NCBI RefSeq assembly: GCF_025290835.2
Contig: NZ_JAOCQD020000003.1
Span: 744,001-808,000 of the forward strand
Source of the DNA: Aquabacterium sp. OR-4
GTDB lineage: Bacteria; Pseudomonadota; Gammaproteobacteria; Burkholderiales; Burkholderiaceae_C
Length of the DNA stretch: 64,000 nt
Direction: 5' to 3'
This document shows, piece after piece, positions 1 to 64,000 of this stretch. The notes under the pieces are model-generated. The model ran no database searches. It was not told where the DNA came from and worked only from the letters and a program-made list of their open reading frames with translations. Position 1 is the first letter of the stretch. Every line of letters starts with the position of its first letter. The position numbers and the translations under genes were made by a program.

Positions 1-849
1 CTGCTGTGGGTCAGCAGTTCGGGCCTGATCTTCAGCATGCTCAATGCCGTGATGCGCGGGCTCACGCAGCAGGTCGATCCGTTCCAGGCGCAGTTTCTGC
101 GCTACTTCGTCGGCCTGCTGGTGCTGCTGCCGGTGGTGTTGCCGGCCGGCTGGGCGGCCTATCGGCCCAAGGACGTGACGGCGCAGTTCACCCGCGGTGC
201 GGTGCACACCCTGGGCCTGGGCCTGTGGTTCATGGCCTTGCCGCGCATTCCGCTGGCCGACATGACCGCCATCGGCTTCACCGGGCCGATCTTCATCATG
301 ATCGGCGCGTGGCTGGTGTTCCACGAGCCCATGCGCTGGGAGCGCTGGCTGGCCACGCTGCTGGGCTTTGGCGGCGTGCTGATCATCGTGGGGCCCAAGC
401 TGTCGGGCTCGGGCGGGGTGTGGCACCTGGTGATGCTGGCCTCGGCGCCGGTGTTCGCAGCCTCGTTCCTGCTGACCAAGGCCATGACCCGGCACGAGAG
501 CGCGGGCGTGATCCTCGTCTGGCAGTCGATCAGCGTGTCGGTCATCAGCCTGCCGCTGGCCCTGTGGCACTGGCAGTCGCTGAGCCTGGTGCAGTGGGGC
601 CTGTTCGGGCTGTGCGGCGTGCTGGGCAGCGCGGGCCACTACTGCCTGACCCGCGGTTTTGCCGCGGCCGACATCTCGGCCACGCAGTCGGCTCGGTTTC
701 TCGACCTGGTGTGGTCGGCGGTGATGGGCTGGCTGCTGTTTGCCGATCTGCCCAGCGCGGCCACGCTGCTGGGCGGCAGCGTGATCAGTGCCGCCACGGT
801 GTGGCTGGCGCGGCGGGAATCCCTGCGGCGCCAAGGCGCCGCAACTTAG
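1..849 (+). CDS. EamA/DMT-family transporter, 5' end cut by the window edge
   Basis: Inner-membrane permease of the drug/metabolite transporter superfamily, usually exporting small metabolites; substrate unknown. The reading frame is open from base 1, so the true start lies upstream and the ATG at 37 is internal. The visible part of about 282 residues holds roughly nine hydrophobic helices arranged as two EamA repeats: one ends near a conserved stretch with F-T-G-P-I-F, and the second starts after the S-G-G-V-W-H loop. The stop codon lies inside the first copy of a 31-bp tandem repeat. Confidence 0.85.
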   Translation: MLWVSSSGLIFSMLNAVMRGLTQQVDPFQAQFLRYFVGLLVLLPVVLPAGWAAYRPKDVTAQFTRGAVHTLGLGLWFMALPRIPLADMTAIGFTGPIFIMIGAWLVFHEPMRWERWLATLLGFGGVLIIVGPKLSGSGGVWHLVMLASAPVFAASFLLTKAMTRHESAGVILVWQSISVSVISLPLALWHWQSLSLVQWGLFGLCGVLGSAGHYCLTRGFAAADISATQSARFLDLVWSAVMGWLLFADLPSAATLLGGSVISAATVWLARRESLRRQGAAT

Positions 850-925
850 GCAGGCCGGGCGCCAAGGCGCCGCAACTTAGGCAGGCCGGGCGCCAAGGCG
901 CCGCAGCTTAGGCAGGCCGGGCGCC
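828..925. repeat. 31-bp tandem repeat, three copies plus a partial fourth
   Basis: Units start at 828, 859 and 890, with a five-base remnant at 921. Copies one and two are identical, and copy three differs by a single base (CAACTT to CAGCTT). Each unit carries the near-perfect palindrome GGCGCCAAGGCGCC, so each can form a GC hairpin. The first unit overlaps the stop codon of the EamA gene. It could act as a stacked terminator or mRNA-end stabiliser. No T-tract follows, so termination is inference. Confidence 0.8.
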
Positions 926-1098
926 TTGGCTCCCTGGCCGCCTGGGCCGTGCGCTAGTTCACGGTCTGGCCGGTGTGTGCACTCCATGCCGGCGATCGGG
1001 GGGCCGAAGACAAAGCCATGGATCGTCCACGGCGCAAGGGCAGTTGCGCGCTGGTGAGACCGATCACGCCTTGTCGTTCAACGTTTGAAAGCCTTCTC

Positions 1099-2637
1099 AT
1101 GTCCTTCACTGCCCATTGGCGCATCGGTCAGCGTCTGGCGCTGGCCTATGGCCTGATCGTGGCCCTGCTGCTGGCCGTCACCGCCGTCACGCTGCCGCAG
1201 CTGGCGTCCACCCAGGCGGCCACGCACAGCCTGGTGACCGAACAGGCCGAACGCCTGGCCCTGGCCAACGAGTGGCGCGAAGCCATCGCCACCAATTCGC
1301 AGCGCGCCCTGGCGCTGGGCCTGAGCGCCGACGAGAGCCTCAAGGAACACTTCGCCGACAAGATCAAGGCCACCAGCGCCCGCACCAGCGAGGTTCAGAA
1401 GCGCTACGCCGAGCTGGAGACCACGCCCGAAGGCCGTGCCGGCCAGGAGCGCCTGGCCGAGGTGCGCAAGCGCTACCTGGCCACCCGCGACGAGATGCTG
1501 GCCGCGCGCGGCGATGCCTCCAAGCTGGCCCAGACCGGCGCCAGCTTCAAGAAGATCGCCGAGGAGTACATGGGCGTGGCCACCGATGTGGTCAAGTTCC
1601 AGCAAGAGCGCGCCAAGGCCATGGGGGCCACGGTGGACCAGGCCATCGTCACCGCGCGCAGCGTGTTTCTGGGCGCGGTGCTGCTGACGGTGGTGCTCTG
1701 CGTGGTCTCGGGCCTGCAACTGGCGCGCTCGCTGGCCGCGCCGCTGGGCCAGCTGCAGGCCTCGGCCCAGCGCATTGCCGACGGTGACCTCAGCGAAAGC
1801 CTCAACACCACCGGCGAGCGCAGCGAGCTGGGCCGGCTGCACGACGCCATGGCCAGCATGCAGTCGGCCCTGCGCCGGCTGGTGCAGCAGGTGCGCGAAA
1901 GCAGCGATTCGATCCGCATCGCCAGCACCGAGGTGGCCTCGGGCAACACCGATCTGAGCCACCGTACCGAGTCGACGGCCAGCAATCTGCAGCAGACCGC
2001 TTCGTCGGTGCAGCAGCTCACCGGCACGGTGCGCCAGAGCGCCGACACCGCCGCCGAGGCCAACCGCATGGCCGACAGCGCCCACCACGTGGCCCGCCAG
2101 GGCGGCGAGGCGGTGCGCAGCGTGGTCGACACCATGGCCGGCATCCAGGAGTCGTCGCGCAAGATCGCCGACATCATCGGCACCATCGACGGCATCGCCT
2201 TTCAGACCAACATCCTGGCGCTGAACGCGGCGGTGGAAGCCGCCCGTGCCGGTGAGCAGGGCCGCGGCTTTGCCGTGGTGGCCGGTGAGGTGCGCACGCT
2301 GGCGCAGCGCTCGTCGGCGGCCTCGCGCGAGATCCGCGGGCTGATCGATTCGTCGGTGCAGCGGGTCGAGCAGGGCACGCGCGCCGTCGAAGGCGCCGGC
2401 CGCACGATGACCGAGATCGTCACCGGCGTGCAGCAGGTGGGCAGCCTGATCGCCGAGATCAGCGTGGCCACCCGCGAGCAGAGCCAGGGCCTCGACGTGG
2501 TCAACCAGTCGGTCGCCGCACTCGACCAGGCCACGCAGCAGAACGCCGCGCTGGTGGAAGAAGGCGCCGCCGCCGCCGAAAGCCTGCAGGAACAGGCTCA
2601 GCGCCTGCACGCCCTGGTGGCCGACTACCGCGTGTGA
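1099..2637 (+). CDS. Methyl-accepting chemotaxis protein
   Basis: Inner-membrane chemoreceptor that signals to CheA/CheW. The ATG at 1099 is preferred over the upstream starts at 973 and 1018 because the first transmembrane helix (residues about 12-35) then sits at the N-terminus, as is usual. There follow a periplasmic four-helix-type sensing region (about 36-185), a second membrane helix (about 188-210), a HAMP domain (about 211-265) and a cytoplasmic signalling domain. The highly conserved hairpin tip ([19 protein letters not shown]) is intact. No C-terminal CheR-binding pentapeptide is visible. Ligand unknown; no che genes lie nearby, so this is an orphan receptor. Confidence 0.93.
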
Positions 2638-2692
2638 GCCGGCGCGGCACGCCGGCCACGCCGCGTGGCGGCAGGCTACAGTGCCGCGGCCG

Positions 2693-3454
2693 ATGAACGC
2701 CCTGCCCATGCCCCGTCTGCTGGCCGCCCTGGTGGCGGCCTTGGCGTTTGCCTGGGCCTTGGCGTTTGCCTGGGCCATGGCGCCGGGCCTGGCGGCGGCG
2801 CAGCCGGCCGCTGCGTCGCCACCGCTCGACTCGATGGCGCGCCGGGTGATGGCCTGCACCGCCTGCCATGGCGCCGAGGGCCGGGCCGTGGGCAGCGCCT
2901 TCGTGCCGCGCATCGCCGGCAAGCCGGCCGGCTACCTGCACCGGCAGATGCTGAACTTTCGCGACGGCCAGCGCCGTCATGACGGCATGGCCCGCCTGAT
3001 GGCGCCGCTGGGCGACGCCTACCTGGGCGAGATCGCGCAGCATTTCGCCTCGCTCGACCTGCCCTGGCCGCCACCGGCGCCGGTGGCCGCCACGCCGGCC
3101 CTGCTGGCGCGCGGCGAGCAGTTGGTGCGCCAGGGCGACGCCGCGCGCCGCCTGCCGGCCTGCACGGCCTGCCATGGCAGCGCTCTCACCGGCCTGGCGC
3201 CGGCCGTGCCGGGCCTGCTGGGCCTGCCGCAGGCCTATGTGAGCGCGCAGCTGGGCGCCTGGCGCGCCGGCACGCGGCGGGCACTGGCGCCCGACTGCAT
3301 GCACCAGGTGGCGCAGGCGCTGCACGCCGACGAGGTGGCGGCGGTGGCCACCTGGCTGGCGGCACAGCCGATGCCGGCCGATCACCGCGCCGTGGCCGCG
3401 CTGCCGGCACCGATGCCGCTGCGCTGCGGCGCGGCACCCGAGCCGGCGCGTTGA
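2693..3454 (+). CDS. Diheme cytochrome c (c4-like)
   Basis: Periplasmic electron carrier with two covalent haem sites, both reading A-C-T-A-C-H (Cys55/Cys58/His59 and Cys157/Cys160/His161), the two-lobe layout of c4-type cytochromes. A signal peptide covers about residues 1-35. Its hydrophobic core contains an exact 18-bp duplication (2741-2758 and 2759-2776) that repeats F-A-W-A. The start could be GTG 2681, ATG 2693 or ATG 2708, and none has a clear ribosome site. The stop overlaps the start region of the next cytochrome gene, so the two are probably translationally coupled. Confidence 0.85.
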   Translation: MNALPMPRLLAALVAALAFAWALAFAWAMAPGLAAAQPAAASPPLDSMARRVMACTACHGAEGRAVGSAFVPRIAGKPAGYLHRQMLNFRDGQRRHDGMARLMAPLGDAYLGEIAQHFASLDLPWPPPAPVAATPALLARGEQLVRQGDAARRLPACTACHGSALTGLAPAVPGLLGLPQAYVSAQLGAWRAGTRRALAPDCMHQVAQALHADEVAAVATWLAAQPMPADHRAVAALPAPMPLRCGAAPEPAR

Positions 3455-3456
3455 GC

Positions 3457-4785
3457 ATGGCCGGCCATCGCCCTCATCGTTACCGTCACCCTCTGCGCGG
3501 CCGCCTGGCCGTGCTGGGCGCGCTGCTGGCCGTGCTGCTGGCCACCGCGGCCGCGGCCGTGGCCTGGCTGGACCGCCTGCCGGCCGAGCCGGCCACACCC
3601 GCCGCCGGGCCGCCGCCGGCCGATGCCGCCACGCTGGCCCGCGGTGCGGCGCTGGCCCGGCTGGCCAATTGCGCCGGCTGCCACACCGCCCCGGGGGGGG
3701 CCGCCTTGGCCGGGGCCCGCGCCCTGGCCACGCCCTTCGGCACCGTGTTTGCCGGCAACCTGACGCCCGACCCGGCCACCGGCCTGGGCCACTGGAGCGC
3801 CGACGACTTCTGGCGCGCACTGCACCATGGCCGCGGGCGCGATGGCCGGCGGCTGGTGCCGGCCTTTCCGTACACCAGCTTCACCCACATCGGCCGGGCC
3901 GACAGCGATGCGCTGTTCGCCTGGCTGTGCGCGCAGACGCCGGTGGCGGCAGCGCGCCCGCCGCACGCCCTGCGCTGGCCCTTCGGCAGCCAGCCGGCGC
4001 TGGCGGTGTGGCGCGTGCTGCACTTCCGCCCGGCCGAGGCCGCGGCAGCCCCGGCGCCCGGCCCCAGCGCCGAGCGGGGTGCCTGGCTGGTGCGCGGCCC
4101 TGGCCATTGCGCCGAATGCCATGCCGCACGCAATGCGCTGGGCGGCCGCATCCAGCCCGAGGCGCTGCGTGGCGGCCTGATGCCGATGGGCGACTGGGAG
4201 GCGCCGGCGCTGGCCTGCCTCACCGCCCGGCCCGGAGCCGAGGGCAGCGGCCCGCCCGATGCCGCGCGCAGCGCTGGCCTGGTGAGCCTGCTGCGCACCG
4301 GCCGCCATGGCCCCGACAGCGTGGCCGGCCCGATGGCCGAGGTGGTGCTGGCCAGCACCCAGTACTGGCCCGAAGACGATCTGCGCGCCGTGGCTGCCCA
4401 CCTGGCCCGCCTGCCCTGCCCGGGGCCCGCCGAGCGCCCGGCCCCGCCCAGCCCCCTGAGCGACGAGCGCCGCGCCCTCGGCCAGCAGCTCTACACCCGC
4501 CACTGCGCCGATTGCCACGGCGCGCGCGGCGAGGGCGTGGCCGGCATCTACCCGGCGCTGGCCGGCAACCGCAGCGTGAACCTGCCCACCGCGCTGAACC
4601 TGGTGCAGGCGCTGCGGCATGGCGGCTTTGCGCCGGCCACCGCCAGCCACCAGCGGCCGCATGGCATGCCGCCGCAGTTTCTCAATGACGACGAGATGGC
4701 TGCCGTGGCCAGCTGGGTGCGCCAGGCCTGGGGCAACCAGGGCCAGCCGCTGGGCTGGCTGGAGGTCTCGCGCGTGCCGCGCTGA
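3457..4785 (+). CDS. Membrane-anchored triheme cytochrome c (AdhB-like)
   Basis: Three CXXCH haem motifs at Cys72-His76, Cys218-His222 and Cys350-His354 give the three-domain plan of the cytochrome subunit of membrane alcohol, aldehyde or gluconate dehydrogenases. Family motifs such as T-P-F-G-T-V and N-L-T-P-D-P follow the first haem. A single N-terminal hydrophobic helix (about residues 12-35) acts as anchor or signal peptide. TTG 3451 is an alternative start overlapping the previous stop. No dehydrogenase catalytic subunit is adjacent, so the electron donor is unknown. Confidence 0.85.
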   Translation: MAGHRPHRYRHPLRGRLAVLGALLAVLLATAAAAVAWLDRLPAEPATPAAGPPPADAATLARGAALARLANCAGCHTAPGGAALAGARALATPFGTVFAGNLTPDPATGLGHWSADDFWRALHHGRGRDGRRLVPAFPYTSFTHIGRADSDALFAWLCAQTPVAAARPPHALRWPFGSQPALAVWRVLHFRPAEAAAAPAPGPSAERGAWLVRGPGHCAECHAARNALGGRIQPEALRGGLMPMGDWEAPALACLTARPGAEGSGPPDAARSAGLVSLLRTGRHGPDSVAGPMAEVVLASTQYWPEDDLRAVAAHLARLPCPGPAERPAPPSPLSDERRALGQQLYTRHCADCHGARGEGVAGIYPALAGNRSVNLPTALNLVQALRHGGFAPATASHQRPHGMPPQFLNDDEMAAVASWVRQAWGNQGQPLGWLEVSRVPR

Positions 4786-4814
4786 GCGGCGGCCGCGGCA
4801 CCGACAATCGCGCC

Positions 4815-6764
4815 ATGTCCGTGCCCGTGCCGCCTGCCGCCCCGCCATCGCCGATGCGTGTGCTGTCGCTCATCGCCCCGATGACGCAGCTCAACACGCC
4901 CTACCCGTCCACCGCGTACCTCACCGGCTTTCTGCGCAGCCAGGGCCTGCATGCCCAGCAGGATGACCTGGCCCTGGCGCTGGCCCTGGCGCTGCTGTCG
5001 CCCGGCGGGCTGGAGGCCCTGCGCGCCGAGGCCGAGGCCCAGGCGCCGCGCCAGCGCACGCCACGTGTGGCCCGCTTTCTGGCGCAGTTTGCGCGCTACC
5101 GCGCCGCCATCGGCCCGGCGGTGGCCTTTCTGCAGGGCCGCGACGGCACGCTGGCGCAACGCATTGCCGGGCGCGAGTTCTTGCCCGAGGGCGAGCGTTT
5201 TCGCAGCCTGGACGTGTACGACGACCCCGACGGCGGCGACCCGATGGCCTGGGCCTTTGGCGCGCTGGGCCAGACCGACCGCGCCAAGCACCTGGCCACG
5301 CTGTTTCTGAACGACATCGCCGATGTGGTGAAGGACGCCGCCGACCCGCGCTTCGAGTTCGTGCGCTACGCCGAGAGCCTGGCGCAAAGCCAGGCCAGCT
5401 ACGAGCCGCTGGCCCAGGCCCTGGCCGCCGCGCCCACGCTGGTCGACCGCCTGCTGCACGATCTGGCGCTGGCCAGCATTGCGCAGCACCAGCCCACACT
5501 GGTGCTGCTGAGCGTGCCCTTTCCGGGCGCGGCGTATGCGGCGCTGCGCATCGCGCAGACCATCAAGGCGCAGCACCCGCAGATCTGCATTGCGCTGGGT
5601 GGCGGCTACGTCAACACCGAGCTGCGCGAGCTGGCCGATCCGCGCATCTTCGACGCGGTGGACTTCATCACCCTCGACGCCGGCGAGCGCCCGGTGCTGG
5701 CGCTGATCGAGCACCTGCAGGGCCGGCGCGGCCCGCAGCGCCTGGTGCGCTGCTTTCGCCGCAGCGCCGATGGCCAGCGCGTGGAGTACGTGAACTGGCA
5801 GGAGCCCGACATCCCGTTCGAGCAGACCGGCACGCCCACCTGGGACGGCCTGCCGCTGCAGCGCTACCTTTCGCTGCTGGACATGCTCAACCCCATGCAC
5901 CGGCTGTGGAGCGACGGCCGCTGGAACAAGCTCACCGTGGCCCATGGCTGCTACTGGAAGAAATGCAGCTTCTGCGACGTGGGGCTCGACTACATCGGCC
6001 GCTACGAGGCGGCCAGCGCCGAGCTGCTGGTTGACCGCATCGAGGCCGTGGTGGCCGAAACCGGGCAGACCGGCTTTCACTTCGTCGACGAGGCGGCGCC
6101 GCCCAAGAGCCTGAAGGCGCTGAGCGCCGAGCTGCAGCGCCGCGGCACGGCCATCAGCTGGTGGGGCAACATCCGCTTCGAGAAGAGCTTCAACCGCGAG
6201 CTGGCCCAGGCCATGGCCGACAGCGGCTGCATTGCCGTGACCGGCGGGCTCGAGGTGGCCAGCGACCGCCTGCTGCAGCTGATGAACAAGGGCGTCACGG
6301 TTGACCAGGTGGCCCGCGTGACCCGGGCCTTCAGCGAGGCCGGCATCCTGGTGCATGCCTACCTGATGTACGGCTTTCCCACGCAGACGGTGCAGGAGAC
6401 GGTGGACGCGCTCGAGTACGTGCGCCAGCTGTTTGCCGAGGGCTGCATCCAGAGCGGGTTTTTCCACCGCTTCGCCTGCACCGTGCATTCGCCGGTGGGG
6501 CTTGACCCGGCAGCCTATGGCGTGCGCCTGCAGCCGCTGCCCATGCCCGAGGGCGGGCGCGTGTTCGCGCGCAACGATGTCGGCTTCACCGACCCCACCG
6601 GCACCAACCACGACCAGCTGGGCGTGGGCCTGCGCAAGGCCATCTACAACTACATGCACGGCATCGGCCTGGACGAAGACGTGCGCGCCTGGTTCGACCA
6701 CCCGGTGCCCAAGGCGCGGGTGGCGCGCAACCGCATTGCGCGCGCGCTGGGCGAGACGGGTTGA
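4815..6764 (+). CDS. B12-binding-domain radical SAM protein
   Basis: 649 residues. The middle part (about 220-300) looks like a cobalamin-binding Rossmann fold (L-L-S-V-P-F-P-G, then A-L-G-G-G-Y). It is followed by a radical SAM barrel that starts at the cluster motif Cys379-X4-Cys384-X2-Cys387. Downstream barrel motifs include G-G-L-E-V-A-S-D-R and Y-L-M-Y-G-F-P-T-Q-T. Such proteins use S-adenosylmethionine and often cobalamin for methyl transfer or rearrangement. The substrate cannot be told from sequence. The CX4CX2C spacing differs from the usual CX3CX2C. Start ATG 4815; ATG 4854 is possible. Confidence 0.85.
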   Translation: MSVPVPPAAPPSPMRVLSLIAPMTQLNTPYPSTAYLTGFLRSQGLHAQQDDLALALALALLSPGGLEALRAEAEAQAPRQRTPRVARFLAQFARYRAAIGPAVAFLQGRDGTLAQRIAGREFLPEGERFRSLDVYDDPDGGDPMAWAFGALGQTDRAKHLATLFLNDIADVVKDAADPRFEFVRYAESLAQSQASYEPLAQALAAAPTLVDRLLHDLALASIAQHQPTLVLLSVPFPGAAYAALRIAQTIKAQHPQICIALGGGYVNTELRELADPRIFDAVDFITLDAGERPVLALIEHLQGRRGPQRLVRCFRRSADGQRVEYVNWQEPDIPFEQTGTPTWDGLPLQRYLSLLDMLNPMHRLWSDGRWNKLTVAHGCYWKKCSFCDVGLDYIGRYEAASAELLVDRIEAVVAETGQTGFHFVDEAAPPKSLKALSAELQRRGTAISWWGNIRFEKSFNRELAQAMADSGCIAVTGGLEVASDRLLQLMNKGVTVDQVARVTRAFSEAGILVHAYLMYGFPTQTVQETVDALEYVRQLFAEGCIQSGFFHRFACTVHSPVGLDPAAYGVRLQPLPMPEGGRVFARNDVGFTDPTGTNHDQLGVGLRKAIYNYMHGIGLDEDVRAWFDHPVPKARVARNRIARALGETG

Positions 6765-6955
6765 TGTGCGGCTGGCCTGAAAGCCTGGTGGTTTGAGCGC
6801 CGACAGGCCGTGGAGCGCCGCGCTGTAAGGATTGCGCCGCCCCAGCGACTGGGCAGGGCACGTGGGCCGAGATGGCCGCCGCTGGCCAAGGCCGGCGGCG
6901 GGCAGCGGCACCACGGCCGAAGCACCCATGCACCCTGTCAACCCAGCGAGCAGCC

Positions 6956-7987
6956 ATGTCCAAGACCCAGCCCCTCCTTTCCGCCCTGGCCCTGGCCAGC
7001 ACCGCGCTGTGCCTGAACGCCCAGGCGCAGATGGCGGCCGATGCCGCCAGCCAGGCCGCGGTCGATCCGAGTGCCTTTCTCAACCAGTTCGAGGCCAGCT
7101 TCGGCAAGTTCGAGGGCTACCGCCGCTCGGGGGCCAAGGGCATCTGCGCCACGGGCGAGTTCGTCGGCACGGCCGAAGCGCGCGGCCTGTCCACCGCCAC
7201 GGCCTTCAGCGGCCGGCCGGTGCCGGTGCTGCTGCGCTTCTCGGTGGGCGGCGCCAACCCCAAGGCGGCCGACAACGCGAAGTCGCAGCGCAACATGGCG
7301 CTGCAGTTCAACCTGCCCGGCGGCGAGGTCTGGCAGATGGGCAACATCTCGGCGCCGGTGTTCGGCGCGGTCACGCCGCAGCAGTTTCTGGGCCGCCTGG
7401 CCTCGCTGCAGCCCGATCCGGCCACCCGGATGCCCGATGCGGCCCGGGTCAAGGCCTTTGCCGATGCCAACCCCGAGGTGCTGCTGCAGGGCCGGCACTT
7501 TGCGTCGCAGCCGGTGCCGGCCAGTTTTGGCACGGTCAACTACTGGGGCGTGCATGCCTTTGCCTTTGTCAATGCCAGCGGTGCGCGGCAGTTCGGCAAA
7601 TGGGTGTTCGAGCCGGTGGCCGGCGTGCAGGGCCTCAGCGACGACGAGGCCAAGGCCAAGGGCCCGAACTTTCTGTTCGACGAGCTGCGCCAGCGCGTGA
7701 AGGACGGTACGGTGGCCTTCCACTTCAACCTCGAGCTGGCCCAGGCCGGTGACCGCCTCGACAACGCCACCGTGCCGCTGCCCGAAGGCCGGCCCAAGCT
7801 CCGGCTGGGTGTGCTGAAGCTGCTGAGCGTGGCCCCGGACGCCGGTGGCGAGTGCCTGAACATCACCTTCAACCCGATGGTGCTGCCCAAGGGCGTGGAG
7901 CCCTCGGCCGATCCGATGCTGGCCGCGCGTGCGGCGCCCTATGCCGTGGGCCTGGGGCGCCGGCTGAGCGAGGGTGCCAAGCAATGA
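6956..7987 (+). CDS. Secreted catalase-family peroxidase (SrpA-like) lacking the distal histidine
   Basis: 343 residues with a Sec signal peptide (about 1-24, ending A-Q-A-Q) and a minimal catalase fold. The family motif around F-S-G-R-P-V-P-V-L-L-R-F-S-V is present. The proximal haem ligand signature R-X3-Y is seen near the C-terminus (R-A-A-P-Y). The segment that normally reads H-A-K-G reads G-A-K-G here (Gly59), so the distal catalytic His is missing. ATG 6956 gives a clean signal peptide; the upstream open frame from 6872 does not. Probably a periplasmic haem protein, but catalase or peroxidase activity is uncertain. Confidence 0.82.
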   Translation: MSKTQPLLSALALASTALCLNAQAQMAADAASQAAVDPSAFLNQFEASFGKFEGYRRSGAKGICATGEFVGTAEARGLSTATAFSGRPVPVLLRFSVGGANPKAADNAKSQRNMALQFNLPGGEVWQMGNISAPVFGAVTPQQFLGRLASLQPDPATRMPDAARVKAFADANPEVLLQGRHFASQPVPASFGTVNYWGVHAFAFVNASGARQFGKWVFEPVAGVQGLSDDEAKAKGPNFLFDELRQRVKDGTVAFHFNLELAQAGDRLDNATVPLPEGRPKLRLGVLKLLSVAPDAGGECLNITFNPMVLPKGVEPSADPMLAARAAPYAVGLGRRLSEGAKQ

Positions 7988-8013
7988 GGCCGGGGCCATA
8001 GCGCCAGGCAACA

Positions 8014-8050
8014 GTGCCCGGCCTCAGCGCCCGGCCTCAGCGCCGGGCAC
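8014..8050. terminator. Candidate bidirectional stem-loop between convergent genes
   Basis: GTGCCCGGC at 8014-8022 is complementary to GCCGGGCAC at 8042-8050, a 9-bp stem around a loop that itself contains a direct repeat of GCCCGGCCTCAGC. It lies after the catalase-like gene and overlaps the end of the convergent DUF1772 gene. No T-tract is present, so only the hairpin is directly seen. Confidence 0.45.
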
Positions 8051-8531
8051 GCCAGCACAGCGCGGCCAGGGCCAGCGCAAAGAGCGTGGCGCTGCAGGCG
8101 GCGCGCCAGGCGTTGGCGCGGTTCCAGGCGTCGCGGGTGGCGGCCCAGTCGGGCGGCAGCGTGGCGGCCGTCCACGACTCGGTCAGGTGGTTCAGCGGCA
8201 GGTTGACCTGCCGCGTGAACAGCACGATGCCCAGCGCATAGGCCAGGCCGATGCCGGCCACCAGCCACCACCAGGCCGGGCGCTGGCGCCAGGCATCGGC
8301 CAGGGCCAGCAGGCACAGCAGCGGCGGGCTGAAGAAGAACGCAAAAAACAGCGCATGCCGCACGTTGCGGTTGAAGCCCGACTGCACCAGCGCGTAGGTG
8401 GCGCCGTTGAGCTCGCGGGTGGCCAGGTTGACATTGGCCGAGTAGGTGCCAAAAAACCCGGCCATGATGCCCAGGCTGAACACCGCCAGGGCCAGGCCGG
8501 CCCAGGCCAGGAGGTGGGTGGCGCGCTGCAT
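8037..8531 (-). CDS. DUF1772 (anthrone-oxygenase-like) membrane protein
   Basis: 164 residues with four predicted membrane helices (about 5-30, 58-80, 88-108 and 142-160). Polar residues between helices include N-L-P-L-N, the pattern typical of DUF1772. ATG 8531 starts directly with the first helix; the longer open frame to 8732 overlaps the regulator gene and is not supported. It lies downstream of a Crp/Fnr-type regulator on the same strand, a common pairing that suggests co-regulation. Catalytic role unproven. Confidence 0.75.
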   Translation of the reverse strand: MQRATHLLAWAGLALAVFSLGIMAGFFGTYSANVNLATRELNGATYALVQSGFNRNVRHALFFAFFFSPPLLCLLALADAWRQRPAWWWLVAGIGLAYALGIVLFTRQVNLPLNHLTESWTAATLPPDWAATRDAWNRANAWRAACSATLFALALAALCWRARR

Positions 8532-8587
8532 GTGCTGCTCCGTTGACTGCGATGGCGCCACTGTGCCGGCCCGGCCGGCGTGGCGCC

Positions 8588-9247
8588 TTAACCCGGGTTC
8601 AGGCGGCGGCGGATGCGCGACAGCGCGACATCGGTGATGCCCAGGTACGAGGCCAGGTGCCGCAGCGGCAGGCGCGACAGCCACTCGGGCCGCTGCGCGC
8701 ACAGCGCCTGGTAGCGCTGCGTGGCGGTGCATTGCAGAAACTGCTGCTCGCGCCGCATCTTGTCATCCAGCAGCGCGGCCAGGGTGCGGCGCTCGAGTGC
8801 CTGCCAGGCCGGCCAGCCCGGTGCCTCGGTGCAGGCCTGCTGCCAGGCGGCGGCCGGCACGGCCCACAGCTGCGTGGGCTCGACGGCCTCGATCCAGAAA
8901 TCCACCGCTTGCGTGGCCAGGGTTGGCGTCAGCGGCCACAGCAGCGCGCCATCGAGAAAGAAGTTCTTGTTCGAGGCCTGGCCCTGGCGGTCGAGGTAGT
9001 ACAGGCGCAGGCCGCCGCGGGCCACCCAGTACAGGCAGGTCCAGTGCTCGCCGGCGCGCAGCAGCGGGGTACCGGCGGCGCACTGGATCGGGCGCGCAGC
9101 GGCCGCCACGGCCTGGGGCGCCGCGGGCAGCTCACCCAGCAGGGTGTGCAGATGCTGCTGCAGCGGCGTGGCCAATGGGGTGGTCATTGGGGTGGCCAAT
9201 GGGGTGGTCAATGGTGTTGGACTGGGCGTGGGCACCGGCGCGGACAT
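8588..9247 (-). CDS. Crp/Fnr-family transcriptional regulator
   Basis: 219 residues: a cyclic-nucleotide-binding-type beta barrel (about 45-150) followed by a C-terminal helix-turn-helix (about 185-212, with L-R-H-L-A-S-Y-L-G-I-T-D-V-A-L-S-R-I-R-R). No N-terminal Cys cluster of the Fnr type is seen. The first 30 residues are a low-complexity T-P-L repeat encoded by tandem copies of a 12-bp unit near 9174-9215, so the true start may lie downstream. It sits 24 bp after the malG-like gene on the same strand but probably controls the DUF1772 gene rather than sugar transport. Confidence 0.82.
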   Translation of the reverse strand: MSAPVPTPSPTPLTTPLATPMTTPLATPLQQHLHTLLGELPAAPQAVAAAARPIQCAAGTPLLRAGEHWTCLYWVARGGLRLYYLDRQGQASNKNFFLDGALLWPLTPTLATQAVDFWIEAVEPTQLWAVPAAAWQQACTEAPGWPAWQALERRTLAALLDDKMRREQQFLQCTATQRYQALCAQRPEWLSRLPLRHLASYLGITDVALSRIRRRLNPG

Positions 9248-9271
9248 GCACCGATGCTGCCAGAGCCGCCA

Positions 9272-10162
9272 TCACGATTTGACGCCGCCGGCGGTGAGGC
9301 CGGCCACCAGCCAGCGCTGCATCAGCAGGAACATCAGCGTGAGCGGAATGCCGGCCAGCAGGGCGGTGGCGGCGAAGTCGCCCCACAGGTAGCGCTGGTT
9401 GAACAGGAACAGCCGCGAGCCCACCGCCAGCGTCAGCTGCTGTTCGTCGTGCAGCAGCACCGAGGCCAGCGGGTACTCGATCATCGCGCCCAGAAAGCCC
9501 AGCACGAACACCACCGCGATCACCGGCCGCGCCAGTGGCAGCAGCACCAGCACAAAGGCCTGCCAGCGGCTGGCGCCGTCCACCACGGCGGCTTCTTCCA
9601 GGTCTTCGGGCACGCTCTCGAAGTAGCCCTTGATCAGCCAGATGTGCTGGGCCACGCCGCCGCAGTAGGCCAGCACCAGGCTCCAGTGGCTATTGAGGCC
9701 CAGCCAGGGCAGCCACTCGCCCAGGCGGTCGAAGATGGCGTACACCGCCACCAGGGCCAGCACCGCCGGAAACATCTGCAGCAGCAGCATGCTGGTGAGC
9801 GTGAACTGCCGGCCGGCAAAACGCAGGCGGGCAAAGGCATAGGCCGCTGTCAGCGACAGCAGCAGCCCGGCCGTGGCGCTGGCCAGCGCCACCTTCAGCG
9901 AGTTGGCAATCCACTGCAGCACCGGAAACGGCGGCGGCACCAGGCGGCCCTGGGCGTCGAAGACCGGCAGGCCCAGCGCCAGGCGCCAGTGCTCGAAGCT
10001 GATCTCGCGCGGGATCAGGCTGCCGCCGGCAAAGTTGCCCGGCCGCAGCGAGATCGACACGATGCTCAGCAGCGGCGCCAGGCTCAGCGCGATGAACAGC
10101 AGCAGCGCCAGGTGCAGCGCCAGCAGGCGCCAGCGTTGCGAGGCCTTTTGAACCATGGGCAT
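9272..10162 (-). CDS. malG: MalG-type sugar ABC transporter permease
   Basis: 296 residues, six predicted membrane helices, and the binding-protein-dependent permease EAA loop ([10 protein letters not shown], about residue 190) that docks on the ATPase. Last gene of the GH35-malK-malE-malF-malG run, 33 bp after malF. MalG family members form the inner-membrane channel with MalF. The locus context (GH35, GH42, GH53) points to galacto-oligosaccharide rather than maltose transport, matching the role of GanG in the enterobacterial gan cluster. The substrate is inferred. Confidence 0.88.
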
Positions 10163-10195
10163 GCGGGGTTCTCCTGGAAGGGGCGCGCGGGCGGC

Positions 10196-11833
10196 TCAGC
10201 GGCGGGCGCCGAACAGGCGCAGGTTCACCACCGCCAGCAGCGCGACGATGGCAAACACCAGGGTGGAGATGGCGCAGGCCAGCGCGAAGTTCTGCCCGCC
10301 ATCGGAGAACGCGATGCGGTAGGTGTAGCTGGCCAGCAGGTCGGTGGCGCCCACCGGCACATCGGTGTCGAGGTAGTCGGGGGCGCCCTCGGTGAGCAGG
10401 GCGATCAGCGTGAGGTTGTTGAAGTTGGTCGCGAACGAGGCGATCAGCAGCGGCGCCATCGGCCGCGCCACCAGCGGCAGCGTGATGCGGCGCAGGTTGT
10501 CCAGCGGGCCGGCGCCGGCCATCGCCGAGGCTTCGTACAGGTCTTCGGGGATGGCCTTCAGCAGGCCCATGGCCAGGATCATCATGTACGGGTAGCCCAG
10601 CCAGGTGTTGACCACCAGCACCATGCTGCGGGCCAGCGTGGCGTCGCTGAACCAGCCCGGGCGGATGCCCAGCAGCAGGTCGAGCACCAGGTTGATCTCG
10701 CCCAGGTTCTCGTTGAACAGGCCGCGGAAGATCGGGATCGAGATGAAGGCCGGCACCGCATAGGGCAGGAACAGCGCCACGCGGTAGAAGGCCTTGCCGC
10801 GCAGCGCCTCCCAGTTCAGCGCCACCGCCAGCAGCAGGCCCAGGCCGAAGGTGAGCAGGGTGTTCAGCGCGGCGAAGGCCAGGGTCCAGGCGAACACGCG
10901 CGCAAAGGGCCCGAAAAAGCGTGCGTCGCCGAAGATGCGGCGGTAGTTGTCCAGGCCCACCGCGGTGCGAAAGCCCGGTTCGAGCGCGCGGCCTTCGGCG
11001 TCACGCCACTGGCCGGCGGCGTGGTCGGCCCGCACCGGGCGGCCATCGGTCAGGTCGCGCAGCGTGGCCGCGTCGATGCGCTGGTAGCGCGGCGACTGGT
11101 CGGACACCCGGTGCAGGCTGGCCAGGCGCCAGGCCAGGCCGTCGGGGCTGTGGAAGTCGAGCGCCTGCAGCGCCGGCAGGCGCGCCACCAGCTCGCGCGC
11201 GGTCAGTGCGCGGCCGCGGGCGGTGTCGTCGGGGCCGGCTTCGCGCAGCGCGATGCGCGGGCGTGCGGGCGGCGCGGCGGCCGCCAGGGCGGCGCCGGGC
11301 TGCGCGAGGGCACGGTCGGCGCCCTGGGCCGTGGCCTCGAAGGGGGCGCTGACCCAGGCGCGGCCATCGTCGCCGTGCAGCCAGGCCTGCAGCGGGGCGT
11401 CGGGCGCCGGGCCGGTGCGGTGCAGCGCGATGTCCATGCCCAGGCCGCGGCTGTCGGTGCGCTCGAGCAGCACGCGGGTGGCGCGGTCGAAGTCGAGCAG
11501 GTGCTGCGAGCTGTAGTTGGTCAGGCCGATGGCCACCGTGAAACCCATCGGCAGCACCACGAACACCAGCACCGCCAATACGCCGGGCAGCACGTAGCGC
11601 CAGGCCTGCAGGCGGCGCATGCACTGCACCATCAGCAGCAGGCCGGCGGCCAGCAGCAGGCCCAGGGCCCAGCCGGGCTGGCGCAGGCGCCACATCTGCT
11701 GGGCCAGGCCCAGCAGGCCCAGCACGGCGCTCAGGGCCAGTGCATGCAGCGCCAGTGCGCTCCAGCGGCTGGGGTCGGCCCAGTGGCCTCGGGGCGCCTG
11801 CCCGTTGGGCTGGCGCGCTTTGGCGGGCCTCAT
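10196..11833 (-). CDS. malF: MalF-type sugar ABC transporter permease with large periplasmic loop
   Basis: 545 residues. After three N-terminal helices comes a periplasmic insert of about 160 residues (about 130-290), equivalent to the MalF P2 loop that caps the binding protein. The channel domain then carries the EAA-type loop (Y-E-A-S-A-M-A-G-A-G). The ATG at 11833 overlaps the malE stop by 4 bp (ATGA), deciding the start and indicating translational coupling. The large P2-like loop is typical of proteobacterial MalF and its GanF relatives. Confidence 0.88.
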   Translation of the reverse strand: MRPAKARQPNGQAPRGHWADPSRWSALALHALALSAVLGLLGLAQQMWRLRQPGWALGLLLAAGLLLMVQCMRRLQAWRYVLPGVLAVLVFVVLPMGFTVAIGLTNYSSQHLLDFDRATRVLLERTDSRGLGMDIALHRTGPAPDAPLQAWLHGDDGRAWVSAPFEATAQGADRALAQPGAALAAAAPPARPRIALREAGPDDTARGRALTARELVARLPALQALDFHSPDGLAWRLASLHRVSDQSPRYQRIDAATLRDLTDGRPVRADHAAGQWRDAEGRALEPGFRTAVGLDNYRRIFGDARFFGPFARVFAWTLAFAALNTLLTFGLGLLLAVALNWEALRGKAFYRVALFLPYAVPAFISIPIFRGLFNENLGEINLVLDLLLGIRPGWFSDATLARSMVLVVNTWLGYPYMMILAMGLLKAIPEDLYEASAMAGAGPLDNLRRITLPLVARPMAPLLIASFATNFNNLTLIALLTEGAPDYLDTDVPVGATDLLASYTYRIAFSDGGQNFALACAISTLVFAIVALLAVVNLRLFGARR

Positions 11834-13025
11834 GCGGGGCCTCCACCGGCCACGCGGCGGGCGGCGCGGCCCAGCGCGTCGGTCACGGTCTCGCGGCCCT
11901 GGGTGACGCTTTGCACCGCGGCGTTCATGGCGCTCCAGTAGCGGCTCATCTCGGGGATGTTGGGCATGGGCTCGCCCACGCTGGCGGCGGCCATGGTGCC
12001 GCTGACCAGGGCGTCGCCGCTGCGCAGCTGCTCGGCCAGTGCCAGGTTGGCCGGCACGCCCAGCGGCACATGCGCATGCATGGCGCGCAGGCCGGCTTCG
12101 CTGATCAGCCAGTGCTCGATGAACTCGGCCGCCAGCACCGGCTGGCGGCTGGCGGTGGCGATCATCGCGCCCAGCACGCCCACCATCGGCCGGCCGGGCT
12201 GGCGCTGGATGCCGGGCAGCGGCGCCGCGGCCACGCGCAGGCCGCTGCGGCGCAGGTTGTTCCAGGCCCACGGGCCGTTGATGGTCATGGCCACGCGGCC
12301 TTCGTTCATGGCCGCTTCGCTTTCGGCATAGGTGGCCGTGCGGGGCACCAGGCCTTCGTCGACCAGGCGCTTGAGCAGGCCCAGGCCACGCTGCGAGCCG
12401 GCATGGGCGACGCCGTTGTCGGCGGCGTTCCAGCTGCCATCGGCGCGGCGGGCAAAGGCATAGCCGCCACCGGCCGAGACCAGGCCGTAGGCGTAGTAGA
12501 ACTCGTTGTAGGGCCACATGATGGCGCGGCGGCCGCTGCTGCGCAGGCGGCGGTCGATGGCGAACAGCTCATCCCACTGGCGTGGCGGCTCGGGCACCAG
12601 GTCGAGGTTGACCAGCAGGGCCACGCTCTCGATGGCGATGGGCCAGCCCCAGATGCGGCCGTTCAGCCGCCAGGCCGACCAGGCCAGCGGCGAGATCGCA
12701 TCCAGGGTGCGGCGTGCCGGGGCCACCGGCCGGATCAGGCCCGAGGCGGCCCAGCCGCCGGCGCGGTCATGGGGCCAGATCCAGATGTCGGGGCCCTTGC
12801 CGGCGGCCGAGGCCTGCTCGAACTTGGACACCGCGCCTTCCGGGTGATCCACCCGCACCGGCACGCCGGTGTGGCGGGTGAAGGCCTCGGCCATGCGGGC
12901 GATGCCCTCGTAACCCTTGTCGCCATTGATCCACACCACCAGCGGCGCTGGGGCCTGGGCGCGCAGGCCGGGGGCCAGGGCCAGGCCGCTGGCGGCCAGG
13001 CTGCCCTGCAGTGCCAGGCGGCGTT

Positions 13026-13029
<4 letters not shown>
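11830..13029 (-). CDS. malE: MalE-type periplasmic oligosaccharide-binding protein
   Basis: 399 residues with a signal peptide (about 1-25). It is unusually close to E. coli MalE along its length: W-I-N-G-D-K-G-Y at the mature N-terminus, H-D-R in the first lobe, T-I-N-G-P-W-A-W in the second, and M-P-N-I-P-E-M-S near the end. Residues equivalent to maltose contacts (Asp14, Lys15, Trp62, Asp65, Arg66, Glu111, Glu153, Tyr155, Trp230, Trp340 of mature E. coli MalE) all appear conserved by eye. The locus nevertheless suggests beta-1,4-galacto-oligosaccharides, as for GanE. The start overlaps the malK stop by 4 bp. Confidence 0.9.
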
Positions 13030-14200
<1,171 letters not shown>

Positions 14201-14201
<1 letters not shown>

Positions 14202-16654
14202 CAGGCGCTTTCGCTGGCGCTGGGCGCGGGCGCCAGCAGCCGCAGCTGGCGTTCGAGCGACAGGCTGGCCTGGGCGATGCCGGCGCCGGCGATGCGCGCG
14301 CCCGGCTCCAGAAACACCGGCAGCTGCGCATCCAGCGGCAGGATGCTGACTTCGATGCGCGGGCGGTGGCCCTGGCCCAGCCAGCGGTGCAGGCCGATGG
14401 TCCACGGCGAGCCGTCGCCGAAGCGGTCGTCCACCAGCACGCCGTCGACCCACAGGCGCGCCACGTCGCCATGCCACTGCAGCTGCAGCCAGGCGCGCTC
14501 GCCGGCGGCCGGCTGGCAGGCCAGGTCGTCGGGCAGCGGCAGCCGCCAGCGGCCGGCCTGGGCGTGGTGGGCTTCGTCGGGCACCAGGGGCACCGGGCCG
14601 TCGCGCCAGGCCACCGGCGGGCCCCAGCGCAGCGGCGCGGGCGCGCCGGGCGGCTGCAGGCAGGACGGGGTCAAGGCCCAGGGGCCGGCAGACGGATCGG
14701 CGGGCCAGTGGCGCACCGCCCAGCCGGCCTGGCCCGCTGGGTCGGCGCTCATGCCGGGCAGGGTGAGTTCGTCGGCCGGCCACACGGCCAGCTCGGCGGC
14801 CTGGTGGCCGGCGCGCAGCAGCACCGGGCCGTCGGCCGGCAGGCTGGCCAGCGGGTGGCTGCTGCGCAGCAAGCGGTCGCGGCCCTGCCAGTGCAGGTGC
14901 TGGCAGCGCTCGGCGTCGGCCTGGGGCAGCAGCAGCAGGCGGTGGCGGCGGCCAGCGGCATCGGTGGCGATCAGCAGGGCCGGCGCGGCCAGCGCGGGGG
15001 CATGGGCCAGCGTGCCGCCGGCGCAGGGCTCGGCGGCCAGCGGGCCGTGGTCGAGCGTGGCCAGGCCCTCGGCGTCGAGCACGATCTCCAGCGGCACGCC
15101 CGGCAGGGCCACCAGCACCAGCACCTCGCTGCCGTCGCTGTCTTGCCAGCGGGTGAAGGGTTGCAGCGTGGCGTGGCGCAGGCGCGCGGCGCCCAGGCGC
15201 AGGCCCAGCGGCCACACGAAGGCCATGCCGGGCTGCAGGTGCAGCGGCTGCTTCAGCGGCAGGCCCAGCGCGGTGCCGGCGTCGGTTTTCAGGCTCAGCC
15301 GCAGCGGCTCGCTGGGCGGCAGGGCATGGTGGCGCACATGGTGGTTGAAGAACAGGAAGCCGTGCAGATCGGCGCCCTGCGCCCCCAGTGCGCGCAAGGC
15401 CACGCGCGGCAGGCGGCGGTCGGCCGGATCGAACGGGCCGGTCTCGGGCAGCACCGCCGGCAGGGGCGCGAGCTGGTCGCCGAAGGCGGCGCACAGCTGG
15501 TGCAGCAGGCGCAGCCGGCCCCAGGCCGGCCGCACCTGGCCGTACTGGCCCAGCGGCGCCTGGAAGTCGTAACCCCATTGCGGCACGTCGTTGGGATAGC
15601 CGGTGGCCTGGGTCTCGTTCAGCGGCCCGGTGGGGCAGACCGGGTTGGTGCCGCCGTGGTACATGTAGTAGCCGTACAGGTTGGCGCCTGAGCCGATCTG
15701 CACCAGCGCGGTGGCGTAGGCATCGTCGGCGGTCACCACCGGGCGGCGGTGGTAGCTCTGGTGCATGCCGCCACCGGCCTCGGCCAGGCAGAAGGGGTAG
15801 CGCGCCGGGTCGATCAGGCCCTGGGCCGGCGTGCCGTCGACATTGCCCATTTCGCCGATCACCCGCCGGGTGTTGAACAGGAACACGCCCGACGGCGGCA
15901 GCGGCTCGCGCGAGCCCTGCCAGAAGCCGTCGGCATAGGCGCCCGAGACCGGCAGCACCTCGCGCGCCGGGATGTCGAGCGTGGGCCATCCGGTCACGGT
16001 GTACAGCGGCACGGTCAGGCCGGCCATCACGGCCAGGCGCTTGAGCTCGGCAATGTGCTCGGCGCCGCAGCCGGGGCCCTGGCTGCCGTATTCGTTCTCG
16101 ATCTGCAGGCCGATGACCGGGCCGCCGTCCTGCCACAGCAGGCCTTGCACCTGCCAGCCCACCTGGGTGTACAGCGACTGCACGCGGGCCAGATAGGCGG
16201 GGTCGTTGCAGCGCAGCGGGCCGCCGCCGGCCACCAGCCAGCGCGGAAAACCGCCATGCCGCACCTCGGCATGCACCCACGGCCCGGGGCGCAGGTAGAC
16301 CATCAGGCCGGCTTCGTGCGCCAGCTGCACAAAGCGGCGCAGGTCGCGCTGCCCATCCCACTGCCACTGGCCGGGCTGCGGCTCGTGGTGGTTCCAGATC
16401 ACGTAGCTGGCCACCACGGTCACGCCGCCGGCGCGCAGCTTGGCCAGCTCGAGCGGCCACTCGTCGGCCGGGCAGCGGCTGTAGTGAAACTCGCCCATGA
16501 TCGGCAGCCAGGGGCGGCCATCGAGCTCGAGGCCCTGGCTGTGCACGGCCAGGCTGCGCCCGGGGCGGCCATGGTGGCCCAGGTTGAGGAAGTCGCGCTC
16601 GGGCGGCTCGGCTTGGGCCGGCACACGCAGGGTCAGAGAAGAGAGAGGGCTCAA
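14201..16654 (-). CDS. GH35 beta-galactosidase
   Basis: 817 residues. Family GH35 hallmarks: F-H-Y-S-R near residue 56, I-W-N-H-H-E-P, R-P-G-P-W-V-H-A-E, the acid/base motif Q-I-E-N-E-Y-G (Glu188), and a probable nucleophile at Glu292 (C-L-A-E-A-G). No convincing signal peptide, so it is probably cytoplasmic. The start is a TTG at 16654: the frame is closed by a TAA only 12 bases upstream and no in-frame ATG occurs before the catalytic core. First gene of the ABC operon; a palindromic operator lies at 16667-16678 just upstream. Confidence 0.9.
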
Positions 16655-16666
16655 GAGCGGCTTGGA

Positions 16667-16678
16667 TTAAACGATTAA
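16667..16678. promoter_or_regulatory. LacI-family operator O1 (upstream of GH35 operon)
   Basis: TTAAACGATTAA, a palindrome with a central CG, in an otherwise GC-rich background. It matches two further copies (16862-16873 and 19504-19515) and sits just downstream of the predicted GH35 promoter, where a bound repressor would block transcription. The LacI gene at 23729 is the likely binder. Confidence 0.75.
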
Positions 16679-16687
16679 GTCTCGCAA

Positions 16688-16716
16688 ATTGCACTCCGCC
16701 GAGACCGGGCTGGCAA
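16688..16716 (-). promoter_or_regulatory. Predicted promoter of the GH35-malKEFG operon
   Basis: On the minus strand a -35 box TTGCCA (16711-16716) is separated by 17 bp from a -10 box TGCAAT (16688-16693). Initiation would fall about 10 bp before operator O1 and about 25 bp before the TTG start. Boxes were assigned by eye. Confidence 0.5.
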
Positions 16717-16826
16717 TCAGGGAAAGTCCCTGGGTGGGGCCAGACATTGTCGCATTCTCCTCGTACGACAGCGTCTGGCGCGGGCCAGTGCGCAGGCCGG
16801 GCCGGGCGCCGACGCGGGGGCATCGG

Positions 16827-16856
16827 TTGACAAGGCGGTTCGCGATTGCGTCCAAT
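16827..16856 (+). promoter_or_regulatory. Predicted promoter of GH42
   Basis: Perfect -35 box TTGACA (16827-16832), 18-bp spacer and -10-like TCCAAT (16851-16856). Initiation would fall at about 16863, inside operator O2, so LacI binding would occlude the start site. The predicted transcript leader before the first ATG is only about ten bases. Confidence 0.5.
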
Positions 16857-16861
16857 CCAAG

Positions 16862-16873
16862 TTAAGCGATTAA
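16862..16873. promoter_or_regulatory. LacI-family operator O2 (abuts the GH42 start)
   Basis: TTAAGCGATTAA, identical to O3 and one base different from O1. It ends directly against the ATG at 16874, so operator and translation start are contiguous. Confidence 0.78.
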
Positions 16874-19234
16874 ATGATGCACATGGACAAGCCTGAACCT
16901 CTGCCTGACACGGCCGCGCAACTGCCCGGGGCCCAACAGACCGGCGTGCAACCGACCGGCGTGCAACCGACCGGCGTGACTCAGCCCGGGGCCCCGCATC
17001 CCGGCGCCCAGCCGCCCGGTGCTCACCAGCCCGCCACCGAGGCCCCGCTTACCGCCCAGCCGGCCGCGCCGGGACTGGCGCCTGAAACGGCCTTGCCGCC
17101 CCTGTCGCTGGGCGTCTGCTACTACCCCGAGCAGTGGCCCGAATCGCGCTGGGCCGCCGATGCGCGCGCGATGCGCGAGCTGGGCCTGCAGACGGTGCGC
17201 ATTGCCGAGTTCGCCTGGTCGCGCATCGAGCCCGAGCCGGGCCGCTTTGACTGGGCCTGGCTCGACCGCGCGATCGACACGCTGGCCGCCGAGGGCCTGA
17301 AGGTGGTGCTGGGCACGCCCACCGCCGCCCCCCCGGCCTGGCTGGCGCTCGACCATGGCGATGTGCTGCCGCTCGACGCGCGCGGCCGCGCCAAGGGCTT
17401 TGGCTCGCGCCGGCACTACTGCTTCAGCAGCCCGTCGCTGCATGTCGCCACGCGGCGCGTGGTGGAGGCCATGGCGCGGCGCTACGGCGCGCACCCGGCG
17501 GTCATCGCCTGGCAGACCGACAACGAATACGGCTGCCACGACACCACGCTGAGCTACAGCCCGGCGGCGCTGGCGGCGTTCAGGCGCTGGCTGGCCGAGC
17601 GCTACGGCACGGTGGCGGCGCTCAACCAGGCCTGGGGCACGGCCTTCTGGGGCCTGCAGCTGCGCAGCTTTGACGATGTGGGCTTTCCGGTGGGCCTGCC
17701 GGCGCCCGCGCTGCCGGCGCACGAGATCGACTGGCGGCGCTTTGCCTCCGACGAGGTGCTGCGCTTCAACCGCCTGCAGACCGGGCTGCTGCGCCAGCAC
17801 GCGCCGGGCCGGCCGCTGCTGCACAACTTCATGGGCCTGTTTGCCGATTTCGACCACCATGCGATGGCCGACGATCTGGATGTGGCGGCCTGGGACAACT
17901 ACCCGCTGGGCCACACCGAGGTGGCGCCCTTTCTCGACGAGGACGAGCGCCTGCGCTGGGCGCGCACCGGCCATCCCGACCTGGCGGCCTTTCACCACGA
18001 CCTGTACCGCGGCATCGGCCGCGGCCGGATGTGGGTGATGGAGCAGCAGGCCGGCCCGGTGAACTGGGCGCCGTGGAACGCCCTGCCCCAGCCGGGCATG
18101 GTGCGCGCATGGACCTGGGAAGCCTTTGCCCACGGCGCCGAGCTGGTGTCGTACTTCCGCTGGCGGCAGCTGCCCTATGCGCAGGAGCAGCTGCACTCGG
18201 GCCTGCACCTGCCCGATGGCCGCCGCGACAGCGGTGCCGACGAGGCCGCGCAGGTGGCCAGCGAGCGCCACGCACTGCTCGCGGCACTGGCCGGCGAGGC
18301 CGGCCTTGCCCGCCCGGCCATGGCCGCGGCGCCCGGGGCCGCTGAAACCCGGGCCGCTGCCGCCGATGCCGCCGCTCAGGCCCTGGCCACGCAGCCGGCG
18401 CGCGTGGCCTTGCTGATCGACTACCCCTCGCTGTGGATGGCGCAGATCCAGCCGCACGGGGCCGACATGGCGCCGCTGGGCCTGCCTTTTGCCTACTACT
18501 CGGCGCTGCGCCAGCTGGGACTGGACATCGACCTGATCGGCCCGCAGACCGAGCTGTCGGGCTACGCGCTGGTGGTGGTGGCCGGCATGCTGCATGTGGA
18601 CGACGCACTGGCCGCGCGCTTGACCGCGGCCCAGGCCGTGGTGGTGCTGGGCCCACGCACCGCCAGCAAGACGGCGCACATGGCGATCAGCGATCCGCTG
18701 CCGCCCGGGCCGCTGGCGGCGGCGCTGCCGATGGCCCTGCGTGGCGTGGAATCGCTGCGCCCCGGACTGCGCGTGGCGCTGGTGCCTGGCGGCGCCGGTG
18801 GCGGTGGCGGCGGTGGCGGTGGCGGTGGCGGTGGCGGTGGCGAAGGCCAGGCCGCGTCCCATACCCGGCGCTGGCGCGACCTGCTCGAGCCGCAGCGCGA
18901 CACCCAGGTGCTCGACCGCCACGCCGATGGCTGGCCGGCCCGCCTGGCCCGCGGCCGCTGGCAGGCCCATGCCGGCGTGGTGGATGCGGCCACGCTGCAG
19001 CGCTGGCTGGCCGATGCCGCCCGCCAGGCCGGCCTGGCCCCCCAGGCCTTGACGGCCGGCGGCAGCGGCCTGCGCCTGCGCCGCCGCGGCCGCTGGCAGT
19101 TCGCGTTCAACCACGGCCCGGGCACGGCCAATGTGCCGGCCCCGCCCGATGCGGTGTTTGCGCTGGGTGGCCGCGCCCTGCCACCCGCCGGCGTGGCGGC
19201 CTGGCTGTTGCCGGAGCCGGCGTCCATGGCCTAG
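16874..19234 (+). CDS. GH42 beta-galactosidase
   Basis: 786 residues. The GH42 barrel begins near residue 75 ([10 protein letters not shown]); acid/base Glu218 lies in T-D-N-E-Y-G, and the nucleophile is Glu390 in [11 protein letters not shown]. The trimerisation and C-terminal beta domains follow. GH42 enzymes release galactose from beta-1,4-galacto-oligosaccharides in the cytoplasm (GanB in Dickeya). Two oddities: a repetitive Pro/Gly/Gln N-terminal extension of about 70 residues, and a run of 15 glycines (residues 642-656) coded by a GGTGGC hexamer repeat. Starts at 16874, 16877 and 16883 are all possible; none has a ribosome-binding site. Confidence 0.9.
18797..18841. repeat. GGTGGC hexamer microsatellite coding for poly-glycine
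   Basis: Fifteen consecutive GGT/GGC codons, mostly alternating as the hexamer GGTGGC, inside the GH42 gene between its second and last domains. Gain or loss of hexamers would change linker length by two residues without shifting the frame. Confidence 0.85.
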
Positions 19235-19637
19235 CCACGGCGGCTGACTCGGCCGGCCTCGGCGGCTGCAAGGGCTGGCGCCAAGGCGGTTCGGGCCGGG
19301 TCCCGAAATGGCCTGGACTGGGCTTGGATCGGGCCCGAACAAGGCCCGGACAAAGCTCGGACAAGGCCCCGGTGAGTGCCCCGGTCAGTGCCTCAAGAGA
19401 GCGCTCGATCCGGCCGCGCCGGCCGCCTGTTGGGCGCCAGCGCCACACAGCCGGGTATGCCCCGATACGCAAGCACCGCCACAGGCCAACAATGCGCAAA
19501 AGCTTAAGCGATTAAGCCGCGCCAAAAATCAAACCGATACCCAAGGATTGCAGGTGCAGCCTGCAACAAGGCGATTCATCCGGCTGCCGCTGGATGAATC
19601 GTTTGACCCGTTCGACCACGACCCCACGGAGACCCGC
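19235..19637. other. Intergenic leader of the TonB receptor gene
   Basis: A 403-bp stretch without a credible gene. It holds three imperfect copies of an 11-bp unit (19337-19369, consensus GGACAAGGCCC), then the operator O3, then about 120 bp of leader before the receptor ATG with a GGAG element just upstream. An open frame runs in from 19308 but lacks a sensible protein before the signal peptide. Confidence 0.7.
19504..19515. promoter_or_regulatory. LacI-family operator O3 (upstream of TonB receptor)
   Basis: TTAAGCGATTAA, identical to O2, flanked by C and G so the palindrome is 14 bp. A possible -10 element AACAAT lies at 19488-19493, again placing the operator at the transcription start. 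It ties the receptor to the GH42/GH35 regulon. Confidence 0.75.
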
Positions 19638-22319
19638 ATGCGCCAATCCCTTCCGAGCCGTCCCCTGCGCCTGAGTCTGCTGATCCACGCCATCTGCTGC
19701 CTGCCGGCGCTGGCCGGCGCGCAGACCGCCAGCACCACGCCGCCGGCCGCGGCAACCGCGGCCACCGCGAGCACCACGGCAACGGCCGGGCCGGACGCGG
19801 CGTCGGCGCAAAGCGTCACCGTCACCGGCATTCGCGCGGCCATGCGCAGCGCGCTGCAGAACAAGGAAAACGCCACCGGCCAGGTGGAGGTGATCGCCGC
19901 CGAAGACATCGGCAAGCTGCCCGACACCACCATTGCCGAATCGCTGGCCCGCCTGCCCGGCCTGGCCGCCGGGGTCGACCGCGGCAACGCCAGCCAGGTG
20001 GTGGCGCGCGGCCTGGGCCCGCGCTTCATCGGTGCCACGCTCAACGGCCGCGAATTCGCCACCACCGAGCCCGACCGCGCGGTGCGCTTCGAGATGTTTC
20101 CCAGCGAGTCGATCTCGGGCGCCACGGTCTACAAGACCCAGCAGGCCGACATCGTGGAAGGCGGCATCGCCACCACCATCGATCTGCAGACCGTCTCGCC
20201 GCTGGCCCACAGCGCGCGTGCGGCCTCGCTGAAGGCCGACGCGGTGTACTACCAGCTCAGCAGCCAGATCGATGGTGCCAAGAAGGTGGCGCCGCGCCTG
20301 GGCGGCATCTACATCGACCAGTTTGCCAACCGCACGCTGGGTCTGGCCATCGCCTTCAGCCATTACGACCAGCCCTCGGTGGAAGACAGCCTGCGCAACT
20401 GGGGCTTCAACGAGAACAACAACGACCCCGCGCTGGGCAAGGAGTCCTGGGGTTTCCAGCACAAGGTCAAGCGCGGCACCAACACCCGCTCGTCGGTGCT
20501 GGCCAAGCTCGAGGCACGGCCCGGCGCCGACTGGCTGCTCAGCGCCGACCTGTACCACGCGCGCTCCAAGATCGACGAGCCCGAGCTGTACCACACGGCC
20601 GACACCGGCAACTGGAACGGCTGGCGCAGCGGCAGCTTCAGCCAGGTGCAGCGCGACAACGGCTACATCACCGGTGCCACGCTGGCCGGCGCCTCGGTCA
20701 ACACCATCCAGGGCCTGTGGCAGCAGGACATGCGCAACCTGGCCGGCGGCCTGAACGCCAAGTGGAAGCGCGGCGCCTGGTCGCTCGAGGCCGATGTGGC
20801 CAGCTCGCGCGCCGACCGCGACACGCTGTGGTCGGCCGTGGCCCTGAACCTGCCCGCCAGCGGCGCGCTGAGCTGGAACTTCGCCCGCGACCAGTGGATG
20901 AACTACAGCTTCAGCCAGGACACCGGCAACCCGGCCGGCTACGCCGGCGCCATCTCCGAGACCTGGGGCCCCACCTACAGCGGCCGGCTGAAGGATGAGC
21001 TCGATTCGCAGCTGCTCACGCTGAGCCGCAAGGTCGACGGCAGCCCGCTCAGCAAGCTGAGCGTCGGCCTGCGCGCCACGCAGCGCGAGAAGGGCTACGA
21101 GCAGGTGTCGTGGAACTACGGCAGCAATGCCAGCATCACCGCCGCCGACCTCAGCCGCGTGCAGGTGGACGGCCGCCCCGACTTCGTGGCCCTGCAGGGT
21201 GATTTCCGCGCCGCGGTGGCGCGGCTGTTCGGCGCCTCGGCGCTCAGCGCCGCCGGCCGCAGTGCCACCGACAGCGATCTGCGCGACCGCAACTGGCGCG
21301 CCGCCGAACGCAATCTGGCGCTGTTTGTGCAGGGCGATTTCAGCGGTCAGCTGGGCGGCCTGGGCTGGCGCGGCAATGCCGGCCTGCGCGTGGTGCAGAC
21401 CGAGCAGACCGGCTACGGCATGTCCTGGCTGCCCGGCGCCAGCACGCTCACCGCGGTGTCCGACGGCCTCAAGCACACCCGCGCCCTGCCCAGCGCCAAC
21501 TGGGTGCTGAGCCTGGACGAGCGCGACGTCAACCAGCTGCGCCTGGGTCTGGCGCGTGCCATGTCGCGTGCGCCGCTGGATGTGATGAGCGCGGCACAGA
21601 CGATCTGGATCGACAACAGCGGCCCGCAGCCGGTGGCCCGCATCTCGGGCGGCAACCCGCGCCTGAAACCGATGATGGCCGACCAGATCGACCTGACCTT
21701 CCAGCGCTTCTTCGCCAAGGGCGGCCTGCTGTCGGCCGGCCTGTTCTACAAGAAGGTGTCCGACTACATCGGCATGAGCAGCGTGGCCGGCACCTGGGGC
21801 GGCCAGCAGGCCTTCTTCACGCAGCAGATCAATGCCGGCAAGGGCCATGTCTCGGGCCTGGAGCTGGTCTACCAGCAGGCCTTCAGCACCCTGCCCGAGC
21901 CCTGGAACGGCCTGGGCGTGTTTGCCAACTACACCTACACCCGCAGCAGCATCCAGGAGAACGGCGACGCCTCGGGCGCCAGCTTCCGGCCCATCGCCAC
22001 CAACGGCCTGATGAAGGACAACGGCGGCCTCACGCTGTGGTACGAGCGCCAGGGCTTCGAGGCGCGGCTGGCGGTCAACCACCACAGCGCCTACAACCGC
22101 GCGCCCACCTGGGACTCGACCCGCTTCCAGATCAACGGCGCCGAGACCTGGGTCTCGCTGAACCTGTCGCAGAAACTCACCGACCAGTGGCAGCTGCGCT
22201 TCGGCGTCGAGAACCTGGGCAACCAGACCGTCACCTACACCGACCCGCTGAACCCGGTGAACCAGGAGAACTTCCGCTTCGGCCGCCGCATCAACGTGGG
22301 CGTGAGCTACAAGCTCTGA
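19638..22319 (+). CDS. TonB-dependent receptor (Xanthomonas/Caulobacter type)
   Basis: 893 residues: signal peptide (about 1-28), Ala/Thr-rich spacer, plug domain starting with V-T-V-T-G-I-R-A-A-M-R-S-A-L (about 65) and containing I-G-K-L-P-D-T-T-I-A-E-S-L-A-R-L-P-G, then a 22-strand-type barrel ending in a typical aromatic outer-membrane C-terminus (G-V-S-Y-K-L). The plug motifs match the carbohydrate-linked subfamily common in Xanthomonas and Caulobacter. Between GH42 and GH53 it probably takes up galactan oligomers, replacing the GanL porin of Dickeya. ATG 19638 is chosen for the signal peptide and upstream GGAG. Confidence 0.9.
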   Translation: MRQSLPSRPLRLSLLIHAICCLPALAGAQTASTTPPAAATAATASTTATAGPDAASAQSVTVTGIRAAMRSALQNKENATGQVEVIAAEDIGKLPDTTIAESLARLPGLAAGVDRGNASQVVARGLGPRFIGATLNGREFATTEPDRAVRFEMFPSESISGATVYKTQQADIVEGGIATTIDLQTVSPLAHSARAASLKADAVYYQLSSQIDGAKKVAPRLGGIYIDQFANRTLGLAIAFSHYDQPSVEDSLRNWGFNENNNDPALGKESWGFQHKVKRGTNTRSSVLAKLEARPGADWLLSADLYHARSKIDEPELYHTADTGNWNGWRSGSFSQVQRDNGYITGATLAGASVNTIQGLWQQDMRNLAGGLNAKWKRGAWSLEADVASSRADRDTLWSAVALNLPASGALSWNFARDQWMNYSFSQDTGNPAGYAGAISETWGPTYSGRLKDELDSQLLTLSRKVDGSPLSKLSVGLRATQREKGYEQVSWNYGSNASITAADLSRVQVDGRPDFVALQGDFRAAVARLFGASALSAAGRSATDSDLRDRNWRAAERNLALFVQGDFSGQLGGLGWRGNAGLRVVQTEQTGYGMSWLPGASTLTAVSDGLKHTRALPSANWVLSLDERDVNQLRLGLARAMSRAPLDVMSAAQTIWIDNSGPQPVARISGGNPRLKPMMADQIDLTFQRFFAKGGLLSAGLFYKKVSDYIGMSSVAGTWGGQQAFFTQQINAGKGHVSGLELVYQQAFSTLPEPWNGLGVFANYTYTRSSIQENGDASGASFRPIATNGLMKDNGGLTLWYERQGFEARLAVNHHSAYNRAPTWDSTRFQINGAETWVSLNLSQKLTDQWQLRFGVENLGNQTVTYTDPLNPVNQENFRFGRRINVGVSYKL

Positions 22320-22380
22320 GCCGGCACCGGCTGCCTCTGCCACTTACCCCCCGCCCACTGACGCCCGGACGCACCCCACC

Positions 22381-23634
22381 ATGACCCTCAACCGCCGCCA
22401 GCTGAGCCTGGGCCTGGCCACGGCCGCCTGGCTGCCGGGCCAGGCCAACGCCAACGCCAACGCCAACGCCTGCCCACCCGCCGTCACCCAGCATGCGCGG
22501 GGCTTCATCGTGGGCGCCGATGTCTCGATGCTGGAGGCGGTTGAGCACGGCGGCGGGCGTTTTGCCGATGCCCAGGGCCGCCCGGCCGAGGCGTTGGGGC
22601 TGCTGCACGGCGCCGGCTTCGACTGGGGCCGGCTGCGCCTGTGGCACACCCCGGTGAACGCCGACGATGTGCGCGAGGGCGAGCGCCTGGTCTCGCGCCG
22701 CGGCGAGCCGGTGGGCGGCGGCAGCAACGACCTGGCGCTGACCATCCGCCTGGCCCGGCGCCTGCGCCAGCAGGGCATGAAGTGGCTGCTCGACATCCAC
22801 TACAGCGACTTCTGGGCCGACCCCGCCCACCAGCGCAAGCCGCAGGCCTGGCGCACGCTCAGCGGCACGGCGCTGGCCGACGCGGTCCAGGCCTACACCA
22901 CCGAGGTGCTGCTGCGCCTGCACGAGGCCGGCGTGACGCCCGACATGGTGCAACTGGGCAACGAGATCAACGGCGGCATGCTGTGGCCCGACGGCAAGAC
23001 CTGGCGCGAGACGCCCGACGAGGCCATCGGCGGCATGAGCGGCTTTCTGGCGCTGATGGCCGCCGCGGTGCGCGGCTGGCAGGCCGCCGAGGCGCGCATC
23101 GGCCAGCGTGTGCCGGTGATGGTGCACCTGGCCCACCAGGGCGACGGCCGCAGCCGCGAGACCTTCGAGCGCATGTTCGATGCGCTGCGCGACAGCGGCG
23201 CGCGCATGGATGTCATCGGCCTGAGCTGGTACCCCTATTTCCACGACGACCTGGCCAGCCTGCGCGCCAACCTGCAGCACCTGTCTGCCCGCTACGGCAA
23301 GCCGCTGGTGGTGGTGGAAACCGCCTACGGCTGGCAGCTCGATCACCCGGTGGGCGGCGCGGCGATCTTCAACGCCGAGGCCCAGCGCAAGTCGGGCTAC
23401 CCGGCCACGCCGGCCGGCCAGCAGGCCCTGCTGCAGGACGTGGCCCGCGCCGTGGCCGACACGCCGCAGGGCCTGGGCGTCTTCTACTGGGAGCCGGCCT
23501 GGCTGGCCGTGCCCGGTGCGGGCTGGCGCACCAACGACATCAACGGCTGGGCCAACCAGACGCTGTTCGATGCCCGCGGCCGCGCGCTGCCGGGCCTGCA
23601 GGCCCTGCGCGCCGCGGCACCACGCTGCCGCTGA
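22381..23634 (+). CDS. GH53 endo-beta-1,4-galactanase
   Basis: 417 residues. GH53 motifs: G-A-D-V-S-M near residue 42, L-R-L-W-H-T-P-V-N, D-I-H-Y-S-D-F-W-A-D-P, acid/base Glu195 in Q-L-G-N-E-I-N-G-G, and nucleophile Glu313 in V-V-V-E-T-A-Y-G-W. The N-terminus R-R-Q-L-S-L-G followed by a hydrophobic stretch resembles a Tat signal. A short N-A repeat (GCCAAC hexamers) lies at the presumed cleavage region. It cuts the beta-1,4-galactan side chains of pectin, outside the cytoplasm. It starts 61 bp after the receptor gene and is probably in its transcript. Confidence 0.9.
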   Translation: MTLNRRQLSLGLATAAWLPGQANANANANACPPAVTQHARGFIVGADVSMLEAVEHGGGRFADAQGRPAEALGLLHGAGFDWGRLRLWHTPVNADDVREGERLVSRRGEPVGGGSNDLALTIRLARRLRQQGMKWLLDIHYSDFWADPAHQRKPQAWRTLSGTALADAVQAYTTEVLLRLHEAGVTPDMVQLGNEINGGMLWPDGKTWRETPDEAIGGMSGFLALMAAAVRGWQAAEARIGQRVPVMVHLAHQGDGRSRETFERMFDALRDSGARMDVIGLSWYPYFHDDLASLRANLQHLSARYGKPLVVVETAYGWQLDHPVGGAAIFNAEAQRKSGYPATPAGQQALLQDVARAVADTPQGLGVFYWEPAWLAVPGAGWRTNDINGWANQTLFDARGRALPGLQALRAAAPRCR

Positions 23635-23728
23635 ACGCCCGGGGCCGCCCCTGCGGCCGCCCCGGCCGGCCTGGCGCAGTGGCGCGGGTAACATGCCGCG
23701 CCCGCCTCCCCCTACCCACCCCCATTGC

Positions 23729-24760
23729 ATGACCACCCTCGTTGACGTGGCCCGCCAGGCCGGCGTGACCGCCGCCACCGTCTCGAACGTGATGCGCGGG
23801 CGCGGCAAGGTGGGCGAGGCCACCCGCGAGCGCGTGCTGGCCGCCGCGCGCGAGCTGGGCTACCGGCCCAACCTGATGGCCCGCGCACTGGTCGAAGGCC
23901 GGCCATCCACCATCGCGCTGATGGTCAGCAGCATCGCCAACCCGTTCTACCCCGAGTTCGCGCTCGAGGTCGAACGCGCGGCGCGGCGCCAGGGCTACTT
24001 TCTGCTGGTGTGCAACACCAACGACGACCCCGAGCAGGAGCGCGCCTACCTCGACGCCGTGGGCGGTGCACTGGCCAGCGGCGTGATCGTGATGAACGCC
24101 GATTTCGTGGATGCCGACGAGCTGATCGCGCTGCGCCAGCGCGGCATGCCCATGGTGCTGGGCATGTGGGAGCGGCCGCAGGAGCCGCCGCCCATCCCCA
24201 GCATCGCGGTCGACATGGAGCAGGCCGGCGTGCTGGCCGCCGAGCACCTGCTGAAGCTGGGCCACCGCCAGTTCGGTGCCATCGTCGGCAGCGAGGCCAG
24301 CGGCAACCACCGCTGGCGCTTTCGCGGCTTCGAGCAGACCCTGGCGCGCGCCGGCCTGCCGCTGCCGCCGGCCCAGGTGCGCTACGGCCGCGACAGCATC
24401 GACGACGGCCGCAACGCGGCGCACAGCCTGCTGGCCGCCGTGCCCGGCATCACCGCGGTGTTTGCCAGCAACGACCTGCCGGCGCTGGGCGTGCTGCAGG
24501 CGGCGGTAGACCTGGGCATCGAGGTGCCGGCCGAGCTGTCGGTGGTGGGCGTCACCGACATCCAGCTTGCCCACCAGATGCGCCCGGCCCTGACCACCAT
24601 CGCCGTGCCCACCGCCGATGCCGCGCGCCTGGCCGTGCAGCTGCTGCTCGACGAGATCGCGCAGCGCGGCGACGGCCCGGCGCCGATGCTGGTGGCCGAG
24701 CCGCCGCGTCTGCTGGTGCGCGCCACCACCGCCAAACCACGCCGCGAGCGCCAACCATGA
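23729..24760 (+). CDS. LacI-family transcriptional regulator (GanR-like)
   Basis: 343 residues: N-terminal HTH (T-L-V-D-V-A-R-Q-A-G-V-T-A-A-T-V-S-N-V-M) with hinge helix, then a periplasmic-binding-like effector domain (I-A-N-P-F-Y-P-E-F; F-A-S-N-D-L-P-A-L-G). It ends the plus-strand run of galactan genes and is the natural candidate to bind the three TTAANCGATTAA palindromes, with galactose or galactobiose as inducer by analogy with GanR. ATG 23729 places the HTH at the N-terminus. The stop overlaps the next start by 4 bp. Confidence 0.9.
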   Translation: MTTLVDVARQAGVTAATVSNVMRGRGKVGEATRERVLAAARELGYRPNLMARALVEGRPSTIALMVSSIANPFYPEFALEVERAARRQGYFLLVCNTNDDPEQERAYLDAVGGALASGVIVMNADFVDADELIALRQRGMPMVLGMWERPQEPPPIPSIAVDMEQAGVLAAEHLLKLGHRQFGAIVGSEASGNHRWRFRGFEQTLARAGLPLPPAQVRYGRDSIDDGRNAAHSLLAAVPGITAVFASNDLPALGVLQAAVDLGIEVPAELSVVGVTDIQLAHQMRPALTTIAVPTADAARLAVQLLLDEIAQRGDGPAPMLVAEPPRLLVRATTAKPRRERQP

Positions 24761-25224
24761 CCCCGCCCTCCTCCTCGCCGCTGCTGCGCACCGCCGTGCC
24801 CGCCGATGCCGCCGCCTGCGTGCTGCTGCGCGGCCAGACGCGTGAAAACGCGGTGTCGGTCGAGCGCCTGCGCAGCCTGGGCATCACGGTGGACAGCTGG
24901 GCGCAAGACATCGCCGAGGGGCGCCTGTGGGGCGTGATCGCCGAAGGCCCGGCCGCCACGATGCACGGCTACTGCTTTGGCGACTGCGCCAGTGGCGAAG
25001 TGGTGGTGCTGGCGCTGCGCCCCGAGGCCGAAGGCGCCGGCCTGGGCCGCGCCCTGCTGCAGGCCGTGGTGCAGCAGCTGCGCGGCCAGGGCCACGCGCG
25101 CCTGTTTCTCGGCTGCGCCAGCGATCCGGCCGTGCGCTCGCACGGCTTCTACCGCCACCTGGGCTGGCGCAGCACCGGCCGCATCGACCGCCTGGGCGAC
25201 GAAGAGCTGGAACTGCTGGACTGA
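24757..25224 (+). CDS. GNAT-family N-acetyltransferase
   Basis: 155 residues with the acetyl-CoA-binding core V-V-V-L-A-L-R-P-E-A-E-G-A-G-L-G-R-A-L (about 80-98) and the late motif G-F-Y-R-H-L-G-W. The start overlaps the LacI stop (ATGA), so it is co-translated with the regulator. Substrate unknown. A galactoside acetyltransferase role would be speculation, since LacA belongs to a different fold. It ends only 4 bp from the convergent MerR gene. Confidence 0.82.
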   Translation: MTPPSSSPLLRTAVPADAAACVLLRGQTRENAVSVERLRSLGITVDSWAQDIAEGRLWGVIAEGPAATMHGYCFGDCASGEVVVLALRPEAEGAGLGRALLQAVVQQLRGQGHARLFLGCASDPAVRSHGFYRHLGWRSTGRIDRLGDEELELLD

Positions 25225-25228
25225 GAGC

Positions 25229-25633
25229 TCAGGCCTTGCGCGCCGCCTGCGCCAGTCCATGCAGGATGCCGCAGTGCGCCGCGTCGCGCCCGCTGTCGCA
25301 CAAGGCACGCAAGGCCTTGAGCTGCTTGTCCAGCTGCCTGAGTTCGCGCAGCCGCGTGGCCACCTCGGCGATGTGGCGGTCGAGCAGGCCGTTGACATCG
25401 GCGCAATGGTCGTCGGGCGAATCCTTGAAGCGCAGCAGCACGCGGATCTCGTCCAGCGCCATGTCCAGCGAGCGGCAGTGGCGGATGAAGGCCAGCCGCT
25501 CGGCATGCGCCGGGCCGTAGATGCGGTAGTTGCCCTCGCTGCGCGCCGGGGCGGGCAGCAGGCCTTCGCGCTCGTAGTAGCGCAGCGTTTCCACCGGCAC
25601 CTGGTGGGCCGCGGCCAGTTCACCGATCTTCAT
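25229..25633 (-). CDS. cadR: CadR/PbrR-like MerR-family metal regulator
   Basis: 134 residues: MerR HTH (M-K-I-G-E-L-A-A-A-H-Q-V-P-V-E-T-L-R-Y-Y-E-R-E-G-L-L), dimerisation helix, and a C-terminal metal loop. Cys77 and Cys112 align with the Cd(II)-binding Cys77/Cys112 of CadR. Cys121 stands near CadR Cys119 in the family motif C-G-I-L-H-G-L. It is divergent from a CDF exporter whose promoter has the MerR architecture. ATG 25633 gives the canonical N-terminus; the longer frame to 25747 would run through the operator. Confidence 0.87.
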   Translation of the reverse strand: MKIGELAAAHQVPVETLRYYEREGLLPAPARSEGNYRIYGPAHAERLAFIRHCRSLDMALDEIRVLLRFKDSPDDHCADVNGLLDRHIAEVATRLRELRQLDKQLKALRALCDSGRDAAHCGILHGLAQAARKA

Positions 25634-25708
25634 GGCGGCGCATTCTCGCGCCGCCAGGCCGGCCGCAGCTGCCGCGCCCGATTGGCCCCGGCGCGGCATC
25701 CGCGTCGC

Positions 25709-25739
25709 TTGACTCTGAACTGGCTGCAGGGTTTCCAAT
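25709..25739 (+). promoter_or_regulatory. MerR-type promoter/operator of the CDF exporter
   Basis: -35 TTGACT (25709-25714) and -10 TCCAAT (25734-25739) are separated by 19 bp, the overlong spacer that MerR activators untwist. Within the spacer lies the dyad ACTCTG-N9-CAGGGT (25712-25732), close to known CadR/PbrR boxes. Because an ATG at 25738 overlaps the -10, the exporter must start downstream at 25771. Confidence 0.8.
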
Positions 25740-25770
25740 GGCGGCATCGCATCCTGGGAACACGCCCACC

Positions 25771-26418
25771 ATGAGCCAGTCCTGCGGCAGCCACGGCGGC
25801 TGCCAAGCTCCGCCCGCGGCCCGCAACCCGCGCTACCGCCGCGTGCTGTGGCTGGCGCTGTGGATCAACCTGGCCATGTTTGCCGTCGAGCTGGCGGGCG
25901 GGCTGCGCGCCGGTTCGGTGTCGCTGCTGGCCGATGCGATCGACTTTCTCGGTGATGCCGCCAACTACGGCGTCTCGCTGCTGGTGCTGGGCATGGCGCT
26001 GCAGTGGCGCGCCCGCGCCGCCCTGTTCAAGGGCCTGTGCATGGGCGGCTTCGGCATGTTTGTGCTGGGCCGCGCGCTGTGGGCGGCGCTGAACGGCGAC
26101 ACGCCCGAGCCGATCACCATGGGCGCCATCGGCAGCCTGGCCCTGGTGGCCAATGTGGCCGTGGCCTGGATGCTCTACGCCTGGCGCGAGGGCGACGCCA
26201 ACATGCGCTCGGTGTGGCTGTGCAGCCGCAACGACGCCATCGGCAACCTGGCGGTGATGGGCGCCGCGCTGGGCGTCTTCGGCACCGGCCGCGCCTGGCC
26301 CGACCTGCTGGTGGCGCTGGTGATGGCCGGCCTGGCCCTGAGCGCCAGCCGCGCGGTGCTGCGCCAGGCCGTGGGCGAGTTGCAGGCCGGGCCGGAGCAG
26401 GCCCCGCCGCCGGCCTGA
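25771..26418 (+). CDS. Cation diffusion facilitator (CDF) metal exporter, short form
   Basis: 215 residues, about six membrane helices, with a Cys/His-containing N-terminus (C-G-S-H-G-G-C). Metal-site acidic residues occur in helix 2 (L-L-A-D-A-I-D-F-L-G-D-A) and helix 5 (S-R-N-D-A-I-G-N). The usual cytoplasmic C-terminal dimer domain is absent, as in other short CDF proteins linked to CadR-type regulators. Probable inner-membrane export of Cd, Zn, Co or Pb ions, induced through the divergent MerR regulator. Confidence 0.85.
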   Translation: MSQSCGSHGGCQAPPAARNPRYRRVLWLALWINLAMFAVELAGGLRAGSVSLLADAIDFLGDAANYGVSLLVLGMALQWRARAALFKGLCMGGFGMFVLGRALWAALNGDTPEPITMGAIGSLALVANVAVAWMLYAWREGDANMRSVWLCSRNDAIGNLAVMGAALGVFGTGRAWPDLLVALVMAGLALSASRAVLRQAVGELQAGPEQAPPPA

Positions 26419-26444
26419 ACCCCACAGCTGCTAGACTTTTTGCC

Positions 26445-26900
26445 ATGCGTCGCTGGTTCGCGATCCTTCTGCTGGCCTTGTTGCCGCTCCAGTTCAGCTG
26501 GGCGGCGGTTGCGGCGTACTGCAGCCACGAAGCCACGCCGCAGGGGCCGCACATCGGCCACCACGAACACCACCACGAGCACCACCACGAACTCCAGCCC
26601 GATCTGCGGCTGGATGCGTCGGCCGGCGCCCTGGCCGATGCCGCATCGGGCAGCCCCGCCGCCAGCCATGGCGCTGCCAGCGAGGGCACTGCCGCCGGCG
26701 CAGCATCGGATGCGGCCACGCTGCCCGGGCTTGATCTCGACTGCGGCCATTGCCATGGCGCCTCGGCCGGCCTGCCGGCCCCTGCAGGCGCCTGGCTGCC
26801 GGGCGCGCTGGGCTCACGCCCGCCGCCCCCGGTGGCAGGCGCCCTGCCCTGCCCGGCGCCGGTGCCGCCTGAACGGCCCCAGTGGCCGCCCCTCGCCTGA
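26445..26900 (+). CDS. czcI: CzcI-like His-rich periplasmic protein
   Basis: 151 residues. The N-terminus (M-R-R-W-F-A-I-L-L-L-A-L-L-P-L-Q-F-S-W-A-A) is the CzcI-type signal peptide. A dense His/Glu cluster follows (G-H-H-E-H-H-H-E-H-H-H-E), and later a C-G-H-C-H motif that could bind metal. CzcI stands at the head of the czcICBA operon in Cupriavidus and is thought to modulate its expression. It starts 26 bp after the CDF gene, so the two may share the MerR-driven transcript. Confidence 0.78.
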   Translation: MRRWFAILLLALLPLQFSWAAVAAYCSHEATPQGPHIGHHEHHHEHHHELQPDLRLDASAGALADAASGSPAASHGAASEGTAAGAASDAATLPGLDLDCGHCHGASAGLPAPAGAWLPGALGSRPPPPVAGALPCPAPVPPERPQWPPLA

Positions 26901-27064
26901 TCGGCGAGGCGGGTCTGCACCCTTTCTGACCCCGGTTCGCGCCGCGGCGTCCACCGGCCCTGGTTCGACACCAGCGCCGGGGCGCCGGGCCCGACGCACG
27001 GCCGCCGTACCCGGCCGCGTGCTCGCCGATCTCCCGTGTGCTGTTGAGCCCTCTGGAGCATCGG

Positions 27065-28462
27065 ATGTTTTGCCACCCCCTTCCTCTCACGGCGCCCGGC
27101 CGGCGCCACTGCGCTGCCGCCTGGGCGCTGGCCGCCGCAGCGCTGCTGGCCCTGGCGCTTGAACCCGCCGGAGCGCAGACCACCGTCGGCCCCCCCGCGG
27201 CCAGCGCCGCGGCAGCCGCCGCGCCCGCGGCCAGCGCCTTGCCACTGACGCTGCGCCAGGCCTTCGACCAGGCCTGGGCGCGCCAGCCCGAGGCCCAGGC
27301 CTTGGCGCATTGGCGCGAAGCGGCCAGCGCCCAGGCCCGCGCGGCCCGCGCCTGGACGCCCGAGCCGGTGGCGCTGGCCGTGGCCGGCAGCAGCGACCGC
27401 TTCACCGGCCAGCAGGGCGCACGCGAGCTCGAGCTGGGTCTGGCCGTGCCGCTGTGGCGCCGCGGCGAGCAAGGCCGCAGCCAGGCGCTGGCCGAAGCCG
27501 AGGCGCAAGCGCATGAAAGCCGCAGCCAGGCCGCCCAGCTGCGCCTGGCCGCCGCGCTGCGCGAGGCCTGGTGGGCCTGGCAGCGCAGTGGCCTCGAGCG
27601 CAGCGCCGCGCGTGCCCAGCACGGCGCGCTGCAGCGCCTGGCCGCCGATGTGGCGCGGCGCCACCGGGCCGGCGCGCTGGCCCGCGCCGACCAGCACCAG
27701 GCCGATGGCGCCCTGGCCGCCGCCGAGGCCGCCCTGGCGCAGGCCGAGGCCGCGCAGCAGGAGGCCGCGCTGCACCTGGCCGCGCTGGCCGGTGTGGCCC
27801 TGCCGGAGCTGGACCGTGCCGGCGCCGCGCCAGCGGCCCTGCCCGAGCCCGAGCCCGAGCCGGAGCCGCAATCCGCGCCCGCCCTGCCAGCGGCCCCGGC
27901 CCGCGCGCCGGACGCCCTGGTGCCCAGCCCCGGCCACGCCGAACTGCGTGCGCTGAACGACCGTCGCCAGCTGGCCGGCGCCACGCTGGCGCTGCTGGCC
28001 ACGCAAGGCCGCGCCAGCCCCGAGTTGACCGTGGCCACCCGCCACGAGCGCCCGGGCCATGGCCTGCCGTACCAGCAAAGCCTGAGCATCGGCGTGCGTC
28101 TGCCGCTGCAGGCCGACCCGCAGCAAGCGGGCCGGCTGGCCGCTGCCCGCGCCGAGGCGCAGGCGCTGCAGGCCCAGCTGGCGCTGGATGCCGCCCGCCT
28201 GGCGGCCGAACAGGCCGCGGCGCGCGTGCGCACCACCGGCGCCCAGGCCCAGCTGGCCGCCGCCGAGCGCCGCGCCCGGCTGGCGGCCGAAACCCGCGGC
28301 TTCATCGACCAGGCCTTCCAGCTTGGCGAGGCCGACCTGCCCACCCGGCTGCGGGTGGAGGCCGAGGCGGCCGAAGCCGGCCTGCAGGCGCAGCGCGCGC
28401 GCATCGACCTGGCCGCCGCCGTATCGGCCTGGCGCCAGGCGCTGGGCCTGCTGCCGCCATGA
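27065..28462 (+). CDS. czcC: CzcC-like outer-membrane efflux protein (TolC family)
   Basis: 465 residues with a signal peptide (about 1-35), an Ala-rich spacer, then two long coiled-coil repeats rich in Ala, Gln, Arg and Glu (about 70-250 and 290-460), as in outer-membrane factors. A P-E-P-E-P-E-P-E linker separates the halves. GGAG six bases before ATG 27065 decides the start over GTG 27038. It would form the outer-membrane channel of the RND system coded downstream. Confidence 0.85.
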   Translation: MFCHPLPLTAPGRRHCAAAWALAAAALLALALEPAGAQTTVGPPAASAAAAAAPAASALPLTLRQAFDQAWARQPEAQALAHWREAASAQARAARAWTPEPVALAVAGSSDRFTGQQGARELELGLAVPLWRRGEQGRSQALAEAEAQAHESRSQAAQLRLAAALREAWWAWQRSGLERSAARAQHGALQRLAADVARRHRAGALARADQHQADGALAAAEAALAQAEAAQQEAALHLAALAGVALPELDRAGAAPAALPEPEPEPEPQSAPALPAAPARAPDALVPSPGHAELRALNDRRQLAGATLALLATQGRASPELTVATRHERPGHGLPYQQSLSIGVRLPLQADPQQAGRLAAARAEAQALQAQLALDAARLAAEQAAARVRTTGAQAQLAAAERRARLAAETRGFIDQAFQLGEADLPTRLRVEAEAAEAGLQAQRARIDLAAAVSAWRQALGLLPP

Positions 28463-28509
28463 ACCACGCCACCCGCCAGCGCGCCCCCCTTTCATCAGGA
28501 CTCTTCACC

Positions 28510-29118
28510 ATGACCCCCTTCACCCGCCTGACCCGCCGCGGCCTGGCCGCCACGCTGCTGGCCGGCAGCCTGGGCACCCTGGCCGACGCAGGTCATGACC
28601 ACGGCCCGGCCCAGCCCGCCGTGGCTGGCGCCGCGCTGCCGCGTTTTGCCGCGCAGTCCGATCAGTTCGAGCTGGTGGGCGTGCTCGATGGCCGCCGGCT
28701 GAACCTGTACCTCGACCGTTTTGCCGACAACGCGCCGGTGCCCGGTGCGCGCATCGAGCTCGACCTGGCCGGCAGCCGCCACAGCGCCCAGCCGCAGCCC
28801 GACGGCAGCTACACCCTGCTGTTGAAGGCCGCGCCCGCACCGGGCCTGCTGTCGGTGACCGCCACCGTGAGCCTGGGCGCCGAGGTCGACCTGCTGGCCG
28901 CCGACCTGGACGTGGGCGCGCCGGCCCATGCCCACGGGGCTGAGCCGGGGCCGGGCGGCTGGTTCACGCCCGCCCGGCTGGGCGGGGCGCTGGGCGCCGT
29001 GGGCGCAGGGCTGGCCCTGGCCCTGGCCCTGCTGCTGAACCGGCTGCGTCGGCGCCTGGCAAGCACGGCGCCGGGCGCCGCCGCCGCGCCCGCCGGCACC
29101 GTGGGAGAGTCCGCATGA
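28510..29118 (+). CDS. Periplasmic accessory protein of the RND metal efflux operon
   Basis: 202 residues. Signal-type N-terminus, His-containing start of the mature part (G-H-D-H-G), a beta-rich middle (about 55-145; F-E-L-V-G-V-L-D-G-R-R-L-N-L-Y-L-D), a second His pair (H-A-H-G) and one C-terminal membrane helix (about 160-180) with a basic tail. No family assigned with certainty. It lies between the TolC-like and adaptor genes, suggesting metal binding or delivery to the efflux complex. An upstream ATG at 28459 overlaps the czcC-like stop, but AGGA precedes 28510. Confidence 0.65.
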   Translation: MTPFTRLTRRGLAATLLAGSLGTLADAGHDHGPAQPAVAGAALPRFAAQSDQFELVGVLDGRRLNLYLDRFADNAPVPGARIELDLAGSRHSAQPQPDGSYTLLLKAAPAPGLLSVTATVSLGAEVDLLAADLDVGAPAHAHGAEPGPGGWFTPARLGGALGAVGAGLALALALLLNRLRRRLASTAPGAAAAPAGTVGESA

Positions 29119-30326
29119 GCGCCTGCGCCCAACCAGGCCGGTCCCGGCCCGCACCCCGGCGGGTGGCTGCGCCGGCCGTGTGGCCGCCTGTGTGGCCGCC
29201 TGTGTGGCCAGCCGGCCGCAGGGCCGTGCGGCGCGCGTTGGCCCTGCTGATGCTGGCCGCCGTCGCCACGCTGCCGGCCCAGGCCGGGCCGGGCCACGAG
29301 CATGGCCCCGCGGCGCCGGCCCCCAGCGCCAACGGCCCGCAGCGTCTGGCCGACGGCAGCGTGTTCCTGCCCAAACCGGCGCAGCACCAGCTGGGCGTGC
29401 GCACCCTGCTGACCGAGGCCGCCGAGCTGCCGCGCACGCTGGCGCTGAACGGCACGGTGACCATGGACCCCAACGCCGGTGGCCGGGTGCAGGCGCTCCA
29501 TGCCGGGCGCATCGAGCCCGGCCCGCGCGGTCTGCCCCAGGCCGGGCAGGCGGTGCGCAAGGGCGAGCTGCTGGCCCATGTGCTGACGGCCGTGGCGCCG
29601 CTGGAGCGCGCCGGCCAGGCCGCCCAGCTGGCCGAGCTGCGCGCCGCGCTGGCGCTGGCCCACAAGCGCCTGGCGCGCCTGCAGCTGCTGGCCGACACCG
29701 TGCCGCGCAAGGACATCGAGGCCGCCGAGAGCGAGGCCGCCAGCCTCGAGCAGCGCATCGCAGCGCTGGGCAGCGGCCTGGCCGCGCGCGAGGCGCTGGT
29801 GGCGCCGGTGTCGGGCGTGATCGCCTCGGCCCAGGTGGTGGCCGGCCAGGTGGTCGAGGCGCGCGAGCTGCTGTTCGAGATCGTCGACCCCGGGCGCCTG
29901 CGCATCGAGGCCCTGGCCTTTGATCCGGCGCTGGCGGCCGAGGTGGCCGGCGCCTGGCTGGCGCTGGGCGATCAGCGCGTGCCGCTGGTGTTTGCCGGCG
30001 CTGCCCGCAGCCTGCGCGACCAGGCCCTGCCGCTGGGCTTTCGCGCCCAGGGCGCGGCGCTGCAGGCCCTGGCGGTGGGCCAGCCAGTGCGGGTGTTCGT
30101 GCACACGCGCAGCACCGTGCGCGGCATTGCCGTGCCGGTGGCTGCGCTGATGAAGAGCCCGGCCAACCAGAGCATCGTGTGGGTCAAGACCGCGGCCGAG
30201 CTGTTTGCGCCGCGCGTGGTCATGGTCGAGCCGCTGGACGGCGTGCGCGTGGCCGTCACCGCGGGGCTGCAGCCCGGCGAGCGCATCGCCACCCAGGGCG
30301 CGGCGCTGATCAACCAGATCCGCTGA
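29115..30326 (+). CDS. czcB: CzcB-like RND periplasmic adaptor
   Basis: 403 residues. A membrane/signal segment is followed by a short His motif (G-H-E-H-G), a lipoyl/barrel-sandwich half (A-G-R-V-Q-A-L-H-A-G-R-I-E-P-G-P), an alpha hairpin (about 175-230), the second lipoyl half (V-A-P-V-S-G-V-I) and beta-barrel/membrane-proximal domains. Links the RND pump to the TolC-like channel. The start overlaps the previous stop by 4 bp. The leader contains a W-P-P-V repeat coded by tandem GTGTGGCCGCCT units at about 29178-29210, so the true start could be further downstream. Confidence 0.85.
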   Translation: MSACAQPGRSRPAPRRVAAPAVWPPVWPPVWPAGRRAVRRALALLMLAAVATLPAQAGPGHEHGPAAPAPSANGPQRLADGSVFLPKPAQHQLGVRTLLTEAAELPRTLALNGTVTMDPNAGGRVQALHAGRIEPGPRGLPQAGQAVRKGELLAHVLTAVAPLERAGQAAQLAELRAALALAHKRLARLQLLADTVPRKDIEAAESEAASLEQRIAALGSGLAAREALVAPVSGVIASAQVVAGQVVEARELLFEIVDPGRLRIEALAFDPALAAEVAGAWLALGDQRVPLVFAGAARSLRDQALPLGFRAQGAALQALAVGQPVRVFVHTRSTVRGIAVPVAALMKSPANQSIVWVKTAAELFAPRVVMVEPLDGVRVAVTAGLQPGERIATQGAALINQIR

Positions 30327-30336
30327 GGGCGCCGCG

Positions 30337-33300
30337 ATGTTCAAGTGGCTTCTCGAGCACAGCCTGGCCAACCGCCTGCTGGTGCTGCTGACCGGTCTGG
30401 CGCTGATGGCCTATGGCGCATACACGCTGTCGCGCACGCCGGTGGACGTGTTTCCAGACCTCGACAAACCCACGGTCACGCTGATGACCGAGGCCGGCGG
30501 CATGGCCGCCGAAGAGGTGGAGCAGCTGATCGGCCTGCCGCTGGAGGCGGCCGTCAGCGGCCTGCCGGGGGTGGAATCGGTGCGCTCCACCGCCTCGGCC
30601 GGCCTGTCCTTCGTGTACCTCACCTTCAACTGGCAGACCGACATCTACCGGGCGCGGCAGCTGGTGTCGGAGCGGCTGGCCACACTGGAGACCAGCCTGC
30701 CCGCCGGCGTGGTGGCGCACATGGGGCCGGTCAGCTCGATCATGGGCGAGATCCTGCAGATCGCGATCCCGCTCGACCCCGCGCGCATCAGCCCGATGGC
30801 GGTGCGCGAGTACGCCGACTGGGTGCTGCGCCCGCGCCTGCTGTCGGTGCCCGGCGTGGCCCAGGTGATCCCCATCGGCGGCGAGGTGCGCCAGTTTCAG
30901 GTGCAGCCCGACACCGCGCGCCTGGCCGCGCTGGGCGTCACCCACGATCAGCTGGTGGCGGCGCTGAAGGGATTTGCCGCCAACACCTCGGGCGGCTTTC
31001 TCGAGCGCAATGGCCGCGAGGTCCTGATCCGCCACCTGGCGCGCGCGCCCGATGGCAGCACCGGCGCGCTGGACGAGCTGAAGAACCTGGCGCTCGGCGC
31101 CCGCGGCGGCCAGCCGATCCTGCTGCGCCAGGTGGCCGAGGTGAGCTTTGCCGCCGCGCCGCGCCGCGGCGATGCCGGCTTCGAGGGCCGGCCGGCGGTG
31201 ATCCTGGGCATCCAGAAGCAGCCCGGCGCCGACACGCTGGCGCTCACCCGCAGCATCGAGGCGGCGCTGGGCGGCCTGCGCGTCTCGCTGCCGCCGGGCA
31301 TGGACGCGCCGCGCGTCACCTTCCGCCAGGCCAGCTTCATCGAGGCCTCGATCGGCACGCTGCAAGGCAAGCTGCTGGGCGCCTCGCTGGTGGTGGCGCT
31401 GATCCTGTTCTTCTTTCTCGGCACGCTGCGGCCCACGCTGATCGCGCTGACCGCGATCCCGGTGTCGATCTGCATCACCGCGCTGGTGTTCCACTACTTC
31501 GGCCTGTCGATCAACACCATGACGCTGGGCGGCCTGGCCATCGCCATCGGCGGCCTGGTGGACGATGCGGTGGTGGATGTGGAGAACATCATCCGCCGCC
31601 TCAAGGCCAACCGCGCACTGCCGGCGGCGCAGCGCCTGGCACCGCTGGCGCTGGTGGCGCGGGCCTCGCTGGAGGTGCGCTCGGGCATCCTGTATGCCAC
31701 GGTGCTGATCGTGCTGGTGTTCCTGCCGCTGTTTGCGCTGCCGGGCCTGGAGGGCCGGCTGTTCGTGCCGCTGGGCGTGGCCTTCATCGTCTCCACCCTG
31801 GCCTCGCTGCTGGTGTCGGTGACGCTCACGCCGGTGCTCAGCCTGTGGCTGCTGCCGGGCATGCAGAACCTGGCGCATGGCGACACGCGCGTGCTGCGCT
31901 GGCTGAAGGCGCGCTACGCCGTGGCGCTGCGCGGGGTGCTGGGCCGCCCGCGTGCGGCGCTGGCCGCGGCAGCGCTGGCGGTGCTGCTGTCGGCGGCGGC
32001 GCTGCCCTGGTTTGCCACCAGCTTCTTGCCGCCCTTCAGCGAGGGCACGCTGCTGATCGGGCTGCGGCTCAACCCTGGCATCACGCTGGACGAGTCGTCG
32101 GCGCTGGCGCGCCAGGCCGAACGCCTGGTGCGCCAGGTGCCCGAGGTCACGCATGTCGGCCGCCGCAGCGGCCGGGCCGAGCTCGACGAGCATGCCGAGG
32201 GCGTGCATGTCAGCGAGCTGGACGTGGGCCTGAAGCCCAGCGCCGAGCTGCGTCGCAGCATGGACGAGATCCGTGCCGACATCCGCGCCCGGCTGATCAA
32301 TCTGCCGGCGGCGCTCGAGATCGGCCAGCCGATCTCGCACCGCATCGACCACATGCTGTCGGGCGTGCGCTCGCAGATCGCGATCAAGATCTTCGGCGAG
32401 GATCTGGACGCGCTGCGCGGCCAGGCCGAGACGCTGCGCGCGCGGCTGGCGGGCATTGCCGGCCTGGCCGACCTGCAGGTCGAGAAGCAGGTGCTGGCGC
32501 CGCAGATCCGGGTGCTGGTGGACAGCGCGGCGGCGGCGCGCCACGGCCTGCCGCCCGCGCAGGTGCTGGCCACGCTGCAGGGCCTGGTGGCGGGCGAGAC
32601 GGTGTCGCAGGTGGCCGAGGGCGGGCGGCGCTTTGCGCTGGTGCTGCGCCTGCCCGAAGCCGCGCGCGGCGCCGAGGGCCTGGGCCAGCTGATGATCGGC
32701 ACGCCGCTGGGGCCGGTGCCGCTGTCGCGCCTGGCCCGCATCGACGAAGGCGACGGCCCCAACCAGATCAGCCGCGACGACGGCAAGCGCCGCATCGTGC
32801 TCTCGGCCAATGCCTCGGGGCGGCCGCTGTCGGAGGTGGTGGCCGACATCCGCCGCGTGGTGGCCGACACCCGGCTGCCCGAAGGCGGCTTCATCACGCT
32901 GGGCGGGCAGTTCCAGGCGCAGGAGCAGGCGTCGCGGCTGATCGGCCTGCTGTCGCTGCTGTCGCTGGGCCTGATGTTCGTGGTGCTGCACCAGCGCTAC
33001 CGCTCGGCGGTGCTGGCGCTGCTGGTGATGGTGAACGTGCCGCTGGCCCTGGTGGGCGCGGTGATCGGCCTGGCCTGGTCGGGCCAGCCGCTGTCGGTGG
33101 CCGCGCTGGTGGGCTTCATCACGCTGGCCGGCATCTCGCTGCGCAACGGCATCCTCAAGCTCAGCCACTACCTGCACCTGATGCGCCACGAGGGCGAGGC
33201 CTTCGGCCTGCCGATGATCGTGCGCGGTTCGCTCGAGCGCCTGAGCCCGGTGCTGATGACTGCGCTGGTCACCGCCTTTGCGCTGGCGCCGCTGCTGTTC

Positions 33301-33471
33301 GAGGCCGAGCGCCCCGGCACCGAGATCCTGCACCCGGTGGCGGTGGTGATCTTCTCGGGCCTGGTCAGCGCCACCCTGCTCGACACCCTGCTGACGCCGG
33401 CGATGTTCTGGCTGTTCGGCCGCCGCCCGGCCGAGCGCTGGCGGCAGACCGAACCGGCCGAGCCGGCCTGA
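30337..33471 (+). CDS. CzcA-family heavy-metal RND efflux pump
   Basis: 1044 residues with the RND plan: helix 1 at the N-terminus, a large periplasmic loop, helices 2-6, a second loop, and helices 8-12. HME-RND features include T-P-V-D-V-F-P-D-L near residue 32. The helix-4 proton-relay motif reads A-I-G-G-L-V-D-D-A-V-V-D-V-E-N: Asp and Glu equivalents of CzcA D408 and E415 are present, but the D402 position is Ala. This separates it from true Zn/Co/Cd CzcA pumps, so the metal is uncertain. It starts 10 bp after the adaptor gene. Confidence 0.9.
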   Translation: MFKWLLEHSLANRLLVLLTGLALMAYGAYTLSRTPVDVFPDLDKPTVTLMTEAGGMAAEEVEQLIGLPLEAAVSGLPGVESVRSTASAGLSFVYLTFNWQTDIYRARQLVSERLATLETSLPAGVVAHMGPVSSIMGEILQIAIPLDPARISPMAVREYADWVLRPRLLSVPGVAQVIPIGGEVRQFQVQPDTARLAALGVTHDQLVAALKGFAANTSGGFLERNGREVLIRHLARAPDGSTGALDELKNLALGARGGQPILLRQVAEVSFAAAPRRGDAGFEGRPAVILGIQKQPGADTLALTRSIEAALGGLRVSLPPGMDAPRVTFRQASFIEASIGTLQGKLLGASLVVALILFFFLGTLRPTLIALTAIPVSICITALVFHYFGLSINTMTLGGLAIAIGGLVDDAVVDVENIIRRLKANRALPAAQRLAPLALVARASLEVRSGILYATVLIVLVFLPLFALPGLEGRLFVPLGVAFIVSTLASLLVSVTLTPVLSLWLLPGMQNLAHGDTRVLRWLKARYAVALRGVLGRPRAALAAAALAVLLSAAALPWFATSFLPPFSEGTLLIGLRLNPGITLDESSALARQAERLVRQVPEVTHVGRRSGRAELDEHAEGVHVSELDVGLKPSAELRRSMDEIRADIRARLINLPAALEIGQPISHRIDHMLSGVRSQIAIKIFGEDLDALRGQAETLRARLAGIAGLADLQVEKQVLAPQIRVLVDSAAAARHGLPPAQVLATLQGLVAGETVSQVAEGGRRFALVLRLPEAARGAEGLGQLMIGTPLGPVPLSRLARIDEGDGPNQISRDDGKRRIVLSANASGRPLSEVVADIRRVVADTRLPEGGFITLGGQFQAQEQASRLIGLLSLLSLGLMFVVLHQRYRSAVLALLVMVNVPLALVGAVIGLAWSGQPLSVAALVGFITLAGISLRNGILKLSHYLHLMRHEGEAFGLPMIVRGSLERLSPVLMTALVTAFALAPLLFEAERPGTEILHPVAVVIFSGLVSATLLDTLLTPAMFWLFGRRPAERWRQTEPAEPA

Positions 33472-33479
33472 TGGCCGGG

Positions 33480-33519
33480 TCGCCTGATCGCCTGATGGCC
33501 TGATTGCCTGATCGCCTGA
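33480..33519. repeat. Octamer tandem repeat, five copies
   Basis: Five units of 8 bp, consensus TCGCCTGA, directly after the RND pump stop. On the other strand the unit reads as a rotation of GGCGATCA, close to the GGCGACCG units of the satellite at 63323. It may mark a recombination or slippage hot spot. Confidence 0.75.
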
Positions 33520-33578
33520 TTGCTGCCAACGACTCCCCTTCACGCGTGCCCGACACGCCCTGACGAAAGACCTTGAAC

Positions 33579-33980
33579 ATGACCCCCATCGCCTGGCTTC
33601 GCGCCCTCACCCTGACCCTGGCGACCACCGGCGCCGCACTGGCCGCCGACAAGGCCCACGGCCCCGGCCACCACGACCACCAGCCGCAGCACGGCGGCGT
33701 GGTGGTCGGGGGGCGCGAGTTCGACCACGAGCTGGTGGCGCGGCCCGAGGCCATCCGCCTGTACGTGCGCGGCCATGGCCAAGCGGTGAACCTGGCCCAG
33801 GCCAGCGCCCGCCTGGTGCTGCTGAACGGCAGCGAGAAGCAGGAGGTGACCCTGCTGCCGGCCGGCGGTGACCGGCTCGAGGCCACCGGCAGCTTCAAGC
33901 TGGGTGCCGGCACCAAGGCGGTGGCGGCGCTCACCATCGGCGGCCGCGCGGCCGGCACGGTGCGCTTTGTGCTGAAGTAA
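33579..33980 (+). CDS. Small His-rich periplasmic protein downstream of the RND pump
   Basis: 133 residues: signal peptide (about 1-22, A-L-A-A-D), then a His-rich segment (H-G-P-G-H-H-D-H-Q-P-Q-H-G-G) and a compact beta-type domain with F-D-H-E-L-V near residue 50. The pattern fits a periplasmic metal-binding protein of the kind often found at the end of metal RND operons. ATG 33579 follows a GAAAGA element; TTG 33573 is less likely. Function beyond probable metal binding is unknown. Confidence 0.7.
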   Translation: MTPIAWLRALTLTLATTGAALAADKAHGPGHHDHQPQHGGVVVGGREFDHELVARPEAIRLYVRGHGQAVNLAQASARLVLLNGSEKQEVTLLPAGGDRLEATGSFKLGAGTKAVAALTIGGRAAGTVRFVLK

Positions 33981-34022
33981 GGCGCTGCCGGGCGGCTGCG
34001 GGCCGCGTGGCCCATGGGCTGG

Positions 34023-34532
34023 TCAGCCGGTCAGCCGGTCAGCGGCGCCGTGTCGGCACGGCGCGGCGCCGCCCACCTGGCGGTTCTGGCCTTCCAGCTC
34101 GAAGGGGCGGCCCACGGCGGCCAGCACCTTGTCGCCCACGCTGCGGGCGATGGCGGCATCGCACACACCGGTGAGCAGAGTCGCGAACTCGTCGCCGCCC
34201 AGGCGGCACACCAGGTCGGTGTCGCGCACCGCGCGCTGCAGGCGCCGCGCCACACCCTGCAGCAGCTGGTCGCCGGCGGCATGGCCCAGCGTGTCGTTGA
34301 CGGCCTTGAAATGGTCGAGGTCGATGTACAGCAGCGCCAGCTCATCGCCTTCACCCTGCAGGCGCTCCTGCTCGCGGCGCTGCATCGTGGTGTCCTGGCT
34401 GATGCCCACGAAGCCGTCAAACACGCCGTCCAGCTTGATCGGCAGGCAGCTCAGCGCCAGCCAGGTGGTGCCCTCGGGCGTCGGGTAGTCGAGCACGAAC
34501 TCCACCGCCTCGCCGGCAAAGGCCTGCTTCAT
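34023..34532 (-). pseudogene. Remnant of a PAS/GGDEF diguanylate cyclase
   Basis: The 169-residue frame keeps the end of a PAS/PAC domain (F-D-G-F-V-G-I-S-Q-D-T-T) and a GGDEF core with intact R-L-G-G-D-E-F and Y-I-D-L-D-H-F. The linker and the start of the GGDEF fold (the D-A-L-T-G-L-P-N-R region) are missing between them. The conserved end (S-I-G-I-A) is replaced by an unrelated tail. No sensor domain precedes it. Length and gaps argue for decay by internal and terminal deletion; c-di-GMP synthesis is unlikely. Confidence 0.65.
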
Positions 34533-34608
34533 GAACGGCCGGCCCCGGCCCCGGCGCCGGCCCTGGCACCAGCCCCAACCCCGGCGTGAACGATGCGATC
34601 ATGGCCGC

Positions 34609-35625
34609 ATGAACTCTTTCGCATGGGGCCTGGTCGGGCCGGGCCGCATTGCCCACACGTTTGCCGAGGTGGTGCAGCAGCGCGCCGGCATGCACCTGCA
34701 CACGGTGCAGGGCCGCGATGCGGCGCGCGCCCAGGCCTTTGCCGGGCAGTGGGCGCGGCCGGGCCGGCCGGTGCCGCAGGTGGCCGCCAGCCTGGCGCAG
34801 ATGCTGGCCGATCCGGCCATCGACGGCGTCTACATCGCCACGCCGCATGCCCAGCATGTGCAGGCCATCGAGGCCTGCCTGCTGGCCGGCAAGCCGGTGC
34901 TGTGCGAGAAGCCGCTGGTGGCCACGCAGGCCCAGGCCCAGCGCGTGGTGGCGCTGGCCCAGGCCCGCGGCGTGTTCTTGATGGAGGCGCTGTGGACGCG
35001 CTTTCTGCCGCTGTATGCCGGCGTGCGGCAATGGCTGGCGGCGGGCGAGATCGGCGCGGTGCAGCATGTGCAGAGCAGCTTCTGCTTTGCTGCCAACCCC
35101 GATCCGGCCGGCCGCATGTGGAACCCGGCACTGGCCGGCGGCGCGCTGCTCGACCTGGGCGTCTACAACCTGGCGCTGAGCCGCTGGGCGCTCGAAAGTG
35201 CGCCCGGCAACTGCCCGCCGCTGGCCCGCCTGCATGTGGATGGGGCGCTGGCCGCCACCGGGGTGGATCGGCGTGTGGCCGGCACCCTGGTGTTCGAGGG
35301 CGGCGCGGTGGCGCAGTTCGTCTGCGCGGGCGACGGCAAGGGCGAAAACGCGTTGTCCATCCAGGGCGAGCGCGGCCACATCCGCGTGGCCGAGCCTTTC
35401 TGGGGGGCCACCCAGGCCACGCTGCAGCGGCCCGGCGAGCCGGTGCTGACCCTTGATCGCCCGCACGAGATCAACGGCTTCGAGGGCGAGATCGACGAGG
35501 CCGTGCGCTGCGTGCGCGCCGGCCTGGGCGAGAGCCCGGCCATGCCGCTGGCCGAGACCCTGGTGCTGGCCGGCTGGATGCAGGAGATCCGCCGCCGTCT
35601 GGGCGTGGTCTACCCCTTCGACTGA
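34609..35625 (+). CDS. Gfo/Idh/MocA-family oxidoreductase
   Basis: 338 residues with an N-terminal NAD(P)-binding fold (G-L-V-G-P-G-R-I-A-H-T-F), the family's D-G-V-Y-I-A-T-P-H strand, E-K-P-L at about residue 104 (catalytic Lys of the EKP motif) and the C-terminal alpha/beta substrate domain. Closest in layout to trans-1,2-dihydrobenzenediol/D-xylose dehydrogenase types (M-E-A-L-W-T-R-F). The substrate is probably a sugar or diol. Stands alone. Confidence 0.87.
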   Translation: MNSFAWGLVGPGRIAHTFAEVVQQRAGMHLHTVQGRDAARAQAFAGQWARPGRPVPQVAASLAQMLADPAIDGVYIATPHAQHVQAIEACLLAGKPVLCEKPLVATQAQAQRVVALAQARGVFLMEALWTRFLPLYAGVRQWLAAGEIGAVQHVQSSFCFAANPDPAGRMWNPALAGGALLDLGVYNLALSRWALESAPGNCPPLARLHVDGALAATGVDRRVAGTLVFEGGAVAQFVCAGDGKGENALSIQGERGHIRVAEPFWGATQATLQRPGEPVLTLDRPHEINGFEGEIDEAVRCVRAGLGESPAMPLAETLVLAGWMQEIRRRLGVVYPFD

Positions 35626-35753
35626 CAAGGTGGGAATGAACCTGCTGCGCGGGCCCATGGCGGCGCTGCGCGACTCGCCGTGCGGGTGTGCGGCTGCTTT
35701 GCTCGAGCCACCCTGCGCCCGCTCGCGACGGTTCCTTCACACCCTCTGAGCAA

Positions 35754-35787
35754 GCGCCACCGAGCCCGCTGCGCGGGCAGCTGGCGC
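35754..35787. terminator. Candidate stem-loop terminator after the oxidoreductase
   Basis: Inner stem GCCCGC/GCGGGC (35764-35769 and 35773-35778) with loop TGC, enlarged by an outer GCGCCA/TGGCGC pairing (35754-35759 and 35782-35787). It lies in the 194-bp gap between convergent genes. No T-tract. Nothing else is recognisable in that gap. Confidence 0.4.
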
Positions 35788-35819
35788 CAATCGCCCTGAG
35801 CCTGCGCGCGACGCCCCGC

Positions 35820-37190
35820 TCAGCCCTTGTCGGCGGCCGGCGCCCGGCGCCGGGCTGGCGTGCCAGCGGTCTTGGCCGCCGCCTTGCGGGCCGGCGGCCG
35901 CTTGGTGGCGTGGGGCGTGGCAGGTGGCGTGGCGGGTGGCAGCACGCTGCGCAGCAAGGCCTCGCAGGCCAGCTGGGTCATGCGCCTGGGCACCGGGTAC
36001 TGGGTGTCGGCCTCCCAGCAGGCGGCGCGGGCCAGCGCCGGGATGTCGGCCTCGCGCAGCGCCGCCAGCGTGCGCGGAATGGCCACCGCGTCGCACAGTG
36101 CCTGCACGCCGTCGATGAAGCGCAGCGCCAGCGTGGCCTCGGTGTCGTGGCCGTCATTGACGCCGTCGTCCAGGCCCACGGCACGGGCCAGCGCGGCCAG
36201 CGGCGCCGCGGCCTCGGCCTGGCAAAAGCGCAGCACGGCCGGCAGCATCAGCGCGTTGGCCAGGCCGTGGGGCGTGTGATAACGCCCGCCCAGCTGGTGC
36301 GCAATGGCGTGCACATTGCCCACGCTGGCGCGGGTGAAGGCCAGGCCGGCCCAGGTGCTGGCCAGAGCCATCTGCTCGCGCGCCTGCAGCTGACGGCCGT
36401 CGTCGAAGGCCGGCTTCAGCCAGCGCCAGATCAGCACCACCGCGGCGCGGGCCAGGCGGCTGGTGTGCGGCGTGGCCCACTGGCTGATGCTGGCCTCGAT
36501 GGCGTGGGTGAGCGCGTCGATGCCGGTGGCGGCCGTTACCGCGGGCGGCAGGCCCACCATCAGCAAGGGGTCGAGCGCGGCCATCTCGGGCACGATGCGG
36601 GTATCGGCCACCACCCGCTTGCGCCCCCCTGCGCCGGGGTTGCCGGGCTCGCCGGGCTCGGAGATCACCGCGGCCACCGTGACCTCGCTGCCGGTGCCGG
36701 CCGTGGTGGGCACGGCGTAGAGCGGCGGCGGGCCGTGCTGGCCCTTGAAGTAGCCCACCAGCTCGGCCGGCGGCCGGCCGTTGGCGGCGGCCAGGCCGAT
36801 GACTTTGGCCGCATCCATCACCGAGCCGCCACCCACGGCGACGATGCCGTCGCAGCCTTCGCCCAGGTAGCAGGTCACGCCGGCCTCCACATCGGCCACC
36901 GGCGCGTCGGCCCGCACCGCGTCAAACACCACCAGCGGCACGCCGGCGGCGGCCAGGGCCTCGCACAGCGCCTGGGCGAGGCCGAGGCGGGCCACCTCGG
37001 CGTCGGTCACCAGCAGCAGCTTGCGGTGGCCGAAGGCGGCAATCGCCTGGCCCAGCCGGGCCGAGGCGCCGGCACCCACCAGCAGCAGCGGCTGCGGGAT
37101 CGGCACCCGTTTTGTCACCACCCCGGCCGCGCGTTTGAGCCGGGGCAGGCCAAGGCTGCGGGCCATGTCGCTGATCAATTCGGGAAACAT
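35820..37190 (-). CDS. Iron-containing alcohol dehydrogenase
   Basis: 456 residues of the group III (Fe-type) family: NAD-binding G-G-G-S-V-M-D-A-A-K (about 120), T-T-A-G-T-G-S-E-V, and metal-ligand motifs with D-A-L-T-H-A-I-E and H-A-I-A-H-Q-L-G-G-R-Y-H-T-P-H-G. Oxidises alcohols or reduces aldehydes; substrate not determinable. An unusual basic Ala/Pro/Lys/Arg-rich C-terminal tail of about 40 residues follows the normal domain end. Divergent from the acyl-reductase-like gene with only 48 bp between starts, so the two are probably co-regulated. Confidence 0.88.
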   Translation of the reverse strand: MFPELISDMARSLGLPRLKRAAGVVTKRVPIPQPLLLVGAGASARLGQAIAAFGHRKLLLVTDAEVARLGLAQALCEALAAAGVPLVVFDAVRADAPVADVEAGVTCYLGEGCDGIVAVGGGSVMDAAKVIGLAAANGRPPAELVGYFKGQHGPPPLYAVPTTAGTGSEVTVAAVISEPGEPGNPGAGGRKRVVADTRIVPEMAALDPLLMVGLPPAVTAATGIDALTHAIEASISQWATPHTSRLARAAVVLIWRWLKPAFDDGRQLQAREQMALASTWAGLAFTRASVGNVHAIAHQLGGRYHTPHGLANALMLPAVLRFCQAEAAAPLAALARAVGLDDGVNDGHDTEATLALRFIDGVQALCDAVAIPRTLAALREADIPALARAACWEADTQYPVPRRMTQLACEALLRSVLPPATPPATPHATKRPPARKAAAKTAGTPARRRAPAADKG

Positions 37191-37238
37191 CGGCCGGCTC
37201 CATCATCTTGACTTTGGCCAGTTTGCCCAAGGACAACC

Positions 37239-39413
37239 ATGACGAACGTGATCGGCATCAGTCTCGGTGCGCGGCGCCACGACTTCGAGCTGCGCACCCG
37301 GCTGCTGGGTCAAAGCCTGCAGGTGCAGCGCGTGGGCACCGACGGCAGCCTGACCCAGGCCACGAAGCTGCTGAAGTACTGGGACCGCCATGCGCAGGCC
37401 ATCGGCCTGGGCCTGGTGAAGGACAGCGCGCGTTTCGGCGCGCAGCGCGAGATCGACGCCGACCTGGCGCGCCTGGCCGGCGTGGCGCAGCGCGTGCCGG
37501 TGACCACCGGCGCGCGGCTGTCGGAGATTCTTCTCGAGTGGTCGCTGCGCCATGCGCAGACGACGCTGGGCCACTACTTCGACAACGCCAACGTGCTGTT
37601 CTTCTCGGGCCTGGCCCACCACCGCCTGGCCATGGCCATGCAGGAGTACACCGAGAACCTGCTGTTCGCCGACCCGCTGATGCAGCTGGGCGTGCCCAAG
37701 ATGCTGACCTCGCTCGACGCCCTGGGCCTGTACGCCAGCGGCGCGCACTGCGTGAGCGACTGGCGCCCGCCGCGCCTGATGAGCGGCCCGCTGCTGCGCC
37801 AGTGGACGCAGTTCGTGCTGCGCAAGGCCATGGCGCGCGCCAGCGTGGTGGTGGCGCCGGTGCACGAGCTCGACGGCTTCGGCCTCGAGGAGCTGGCCGG
37901 CAAGACCTTGATCACCACCACCGTCAACGACGAGCGCCTGGCCCGCTTCAAGGCCGCCGGCGTGCACCTGGTGATCGACGCCGCGCCGTTGTGCGAGGGC
38001 CAGGTGATCGACCCCGCGCTGCTCGACGCCATGCTGCTGGCCGCCACCGGCAAGGCGCCCGACGAGATCGCCGACGACGACTATCTGGCCATGCTGGCCG
38101 ACGAGGGGCTGCAGCCGCGCCTGCTCTACCCCAACGGCTTCCAGCGCACCAACCGCTTCGCCTTCGTGATCCACCCGCTGTCGCAGGAGTACTTCAAGAA
38201 GGTCAAGCCGATCGAGCTGCTCAGCCGCGTCTCGCCGCCGCTGCTGATGGACTCGCTGGAAAAGGTGATGGCCTATGCGCCGCCCTTCGTCTACAGCAAG
38301 GTCGAGGGCATTCGCAGCCCCACTGGCGTGGCCTGCGAGGGCTGGCTGATCAGCGTGGGCGGCACACCGCGCGAGATCATGAACCACCGGCCCGAGTTCA
38401 CCTACCGGCGCCTGCTGGCCGCCGCCGACATGGCCAAGAAGCTGGGCGCGCAGATCATGGGCCTGGGCGCCTTCACCAAGGTGGTGGGCGATGCCGGCGT
38501 CACGGTGGCCCGCCGCGCCTCGCTGCCCATCACCACCGGCAACAGCTACAGCGCCTCGGGCGCGCTGTGGGCCGCGCACGATGCCCTGCTGCGCATGAAG
38601 CTGCTGCCGCGGCCGCGCGGCAAGGGGCGGGTGAAGTTCAAGGCCATGATCGTGGGCGCCACCGGGGCCATCGGCGCGGCCTGCGCGCGGCTGATGGTGC
38701 GCGCCGCCGAAGAGGTGACCCTGGTCTCGCCCGAGGCCGCCAAGCTGCTGGCGCTGAAAGAATCCCTCCTGCTGGAGACGCCCGACGCCCGGGTGGTGCT
38801 GTGCGCCCAGGCCGACAGCCACATCGCCGACATGGACATGATCGTCACCGCCACCTCGGGCGCCGGCAAGAAGGTGCTCGACATCATGAAGGTCAAGCCC
38901 GGCTGCGTGATCACCGACGTGGCCCGCCCGCTCGACCTGCCAGCCAGCGAGGTGGCCAAGCGCCCCGACGTGCTGGTGATCGAAAGCGGCGAGATCCGCC
39001 TGCCCGGCGAGGTGCAGATGAAGAACATCGGCCTGCCCCGGGGCGTGGCCTACGCCTGCCTGGCCGAGACCATCGTGCTGGCGCTGGAGGGGCGCTTCGA
39101 GAACTTCACCGTCGGCCGCCAGATCGAGTGGGAGAAGGTGCGCGAGATCTACCAGCTGGGCCTCAAGCACGGCATGCAGCTGGCGGCGATCTCGGGCGTG
39201 AACGGCGTGTTCAGCGATGAGGACATCGCCCGCGTGCGCACGCTGGCGCTGGCGGCGCGGGCGGCGGCGGCCAAGGCGCCAGCACCGGCGGCACCGGCCG
39301 CACCGGGCGCCGGCGGTGCCCTACCGCCCGTGGTGGCGCCGTTTGTCAAGCCCGTCCGGCGCCGTTCCAGCGCCCGGACAACGCGGGCGCGGGCCGTTTC
39401 TTCCGGCGATTGA
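37239..39413 (+). CDS. Two-domain dehydrogenase with acyl-ACP-reductase-like C-terminal half
   Basis: 724 residues. The N-terminal domain starts I-S-L-G-A-R-R-H-D and G-T-D-G-S, resembling proteins loosely annotated as quinate/shikimate-type dehydrogenases. The C-terminal half (about 300-690) matches the plan of cyanobacterial long-chain acyl-ACP reductase: L-G-A-F-T-K-V-V-G, T-T-G-N-S-Y-S-A, then a Rossmann glycine motif V-G-A-T-G-A-I-G-A-A. It ends in an Ala/Pro/Arg-rich tail. Likely NAD(P)H-dependent reduction of an acyl thioester to aldehyde, with the divergent alcohol dehydrogenase as partner. This is inference from motifs recalled, not a search. Confidence 0.65.
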   Translation: MTNVIGISLGARRHDFELRTRLLGQSLQVQRVGTDGSLTQATKLLKYWDRHAQAIGLGLVKDSARFGAQREIDADLARLAGVAQRVPVTTGARLSEILLEWSLRHAQTTLGHYFDNANVLFFSGLAHHRLAMAMQEYTENLLFADPLMQLGVPKMLTSLDALGLYASGAHCVSDWRPPRLMSGPLLRQWTQFVLRKAMARASVVVAPVHELDGFGLEELAGKTLITTTVNDERLARFKAAGVHLVIDAAPLCEGQVIDPALLDAMLLAATGKAPDEIADDDYLAMLADEGLQPRLLYPNGFQRTNRFAFVIHPLSQEYFKKVKPIELLSRVSPPLLMDSLEKVMAYAPPFVYSKVEGIRSPTGVACEGWLISVGGTPREIMNHRPEFTYRRLLAAADMAKKLGAQIMGLGAFTKVVGDAGVTVARRASLPITTGNSYSASGALWAAHDALLRMKLLPRPRGKGRVKFKAMIVGATGAIGAACARLMVRAAEEVTLVSPEAAKLLALKESLLLETPDARVVLCAQADSHIADMDMIVTATSGAGKKVLDIMKVKPGCVITDVARPLDLPASEVAKRPDVLVIESGEIRLPGEVQMKNIGLPRGVAYACLAETIVLALEGRFENFTVGRQIEWEKVREIYQLGLKHGMQLAAISGVNGVFSDEDIARVRTLALAARAAAAKAPAPAAPAAPGAGGALPPVVAPFVKPVRRRSSARTTRARAVSSGD

Positions 39414-39463
39414 GCTGCAGCCGGCCGGGCCATGATCCGTGCAAACGGACGACGGGGTGACAC

Positions 39464-40627
39464 GTGCTGGTACTGGATGCTGCGACGGGATGGATGGTGG
39501 GGGGCGCCGCAGGCGGCGTGGCCCTGATCGTGGGCTTGATGCTGGCCGCCGCACGGCGCCGCCGGGCGCGTGCCGCGGCACGCACACCGGGCGAGCTGAG
39601 CGTGCCTGACCTGCGCTGGCCCGCGCGTGCTGACACCAGCGCCACGGGCGCTGCACCCACGGCCGACGCACTGCAGGCCGCCGATGCACCGGCCGAGGCC
39701 GAGGCCGTGGTGGAGGCCCCGGCCCGGCCCACGCCGGCACCGGCACCGCTGGCGGCCAGCTACCCCGATCTGCGCGAGCGCACACCGGCGCCGGCGCAGC
39801 GCTCGTCCGACCAGATCCGCGCCGAGATCGCCGCGCATGCCGAACGCCTGGCCTCGGCGCGTGCCGCCCGGGCCCAGCGCAACAGCGCCGAGGCCGCGGC
39901 CCGCCTGGCGGCCGAGCGCCCGTCCGCGGCGGCGGCGATGGACTTGTCGCTCGACGACCTGCGCGCCGACGACGGCCCGGTGTTCGACCCGACCCGCAGC
40001 ACGCCCTGGCAGCGGGTGGCCGAGTCGGTGGCGCGTGCCCGGGCTGGCGAGGCGTCGACCAAGGGGGCCACCGAGGCCCTGCGCGCCGCCGTGGCCTCGG
40101 GTGGCGACACCACCACCGTGCCGCGGCCGGCCTCGGTGCGGCCGAGCGATTTCATGGTGCGCACCGCGGTGCCGCGCATGCCGCCCATCGACCCGGCCGA
40201 GCTGCGCGCCCGCCCGCGCCGCATCCTGATCGCCGACGATGCCCGCGTGGTGCGCGTCAAGCTGCAGCGCCTGCTGCAGGCCCAGGGCTGGCAGGTGACC
40301 GAGGCCGCCGATGGCGACGCCGCCCTGCAGGCGCTGGAGGCCGAACGCCCTGATCTGGTGATCACCGATGTCGACATGCCCGGCTGCAACGGCTTCATGC
40401 TGACCCGTGCGCTGCGCGCCCGGCCGGCCACGGCAGATGTTCCGGTGGTGATGATCACCGCCGCCGACGACCAGCACCGCGACGAGGCCATGCGTGCCGG
40501 CGTGACCGTGCTGCTGGGCAAGCCCTATGGCGAGGCCGCGTTGCTGTCGCACCTGTGCCGCCTGATGGGCCTGCCGCCGGTGCCGCCGGTGGCCACCACC
40601 CGGCCGGCCGAGCTGGCCACGGCCTGA
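39464..40627 (+). CDS. Membrane-anchored receiver-domain response regulator
   Basis: 387 residues: one N-terminal membrane helix (about 8-28) with a following R-R-R-R-A-R stop-transfer cluster, a long Ala/Pro-rich disordered and partly coiled region (about 30-245), then a CheY-type receiver (about 250-375) with the acidic pair I-A-D-D-A, phospho-acceptor Asp302 (V-I-T-D-V-D-M-P-G), a conserved I-T-A-A and Lys in L-G-K-P-Y. There is no output domain. GTG 39464 preceded by GGGGTGA is the likely start. No histidine kinase is nearby. Confidence 0.82.
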   Translation: MLVLDAATGWMVGGAAGGVALIVGLMLAAARRRRARAAARTPGELSVPDLRWPARADTSATGAAPTADALQAADAPAEAEAVVEAPARPTPAPAPLAASYPDLRERTPAPAQRSSDQIRAEIAAHAERLASARAARAQRNSAEAAARLAAERPSAAAAMDLSLDDLRADDGPVFDPTRSTPWQRVAESVARARAGEASTKGATEALRAAVASGGDTTTVPRPASVRPSDFMVRTAVPRMPPIDPAELRARPRRILIADDARVVRVKLQRLLQAQGWQVTEAADGDAALQALEAERPDLVITDVDMPGCNGFMLTRALRARPATADVPVVMITAADDQHRDEAMRAGVTVLLGKPYGEAALLSHLCRLMGLPPVPPVATTRPAELATA

Positions 40628-40651
40628 GCGGGCCCGGCCAGGCCGCGCCGT

Positions 40652-41458
40652 TCAGCCCGGCGCCGTCCGGTAGCCCAGGCGCAGCGAGATCGACGCGGCC
40701 GCGTCGCGCAGCTGGCTGGCGATGCTGCCGTCCCAGCGCACATCGATCGCCGCCGATGGCGCAATGATCACCATCGCCAGCACCATGCTGCCGCGGTGGT
40801 CGAACACCGGTGCCGCCAGCGCGCTGACGCCGGCCACCACGCCGCCCTCGGTACGCGACAGGCCTTGCGCACGCACCTCGGCCAGCACGCCGCGCTCGAA
40901 CTGCGGCCACGGCGGCAGGCTGTCGCCGCGACGCTCGGCGTCGTAGAAGGGCCGCACCTGGGCCTCGGGCAGATGGGCGGCAAAGGCCCGGCCCGACGCC
41001 GTGCCACCGATCGAGAACACCGTGCCCTGGCGCATGTTCACATGCACCGCGGCGGGCGATTCGGCCAGCCACACGATGGTGGGCCCGGCCGTGCCCCACA
41101 CCGCAATGGCCAGGGTGTGGCCGGTGGCCGCCGCCAGCTCATCCAGCAAGGGCGCGGCCATGCGCACCGGATCAACCTGCTGCAGGCTCATCAGACCCAG
41201 CTGCAGCGCCAGCGGGCCCAGGCCGTAGCGGCCGCTGGCCTTGTCCTGCTCCACCAGGCCGATCTTGCCGAAGCTCACCAGGTAGGGGTGCGCCTTGGCG
41301 GCCGCCATGCCGGCGGCGGCAGCCAGATCCTTCAAGGCCATTGGCCGGCCCTGGTGCGCCAGCGCGCGCAGCAGCTGGCCGCCAACCTCGATGCTCTGGA
41401 TGCCACGCTGCTCGTGTTCGGGTTTGGGCTCGGTGGCGCTCACGGCGGTTTGATGCAC
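40652..41458 (-). CDS. IclR-family transcriptional regulator
   Basis: 268 residues: winged HTH (about 20-80; S-I-E-V-G-G-Q-L-L-R-A-L, then L-K-D-L-A-A-A-A-G-M) and an effector-binding IclR domain (T-L-A-I-A-V-W-G; G-T-A-S-G-R-A-F-A-A-H-L-P). Divergent from the TPR protein gene with about 100 bp between starts. Such regulators often control aromatic or acyl catabolism, but no obvious target operon is adjacent. Confidence 0.87.
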   Translation of the reverse strand: MHQTAVSATEPKPEHEQRGIQSIEVGGQLLRALAHQGRPMALKDLAAAAGMAAAKAHPYLVSFGKIGLVEQDKASGRYGLGPLALQLGLMSLQQVDPVRMAAPLLDELAAATGHTLAIAVWGTAGPTIVWLAESPAAVHVNMRQGTVFSIGGTASGRAFAAHLPEAQVRPFYDAERRGDSLPPWPQFERGVLAEVRAQGLSRTEGGVVAGVSALAAPVFDHRGSMVLAMVIIAPSAAIDVRWDGSIASQLRDAAASISLRLGYRTAPG

Positions 41459-41562
41459 TTAGGGGGTGGACGGTGTCAGCGCGCATTGTCGTCGGCGCGT
41501 TGGGCACATCGCGCGGCTGTCGCGCGGATCAAGGCGGCGGCCGCCGCAGGAGCATCGGGCCC

Positions 41563-42570
41563 ATGGGGATTTTTTGCGCGCCGGCTGGGCGTTGGGCGGG
41601 CTGTGTGGGCGTGCTGGCGGGCCTGCTGGCCGCGCCGGCGCAGGCGCAGTTTTTTCGCGACGCGGCGCTGCAGCGCCTGGCCGACGGCGACCGCATCGCC
41701 GAGCTGGGCCAGGCCGCGCTGGCCCGCGTGGCGGCGCGTGCCGACGACGCCCAGGCCGTGCTGGGCCTGGCCGTGGCCGCCCTGGCCAGCAACGAAGCCG
41801 CCACCCGCGAGAAGGCGCTGCAGCACGCCCAGGCCTGCATCAAGGCCCAGCCCCAGGCCGCCGAGTGCCAGTACGCGCTGGGCTCGGTGCTGGGGGTGCA
41901 TGCCATGAGCCAGGGCATGGTCACGATGGCCGCCCAGGCCGGCCAGGTGAAGGAGGCACTGGCCGAGGCCTTCCGCCTGTCGCCGCAGTGGTACCCGGCG
42001 CGCGGCGCGCTGGTCGAGTTCTACCTGCTGGCCCCCGGCATGCTGGGCGGCAGCAACGCCCGCGCGGCCGAGCTGGCGCGCACGGCGCCGCGGCCCGAGC
42101 AGGTGCGGGCGCTCGAGGGCCGCGTGGCGCTGGCCGATGGCCGGCTCGAGCAGGCGGCCAGCCTGCTGCTGGAGATTCCGGCCGGCGGCGACAGCGCGGT
42201 GGCCGACGACATGCGCCAGTGGGCCGGCCTGGTGGGCTACCAGTGGCTGCAGAAGGACCAGCCGGCCAAGGCCCGGCCGGTGTTCGAGCGCCTGCTGCGC
42301 GACCAGCCCGACTGGGCCACCGGCGGCTACGGCCTGGGCCGCGTGCTGGCCTTGCAGGGTCAGCATGCCGAGGCGGTGCGGGTGTACGAGCAGGTGCGCA
42401 TGCTGCGCGGCGCCGCACAGCTGCCCATCGACTACCGCCTGGGGCAGTCGTACGAATCGCTGGGCCAGGCCGAGCCGGCCCGCGCCGCCTATGGCCGCTA
42501 CATCAAGCGCGGCGTGGGCCAGCCCAAGCAGCTGGACGACGCGCGCAAGCGGCTGGCGCTGCTGGGCTGA
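41563..42570 (+). CDS. Periplasmic TPR-repeat protein
   Basis: 335 residues: signal peptide (about 1-28, A-P-A-Q-A-Q), then helical repeats with TPR spacing, including A-Q-A-C-I-K-A-Q-P-Q-A-A-E-C, a middle segment W-Y-P-A-R-G-A-L-V-E-F-Y-L-L-A-P-G-M-L-G-G, and C-terminal repeats ending G-R-Y-I-K-R. AGGAG ten bases before ATG 41563 decides the start. Protein-interaction role in the envelope is likely; partner unknown. Confidence 0.8.
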   Translation: MGIFCAPAGRWAGCVGVLAGLLAAPAQAQFFRDAALQRLADGDRIAELGQAALARVAARADDAQAVLGLAVAALASNEAATREKALQHAQACIKAQPQAAECQYALGSVLGVHAMSQGMVTMAAQAGQVKEALAEAFRLSPQWYPARGALVEFYLLAPGMLGGSNARAAELARTAPRPEQVRALEGRVALADGRLEQAASLLLEIPAGGDSAVADDMRQWAGLVGYQWLQKDQPAKARPVFERLLRDQPDWATGGYGLGRVLALQGQHAEAVRVYEQVRMLRGAAQLPIDYRLGQSYESLGQAEPARAAYGRYIKRGVGQPKQLDDARKRLALLG

Positions 42571-42582
42571 GCAGGCACAGCG

Positions 42583-42604
42583 GGCCGGGCTGAACAGCCC
42601 GGCC
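42583..42604 (+). terminator. Candidate hairpin terminator after the TPR gene
   Basis: Perfect 9-bp stem GGCCGGGCT/AGCCCGGCC with the tetraloop GAAC, 13 bases after the stop codon. No T-tract follows. Confidence 0.5.
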
Positions 42605-42641
42605 GGTGGCGGCAGAATCGGGCGCTTCAGCCACCCGACCG

Positions 42642-43073
42642 ATGCCGCCCATGTCTGCCACTGCGCTGTTCCACCTGGCCTTTCCTGTGCATGACATCGC
42701 CGAGGCGCGCCGCTTCTACGGCGGCCTGCTCGGCTGCCCCGAGGGCCGCAGCAGCGAGGCCTGGGTGGATTTCGACTTCTACGGCCACCAGGTGGTGGCC
42801 CACCTGAGCCCGGCCGAATGTGGCCACCGCGCCACCAGCCAGGTTGACGGCGACGACGTGCCGGTGCGGCACTTCGGCGCCATCTTGCCGATGGCCGACT
42901 GGGAGGCGCTGGCCGCCCGGCTGCAGGGCGCCGGCACACGTTTCATCGTGGCGCCGCATGTGCGCTTCAAGGGCCAGGTGGGCGAGCAGGCCACGATGTT
43001 CTTTCTTGATCCCAGCGGCAATGCGCTCGAGTTCAAGAGCTTTGCCGACATGAGCCAGGTGTTCGCCAAGTGA
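42642..43073 (+). CDS. VOC-superfamily protein (glyoxalase/dioxygenase fold)
   Basis: 143 residues with two beta-alpha-beta-beta-beta modules: L-F-H-L-A-F-P-V-H-D (metal-ligand His near the start), the R-R-F-Y-G-G-L-L-G-C helix, and the late strand F-F-L-D-P-S-G-N-A-L-E-F-K with the family's Glu ligand. Probably a dioxygenase- or glyoxalase-like enzyme. ATG 42642 and ATG 42651 are both possible. Overlaps the next gene by 4 bp (GTGA). Confidence 0.82.
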   Translation: MPPMSATALFHLAFPVHDIAEARRFYGGLLGCPEGRSSEAWVDFDFYGHQVVAHLSPAECGHRATSQVDGDDVPVRHFGAILPMADWEALAARLQGAGTRFIVAPHVRFKGQVGEQATMFFLDPSGNALEFKSFADMSQVFAK

Positions 43074-44083
43074 GCGCGGCCTGGCCGGCAGGCGGCGCGC
43101 CGGTGCGCGTGGCCGTGGTGGGCGTGGGTGCCATCGGCGGCTTTGTCGGCGCCCGGCTGGGGCTGCTGCCCGAGGTTCGCGTCAGTGCGCTGGCCCGCGG
43201 CGCCACCTTGCAGGCGCTGCAAAGCCACGGCCTGCGGCTGCGCATGGGGGGCGAGATGCTCAGCGCACCGGTGCTGGCCAGCGCGCATGCGGCCGATCTG
43301 GGGCCGCAGGATCTGGTGCTGATCGCCGTCAAGGGCCCGGCCCTGGCCGCAGTGGCACGCGACATCGCACCGCTGCTGGCCCCGCACACGCTGGTGGTGC
43401 CGGCCATGAACGGCGTGCCCTGGTGGTTCAGCCAGGCCTTGCCGGTGCTGGGCGGCCAGCCGCTGGCGGCGGTGGACCCGCAGGGCCGCATTGCCGAGGC
43501 GATTCCGTTCGCGCAGGTGCTGGGCTGCGTGGTGCACGCCAGCTGCCTGACCGAGGCCCCGGGCCTGGCGGCGCATGTGATGGGCCGCGGCCTGATCGTC
43601 GGCGAGCCGCTGGGTGGCGCCTCGGCCCGCGCCGAGGCCGTGGTGGCGCTGCTGCAGCGGGCGGGTTTCGAGGCCACGCTGGCCGCCGATGTGCGCCTGG
43701 ATGCCTGGTACAAGCTGTGGGGCAACATGACCATGAACCCGATCACCGCGATCACCGGGGCCACGGTCGACCGGGTGCTTGACGACCCGCTGACCCGCCA
43801 GCTGTGCAGCCAGGCGATGGCCGAGGCCCAGGCCGTGGGCGCGGCCATCGGCTGCGGCATCGGGCAGACGCCCGAAGACCGGCACCAGATCACCCGCAAG
43901 CTCGGCGCGTTCAAGACCTCGATGCTGCAGGACGTGGAGGCCGGCCGCGCCCTCGAGCTGGACGCGCTGGTAGGCGCGGTGCACGAGATCGCCCAGCGCG
44001 TGGGCGTGGACACGCCCTTCATCGGCGCGCTGCTGGGCCTGGCCCGCCTGCGCGGCCAGGTGCTGGGGCTGTACCCGGCCTGA
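43070..44083 (+). CDS. 2-dehydropantoate 2-reductase-like (ApbA/PanE family)
   Basis: 337 residues: N-terminal Rossmann motif V-A-V-V-G-V-G-A-I-G-G, K-G-P at about residue 87 (conserved Lys region), V-P-A-M-N-G-V-P-W, and a helical C-terminal domain with K-L-W-G-N-M-T-M-N-P and the family's late S-M-L-Q-D motif. NADPH-dependent ketoacid reductase. A role in pantothenate synthesis is not certain, since many paralogues exist. GTG 43070 overlaps the VOC stop. Confidence 0.86.
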   Translation: MSAAWPAGGAPVRVAVVGVGAIGGFVGARLGLLPEVRVSALARGATLQALQSHGLRLRMGGEMLSAPVLASAHAADLGPQDLVLIAVKGPALAAVARDIAPLLAPHTLVVPAMNGVPWWFSQALPVLGGQPLAAVDPQGRIAEAIPFAQVLGCVVHASCLTEAPGLAAHVMGRGLIVGEPLGGASARAEAVVALLQRAGFEATLAADVRLDAWYKLWGNMTMNPITAITGATVDRVLDDPLTRQLCSQAMAEAQAVGAAIGCGIGQTPEDRHQITRKLGAFKTSMLQDVEAGRALELDALVGAVHEIAQRVGVDTPFIGALLGLARLRGQVLGLYPA

Positions 44084-44126
44084 GCGTTGGTGGCGGGCCT
44101 TGCCGCTGCGGCGCGGGGGCGCCCGT

Positions 44127-44834
44127 TCAGGCCGGGCGTGCGGGGATGTGGAGGCCGCGTTGCACGGCCGGCCGCGCCAGGAAGGCGGCCACCACGCGCT
44201 GCACTTGGGCAAAGTCGGCATAGCCCACCAGATCGGCGGCAGCGTAGAAGCCGACCAGGTTGTTCACCCAGGGCCAGATGGCGATGTCGGCCATGCTGTA
44301 GTCGGCGCCCATGATCCAGTCGCGGCCGTTCAGGCGCTGGTCGAGCACGCCAAGCAGGCGGTGCGATTCGGCCACGTAGCGGTCGCGCGGGCGCTTGTCG
44401 TCGAAGTCTTTGCCGGCAAACTTGTGAAAGAAGCCGAGCTGGCCAAACATCGGCCCCACACCGCCCATCTGGAACATCAGCCACTGGATGGCTTCATAAC
44501 GCACCGCCGGCGCGGCCGGCATCAGGCGACCGGTCTTGTCGGCCAGGTACAGCAGGATCGCGCCCGATTCAAACAAGGCCAGCGGCTGGCCGCCCGGACC
44601 GTCGGGGTCGAGGATGGCCGGGATCTTGTTGTTCGGGTTGAGCGACAGGAACTCGGGGCTCAGCTGCTCGTTGCGGTCAAAGCGCACCAGGTGCGGCTCG
44701 TAGGGCAGGCCCAGTTCTTCCAGCGCAATGCTCACCTTCACGCCATTGGGCGTGGGCAGGGAGTACAGCTGCAGCCGGTCGGGTTGGGTGGCGGGCCACT
44801 TGTGGGTGATGGCAAAGGTGGACAGGTCGGCCAT
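44127..44834 (-). CDS. Glutathione S-transferase (YfcG/Ure2p-like)
   Basis: 235 residues: thioredoxin-fold N-domain with T-P-N-G-V-K-V-S-I-A-L-E-E-L-G-L-P-Y, conserved N-P-N-N-K-I-P-A-I and E-S-G-A-I-L-L-Y-L (glutathione gamma-Glu site), then the all-helical C-domain with D-Y-S-M-A-D-I-A-I-W-P-W. The T-P-N-G-X-K-V segment is the signature of the disulfide-bond reductase subgroup. Cytoplasmic. Convergent with the panE-like gene. Confidence 0.9.
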   Translation of the reverse strand: MADLSTFAITHKWPATQPDRLQLYSLPTPNGVKVSIALEELGLPYEPHLVRFDRNEQLSPEFLSLNPNNKIPAILDPDGPGGQPLALFESGAILLYLADKTGRLMPAAPAVRYEAIQWLMFQMGGVGPMFGQLGFFHKFAGKDFDDKRPRDRYVAESHRLLGVLDQRLNGRDWIMGADYSMADIAIWPWVNNLVGFYAAADLVGYADFAQVQRVVAAFLARPAVQRGLHIPARPA

Positions 44835-44912
44835 GGCGGTTGGGAGGGGATGAGTGGGCGGGTTGCGATGCCATTGTGGCCAGCGCCGGGCTTGGCCCTG
44901 CGCAGGGCAAGG

Positions 44913-46196
44913 TCAGGCGGGCTGTGCTGTTGCTGCGGCGGCAGGCGCCGGGGGGTGTTCGCGGATCGGCAGGTGCAGCAGGGCGGCGGCCACCGCCAGT
45001 GCCGCGTCGGCCCACCACATCCATTGGTAGCTGCCGCTCAGCTCGAAGGCCTTGCCACCCAGCCAGGCGCCGAGAAAGCCGCCGATCTGGTGCGTCACCA
45101 TCACCAAGCCAAACAGCGTGCCCATGTGGGCCGGCCCGAAAAAGCGTGCCACCAGCCCGGCCGTGGGTGGCACGGTGCTCAGGAAGGTGAGGCCCATCAC
45201 CGCGGCAAACACCAGCATCACGGTCTGGGTCTTGGGCGCCAGCACAAACAGCAGCACGGCCAGTGCGCGCGTGGCGTAGATCAGCGACAGCAGGCGCTTC
45301 ATGGGCCAGCGGCCCTGGCGGTAGCCGATGGCCCAGCCGATGCCCAGGCTGCCGACGATGTTGAACAGACCGAGCACTGCCAGCGCCCAGGCGCCCACCT
45401 CGGGCGGCAACTGGCACGCGGCCACCACGCCGGGCAGGTGCGTGGCCAGAAAGGCCACATGGAAGCCGCAGACGAAGAAGCCCGCGGCCAGCAGGCGGTA
45501 GCTGGGGTCGGCCAGGGCCTGGGCCACGGCCTGGCGCGTGCTCTGGCGCGGGGCGGCGCCGGAGCTGGCCTGCTGAACGCCCTGGCCACGCAGCACCCAG
45601 GCGGCCGGCAGGGCCAGCAGACTCAGCACGGCCAGGGTGTGCACGGCGGCCATCCAGCCGGCCGCCGCGGTGACGGCCTGGGCCAGGGGCGCAAACACGA
45701 ACTGGCCGAAGGAGCCGCCGGCGTTGACCACACCGGTGGCGAAGCCGCGGCGCTCGGCCGGCACCAGGCGCGTGGTGGCCGACATCAGCACCGAGGGGCC
45801 GGCCATGCCGGCGCCGCCGGCCGCCAGCACGCCAATGGCCAGGATCAGCCCGGGCGTGCTGTGCATGTGCGGGATCAGCGCCGTGCCGGCGGCCACCAGC
45901 AGCACGCCGCACACCAGCACCCGGCCCGGGCCGACGCGATCGGCCACCATGCCGGCCACCGGCTGGGTGAGGCCCCAGCACAGCTGGCCAAAGGCGAAGG
46001 CCAGGCTGATGCTGGCCAGGCCCAGGCCGGTGTGGCTGTTGATGGCGCCGAGAAACAGGCCCATCGACTGGCGTGCCCCCATGGTCAGCGCAAAGGTGCC
46101 GGCGGCGGCCAGCAGCACCCAGGCCAGGGCGGGCAGCGGCCTGGCGACTGCGGCGTCGGGTGCGGCGGCGGGTGTGCGCGGTGCTGCCTCAGACAT
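44913..46196 (-). CDS. MFS transporter
   Basis: 427 residues, twelve predicted membrane helices. The major-facilitator loop 2-3 motif (G-M-V-A-D-R-V-G-P-G-R-V) is clear, and the middle loop is Gln/Ser/Ala-rich. Substrate unknown. The ATG at 46196 lies within the end of the MarR gene (8-bp overlap), so it is probably co-transcribed and controlled by that regulator. Confidence 0.87.
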   Translation of the reverse strand: MSEAAPRTPAAAPDAAVARPLPALAWVLLAAAGTFALTMGARQSMGLFLGAINSHTGLGLASISLAFAFGQLCWGLTQPVAGMVADRVGPGRVLVCGVLLVAAGTALIPHMHSTPGLILAIGVLAAGGAGMAGPSVLMSATTRLVPAERRGFATGVVNAGGSFGQFVFAPLAQAVTAAAGWMAAVHTLAVLSLLALPAAWVLRGQGVQQASSGAAPRQSTRQAVAQALADPSYRLLAAGFFVCGFHVAFLATHLPGVVAACQLPPEVGAWALAVLGLFNIVGSLGIGWAIGYRQGRWPMKRLLSLIYATRALAVLLFVLAPKTQTVMLVFAAVMGLTFLSTVPPTAGLVARFFGPAHMGTLFGLVMVTHQIGGFLGAWLGGKAFELSGSYQWMWWADAALAVAAALLHLPIREHPPAPAAAATAQPA

Positions 46197-46854
46197 CGAG
46201 TTCTCCTGGGTTGCGGGCTGGCCGCGGCGCAGCGCTTGGGCTTGGGCTTAGGCTTGGGCTTGGGCTTGGGCTTGGGCTTGGGCTTGGGCTTGGGCTTGGG
46301 CTTGACGACGCGGCGGCCGGCGCGCCGCGCGATGGCTTGCGTCCAGGGGCTGCGCTCGACGCGGTGCGGGCCAGCGCTTCGTCTTGCGCCGGGTCGGGGC
46401 CCATCAGGCGCATGCAGTCTTCCAGCAGCGCATGCAGCTGGGCCACGCGTTCGGCGCCGATGCGCTCGTTGAATCCCAGCTGGGCGGCCTTCCAGGCGCG
46501 TTTGGCCTCGTTGCGCTTGGCCAGGCCCTCGGCCGTGAGCGAAAGCAGGCGCGAGCGGGCGTCGGCGCCGGGGCCCATCAGCACCCAGCCTTGGGCGATC
46601 AAGGGCTGCAGATTGCGGGTGAGGGTGGACGGCTCGAGGCCCATGTGCTGGGCCAGCACTGCCGGCTGCACCGGCGCCAGCGCAGCGATGTGGCTCAGCA
46701 GCGAGTACTGCGAGGTCTTGAGTCCGGTGCGGGGCAGCAGGTGGTTGTCGTAGAAGCGGCTGACCACGCGGTCGGCCTGGCGCAGGCGGAAGTTGCTGCA
46801 GCCTTGCGGGGTGGCGGGGTCGGCTGCGCCGGGCGGTTTGCGCTGCTGGGGCAT
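46189..46854 (-). CDS. MarR-family regulator with Ser-Pro repeat tail
   Basis: 221 residues. Winged HTH (about 25-150): L-L-P-R-T-G-L-K-T-S-Q-Y-S-L-L, recognition region L-A-Q-H-M-G-L-E-P-S-T-L-T-R-N-L, and wing D-A-R-S-R-L-L-S-L-T. The C-terminus is a run of Ser-Pro dipeptides produced by a GCTTGG hexamer repeat (46234-46304). ATG 46854 gives a standard MarR N-terminus. Divergent from a thioesterase gene, with paired direct repeats between them as a candidate binding site. Confidence 0.85.
   Translation of the reverse strand: MPQQRKPPGAADPATPQGCSNFRLRQADRVVSRFYDNHLLPRTGLKTSQYSLLSHIAALAPVQPAVLAQHMGLEPSTLTRNLQPLIAQGWVLMGPGADARSRLLSLTAEGLAKRNEAKRAWKAAQLGFNERIGAERVAQLHALLEDCMRLMGPDPAQDEALARTASSAAPGRKPSRGAPAAASSSPSPSPSPSPSPSPSPSLSPSPSAAPRPARNPGELDV
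46234..46304. repeat. GCTTGG hexamer tandem repeat, about 12 units
   Basis: Eleven full hexamers plus a partial one, with one variant unit (GCTTAG at 46246-46251). It codes for the Ser-Pro tail of the MarR protein and lies 38 bp before the MFS start. Hexamer changes keep the frame; other slippage would disturb the overlap with the MFS gene. Confidence 0.9.
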
Positions 46855-46916
46855 GGCGGGTTCCTGGGCAATGCCGTTCCGGCGGGCAAAGCCCGGCATG
46901 CGGCGTGGCTTATCAG

Positions 46917-46942
46917 TGTATCTACAATGAATGTATCTGCAA
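46917..46942. promoter_or_regulatory. Direct repeats in the MarR/thioesterase intergenic region
   Basis: TGTATCTACAA (46917-46927) and TGTATCTGCAA (46932-46942), period 15 bp, in the AT-richest part of the 104-bp divergent gap. Likely operator for the MarR protein and core promoter region of both genes. Binding is inference. Confidence 0.5.
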
Positions 46943-46958
46943 CTGATCAGGTGATGCC

Positions 46959-47525
46959 ATGAACCGTTCGAAAGACCTGCCGCCCGAAACGCTGGAAACC
47001 CTGGCCCGCTGGGAGGCCGACGAGGCCCGCGTGCGGGGCCTGCTGGCCGAACCCGGCGTGGCGCGCCGCGAGCAGCTGGCCGGCATGACCGGCATGGACA
47101 TGTTCGAGGCCATCGGCAGCGGCTGCCTGCCCTCGGTGCCGATCGGTGCGGCGATGGACTTCTGGCCGGTGGCCTACGAACGCGGCCAGTTCGTCTTTCA
47201 GGGGCGGCCGAGTGCACGCTTTTTGAACCCGCTGGGCACGATCCACGGCGGCTGGATCGCCACGCTGCTGGACTCGGCCGTGGCCTGTGCCGTGCACACC
47301 CTGCTGCCCGCCGACACCAGCTACACCACAGCCGAACTGAAGGTGAGCTACGTGCGTGCGCTGACGCTGGACGTGCCGCTGGTGCGCGCCGAGGGCAAGG
47401 TGATCAACAGCGGCCGCACCCTGGGCTTTGCCGAGGGCCGCCTGGTCGGGCCCGATGGCCGGCTGTATGCCCATGCCACCACCACCTGCGTGGTGCTGGG
47501 CGGTGGGCGCGCCAACGGCACCTGA
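46959..47525 (+). CDS. PaaI-type hotdog thioesterase
   Basis: 188 residues. The hotdog core has the signature N-P-L-G-T-I-H-G-G-W-I-A-T-L-L-D-S (about 88-104) with the catalytic acidic residue on the long helix, and a later strand Y-T-T-A-E-L-K-V-S-Y-V-R. An N-terminal helical extension of about 60 residues precedes it. Hydrolyses acyl-CoA thioesters. Divergent from a MarR regulator. Confidence 0.85.
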   Translation: MNRSKDLPPETLETLARWEADEARVRGLLAEPGVARREQLAGMTGMDMFEAIGSGCLPSVPIGAAMDFWPVAYERGQFVFQGRPSARFLNPLGTIHGGWIATLLDSAVACAVHTLLPADTSYTTAELKVSYVRALTLDVPLVRAEGKVINSGRTLGFAEGRLVGPDGRLYAHATTTCVVLGGGRANGT

Positions 47526-47538
47526 CAGTGGCCATGGG

Positions 47539-47564
47539 CCAGGGCCTATCGGTTCGGGCCCTGG
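47539..47564. terminator. Candidate stem-loop between thioesterase and recombinase genes
   Basis: CCAGGGCC (47539-47546) pairs with GGCCCTGG (47557-47564) across a 10-base loop, 14 bases after the thioesterase stop. No T-tract. The rest of this 122-bp convergent gap shows nothing recognisable. Confidence 0.4.
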
Positions 47565-47647
47565 TGCGAACCGGTGTGCCGGCCCGGTGGAAGGCGCCCC
47601 AAGTTGGATCGCACGCCGGGGAGGCATGCGCCGGTCATACGGATGCG

Positions 47648-48703
47648 TCACTCGGGCGCGTCGTGCGCGCGCTGCTGGGTGCGCAGGTAGCGCTGCATCA
47701 CTGCCGGGTCGCTCACGCCCAGCCAGGAGGCCACGGTGTCGGGCGCATGACCCAGCGCCAGCTGCCGCAGCGCAAAGCTGTGGCGCAGCCGGAATGATCC
47801 GCCCGCGGCACGCGACGGGATGTCGGCATCGGCCAGCACGGCACAGCCAGCCTCGTACTGCGCCACCTTGCCCCAGGGCTTGCCGGTGCGGGTGGAGGGC
47901 AGCAGCCAATCGCCCGGGATGCCCAGCTGCGCGCGCAGTCGCAGCCAGGCGGCCAGCACGCGCGCCGCCCAGGCCGCCAGCGGGGCCTCGTGAGTGGGGG
48001 CATTGCCGTTGGCCGGCACGCGCACCCACAGGCGCTGCGCGCAAGGGCTGCGCGGCGGCCTGATCAGCTCACCGTCGGGGGGCTGATCAGGCCAGGCGAG
48101 GTGGGCGCCGGCAGCGGCGTGCCGCAGCGACAGGGCCGCATCCACATCGCGACAGGTGAGTGCCCGGATATCACCTGGGCCCAGGCCTGCACCCAGTTGC
48201 AGGGCCGCGGCAGTGACGTTGCGCAGGTCTTGCCAACGCGCCAGGCGGTCGGCACGTGCGAGCTGGTGCTGGCAGCCGATGCTGCGCAGCAGCCGCCGGA
48301 CTTCGGGCGCGCTGAGGTGCTCGATGGTCTCGTTGTGGCGTGGCAAGTTGGCCAGGCGCACCTCGGGGCGGGCGGCCAGCAATTGATCGGCGGCGGTTCC
48401 GCCCCTGGGTGCGGTTGCGGACCAGGTTTGCACCCGACGCACCAGGCTCATCAGCCGCCAGGCATAGCGCGGCGTGAGCGATTCGCCCTTGGGCAGCATG
48501 GCCTCGCGCGCGGCCACAAAGGCGCCGAGCGCCACGCTGTCGAGCTGGGCCAGATCGCGCACAGGCGGTACTTGCCCCAGACACCAGTGCACCAGGGCGC
48601 CCCACATGGCCGAGTAGACGGCCTGCGATGAAGGGCGGTGCAGGCGCCCCAGTCGATGCTCTTCGGCGAGCCAGCGATCGAAAGTGGATTGAATTTCAAA
48701 CAT
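47648..48703 (-). CDS. Tyrosine recombinase/integrase-like protein lacking catalytic histidines
   Basis: 351 residues. N-terminal SAM-like core-binding region (about 1-110), then a catalytic-domain fold. Arg180 sits in G-L-G-P-G-D-I-R-A-L, Arg307 in R-L-R-H-S-F-A, and nucleophile Tyr339 in M-Q-R-Y-L-R. At the two usual His positions there are Phe304 and Val330 (L-G-V-S instead of L-G-H). Either an unusual recombinase subfamily or a DNA-binding derivative. ATG 48703 is preferred; the open frame to 48775 passes through an inverted repeat. Not flanked by obvious phage genes. Confidence 0.78.
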   Translation of the reverse strand: MFEIQSTFDRWLAEEHRLGRLHRPSSQAVYSAMWGALVHWCLGQVPPVRDLAQLDSVALGAFVAAREAMLPKGESLTPRYAWRLMSLVRRVQTWSATAPRGGTAADQLLAARPEVRLANLPRHNETIEHLSAPEVRRLLRSIGCQHQLARADRLARWQDLRNVTAAALQLGAGLGPGDIRALTCRDVDAALSLRHAAAGAHLAWPDQPPDGELIRPPRSPCAQRLWVRVPANGNAPTHEAPLAAWAARVLAAWLRLRAQLGIPGDWLLPSTRTGKPWGKVAQYEAGCAVLADADIPSRAAGGSFRLRHSFALRQLALGHAPDTVASWLGVSDPAVMQRYLRTQQRAHDAPE

Positions 48704-48706
48704 AAA

Positions 48707-48792
48707 TGAACTAACGGCTAAACAGCACTTAACTACTTCGGTCAACACCACGACCCAGCAAAGAGCATAGAACAAACCCGGCCGTTAGTTCA
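48707..48792. repeat. Perfect 12-bp inverted repeat flanking 62 bp, next to the recombinase
   Basis: TGAACTAACGGC (48707-48718) and GCCGTTAGTTCA (48781-48792). The left arm is 4 bp from the recombinase start codon. The enclosed 62 bp are markedly AT-richer than the genome and are not themselves palindromic. Could be a binding or crossover site for the recombinase, or a divergent promoter/operator. Confidence 0.7.
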
Positions 48793-48895
48793 CTTGTTCG
48801 TGGTCGCCTTCGCCCACTCCCTCTTGAATCTGGCGCCATCGCCAGCAACTATCCAACAGCCGCTGCCTCTGTCCGGCGTTTCGCCCGCCCCCGCC

Positions 48896-49228
48896 ATGCC
48901 CAGCACCCGCCCGAACCCACCGACCCTGCCGCCTGCCCTGCAGTCACTGGCCGCGATGGCCTTGCTGCTGGAGAAGCTCGAGCGCCAGCCGCGCAAGGCC
49001 AGCGCCACGCAGTACCGCCAGGTGGCCGCCCAGGTGCAGCGGCTGCTCGGCCAGGCGCAGCCCGGGCCGGCTTTCGAGCAGCTGCTGCAAACCCTGCCCG
49101 CGATGGCCGAGCTCTACGAGAACCTGCACTACGCACACGCCGGACTGTGCCGCGCGCCGCTGCAGCCCGCCCTGGATGCCGAGCTGTCGGCCGGCGCCGC
49201 CATCCGGCGCGCCCGCGGCATGGCCTGA
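48896..49228 (+). CDS. Small conserved-looking hypothetical protein beside the recombinase
   Basis: 110 residues, mainly helical and Leu/Gln/Ala-rich, with a probable coiled segment (about 20-60: A-M-A-L-L-L-E-K-L-E-R-Q-P) and Y-E-N-L-H-Y-A-H-A-G-L near residue 82. Family not recognised. Divergent from the recombinase and tail-to-tail with the LysR gene, the two stops being adjacent. The open frame extends up to TTG 48794, but ATG 48896 looks more natural. Codon use resembles its neighbours, so it is probably a real gene. Confidence 0.6.
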   Translation: MPSTRPNPPTLPPALQSLAAMALLLEKLERQPRKASATQYRQVAAQVQRLLGQAQPGPAFEQLLQTLPAMAELYENLHYAHAGLCRAPLQPALDAELSAGAAIRRARGMA

Positions 49229-50194
49229 TCAGCGCACGGCGGCGCGGCCGGCCGCCGCCTGCGCCACCTCGCGCAGACAGCCGATGAACTGCTCGGCCGC
49301 CGGCGCGCGCAGGCGCCCGCGCAAGGTGATCAGGCCCACCGGTGGCAGCTCGATCGGCACCGCCACCGGCAGCACCTTGGCCAGGCCCATCGCCGCAAAG
49401 TGTTCGGCCACCGAGCGCGCCCAGAAACCCACCGCACCCAGGTCGCACAGGCCGCTCAGCGTCACCAGAAACGAGGCCGTCTCGATCACGTCGGCCGGCG
49501 GCTGCAGCCGGTGCTTGTAGAACAGCTGGTTCAGCTTGATGCGTGACGAGGCCCAGGCCGGTGGCATCACCCACGGCAGGCCGGCCAGATCGGCCCAGCG
49601 CACGCGGCTGCGCCCGGCCAGCGGGTGCTGCGGCGCCACCACGATGCACATCGCCTCGGCGTAGAACGCCTCGGTTTCCAGGTCGGGCGCGGCATAGCCG
49701 GGCTCCAGCCGGCTGACCAGCAGATCAAGCTCGCCCTCGCGCAGGCGCGGCAGCAGCCGGGTCAGGTCGCCCTCTTCCACGGCCAGCGTGGTTTGCGCCG
49801 AGCGCGCCTTCATCACTGCCACGGCCTGCATCAGCAGCACCGGTGTGGCCACCACCATCGCGCCCACCCGCACCCGGCCGGCCGCGCCGCTGGCCACGGC
49901 CTGCAGCTCTTCGCGCGTGCGCTCGAGGTCGGCCAGCACCGAGCGCGCAAAACGCACCACCGTCGCGCCATACGCGGTGGGCTCGGTGCCGCGCGTGCTG
50001 CGCACGAACAGCGGCAGATCGAACAGGCGCTCCACCTCGACCAGGGTCTTGCTCACCGCCGGCTGGGTCAGCGACAGGTACTCCGACGCCCGGCCCAGGT
50101 GGCGAAACTGGTCCAGCGCCAGCAGCAGCTGCAAGTGCTTGAGCTTGAGGTTCGAGCGCAGCAGGCGCTCCACCCGGGCGTCGGTCTTGGTCAT
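49229..50194 (-). CDS. LysR-family transcriptional regulator
   Basis: 321 residues: HTH (L-K-H-L-Q-L-L-L-A-L-D-Q-F-R-H-L-G-R-A-S-E-Y-L as the opening helices, then T-Q-P-A-V-S-K-T-L) and a periplasmic-binding-type effector domain. The HTH wording is typical of the GbpR-like subgroup that controls sugar-acid operons. Divergent from the hexarate operon with about 110 bp between starts, so it is its likely activator. ATG 50194 chosen over GTG 50221. Confidence 0.88.
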   Translation of the reverse strand: MTKTDARVERLLRSNLKLKHLQLLLALDQFRHLGRASEYLSLTQPAVSKTLVEVERLFDLPLFVRSTRGTEPTAYGATVVRFARSVLADLERTREELQAVASGAAGRVRVGAMVVATPVLLMQAVAVMKARSAQTTLAVEEGDLTRLLPRLREGELDLLVSRLEPGYAAPDLETEAFYAEAMCIVVAPQHPLAGRSRVRWADLAGLPWVMPPAWASSRIKLNQLFYKHRLQPPADVIETASFLVTLSGLCDLGAVGFWARSVAEHFAAMGLAKVLPVAVPIELPPVGLITLRGRLRAPAAEQFIGCLREVAQAAAGRAAVR

Positions 50195-50305
50195 GTCAAA
50201 AACGGCAACAAGCCTGTCCACTTCTTCATTGGACGGCGATGTTAGGCCAACGCATCATGCGCGCCACTCGGTGCCCAGACACCGCGACCTCCGGAGACAC
50301 AACCC

Positions 50306-51286
50306 ATGCGCCATCCCCGCCTCACCCGCCGCCAGTTCGGGCTCTCGTCACTGGCCGCCGCCGTGCCCTCGCTGGGCCTGGCCTCCACCTACCCTGACCG
50401 GCCCATCACCTTCATCTGCCCCTGGCCCGCCGGCGGCACGGCCGACACGCTGATGCGCGCCCTGTGCACCGCCGCCGCCAAGCCGCTGGGCCAGCCGGTG
50501 GTGGTGGAGAACAAGGCCGGCGCCTCCGGCATGCTGGGCCTGAAGGCCCTGGCCAGCGCCAGGCCCGATGGCCACACCATCGGCCAGGTGCCGATCTCGC
50601 TGACCCGCTTTGCGCAGCTGGGCACGGTGCAGCTCGATCCGATGAAAGACCTCACCTACCTGGCCCGCGTGTCGGGCCAGACCTTCGGCATCGCGGTGCG
50701 CGCCGACAGTCCGTACAAGACACTGAAGGAGCTGGTGGCCGCGGCCAAGGCGGCGCCGGGCAAGATCACCTACGCATCGGCCGGCATCGGCGGCGCCACG
50801 CATGTGGGCATGGAGGAGTTCGCGCACACCGCCGGCGTGCAGTTCAACCACATCCCCTACAAGGGTGGTGCCCCGGCGCTGCAAGACCTGCTGGGCGGCC
50901 AGGTGGACGCGCTGGCCGACAGCAGCAGCTGGGCACCGCATGTCAAGGCCGGCAAGCTGCGCCTGCTGGGCACCTGGGGCGCGCGGCGCACGGTCGACTT
51001 TCCCGACGCACCCACGCTCAAGGAGCTGGGCTGGGACGTGGTGGTCGATGCTCCCAACGGCATCGGCGCGCCCAGGGGCCTGGAGCCGGCCGTCGAGAAG
51101 CGCCTGCGCGAGGCCTTCAAGGCCGCGGCCAACAGCGCCGAGTTTCTGGCCGCCTGCGACAAAATCGACGCCCCGCCGATGTACCTGGACGGCCCCGACT
51201 ACGCGGCCTACATCGCCGCCACCTACAAGCGCGACACGCAGCTGATTGAACGCCTCAAGCTGCGCGAGCTGCTGGCCAAGGGCTGA
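50306..51286 (+). CDS. Tripartite tricarboxylate transporter (Bug-type) substrate-binding protein
   Basis: 326 residues. Tat-like leader (T-R-R-Q-F-G-L-S-S-L-A) and the Bug-family motifs Y-P-D-R-P-I-T-F-I-C-P-W-P-A-G-G (about 29-44), V-V-E-N-K-A-G-A-S-G and Y-K-G-G-A-P-A-L-Q-D-L-L-G-G. Binds carboxylated solutes in the periplasm. No TctA/TctB membrane genes are adjacent, which is usual for Bug proteins. First gene of the hexarate operon, so a sugar diacid such as galactarate is the likely ligand. Confidence 0.88.
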   Translation: MRHPRLTRRQFGLSSLAAAVPSLGLASTYPDRPITFICPWPAGGTADTLMRALCTAAAKPLGQPVVVENKAGASGMLGLKALASARPDGHTIGQVPISLTRFAQLGTVQLDPMKDLTYLARVSGQTFGIAVRADSPYKTLKELVAAAKAAPGKITYASAGIGGATHVGMEEFAHTAGVQFNHIPYKGGAPALQDLLGGQVDALADSSSWAPHVKAGKLRLLGTWGARRTVDFPDAPTLKELGWDVVVDAPNGIGAPRGLEPAVEKRLREAFKAAANSAEFLAACDKIDAPPMYLDGPDYAAYIAATYKRDTQLIERLKLRELLAKG

Positions 51287-51287
51287 C

Positions 51288-52805
51288 ATGTCTCCATTGA
51301 TCCGCCTGCACCCGCACGACAACGTGCTGGTGGTGCGCCACCCGCTGGCACTCGGCCAGGAGCTGCCGGATTTCGGCCTGAAGCTCAAGGCCCAGGTGCC
51401 CGCCGGCCACAAGATCGCCGCGTGCCGCATTGCCGCCGGCGAGCATGTGCGCAAGTACAACGTGGTGATCGGCGCCGCCACGCGCGAGATCGCGCCCGGC
51501 GAGCATGTGCACGGCCACAACCTGGCCCTGGTGGACGAGTACCGCGACCCCGGCTTCGGGCTGGATGTGAAGCCGGTCGACTTTGTGCCGGCAGCGCAGC
51601 GCGCCCGCTTCATGGGTTACCAGCGGCCCAACGGCCGGGTCGGCACGCGCAACTTCATCGCGCTGATCAGCACGGTGAACTGCTCGGCCACGGCCATCCA
51701 CCAGGCCGCGGCCCACTTCACGCCCGAGCGCCTGGCGGCCTACCCCCACATCGACGGCGTGGCCGCCTTTGCGCAGACCAGCGGTTGCGGCATGTCCAGC
51801 CCCAGCGAGCACTTCGACCTGCTGCGCCGGACCATCGCCGGCTACGCCACGCATGCCAATGTGGCCGCGGCGCTGATCGTGGGCCTGGGCTGCGAGCGCA
51901 ACCAGGTGGCCGATCTGATCGCCACCCAGGGCCTGGGCGATCAGCCGCAGATCCGCAGCTTCGTGATGCAGGATTCGGGCGGCACCCGCGCCACCGTGGC
52001 CGCCCTGGTGGCCGCCATCGAGGCCATGCTGCCCGCCGCCAACGATGTGCGCCGCGTGCCCTGCAGCGCCGAGCACCTGATGATCGGCACCGAATGCGGT
52101 GGCTCCGACGGCTTCTCGGGCATTGGCGCCAACCCGGCGCTGGGCGCGGCGATGGACCTGCTGGTGCGCCACGGCGGCACCGCCATCCTCAGCGAGACGC
52201 CCGAGATCCATGGCGTCGAGTTCATGCTCACCCGCCGCGCCATCAGCCCGGCCGTGGGCCAGAAGCTGCTGGACCGCCTGGCCTGGTGGGCCGAGTACAC
52301 GCGCGGCCACAACGCGCAGTTCAACGGCGTGGTCGGCGCCGGCAACCAGGCCGGCGGCCTGGCCAACATCTTTGAAAAGAGCCTGGGCTCGGCCATGAAG
52401 GGCGGCACCACGCCGCTGATGGCCGTCTACCACTACGCCGAGCCGATCACCCAGCACGGCTTCGTGTTCATGGACTCGCCCGGCTACGACCCGGTGGCCA
52501 CCACCGGCCAGATCGCCAGCGGCGCCAACCTGATCTGCTTCACCACCGGGCGCGGCAGCATGTTCGGCAGCAAGCCCGCGCCCACCCTCAAGCTGGCCAG
52601 CAACACGCCGATGTTCACGCGCCTTGAAGAAGACATGGACATCAACTGCGGCCTGGTGATCGACGGCGACTGCGACATCCAGCAGATGGGCCAGCGCATC
52701 TTCGAGCACATCCTGCGCACCGCCAGTGGCGAGCGCACCAAGAGCGAGCTGCTGGGCCTGGGCGACCACGAGTTCGTGCCCTGGCACCTGGGGATCGTGT
52801 CCTGA
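51288..52805 (+). CDS. Galactarate/altronate dehydratase (GarD/UxaA family)
   Basis: 505 residues: N-terminal SAF domain (about 1-80), then the UxaA catalytic part opened by G-Y-Q-R-P-N-G-R-V-G-T-R-N, with conserved Cys in V-N-C-S-A-T, S-G-C-G and T-E-C-G-G-S-D-G-F-S-G. Removes water from galactarate or altronate to give a keto-deoxy sugar acid. The downstream GarL-type aldolase favours galactarate or a related hexarate. It starts one base after the binding-protein stop. Confidence 0.88.
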   Translation: MSPLIRLHPHDNVLVVRHPLALGQELPDFGLKLKAQVPAGHKIAACRIAAGEHVRKYNVVIGAATREIAPGEHVHGHNLALVDEYRDPGFGLDVKPVDFVPAAQRARFMGYQRPNGRVGTRNFIALISTVNCSATAIHQAAAHFTPERLAAYPHIDGVAAFAQTSGCGMSSPSEHFDLLRRTIAGYATHANVAAALIVGLGCERNQVADLIATQGLGDQPQIRSFVMQDSGGTRATVAALVAAIEAMLPAANDVRRVPCSAEHLMIGTECGGSDGFSGIGANPALGAAMDLLVRHGGTAILSETPEIHGVEFMLTRRAISPAVGQKLLDRLAWWAEYTRGHNAQFNGVVGAGNQAGGLANIFEKSLGSAMKGGTTPLMAVYHYAEPITQHGFVFMDSPGYDPVATTGQIASGANLICFTTGRGSMFGSKPAPTLKLASNTPMFTRLEEDMDINCGLVIDGDCDIQQMGQRIFEHILRTASGERTKSELLGLGDHEFVPWHLGIVS

Positions 52806-52824
52806 TCTCACCTTCTGCATAGCC

Positions 52825-54315
52825 ATGACCCTCACCCTGACCCGCACCGACCTGATCCGCACCCGCCACCTCATCGCCGGCCGGTGGGTGGACAACCGCG
52901 AGGGCCGCGAAGGCGCGCGCCTGGCGGTCACCAACCCGGCCGACGGATCGCTGATCACCGAGGTGGCCGACGGCGGCGCCGCCGACGCCCAGGCCGCCGC
53001 CGATGCCGCGCACGCAGCCTTCGCCGGCTGGCGCGCCACGCCGGCCAAGGCGCGCGCGGCCATCGTGCGCAAGTGGCACGACCTGATCCAGGCCCATGCC
53101 CAGGATCTGGGCCGGCTGATCAGCCTGGAGCAGGGCAAGCCGCTGGCCGAAGGCCTGGGCGAGGTGCAGTACGCTGCGAGTTATGTGCAGTGGTTTGCCG
53201 AACAGGCCACGCGCAGCAATGGCGAGCTGATTCCCGCGCCGGTGAGCGGCCGGCGCATGCTGGCCATGCCCGAGCCGGTGGGCGTGGTGGCCGTGATCAC
53301 GCCGTGGAACTTTCCGGCCGCGATGATCGCCCGCAAGATCGCGCCGGCCCTGGCCGCCGGCTGCACCGTGCTGGCCAAGCCGGCCGAAGACACACCGCTC
53401 ACCGCGCTGGCGCTGGCGCTGCTGGCGCACGAGGCCGGCCTGCCCGCCGGCGTGCTGAACGTGGTGAGCGCCTCGCGCGAGCAAACCCCGGCGGTGGTGG
53501 ACGCCTGGCTGGCCGATCAGCGCGTGCGCAAGCTCAGCTTCACCGGCAGCACGCCGGTGGGCATGCACCTGGCGCGCGCCTCGGCCGCCACGCTCAAGAA
53601 GCTGAGCCTCGAGCTGGGCGGCAACGCGCCCTTCATCGTGTTCGAGGACGCCGAGCTCGACACCGCAGTGGATGGCCTGATGGCCGCCAAGTTCCGCAAT
53701 GGCGGCCAGACCTGCGTCTGCCCCAACCGCGTGTATGTGCACGAGGCCGTGCACGACGCCTTCGTGCAGAAGCTGGCCGCCCGCGTGGCCGCGCTGAAGG
53801 TGGGCCCGGCCAGTGAGCCCGCCTCGCAGATCGGCCCGATGATCAACGCCCGTGCGGTGGACAAGATCGAGCGCCACGTGGCCGATGCCGTGGCCAAGGG
53901 CGCCCGCGTGCTGGTGGGTGGCACGCGCCTGCAGGGCCCCGGCCTGGCCAGCCCGAACTACTACGCCCCCACCGTGCTGGTGGATGCCACGCCGGCCATG
54001 GACTGCGCCTGCGAAGAAACCTTCGGCCCGGTGGTGCCGGTCACGCGCTTTGCCAGCGAGGCCGAGGTGATCGCCCAGGCCAATGCCACGCCCTACGGCC
54101 TGGCCGCCTACTTCTACACCCAGGACCTGCGCCGCATCCACCGCGTGACCGACGCACTGGAAGCCGGCATCGTGGGTGTCAACGAGGGCGCACTGGCCGC
54201 CGAGGCCGCGCCCTTCGGCGGCGTCAAGCACTCGGGCTACGGCCGCGAGGGCTCGGTGCACGGGCTCGAGGACTACCAGCACATCAAGTACGTCTGCCAG
54301 GGCAACCTGCAGTGA
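52825..54315 (+). CDS. NAD(P)-dependent aldehyde dehydrogenase (GabD-like)
   Basis: 496 residues: cofactor motif T-P-W-N-F-P (about 153), F-T-G-S-T-P-V-G (about 238), catalytic Glu in L-E-L-G-G-N-A-P-F and nucleophilic Cys in G-G-Q-T-C-V-C. Similar to succinate- and 2-oxoglutarate-semialdehyde dehydrogenases. In this operon it may oxidise the semialdehyde product of hexarate breakdown (tartronate or 2-oxoglutarate semialdehyde); which one is inference. Confidence 0.9.
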   Translation: MTLTLTRTDLIRTRHLIAGRWVDNREGREGARLAVTNPADGSLITEVADGGAADAQAAADAAHAAFAGWRATPAKARAAIVRKWHDLIQAHAQDLGRLISLEQGKPLAEGLGEVQYAASYVQWFAEQATRSNGELIPAPVSGRRMLAMPEPVGVVAVITPWNFPAAMIARKIAPALAAGCTVLAKPAEDTPLTALALALLAHEAGLPAGVLNVVSASREQTPAVVDAWLADQRVRKLSFTGSTPVGMHLARASAATLKKLSLELGGNAPFIVFEDAELDTAVDGLMAAKFRNGGQTCVCPNRVYVHEAVHDAFVQKLAARVAALKVGPASEPASQIGPMINARAVDKIERHVADAVAKGARVLVGGTRLQGPGLASPNYYAPTVLVDATPAMDCACEETFGPVVPVTRFASEAEVIAQANATPYGLAAYFYTQDLRRIHRVTDALEAGIVGVNEGALAAEAAPFGGVKHSGYGREGSVHGLEDYQHIKYVCQGNLQ

Positions 54316-54437
54316 CGCAGGCTGCGCCTGCACGCCGCGGGCCCCGCCGCCCCTAACATCGGCGGCCACGGCCGGTGCGGCAGGCAAGCCGCCGCCGCCG
54401 GCACTGCCGCCTTGCCCGAACACCGGAGACCGAGCCC

Positions 54438-55238
54438 ATGAGCAACCCCTTCAAGACCGCCATCACCAGCGGCCGGCAGCAGGTCGGCCTGTGGCTGTCG
54501 CTGGCCGACCCGTATGCCACCGAGCTGTGCGCCACCGCCGGCTTCGAGTGGCTGCTGATCGACGGCGAGCATGCGCCCAACGATGTGCGCAGCATCCTGC
54601 ACGCGCTGCAGGCTGCCGCGCCCTACGGCAGCCACCCGGTGGTGCGCGTGGTGCAGGGCGAGACCGCACTGATCAAGCAGGTGCTGGACATCGGCGCCAA
54701 GACCATCCTGGTGCCGATGGTCGACACCGCCGAGCAGGCCACCGCCATGGCCCGCGCGATGCGCTACCCGCCCCAGGGCCACCGCGGCGTGGGCGCGGCC
54801 GTGGCCCGCGTGTCGCAGTGGGGCGCGCGCACCAACTACCTCGACGAGGCCAACGACGAGGTGTGCCTGCTGGTGCAGGCCGAGACCGCCACCGCGCTGG
54901 GCAACCTGGAAGCCATTTGCGCGGTGGACGGCGTGGACGGCGTGTTCATCGGCCCGGCCGACCTGGCCGCGTCGATGGGCCACCGCGGCAACCCCGGTCA
55001 CCCCGAGGTGCAGGCTGCCATCGACGGCGCCATCCGCCGCATCACCGCGGCCGGCAAGGCCGCCGGCACCCTCACCAGCGACATCGCCGCAGGCCAGCGC
55101 TACCTGGCGCTCGGCGCCCGCTTCGTGGCCGTGGGCATCGACACCAGCCTGCTGGCCCAGGCCACGCGCACGCTGGCGCGCACGTTCGGGCTGGGCGGCG
55201 CCCCGGTGGCGCCGGCCGCGGGCAGCGGGCCCTACTGA
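54438..55238 (+). CDS. HpcH/HpaI-family aldolase (GarL-like)
   Basis: 266 residues of the class II pyruvate-aldolase fold: [12 protein letters not shown] (metal/base His), [28 protein letters not shown], and [16 protein letters not shown]. Metal-dependent cleavage of keto-deoxy sugar acids into pyruvate plus an aldehyde. With the dehydratase it completes a galactarate-type pathway. Its stop abuts the convergent Nudix stop. Confidence 0.9.
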
Positions 55239-55778
55239 TCAGGCCCCGGCGCCCAGCTTGGCCAGAAAATGCGCCAGGTTGGGATCGCTGGGCAGCTGCG
55301 CGGCGGCGGCAAAGTCGAACCAGCGCACGCCGTGGAACTCAAGCTCGTCGAAGCGGATGGGCGCGTGGCGCGGGTGGCGGATGGGATACCACAGCGACAC
55401 ATCGGTGTGGCCGCTGGTGAGCCCCACCGTGGTGGTGACCGACACCATCAACGGCGCCGGCACCTGCTGGGCGTCGATCACGATGCCCAGCTCCTCGTGC
55501 AGCTCGCGCACCACGGTGTGGCGCGGGTCTTCGCCCGGCTCGACATGGCCGCCGCTGGGCAGCCAGCGCTGGGCGTTGCGGTGGTCCACCAGCAGGATGT
55601 GGCCATCGTCCACCACCGGAAAATAGGCCACCAGGTGCTTGGGCGGCGTGGCGGGTTTGGCCGTGCGGTACAGCGGTGCACCCGAGGCCGCCCACTGGCG
55701 TGCGTCCAGCCACTGCGCACGCTCATCGTCGGCGCTGGGTTCGATCAGGTCGATCTGCGACAGTACAAGACTCTGCAT
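55239..55778 (-). CDS. Nudix hydrolase
   Basis: 179 residues. The Nudix box runs from G-G-H-V-E-P-G-E-D through R-E-L-H-E-E-L-G-I (about 76-98), matching GX5EX7REUXEEXGU with all catalytic Glu residues. Hydrolyses nucleoside-diphosphate-linked compounds; substrate unknown. ATG 55778 or ATG 55787; the long open frame to 56051 overlaps the YCII gene and is rejected. Confidence 0.87.
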   Translation of the reverse strand: MQSLVLSQIDLIEPSADDERAQWLDARQWAASGAPLYRTAKPATPPKHLVAYFPVVDDGHILLVDHRNAQRWLPSGGHVEPGEDPRHTVVRELHEELGIVIDAQQVPAPLMVSVTTTVGLTSGHTDVSLWYPIRHPRHAPIRFDELEFHGVRWFDFAAAAQLPSDPNLAHFLAKLGAGA

Positions 55779-55833
55779 GGTGCCCATTGTGCGTGGGCAG
55801 CAGGGCGTCAGCGCCGCTGGCGCCCCATCGGCC

Positions 55834-56175
55834 TCAACACTCCGGATCATCCATGAACACGCGCAGCTCCTGCGCGCAGCGGCAGGCGGCGGCCAGCCTG
55901 GCGGCCCAGCGGATGGCGTCCTCGCGCGTGGCGCAATCGAACACCGCGTAGCCGCCTTCGATCTGGCGGGTTGGCGCATAGCTGCCCGGCGTGGCCAGGC
56001 CATCGGCCGCCACGCGCACCACGGGCACCGCTTCGTCGATGCCGCCGCCAAAGACCCACACGCCGGCGGCCTTGGCCTCGCGCACCACGGCCCGCGCCGC
56101 GGCCGCCACCGCCGGCAACTCGTCGGCCGGGCAAACCATGGCGCTGCTGGGAAACGAGATCAGGTACTTGGCCAT
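55834..56175 (-). CDS. YCII-related domain protein
   Basis: 113 residues with the ferredoxin-like YCII pattern: M-A-K-Y-L-I-S-F opening strand, a helix rich in Ala, G-V-W-V-F-G-G-G-I-D, then I-E-G-G-Y-A-V-F-D-C-A-T. Such proteins resemble sigma-factor-associated or muconolactone-isomerase-like dimers. Precise role unknown. Same strand as the DUF4287 gene upstream; 10 bp apart. Confidence 0.75.
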   Translation of the reverse strand: MAKYLISFPSSAMVCPADELPAVAAAARAVVREAKAAGVWVFGGGIDEAVPVVRVAADGLATPGSYAPTRQIEGGYAVFDCATREDAIRWAARLAAACRCAQELRVFMDDPEC

Positions 56176-56185
56176 CGCCCGCCCC

Positions 56186-56407
56186 TCAGGCTGCAGGCCG
56201 GTCGGCCAGAAACGCGGCCACCAGCGCATTGGCATGCCCGTGGCCCAGGCCGTGCGTGGCCTTCAGCAGGGCCACCAGCGCCATGTGCTTCAACGGGCCG
56301 GCCTGGGCCAGCACGTTCATCCAGTGCGCAATGGGCTGGCCGTAGGTCTTCTCGATCGACGGAAAGTAGGCGGCTGGCCCCTTCGGCCGGGTTTCATGGC
56401 TGGACAT
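56186..56407 (-). CDS. DUF4287-domain small protein
   Basis: 73 residues with G-P-A-A-Y-F-P-S-I-E-K-T-Y-G-Q-P-I-A-H-W at the N-terminus and H-G-L-G-H-G-H-A-N-A-L-V at the C-terminus, the pattern of DUF4287. Function unknown, but often found beside small enzyme genes such as the YCII partner here. Confidence 0.75.
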   Translation of the reverse strand: MSSHETRPKGPAAYFPSIEKTYGQPIAHWMNVLAQAGPLKHMALVALLKATHGLGHGHANALVAAFLADRPAA

Positions 56408-56555
56408 TGCAACTCCTCGGCATCAAGGCCTGGCTTGAACGACAGGCACCGCGCCTGCACTGCCACACGACGAACGGGCAGGTGGCCCATCGACCCGGCC
56501 GGCCCCGCATTCAAGCGGGTTCACGCCGCCGGCTCCAGGCGGCGGCCGGCACGGG

Positions 56556-57020
56556 TCATTCCCGGGCCAGATGGCCACCCGCGATGGCCGCATCGCGGTC
56601 GCGGAAGATGGCCATGGCCGTGAGCAGGCGCGCGAAGCCGAGCCTTCTGTAGAAGCCCTCCTTGCCCGACACCGAGTACAGGATGATCTTCTTGTGCTCG
56701 CGGCTGTCATGCACCAGCCGCGCCACCAGTTGCTTGCCCAGCCCGCTGCCCTGCCACTCGGGCAGCACGGCCACGTCGCAGATGTAGGCGCAATCGGCCC
56801 CGTCGGCCAGGGCCCGGCCGGCGCCGATCAAGCGGCCGCCCTGGCGCACCAGCCATGTGTAGCGGCTGTTCTCGAACACCGTCTTCAGATCGGCCGCGCT
56901 CTTGTTGCCGAGCGGCGCCAGGCGGTAGAGGGTTTCAAGCTCGGTCCAGTCGAGACCGGCCGTGCTGGCCGACCATTGCGCCTCGCCCAGCGCGGGGCAG
57001 GGCTGCGCGCTCATGGCCAT
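56556..57020 (-). CDS. GNAT-family N-acetyltransferase
   Basis: 154 residues with C-D-V-A-V-L-P-E-W-Q-G-S-G-L-G-K-Q-L (acetyl-CoA loop, about 80-97) and G-F-Y-R-R-L-G-F near the end. Substrate unknown. ATG 57020 or 57014. A small possible gene upstream overlaps its start by ten bases. Confidence 0.82.
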   Translation of the reverse strand: MAMSAQPCPALGEAQWSASTAGLDWTELETLYRLAPLGNKSAADLKTVFENSRYTWLVRQGGRLIGAGRALADGADCAYICDVAVLPEWQGSGLGKQLVARLVHDSREHKKIILYSVSGKEGFYRRLGFARLLTAMAIFRDRDAAIAGGHLARE

Positions 57021-57160
57021 GCCCGCGGCGGGCGCTTCGGGGTGCCGGGTGGGTTCAGTCTCATGATCGATTCACCTTTTTGCGTTGCCACCCGCGGGCC
57101 GCAGGCCTGTGGCATCACGGGGCCGCTGTCTTCTGGCGTTGGGTTTTCGGGTTGCGGCAT
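57011..57160 (-). CDS. Possible small protein (49 residues)
   Basis: Short frame beginning M-P-Q-P-E-N-P-T-P-E-D-S-G-P, preceded at 11 bases by AGGAG on the minus strand, and overlapping the GNAT start. Pro-rich, no recognised family. The only supporting signs are the ribosome site and the position in a 260-bp gap that otherwise holds nothing clear. May be chance. Confidence 0.25.
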   Translation of the reverse strand: MPQPENPTPEDSGPVMPQACGPRVATQKGESIMRLNPPGTPKRPPRAWP

Positions 57161-57280
57161 GGCGGTCGTGCTCCTGGGCGCCGACTGCCGGCGCCGATGT
57201 GGCACGGCCAGCGGCCGCCGGATGCCATGGGCGAGCAGCCGGTGCCAAAGCATATCGCGGCCGATGCCGGCGGCGCCCGG

Positions 57281-58345
57281 TCAGGTCTTGTGGAGCCCCG
57301 GCCCGGCCTTGGCGCGCACCGTGCGCTGCAGCCAGTCCTGCAGAAAGGCCACCGCCACCCGCACCTTGGCCGAGTGGGCCAGGCGCTGCGGCGTCACGGC
57401 CCACACGCTGGCCGCCTGGTGCCAGCCGGGCAGCAGCAGCTGCAGCGCGCCGGCGTCAACGGCGTCGGCCACATCCCACCAGCTGCGCAGCACGATGCCG
57501 CGCCCGTCCAGCGCCCACTGCACGCCGACCTCGCCGTGGTTGGTGGACAAGGGGCCGGTCACCTTGGCGGTGGCCGTCGCGCCACCCGGCCCCTGCAGGC
57601 GCCACACCCCGAAGGGATGGTCGCGTTCCTTGATCACCAGGCACGCGTGCTGCGACAGCTCGGCCGGCGTGCGCGGCGCGCCACCCGCGCGGGCCAGGTA
57701 GGCGGGTGCGGCGCACAGCACGCGGTGGTTGTCCACCAGCCGGCGGGCGATCAGGTTGGGGGCAATCTCGTCGCCCACGCGCACATCCAGGTCGTAGCCT
57801 TCGGCGGCCGGGTCGACCAGGCGATCCAGCACCTCGAAACGCACCGACAGCCCCGGGTGCTGGGCCACCAGCGCCGAGATGGCCGGCGCCACGATGCGCC
57901 GGCCGAAGCCGAAGCTCGAGCACACGCGCAGCAGGCCGCGTGGCTGCTCGCGCGTCTGGCCCACGGCCTGCACCAGCAGGTCGAGCTCGTCGAGCAGCTG
58001 CAGCGCATGGCGGTAGACGCGCTCGCCGGCCTCGGTCACGCTCACCCGGCGGGTGGTACGCAGCAGCAGCGGCGTGCCCAGCGCCTGCTCGAGCATGCGG
58101 ATGCGCTTGGTGACATAGGCCGGCGACACGCCCAGTTCTTCGGCCGCGGCGCTGAAGCCGGCGCGCCGCGCCACCACGGTGAACACACGCAGATCGTCGT
58201 GCGAGGGCAGGCTGGCCAGGCCCGCGCCGGGCGCCGCGGACGCCGCGGACGCGCCGGCGCGGCCGCGCGCAGCCAGCGCCGACGGCACGGCTGGGGCCTG
58301 AGATGGCGGTGACGTCGGGGCGGCAGGGCTGCGGCGGCTGGGCAT
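57281..58345 (-). CDS. LysR-family regulator (DmlR-like)
   Basis: 354 residues. HTH around residues 50-100 (L-R-V-F-T-V-V-A-R-R-A-G-F-S-A-A-A-E-E-L), followed by the effector domain (R-L-V-D-N-H-R-V-L-C-A-A-P-A-Y-L). About 45 Ala/Pro-rich residues precede the HTH, unusual for LysR; several alternative ATGs (58345-58372) exist and a start further inside is possible. Divergent from a tartrate/D-malate dehydrogenase gene, like DmlR beside dmlA in E. coli. Confidence 0.85.
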   Translation of the reverse strand: MPSRRSPAAPTSPPSQAPAVPSALAARGRAGASAASAAPGAGLASLPSHDDLRVFTVVARRAGFSAAAEELGVSPAYVTKRIRMLEQALGTPLLLRTTRRVSVTEAGERVYRHALQLLDELDLLVQAVGQTREQPRGLLRVCSSFGFGRRIVAPAISALVAQHPGLSVRFEVLDRLVDPAAEGYDLDVRVGDEIAPNLIARRLVDNHRVLCAAPAYLARAGGAPRTPAELSQHACLVIKERDHPFGVWRLQGPGGATATAKVTGPLSTNHGEVGVQWALDGRGIVLRSWWDVADAVDAGALQLLLPGWHQAASVWAVTPQRLAHSAKVRVAVAFLQDWLQRTVRAKAGPGLHKT

Positions 58346-58479
58346 GGCCGGCATCATGCACGAAGCGTGCATGACGGATGAACCAAACCCGCATTGATGC
58401 CCTGGTGTGCACAGCGACAATGCCCCCATCCACCACCCGCACCGCGGGCCGCACCGGCCCGCCACCAGGAGACGCCAGC

Positions 58480-59556
58480 ATGAGCACCGCGCACAAGATC
58501 GCCATCATCCCGGGCGACGGCATCGGCAAGGAAGTGATGCCCGAGGGCCTGCGCGCGCTGAAGGCCACGGCGCAGCGCTTTGCCATCGCGCTGGAACTCA
58601 CCGAGATCGACTGGGCCAGCTGCGACTACCACGCCGCGCACGGCCAGATGATGCCCAACGACTGGAAGCCGCAACTGCAGGGCCAGGACGCGCTGCTGTT
58701 CGGCGCCGTGGGCTGGCCCGACACGGTGCCCGACCATGTCTCGCTGTGGGGCAGCCTGCTGAAGTTTCGCCGCGAGTTCGACCAGTACATCAACCTGCGC
58801 CCGGCGCGGCTGATGCCCGGTGTGCCCTGCCCGCTGGCCAACAAGAAGCCCGGCGACATCGACATGCTGATCGTGCGCGAGAACACCGAGGGCGAGTACA
58901 CCGCGCTGGGCGGCGTGATGTTTGCCGGCACCGAGCGCGAGTTCGTGATCCAGGAGAACGTGTTCACCCGCCAGGGCTCGGAGCGCCTGCTGAAGTACGC
59001 CTTCGAGCTGGCACGCCAGCGTTCGCGCAAGCATGTCACCGTGGCCACCAAGAGCAACGGCATCGCGATCAGCATGCCCTGGTGGGACGAACGTGCGGCC
59101 GAAGTGGCGGCGCAGTTCCCCGATGTGCGCTGGGACAAGCAGCACATCGACATCCTCGCGGCGCGCTTCGTGCTGCAGCCGCAGCGCTTTGATGTGGTGG
59201 CCGCCACCAACCTGTTCGGCGACATCCTGAGCGATCTGGGCCCGGCCTGCACCGGCACCATCGGCATCGCGCCGAGTGCCAACCTGAACCCCGAGCGCCG
59301 CTTCCCCAGCCTGTTCGAGCCGGTGCACGGCAGTGCGCCCGACATCTACGGCCAGAACATCGCCAACCCCGTGGCCATGGTGTGGAGCGCGGCGATGATG
59401 CTCGACTTCCTGGGCCACAAGGACGCGCACGACGCGATGCTGCGCGCCATCGAGGCGGTGCTGGTCGACGGCCCGCGCACCCGCGACCTGGGCGGCACGG
59501 CCAGCACCACCGAGATGGGCGTGGCCATCGCCGAGCGCATCGCGGCCGGCCTCTGA
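58480..59556 (+). CDS. Tartrate dehydrogenase / D-malate dehydrogenase (decarboxylating)
   Basis: 358 residues of the isocitrate/isopropylmalate dehydrogenase family: I-A-I-I-P-G-D-G-I-G-K-E-V at the N-terminus, L-R-P-A-R, R-E-N-T-E-G-E-Y, N-L-F-G-D-I-L-S-D-L and E-P-V-H-G-S-A-P-D-I. The wording F-D-Q-Y-I-N-L-R-P is typical of the TtuC/DmlA class rather than LeuB. AGGAG nine bases upstream decides ATG 58480. Works on D-malate, tartrate or similar hydroxy-diacids, a metabolic fit with the hexarate operon. Confidence 0.9.
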   Translation: MSTAHKIAIIPGDGIGKEVMPEGLRALKATAQRFAIALELTEIDWASCDYHAAHGQMMPNDWKPQLQGQDALLFGAVGWPDTVPDHVSLWGSLLKFRREFDQYINLRPARLMPGVPCPLANKKPGDIDMLIVRENTEGEYTALGGVMFAGTEREFVIQENVFTRQGSERLLKYAFELARQRSRKHVTVATKSNGIAISMPWWDERAAEVAAQFPDVRWDKQHIDILAARFVLQPQRFDVVAATNLFGDILSDLGPACTGTIGIAPSANLNPERRFPSLFEPVHGSAPDIYGQNIANPVAMVWSAAMMLDFLGHKDAHDAMLRAIEAVLVDGPRTRDLGGTASTTEMGVAIAERIAAGL

Positions 59557-59672
59557 GACAACCGACTGCTGCAGGCGCGAATGCAGCGCGCAGGCGGGCC
59601 GCCTCGGTGCCTTCCCGCGGCTTGACGCCTTGGTGACCGCGGGGCGGCAGCATCGGGCCACACTGGCCGGCG

Positions 59673-60836
59673 ATGAACCGCCTTGACCGCCTGAGCCTCA
59701 CGCCCGTCCCGCCCGAGGACGAAGCCCTGCGCGCGCCGGTGCGGGCCTTTCTGGCCGAGCAGTTGCACGGCCTGCCCGCGCTGCGCCGGGCGCGCTCGTG
59801 GAGCGGGCACGACGCGGCCTTCAGCCGCGCCCTGGCCGCCCGCGGCTGGCTGGGCCTCACGCTGCCGCTTGAACATGGCGGCGCCGGGCGCAGCCCGTTC
59901 GCGCGCTATGTGCTGGTGGAAGAACTGCTGAACGCCGGCGCCCCGGTGGGCGCGCACTGGATCGCCGACCGGCAAAGCGGCCCGCTGATCCTGAAGTACG
60001 GCACGCCGGCGCAACAGCAGCGCTACCTGCCTGCCATCTGCCGCGGCGAGGCCTTCTTCTGCATCGGCATGAGCGAGCCCGGCGCCGGCTCCGATCTGGC
60101 CAGCGTGCGCACCCGCGCCGAGCGCCAGGCCGATGGCCGCTGGCGGCTCAACGGCCAGAAGGTGTGGACCACCCACGCCCACCAGTCGCATTTCATGATC
60201 GCGCTGGTTCGCAGCTCGGGCGCGCCCGAAGACCGCCAGGCCGGGCTGTCGCAACTGATCGTCGACCTGTCGCTGCCCGGCGTGACCGTGCGGCCGATCA
60301 CCGACCTGTCGGGCGACCAGCATTTCTGCGAGGTGTTCTTTGACGACGTGATGCTGGCGCCCGAGGCCCTGGTCGGCCGCGAAGGCCAGGGCTGGGCCCA
60401 GGTGACGGCCGAGCTGGCCTACGAGCGCAGCGGGCCTGAGCGCCTGTATTCCAGCATCGTGCTGTTCGACGAGTGGTTGGCCTGGGTGCGCACACCCACC
60501 GGCCGCAGCGACGCGGCGCTGGCGCTGGCCGGGCGCATCGCCGCGCAGCTGGCGCCGCTGCGCGCGCTGTCGCTGGCCGTCACCGCGCGGCTGGCGGCCG
60601 GCGACAGCCCGGTGGTCGAGGCCGCGCTGGTCAAAGACCTGGGCACCAGCGTCGAGCAGCTCATTCCGGCGCTGATCGCCGACGACCTGGCCTCGCGCCC
60701 CGACGGCTGCGAGCCGCCGGCCGAGCTGCTGCTCACGCTGGCCTACATCAGCCAGGTGGCGCCCAGCTTCTCGCTGCGCGGCGGCACGCGCGACATCCTG
60801 CGCGGCATGATCGCCCGCGGCCTGGGCCTGCGGTGA
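59673..60836 (+). CDS. Acyl-CoA dehydrogenase (full-length subunit)
   Basis: 387 residues: N-terminal helical domain, flavin/acyl motif I-G-M-S-E-P-G-A-G-S-D-L-A-S (about 130), N-G-Q-K-V-W-T-T-H-A (about 160), and a C-terminal helical domain ending R-G-G-T-R-D-I-L-R-G. The catalytic base position cannot be assigned with confidence by eye. Forms a pair with the next gene, as in operons where two dissimilar acyl-CoA dehydrogenase chains form a heteromer. Confidence 0.88.
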   Translation: MNRLDRLSLTPVPPEDEALRAPVRAFLAEQLHGLPALRRARSWSGHDAAFSRALAARGWLGLTLPLEHGGAGRSPFARYVLVEELLNAGAPVGAHWIADRQSGPLILKYGTPAQQQRYLPAICRGEAFFCIGMSEPGAGSDLASVRTRAERQADGRWRLNGQKVWTTHAHQSHFMIALVRSSGAPEDRQAGLSQLIVDLSLPGVTVRPITDLSGDQHFCEVFFDDVMLAPEALVGREGQGWAQVTAELAYERSGPERLYSSIVLFDEWLAWVRTPTGRSDAALALAGRIAAQLAPLRALSLAVTARLAAGDSPVVEAALVKDLGTSVEQLIPALIADDLASRPDGCEPPAELLLTLAYISQVAPSFSLRGGTRDILRGMIARGLGLR

Positions 60837-60899
60837 TGACGCCCCCCGAAGCGGCGTCGGCTTGGCGAACCTGAACTGAGCACCATCGGACACCTGCCC

Positions 60900-61970
60900 A
60901 TGACAGACACGCTGCTCACCGACGCCCTGGCCGCCCTGCTGACCGACCACGCCACGCCTGCCACCGTGCGCACCATCGAAGCCGACGCCGAGGCGGCTGC
61001 GGCTGCGGCCGCGCCTTCAGTCTCCCGCCCTGCCCTGCCCTGCCCGGCGCTGTGGCGCGTGCTGGCCGACGCCGGCTTTGCCGATGCCCTGGTGGCCGAA
61101 GACCAGGGCGGCGCCGGGCTCACGCTGGCCCAGGTGGCGCCACTGTGGGCGCTGTGCGGCGCCCACGCCCTGCCCTTGCCGCTGGCCGAAACCATGCTGG
61201 CGCGCGCGCTGCTGGCGCAGGCCGGCCAGCGCGCGCCCGATGGACCGCTGGCGCTGGGCCGCGTGCGGGCGCTGCCGGGCGGTGGCCTGCGCGCGCAGGC
61301 CGTGCCCGGTGCCCGCTGCGCCCTGGCCGTCCTGGCCAGCGATGGCGCCAGCTGCCGCCTGCTGCGCGTGGCCGATGCGCAGGCCGAGGCCGCGGCCTTT
61401 GTGCTGGATGCCACGCTGACCTGGCCCGACGCCGCCTGGCAGGCCGCACCGCGGCTTGAACAGGCCACCCTGCCCGATCTGCGCCAATGGCAGGCCCTGG
61501 TGCTGGCGCAGCAGCTGGCCGGCGCGCTGGGCGCGGTGTTCGAACGCACGCTGGCGCATGCCAATGCGCGCCAGCAGTTCGGCCGCGCGATCGGCCGGTT
61601 TCAGGCCATCCAGCACCAGCTGAGCGTGATGGCCGAAGAGGTGGTCGCCGCGCGCATGGCCGCACAGATCGGCTGCTGGGCCGATGGCACCCGCCTGCAG
61701 CCCGACCCGCTGCGCGTGGCCACGGCCAAGGCGCGCTGCAGCGAGGCGGCGCTGCAGGTGGCGGCACTGGCGCATGCCATCCACGGCGCCATCGGCTTCA
61801 CGCGCGAGTTCGACCTGCAGCTGCACACCCGCCGCCTGCACGCCTGGCGCCAGGCCGCCGGCAGTGAAACCTACTGGCATCGCGTTCTCGGCCTGGCCCT
61901 GGTGGATGGCAGCCAGGCGCCGCTGCTGCACACGCTGCAGCGCATCAGCGACCATCCTCAGACGGCCTGA
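60900..61970 (+). CDS. Acyl-CoA dehydrogenase-like subunit (partner chain)
   Basis: 356 residues, lower similarity to the canonical family. It keeps the N-terminal helical bundle (about 45-100), a middle beta region and the C-terminal helices with R-Q-Q-F-G-R-A-I-G-R-F-Q-A-I-Q-H-Q-L and H-G-A-I-G-F-T-R-E. The usual S-E-P-X-X-G-S-D flavin motif is not seen, as in the non-catalytic or split-site partners of heteromeric acyl-CoA dehydrogenases. It starts 63 bp after its partner. Confidence 0.83.
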   Translation: MTDTLLTDALAALLTDHATPATVRTIEADAEAAAAAAAPSVSRPALPCPALWRVLADAGFADALVAEDQGGAGLTLAQVAPLWALCGAHALPLPLAETMLARALLAQAGQRAPDGPLALGRVRALPGGGLRAQAVPGARCALAVLASDGASCRLLRVADAQAEAAAFVLDATLTWPDAAWQAAPRLEQATLPDLRQWQALVLAQQLAGALGAVFERTLAHANARQQFGRAIGRFQAIQHQLSVMAEEVVAARMAAQIGCWADGTRLQPDPLRVATAKARCSEAALQVAALAHAIHGAIGFTREFDLQLHTRRLHAWRQAAGSETYWHRVLGLALVDGSQAPLLHTLQRISDHPQTA

Positions 61971-62060
61971 AGTGGCCTGTAGCGGCCTGAAGCGCCCGCC
62001 CTCCCCCGCCGCGCACCGGCCTGCGCAGCCGTCCAGACATCACAAAACCCATTTCACACC

Positions 62061-62867
62061 ATGAGCGACTTTTTGCAGATCAGCCGCAACGGCGCGGTAG
62101 TCACCTGGACCATGAACCAGCCGGCCACGCGCAATGCGCTCACCGGCAACACGGCGGTGGCCGAGCTGGTGGCCGCCATCGAGGCCGCGGCGGCCGATCG
62201 CACGGTGCGGGTGGTGATCCTGACTGGCGCGGGCCCGGTGTTCAGCTCGGGCGGCAATGTCAAGGACATGGCCCGCTTTGCCGATGCCGCCGAGGCCGGC
62301 ACCCTGGACGCCGACGCCGTGCGCAATGAATACCGCCACGGCATCCAGCGCATCCCCAAGGCCTTGTGGCATCTCGATGTGCCGGTGATCGCCGCCATCA
62401 ACGGCCCGGCGGTGGGCGCGGGGCTGGACATCACCTGCATGTGCGACCTGCGCATTGCCAGCAGCACGGCCAGCTTTGCCGAGAGTTTTGTGCGCGTGGG
62501 CATCGTGCCGGGCGATGGCGGTGCCTGGCTGCTGCCGCGTGCGGTGGGCGCCGCCAAGGCCGCCGAGATGGCTTTCACCGGCGACCCGATCAGCGCGCAG
62601 GAGGCCCTGGCCTGCGGTCTGGTGAGCCAGGTGGTGGAACCCGCGGCGCTGATGGACGCGGCGAATGCGCTGGCCGCCCGCATTGCGCGCAATCCCGGCG
62701 GCGTGCTGCGCATGACCAAGAAGCTGCTGCGCGAGGGCGTGCACAACACGCTCGAATCGGTGCTGGAAACCTCGGCCGCCTACCAGGCGCTGGCGCATCT
62801 GGGGCCGGATCACCGCGAGGCGGTGCGCGCCTTCATCGAGAAGCGGGCGCCGAAGTTTGCGGATTGA
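62061..62867 (+). CDS. Enoyl-CoA hydratase/isomerase (crotonase family)
   Basis: 268 residues. Oxyanion-hole segments F-S-S-G-G-N-V-K-D (about 61-69) and N-G-P-A-V-G-A-G-L-D-I (about 113-123), and catalytic-site region F-V-R-V-G-I-V-P-G-D-G-G (about 142-153), where the second Glu of hydratases is replaced by Gly or Asp. Hydration or isomerisation of an enoyl-CoA made by the upstream dehydrogenase pair is likely. It starts 90 bp after that pair. Confidence 0.88.
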   Translation: MSDFLQISRNGAVVTWTMNQPATRNALTGNTAVAELVAAIEAAAADRTVRVVILTGAGPVFSSGGNVKDMARFADAAEAGTLDADAVRNEYRHGIQRIPKALWHLDVPVIAAINGPAVGAGLDITCMCDLRIASSTASFAESFVRVGIVPGDGGAWLLPRAVGAAKAAEMAFTGDPISAQEALACGLVSQVVEPAALMDAANALAARIARNPGGVLRMTKKLLREGVHNTLESVLETSAAYQALAHLGPDHREAVRAFIEKRAPKFAD

Positions 62868-63423
62868 CTGGGGTTTGGCGGTTGGCGGTTGGCGGTTGGC
62901 ACCTGGTATGCGATCGCCGGTGCACGGCCAAGGCCGCCGGGTGGCCGGCCGGCTCCGTGTCCTCCGGGCCTTGCGGCCCTCCCCCTTTACCTGCGCCAGC
63001 CGGCCACCCGACGCCCTTGTCCCGAGGCACCGCGGCATGCCACGCACCGCATGCCACCACCGTGCTGGCCAAGCCGTGCCCGGGTGGCCGGCGGCGTGAA
63101 TCTGCGCCGGTGAGGAGCGCAGGATTCGTGGCCGCGCGCGCAGCGCGCATCGACCAACTGACTCGCGGCGCTTGTTCGAGCACAGTGAGCGGCAGCGAAC
63201 GGCGCGAGTTGCGCCGCGGGGCCACGAATCCGAGCACCGCAACGAAGTCCGCCGCGTGCGGCGGACCGGCGCAGTTGAGCGCCGCCGGGCACCCGGGCAC
63301 GGCTTGGCTCGCGCCAACGTTTGCAACCGAGCAACCGAGCAACCGAGCAACCGGGCGACCGGGCGACCGGGCGACCGGGCGACCAAGCGACCAAGCAACT
63401 CAGCGACCCAGAGAACCAGCAAA
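62868..63423. other. Gene-free stretch with repeats and a large palindrome
   Basis: A 556-bp region with no credible coding gene. It opens with a TTGGCGG heptamer run (62875-62900), then about 165 bp without visible structure, the 241-bp nested palindromic element, and the octamer satellite. Open frames here run through the repeats in all frames and look spurious. Confidence 0.75.
63068..63308. repeat. 241-bp nested palindromic element
   Basis: Outer arms 63068-63096 and 63280-63308 are 29-bp inverted repeats with one mismatch. Inside lie further paired segments: 63102-63111 with 63265-63274, 63122-63133 with 63220-63231 (12 bp, GGATTCGTGGCC), and ACTCGCG with CGCGAGT around the centre. A side hairpin lies at 63247-63266. 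The whole could fold as one long branched hairpin in RNA or cruciform DNA. No open frame fits a transposase, so a miniature (non-autonomous) element or structured RNA is possible. Confidence 0.7.
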
Positions 63424-63434
63424 TCAGCCAGCCG
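63323..63434. repeat. Octamer satellite, about 14 decaying copies
   Basis: 8-bp units drifting from GCAACCGA through GCGACCGG and GCGACCAA to more divergent copies. It starts just after the palindromic element and runs into the end of the last gene, so the C-terminus of that protein is repeat-coded. Related in unit sequence to the repeat at 33480. Confidence 0.8.
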
Positions 63435-64000
63435 GCCGATCCCACCCCGCCCCATAGCGCGCCATGGCATAGCACTTCACCACCACCGATCCGAGCATGC
63501 CGTGCAGCACATCGCCCTGCGCGGCGCGGCGTGACACCACGGCGCTGAGCAAGCCCTTCTCGGCCAGTTCGGCCAGGGCCTGGTCGACCCAGGGTTGGCG
63601 GTGCAGAGGATCGAGCGCGGCGATCTCGGATTTGATCTCGGCAATGCGCCCAGCCAGCCACTGGCCCTGCTGCTCATGCGCGCTGAGTGCGGGGGACACG
63701 GGTTCGGCCGCCGGCGCGGCAGCACGGGAGGCCCCGTCATCGCCACCCAGGCCCAGACCCGACAGCGCGTCGGCCATGCTGCGCGGGCCGGCGGCGGCCG
63801 AGGCGCCCACCTCCACCGCGCCAGGCCGCGCCACGCCCGCGCCGGCCGGCGCGGGCTCGACAGCCGCCGTTGCCGCATCGGCCCCCGCTGCCGCGCTGTC
63901 ATCGCTGCGCAGCAGCGAGCGCAGGTACGAGTAGGCGTTCTCCACGCCACGCAGCCGGCTGTTGCTGGCGCGGCGCTCGAGCACCTCCACCTTGTCGCGC
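63424..64000 (-). CDS. Hypothetical protein, 5' end beyond the window
   Basis: At least 192 residues; the frame is open to base 64000, so the GTG at 63990 is not necessarily the start. The visible part has a basic helical beginning (V-E-V-L-E-R-R-A-S-N-S-R-L-R-G), an Ala/Pro-rich linker, and a helical C-terminal module (L-A-G-R-I-A-E-I-K-S-E-I-A-A-L-D; then W-V-D-Q-A-L-A-E-L). Family not recognised. The last residues are coded by the octamer satellite. Confidence 0.6.
   Translation of the reverse strand, partial: RDKVEVLERRASNSRLRGVENAYSYLRSLLRSDDSAAAGADAATAAVEPAPAGAGVARPGAVEVGASAAAGPRSMADALSGLGLGGDDGASRAAAPAAEPVSPALSAHEQQGQWLAGRIAEIKSEIAALDPLHRQPWVDQALAELAEKGLLSAVVSRRAAQGDVLHGMLGSVVVKCYAMARYGAGWDRPAG

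Follow-up and report, generated by a model that had tools for sequence, protein, structure and literature searches.

Does the locus of Aquabacterium sp. OR-4 that carries a putative galactanase gene, two β-galactosidase genes, an importer and a repressor gene constitute one regulon for galactan use, and if so, is it a version of the gan cluster of the enterobacteria? The unit in question covers positions 9272-24760 of the window, which is the whole 64,000-nucleotide stretch analysed. As judged from its sequence, it is in all probability a self-contained regulon, the target of which would be β-1,4-galactan (the pectin side chain) or oligosaccharides derived from it.

Gene content and operators of the locus

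The genes are placed in the order GH35-MalK-MalE-MalF-MalG on the reverse strand and GH42, then TonB receptor-GH53-LacI, on the forward strand, with three inferred transcription units: GH35-malKEFG, GH42, and receptor-GH53-lacI (Table 1). Pfam searches confirmed the GH35, GH42, TonB receptor, GH53 and LacI genes where an earlier note on this DNA had placed them. The MalEFGK-type importer that the note had included is present and adjoining, but it lies at 9272-14201, to the left of the start given there (14201), and the note's coordinates omit malKEFG. The full gene set for β-galactan use that had been proposed is supported. The family domain of GH53, which is putatively active on galactan, is full length (PF07745 positions 1-340 of 340). 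By eye, the starts of GH53 and the TonB receptor resemble signal peptides, and no signal peptide was seen in GH35 or in GH42, the translation of which has a long proline-rich extension at the N-terminus. No porin was found among the genes identified at 9272-24760, where the TonB receptor is present instead. The LacI protein contains a helix-turn-helix domain (PF00356, 5.4e-18) and a periplasmic-binding-like sensor domain (PF13377, 3.1e-33).

Table 1. Features of the locus, with positions in the window and supporting evidence
Feature	Position	Strand	Evidence
malG-type permease, at the end of the GH35 operon	9272..10162	-	NCBIfam MalG 433 bits, cut-off 261; 60% identity to E. coli MalG
malF-type permease	10196..11833	-	NCBIfam MalF 523.7 bits, cut-off 392; start set by translation
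malE-type substrate-binding protein, 4-base overlap with malF	11830..13029	-	SBP_bac_8; NCBIfam MalE 436 bits, cut-off 291
malK-type ATPase, 4-base overlap with malE	13026..14201	-	ABC_tran and MalK OB fold; NCBIfam MalK 419 bits, below cut-off 568
GH35 β-galactosidase	14201..16654	-	Pfam GH35 1.7e-60; solved GH35 relatives; start codon uncertain
Operator 1 (predicted), TTAAACGATTAA, serves GH35-malKEFG	16667..16678		Exact match; equivalent position in relatives
Predicted GH42 promoter, TTGACA, 18 bases, TCCAAT	16827..16856	+	Comparison of 12 divergons
Operator 2 (predicted), TTAAGCGATTAA, right behind the predicted -10 box	16862..16873		Exact match
GH42 β-galactosidase	16874..19234	+	Pfam GH42 1.4e-138; translation
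Operator 3 (predicted), TTAAGCGATTAA, serves receptor-GH53-lacI	19504..19515		Exact match
TonB-dependent receptor	19638..22319	+	TIGR01782 TonB-Xanth-Caul 526 bits, cut-off 310; Plug and barrel
GH53 endo-β-1,4-galactanase (predicted)	22381..23634	+	Pfam GH53 8.1e-94; solved endo-1,4-galactanases match
LacI-family repressor, recognition helix Ala15 Ala16 TVS Asn20	23729..24760	+	Pfam LacI and Peripla_BP_3

The three 12-bp palindromes sit exactly at the positions reported earlier and, as had been claimed, one is placed ahead of each inferred unit. The first is upstream of GH35-malKEFG, the second touches the called ATG of GH42, and the third ends 122 bases upstream of the ATG of the TonB receptor, the first gene of its unit. 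Because the third site precedes the receptor-led unit that also contains lacI, the repressor gene falls within its own presumed regulon. The window has no further match, and none occurred in 100 shuffles. A scan of the whole genome (6,634,285 bases) for TTAANCGNTTAA retrieved three exact copies, all of them at the locus, and not the many unrelated copies that would have refuted the reading of the earlier note. The reversed pattern, used as a control, has one copy in the genome, and 0.11 copies are expected from independent bases at the GC content of the window. With one mismatch to TTAANCGATTAA allowed, the genome gains just two sites, C2:962643 and C4:647869. Additional regulon members at the one-mismatch sites (L035 and L036) were rejected: the regulon queries had no match there, the DNA was also inspected by eye, and no link is drawn. 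The galT and galK genes of this genome were also rejected as members, there being no exact palindrome in their locus (L040). They are located outside the unit and adjoin another LacI gene, which counts against our main reading.

The promoter of GH42 was predicted from a comparison of 12 divergons, chosen for having a pair of operators in the interval from GH35 to GH42 (L015, where the operator is single, the contig fragment L113 and loci of other layouts were omitted), and from what we take to be the promoter consensus. TTGACA is present in all 12 and CCAAT in 10 of them. Looping of the DNA between the two operators is not claimed, as the centre spacing of 156-273 bases in these 12 loci shows no significant helical phasing (Rayleigh R 0.45, p about 0.09).

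From these genes and sites we infer as follows how the repressor binds and in which direction it acts, what the inducer and the substrate are, where the proteins are located and how the sugar is taken up. Without inducer, a LacI dimer of the TVSN class would occupy the palindrome directly behind the -10 box and block the three units, including receptor-GH53-lacI, which would result in autorepression. The secreted GH53 would cut the galactan polymer, the TonB receptor would carry the fragments across the outer membrane, and MalE would bind them for import by MalFGK. Cytoplasmic GH42 and GH35 would then release galactose, which would enter the Leloir pathway via the galK and galT encoded elsewhere in the genome. 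The LacI protein would be released by an imported galacto-oligosaccharide or by galactose.

Conservation of the repressor and palindrome in relatives

A genome scan with the window LacI identified 25 loci, of which 23 contain the palindrome. One of the two exceptions, L014, belongs to a genome in which other contigs carry the palindrome, at a GH35/GH42 divergon and ahead of malE. This LacI is present in 20 distinct genomes (G000, G004, G008 and 17 more from a set in which G717 and G836 look identical), which together contain 64 copies of the palindrome, 53 of them adjoining LacI or genes for GH35, GH42, GH53 or Mal-type proteins. Two of the remaining copies are located on the LacI contig of G549, where the surroundings were not fetched, and nine are located elsewhere: one each in G828, G829, G830, G839 and G840, and two each in G549 and G838 (of these, the surroundings of G839 C3:514510 and G838 C11:30400 were not fetched). 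In a subset of 12 genomes (G000, G004, G008, G828-G834, G837 and G654), 37 of the 40 copies adjoin regulon genes. Gene calls in the relatives rest on BLAST and on the length and third-codon GC of the reading frames.

In 11 of the loci that were fetched, one of them on a Burkholderia cepacia plasmid with a different importer, the palindrome is located directly upstream of GH53, and in nine of the 11 a TonB receptor gene is next. The identity between the window receptor and those encoded behind GH53 in the relatives is just about 28%, which counts against our main reading. In eight of 24 LacI loci, galT-galK is located between GH42 and LacI. Control by the locus-encoded LacI through three LacI-type operators, as suggested in the earlier note, is supported by the joint conservation of repressor, palindrome and target genes, and on these comparative grounds a regulon is very likely.

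The locus is sporadic in its family. The LacI protein was found at E <= 1e-100 in seven of 399 family genomes, two of which may have a protein outside the window's type, and GH53 was above the cut-off in four of 120 relatives. The palindrome is present in 32 of 120 genomes, among them relatives that lack the locus, and both this and the sporadic occurrence of the locus count against the main reading. In G001 and G013, two members of the genus, there is a single copy, and no regulon gene is near it.

GH53 is present in 15 of 21 genomes searched, and the six genomes that lack it, five from Paraburkholderia/Oxalobacteraceae and one from Ideonella, all have the LacI. The occurrence of LacI without GH53 in these lineages suggests that the older ligand of the regulon may have been a general β-galactoside. 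We consider it somewhat unlikely that the locus is a general regulon for β-galactosides (lactose or galacto-oligosaccharides), which recruited the GH53 and TonB genes later and for which galactan is only one source of substrate. Consistent with this, GH42, the TVSN LacI and the palindrome occur without GH53 in all five Paraburkholderia/Oxalobacteraceae genomes searched, and these genomes carry a different ABC importer. However, GH53 is present in most of the genomes searched and has its own operator in the 11 fetched loci, and in the window, the unit behind operator 3 contains both GH53 and an outer-membrane receptor. A general regulon is partly compatible with a galactan regulon, so the likelihoods of the two overlap.

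Relationship to gan clusters and other carbohydrate loci

The earlier note viewed the locus as a variant of the gan clusters of Dickeya and Yersinia, which pair MalEFGK-like transporters with GH53, GH42 and a GanR repressor, with a TonB receptor in place of the GanL porin and a GH35 enzyme added. Our comparison covered the gan-type loci of three other genera, Klebsiella, Pantoea and Aeromonas. The galactanase GH53, GH42, import of oligosaccharides by a MalEFGK-like ABC transporter, and a LacI-family regulator are common to both systems. However, enterobacterial gan has a maltoporin (GanL) where the window has a TonB receptor, GH35 is missing among the annotated gan genes, and the regulator helix, the operator and the MalEFG branch all differ. 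The GanR proteins of Klebsiella and Pantoea are 27-28% identical to the window LacI and have the recognition helix YQTVSR, while the Aeromonas gan-type stretch has no match to the LacI. In the phylogeny, GanR joins E. coli LacI with a support of 100/100, whereas the window LacI falls in the TVSN group. TTAANCGNTTAA is absent from all three gan-type loci.

MalE, MalF and MalG of the window are 42, 45 and 60% identical to their E. coli counterparts and 27-31, 36-37 and 35-36% identical to those of the gan loci, respectively, and the gan MalG forms a separate long branch in the tree. MalK does not separate the two, being 47-54% identical to the gan loci versus 49% to E. coli. With a distant GanR, no palindrome in the three gan loci, and MalE, MalF and MalG nearer E. 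coli, the proposal of a variant gan cluster is not supported. Nor is GH35 an addition to gan: 13 of 24 LacI loci have the gene, which is part of the locus in its betaproteobacterial version. Descent from the enterobacterial cluster is not supported, and a true relative of gan in which the porin was replaced by a TonB receptor is very improbable: the shared classes of genes, the roughly equidistant MalK and four parallel changes in MalE (below) would fit it, but the regulator contradicts it, and the missing palindrome and the separate branch of the gan MalG also speak against it. By its sequence affinities, the locus is instead a gan-like but separate regulon of betaproteobacteria. A class-wide search for GH53 matched eight of 369 genomes, three above the cut-off including the window's own genome, with the other two partial, and provided no gan cluster for comparison.

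MalE, MalF and MalG score above the NCBIfam cut-offs for maltose equivalogs, while MalK scores below. At the 20 positions that we take to be the maltose contacts of maltose-binding protein, the regulon MalE retains 13 residues and differs from E. coli MalE at seven, a degree of retention that, like the score of MalE above the maltose cut-off, counts against the main reading. The retained contacts include positions 12, 14, 62, 66 and 210, which are lost in enterobacterial GanE, while positions 44, 154, 156 and 344 have changed in the same direction as in GanE. A second MalE in the same genome, adjoining glycogen phosphorylase and GlgB, is an α-glucan paralogue with other pocket residues than the regulon MalE. 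The pocket was rejected as proof of specificity, since A63P and changes at position 341 are also present in this paralogue (nine of 20 positions differ from E. coli MalE), and only positions 44, 154, 156 and 344 are suggestive. The importer thus serves as a warning, as MalE, MalF and MalG pass maltose-transporter models and yet neighbour β-galactosidases.

Carbohydrate loci of the Xanthomonas/Caulobacter type also have a TIGR01782 receptor beside enzymes and a regulator, as in the window. Their usual inner-membrane partner is a single-gene transporter, unlike the MalEFGK ABC importer predicted for this step here. In Bacillus subtilis, a Gram-positive bacterium without an outer membrane, ganSPQAB presumably contains GH53, GH42 and an ABC importer. 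The use of galactan is alike, but the window MalE reaches 142 bits on the GanS model, for which the cut-off is 700. One study describes ganSPQAB as a galactan-use operon (PMC5472308). A comparative genomics study of local LacI-family regulons names BgaR and GanR as galactoside regulators and describes even palindromes centred on CG, local regulons and autoregulation (PMC4052901). The window palindromes are likewise even, with a central CG, and one precedes the unit containing lacI.

The recognition helix and the operator code

Ala16 and Asn20 are present in the recognition helix of all 24 relatives from the 25-locus scan. In the window, Asn20 is combined with T at NT-6, the outer operator base, rather than with the Arg20/G pair of the TVSR majority class. 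In the published LacI code, Arg at AA-20 pairs with G at NT-6 in this class (PMC2978694), and the combination of Asn20 with T fits this code. The TVSN group contains 32 rows on one side of a branch with a support of 100/100, and since all belong to one clade, the match of Asn20 counts as one evolutionary observation. It is hardly credible that the palindromes are sites of another factor or promoter debris, as might be suggested by L038, where a similar site is found close to a remote LacI whose AA-20 is Ser. The presence of the palindromes tracks the TVSN LacI across families, and additional copies of this LacI type at other places in the genomes (L111, L117, L118) have the palindrome as well.

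The chances are about even that the TVSN LacI and its TTAANCGNTTAA operators represent a distinct and possibly unreported master switch for the use of β-galactosides and galactan in Burkholderiales and Chitinibacteraceae. In this scenario, repressor and palindrome would have been preserved, whereas the surrounding genes for the importer, TonB receptor and GH53 would have been swapped or reordered, with convergence on a gan lifestyle, and the reading of T at NT-6 by Asn20 would extend the LacI code past the Arg20 class. The locus provides a testable assignment of regulator, operator and substrate for a repressor group that spans several betaproteobacterial families, and a natural test case for the recognition code beyond that class. 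Among the ten LacI domains of its own genome, nine of which were readable (L062 was not read), the window protein is the only one with TVSN.

A conserved LacI-palindrome pair

The 12-bp palindrome TTAANCGNTTAA, a putative LacI operator, occurs at 16667, 16862 and 19504, as the earlier note had stated, and an exact-match scan found no further copy in the 6,634,285-base genome. The expected number is 0.11, assuming independent bases at the GC content of the window, and a reversed control pattern occurs once. Each inferred transcription unit has one copy.

A scan of genome contigs with the window LacI identified 25 loci, 24 of which are betaproteobacterial, while the remaining one (L030) encodes an Atribacteria protein with 36% identity. 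The palindrome is present at 23 of these loci and absent from L030 and L014, the latter being a 5.9-kb contig from a genome with four copies, located at the GH35/GH42 divergon and before malE. Ala16 and Asn20 are conserved in all 24 betaproteobacterial proteins. In the LacI phylogeny, 32 sequences with a TVSN recognition helix (Ala15 Ala16 TVS Asn20 in the window protein) are placed on one side of a branch with 100/100 support, and the enterobacterial GanR joins the E. coli LacI with equal support; long branches elsewhere make other joins unsafe.

The 20 distinct genomes surveyed with a TVSN LacI (the own genome G000, G004, G008 and 17 more, with G717 and G836 entered as one because their sites coincide) contain 64 exact copies. 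According to the gene maps, 53 of these adjoin LacI or GH35, GH42, GH53 or Mal-type genes, another two, outside the mapped stretches, are located on the LacI contig of G549, and nine lie elsewhere. In a subset of 12 genomes (G000, G004, G008, G828-G834, G837 and G654), 37 of 40 copies adjoin locus genes. Several off-locus copies belong to more distant genomes: those at L117 and L118 adjoin a further LacI of this type accompanied by MalK and GH42, that at L111 adjoins one accompanied by MalF/MalG-like genes, and that at L123 is placed at MalK-GH42. One copy is located inside galT (L115), another has a remote LacI roughly 1 kb away (L122), and those at L114, L116, L119, L120 and L121 have no such neighbor genes. 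The genomes of L117 and L118 are Chitinibacteraceae, in which the second TVSN LacI-MalK-GH42 system has its own palindrome. Overall, 32 of 120 relatives contain the palindrome, including genomes that lack the locus; G001 and G013, from the same genus, have one copy each with no regulon genes nearby.

The observation is real, well supported by comparative genomics, and biologically ordinary in kind; its interest lies in how widely and how faithfully the TVSN LacI-TTAANCGNTTAA pair recurs. Among the papers listed in searches of a limited literature collection, none describes a galactan regulon in Roseateles or Burkholderiales, and none pairs Roseateles with galactan. The regulon may already be entered in RegPrecise.

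PMC2978694 ties Arg at AA-20 of LacI proteins to a G at NT-6 and relates AA-15/16 to NT-5/4. The window-type LacI has Asn20 with a T at NT-6 of the palindrome, a putative pairing that is consistent with the published code and has a single clade as its source. PMC4052901 describes a central CG in most even LacI motifs and autoregulation in 72% of the LacI factors studied. A remote LacI (28%) at L038 (G049:C21) has Ser at AA-20 and lies near TTAATCGGTTAA, possibly a second case without Arg20.

Gene layout and the predicted GH42 promoter

The genes of the locus are listed below. GH35-malK-malE-malF-malG very probably form a single operon, since they are consecutive on the minus strand and malK/malE and malE/malF overlap by 4 bases each. 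The gaps between the TonB receptor and GH53 and between GH53 and lacI are 61 and 94 bases. The stretch 14201..24760 proposed in the earlier note thus includes the enzymes, the receptor and lacI, but leaves out the importer malKEFG (9272-14201).

Genes of the putative galactan locus (window positions)
Gene	Position	Strand	Remark
GH35	14201-16654	minus	first of minus-strand series
malK	13026-14201	minus	after GH35
malE	11830-13029	minus	after malK
malF	10196-11833	minus	after malE
malG	9272-10162	minus	last in series
GH42	16874-19234	plus	
TonB receptor	19638-22319	plus	
GH53	22381-23634	plus	
lacI	23729-24760	plus	

TTGACA is found upstream of GH42 in all 12 divergons compared, and CCAAT directly precedes the predicted operator in ten of them (all but L012 and L103). 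The TTGACA (16827) and TCCAAT (16851) of the window are spaced by 18 bases. A bound repressor would be predicted to cover the transcription start of GH42, because the predicted operator begins 5 bases after TCCAAT, and this operator would represent almost the entire GH42 leader if the ATG at 16874 is correct.

The GH42 N-terminus (16874-17100) contains about 70 extra, Pro-rich residues with a repeated QPTGV unit, and its C-terminal part has a poly-Gly run; GH42 of relatives such as L006 and L007 starts near a particular 10-residue segment. The cNMP-binding regulator and anthrone-oxygenase-like gene flanking malG on the left are taken as unrelated to the locus. The stretch to the right of the locus (27038-33471) contains HlyD-type and outer-membrane efflux genes together with a large gene that looks RND-like by eye; these may form an efflux set for metals or drugs.

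Variation in the shape of the probable regulon

The window locus is a rearranged version of the usual form seen in Roseateles, Mitsuaria, Paucibacter and Rubrivivax relatives, in which GH35-malKEFG is divergent from GH42-galT-galK-lacI with a predicted operator per promoter, and an additional predicted operator precedes GH53-TonB receptor. Among the 24 LacI loci, eight contain galTK and 13 contain GH35. A predicted operator lies immediately upstream of GH53 in 11 fetched loci (L032, L034, L069, L093-L097, L099, L100, L102), with the receptor gene next in all except L034 and L069, while in L017, L018, L026, L101 and L103 GH53 shares the strand of malG and lies downstream of it. In the window, the receptor precedes GH53 and lacI follows it, and galTK is found 20 kb left of the window, adjoining another LacI. 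The window receptor is 27-29% identical to those behind GH53 in relatives and 55% identical to a receptor of G654 (L103) that is encoded downstream of the galactan genes there. A second, distant GH53 (32-36% identical) is present near malG in Roseateles-type loci (L094:4854-5885, L097:13148-14179 and similar).

The distribution of the locus is sporadic: a search of 399 family genomes gave LacI matches at E <= 1e-100 in 7, and among 120 relatives GH53 passes its cut-off in 4, with one of these matches being partial. The predicted regulatory switch is retained while the surrounding parts change, since the plasmid of Burkholderia cepacia ATCC 25416 contains a TVSN LacI (54%) and predicted operators before GH53 and before malK, but an importer that differs from that of the window. 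The plasmid locus (L069) also contains GH42 and a nearby GH28 gene, and adjoins an IS21-type istB gene.

Relationship to enterobacterial gan and the importer

Besides malK, malEFG-type genes, a maltoporin and a LacI gene, the gan loci of Klebsiella pneumoniae (CP125156) and Pantoea agglomerans (NZ_CP059091) contain GH42, an EIIB gene and GH53, which in Pantoea is a tblastn hit with no gene listed. The proposal that the window locus is a variant of this system is not supported by the gan-type loci compared, those of Klebsiella, Pantoea and Aeromonas. The Klebsiella and Pantoea regulators are 27-28% identical to the window LacI and have a YQTVSR helix, and TTAANCGNTTAA was not found in the gan-type loci of Klebsiella, Pantoea or Aeromonas. 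MalE, MalF and MalG are 42, 45 and 60% identical to their E. coli counterparts, as compared to 27-31, 36-37 and 35-36% for the gan proteins, with MalF matches that span residues 292-539 only, whereas MalK is not nearer E. coli (49% versus 47-54% to gan). The gan proteins stand apart on a long branch (100/100) of the MalG phylogeny, in which no supported order emerges among the window group, E. coli MalG and the paralog from the own genome. The apparently independent route to a gan-like regulon is a further point of interest.

Another MalE of the own genome (C1:787590) also exceeds the maltose cut-off and is encoded next to glycogen phosphorylase and GlgB. It belongs to a second MalE/MalF/MalK system (L104, G000:C1:783500-793500) that is likely an alpha-glucan importer. 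Over 20 maltose-contact positions, the regulon MalE differs from E. coli MalE at seven (44, 61, 63, 154, 156, 341, 344) and keeps 13; the paralog differs at nine, including 153, 155 and 330, all kept by the regulon MalE. Positions 44, 154, 156 and 344 of the regulon MalE resemble the enterobacterial gan proteins, which have also lost 12, 14, 62, 66 and 210, all five of which it retains. As a pointer to the specificity of the regulon MalE, this contact-residue pattern is suggestive only.
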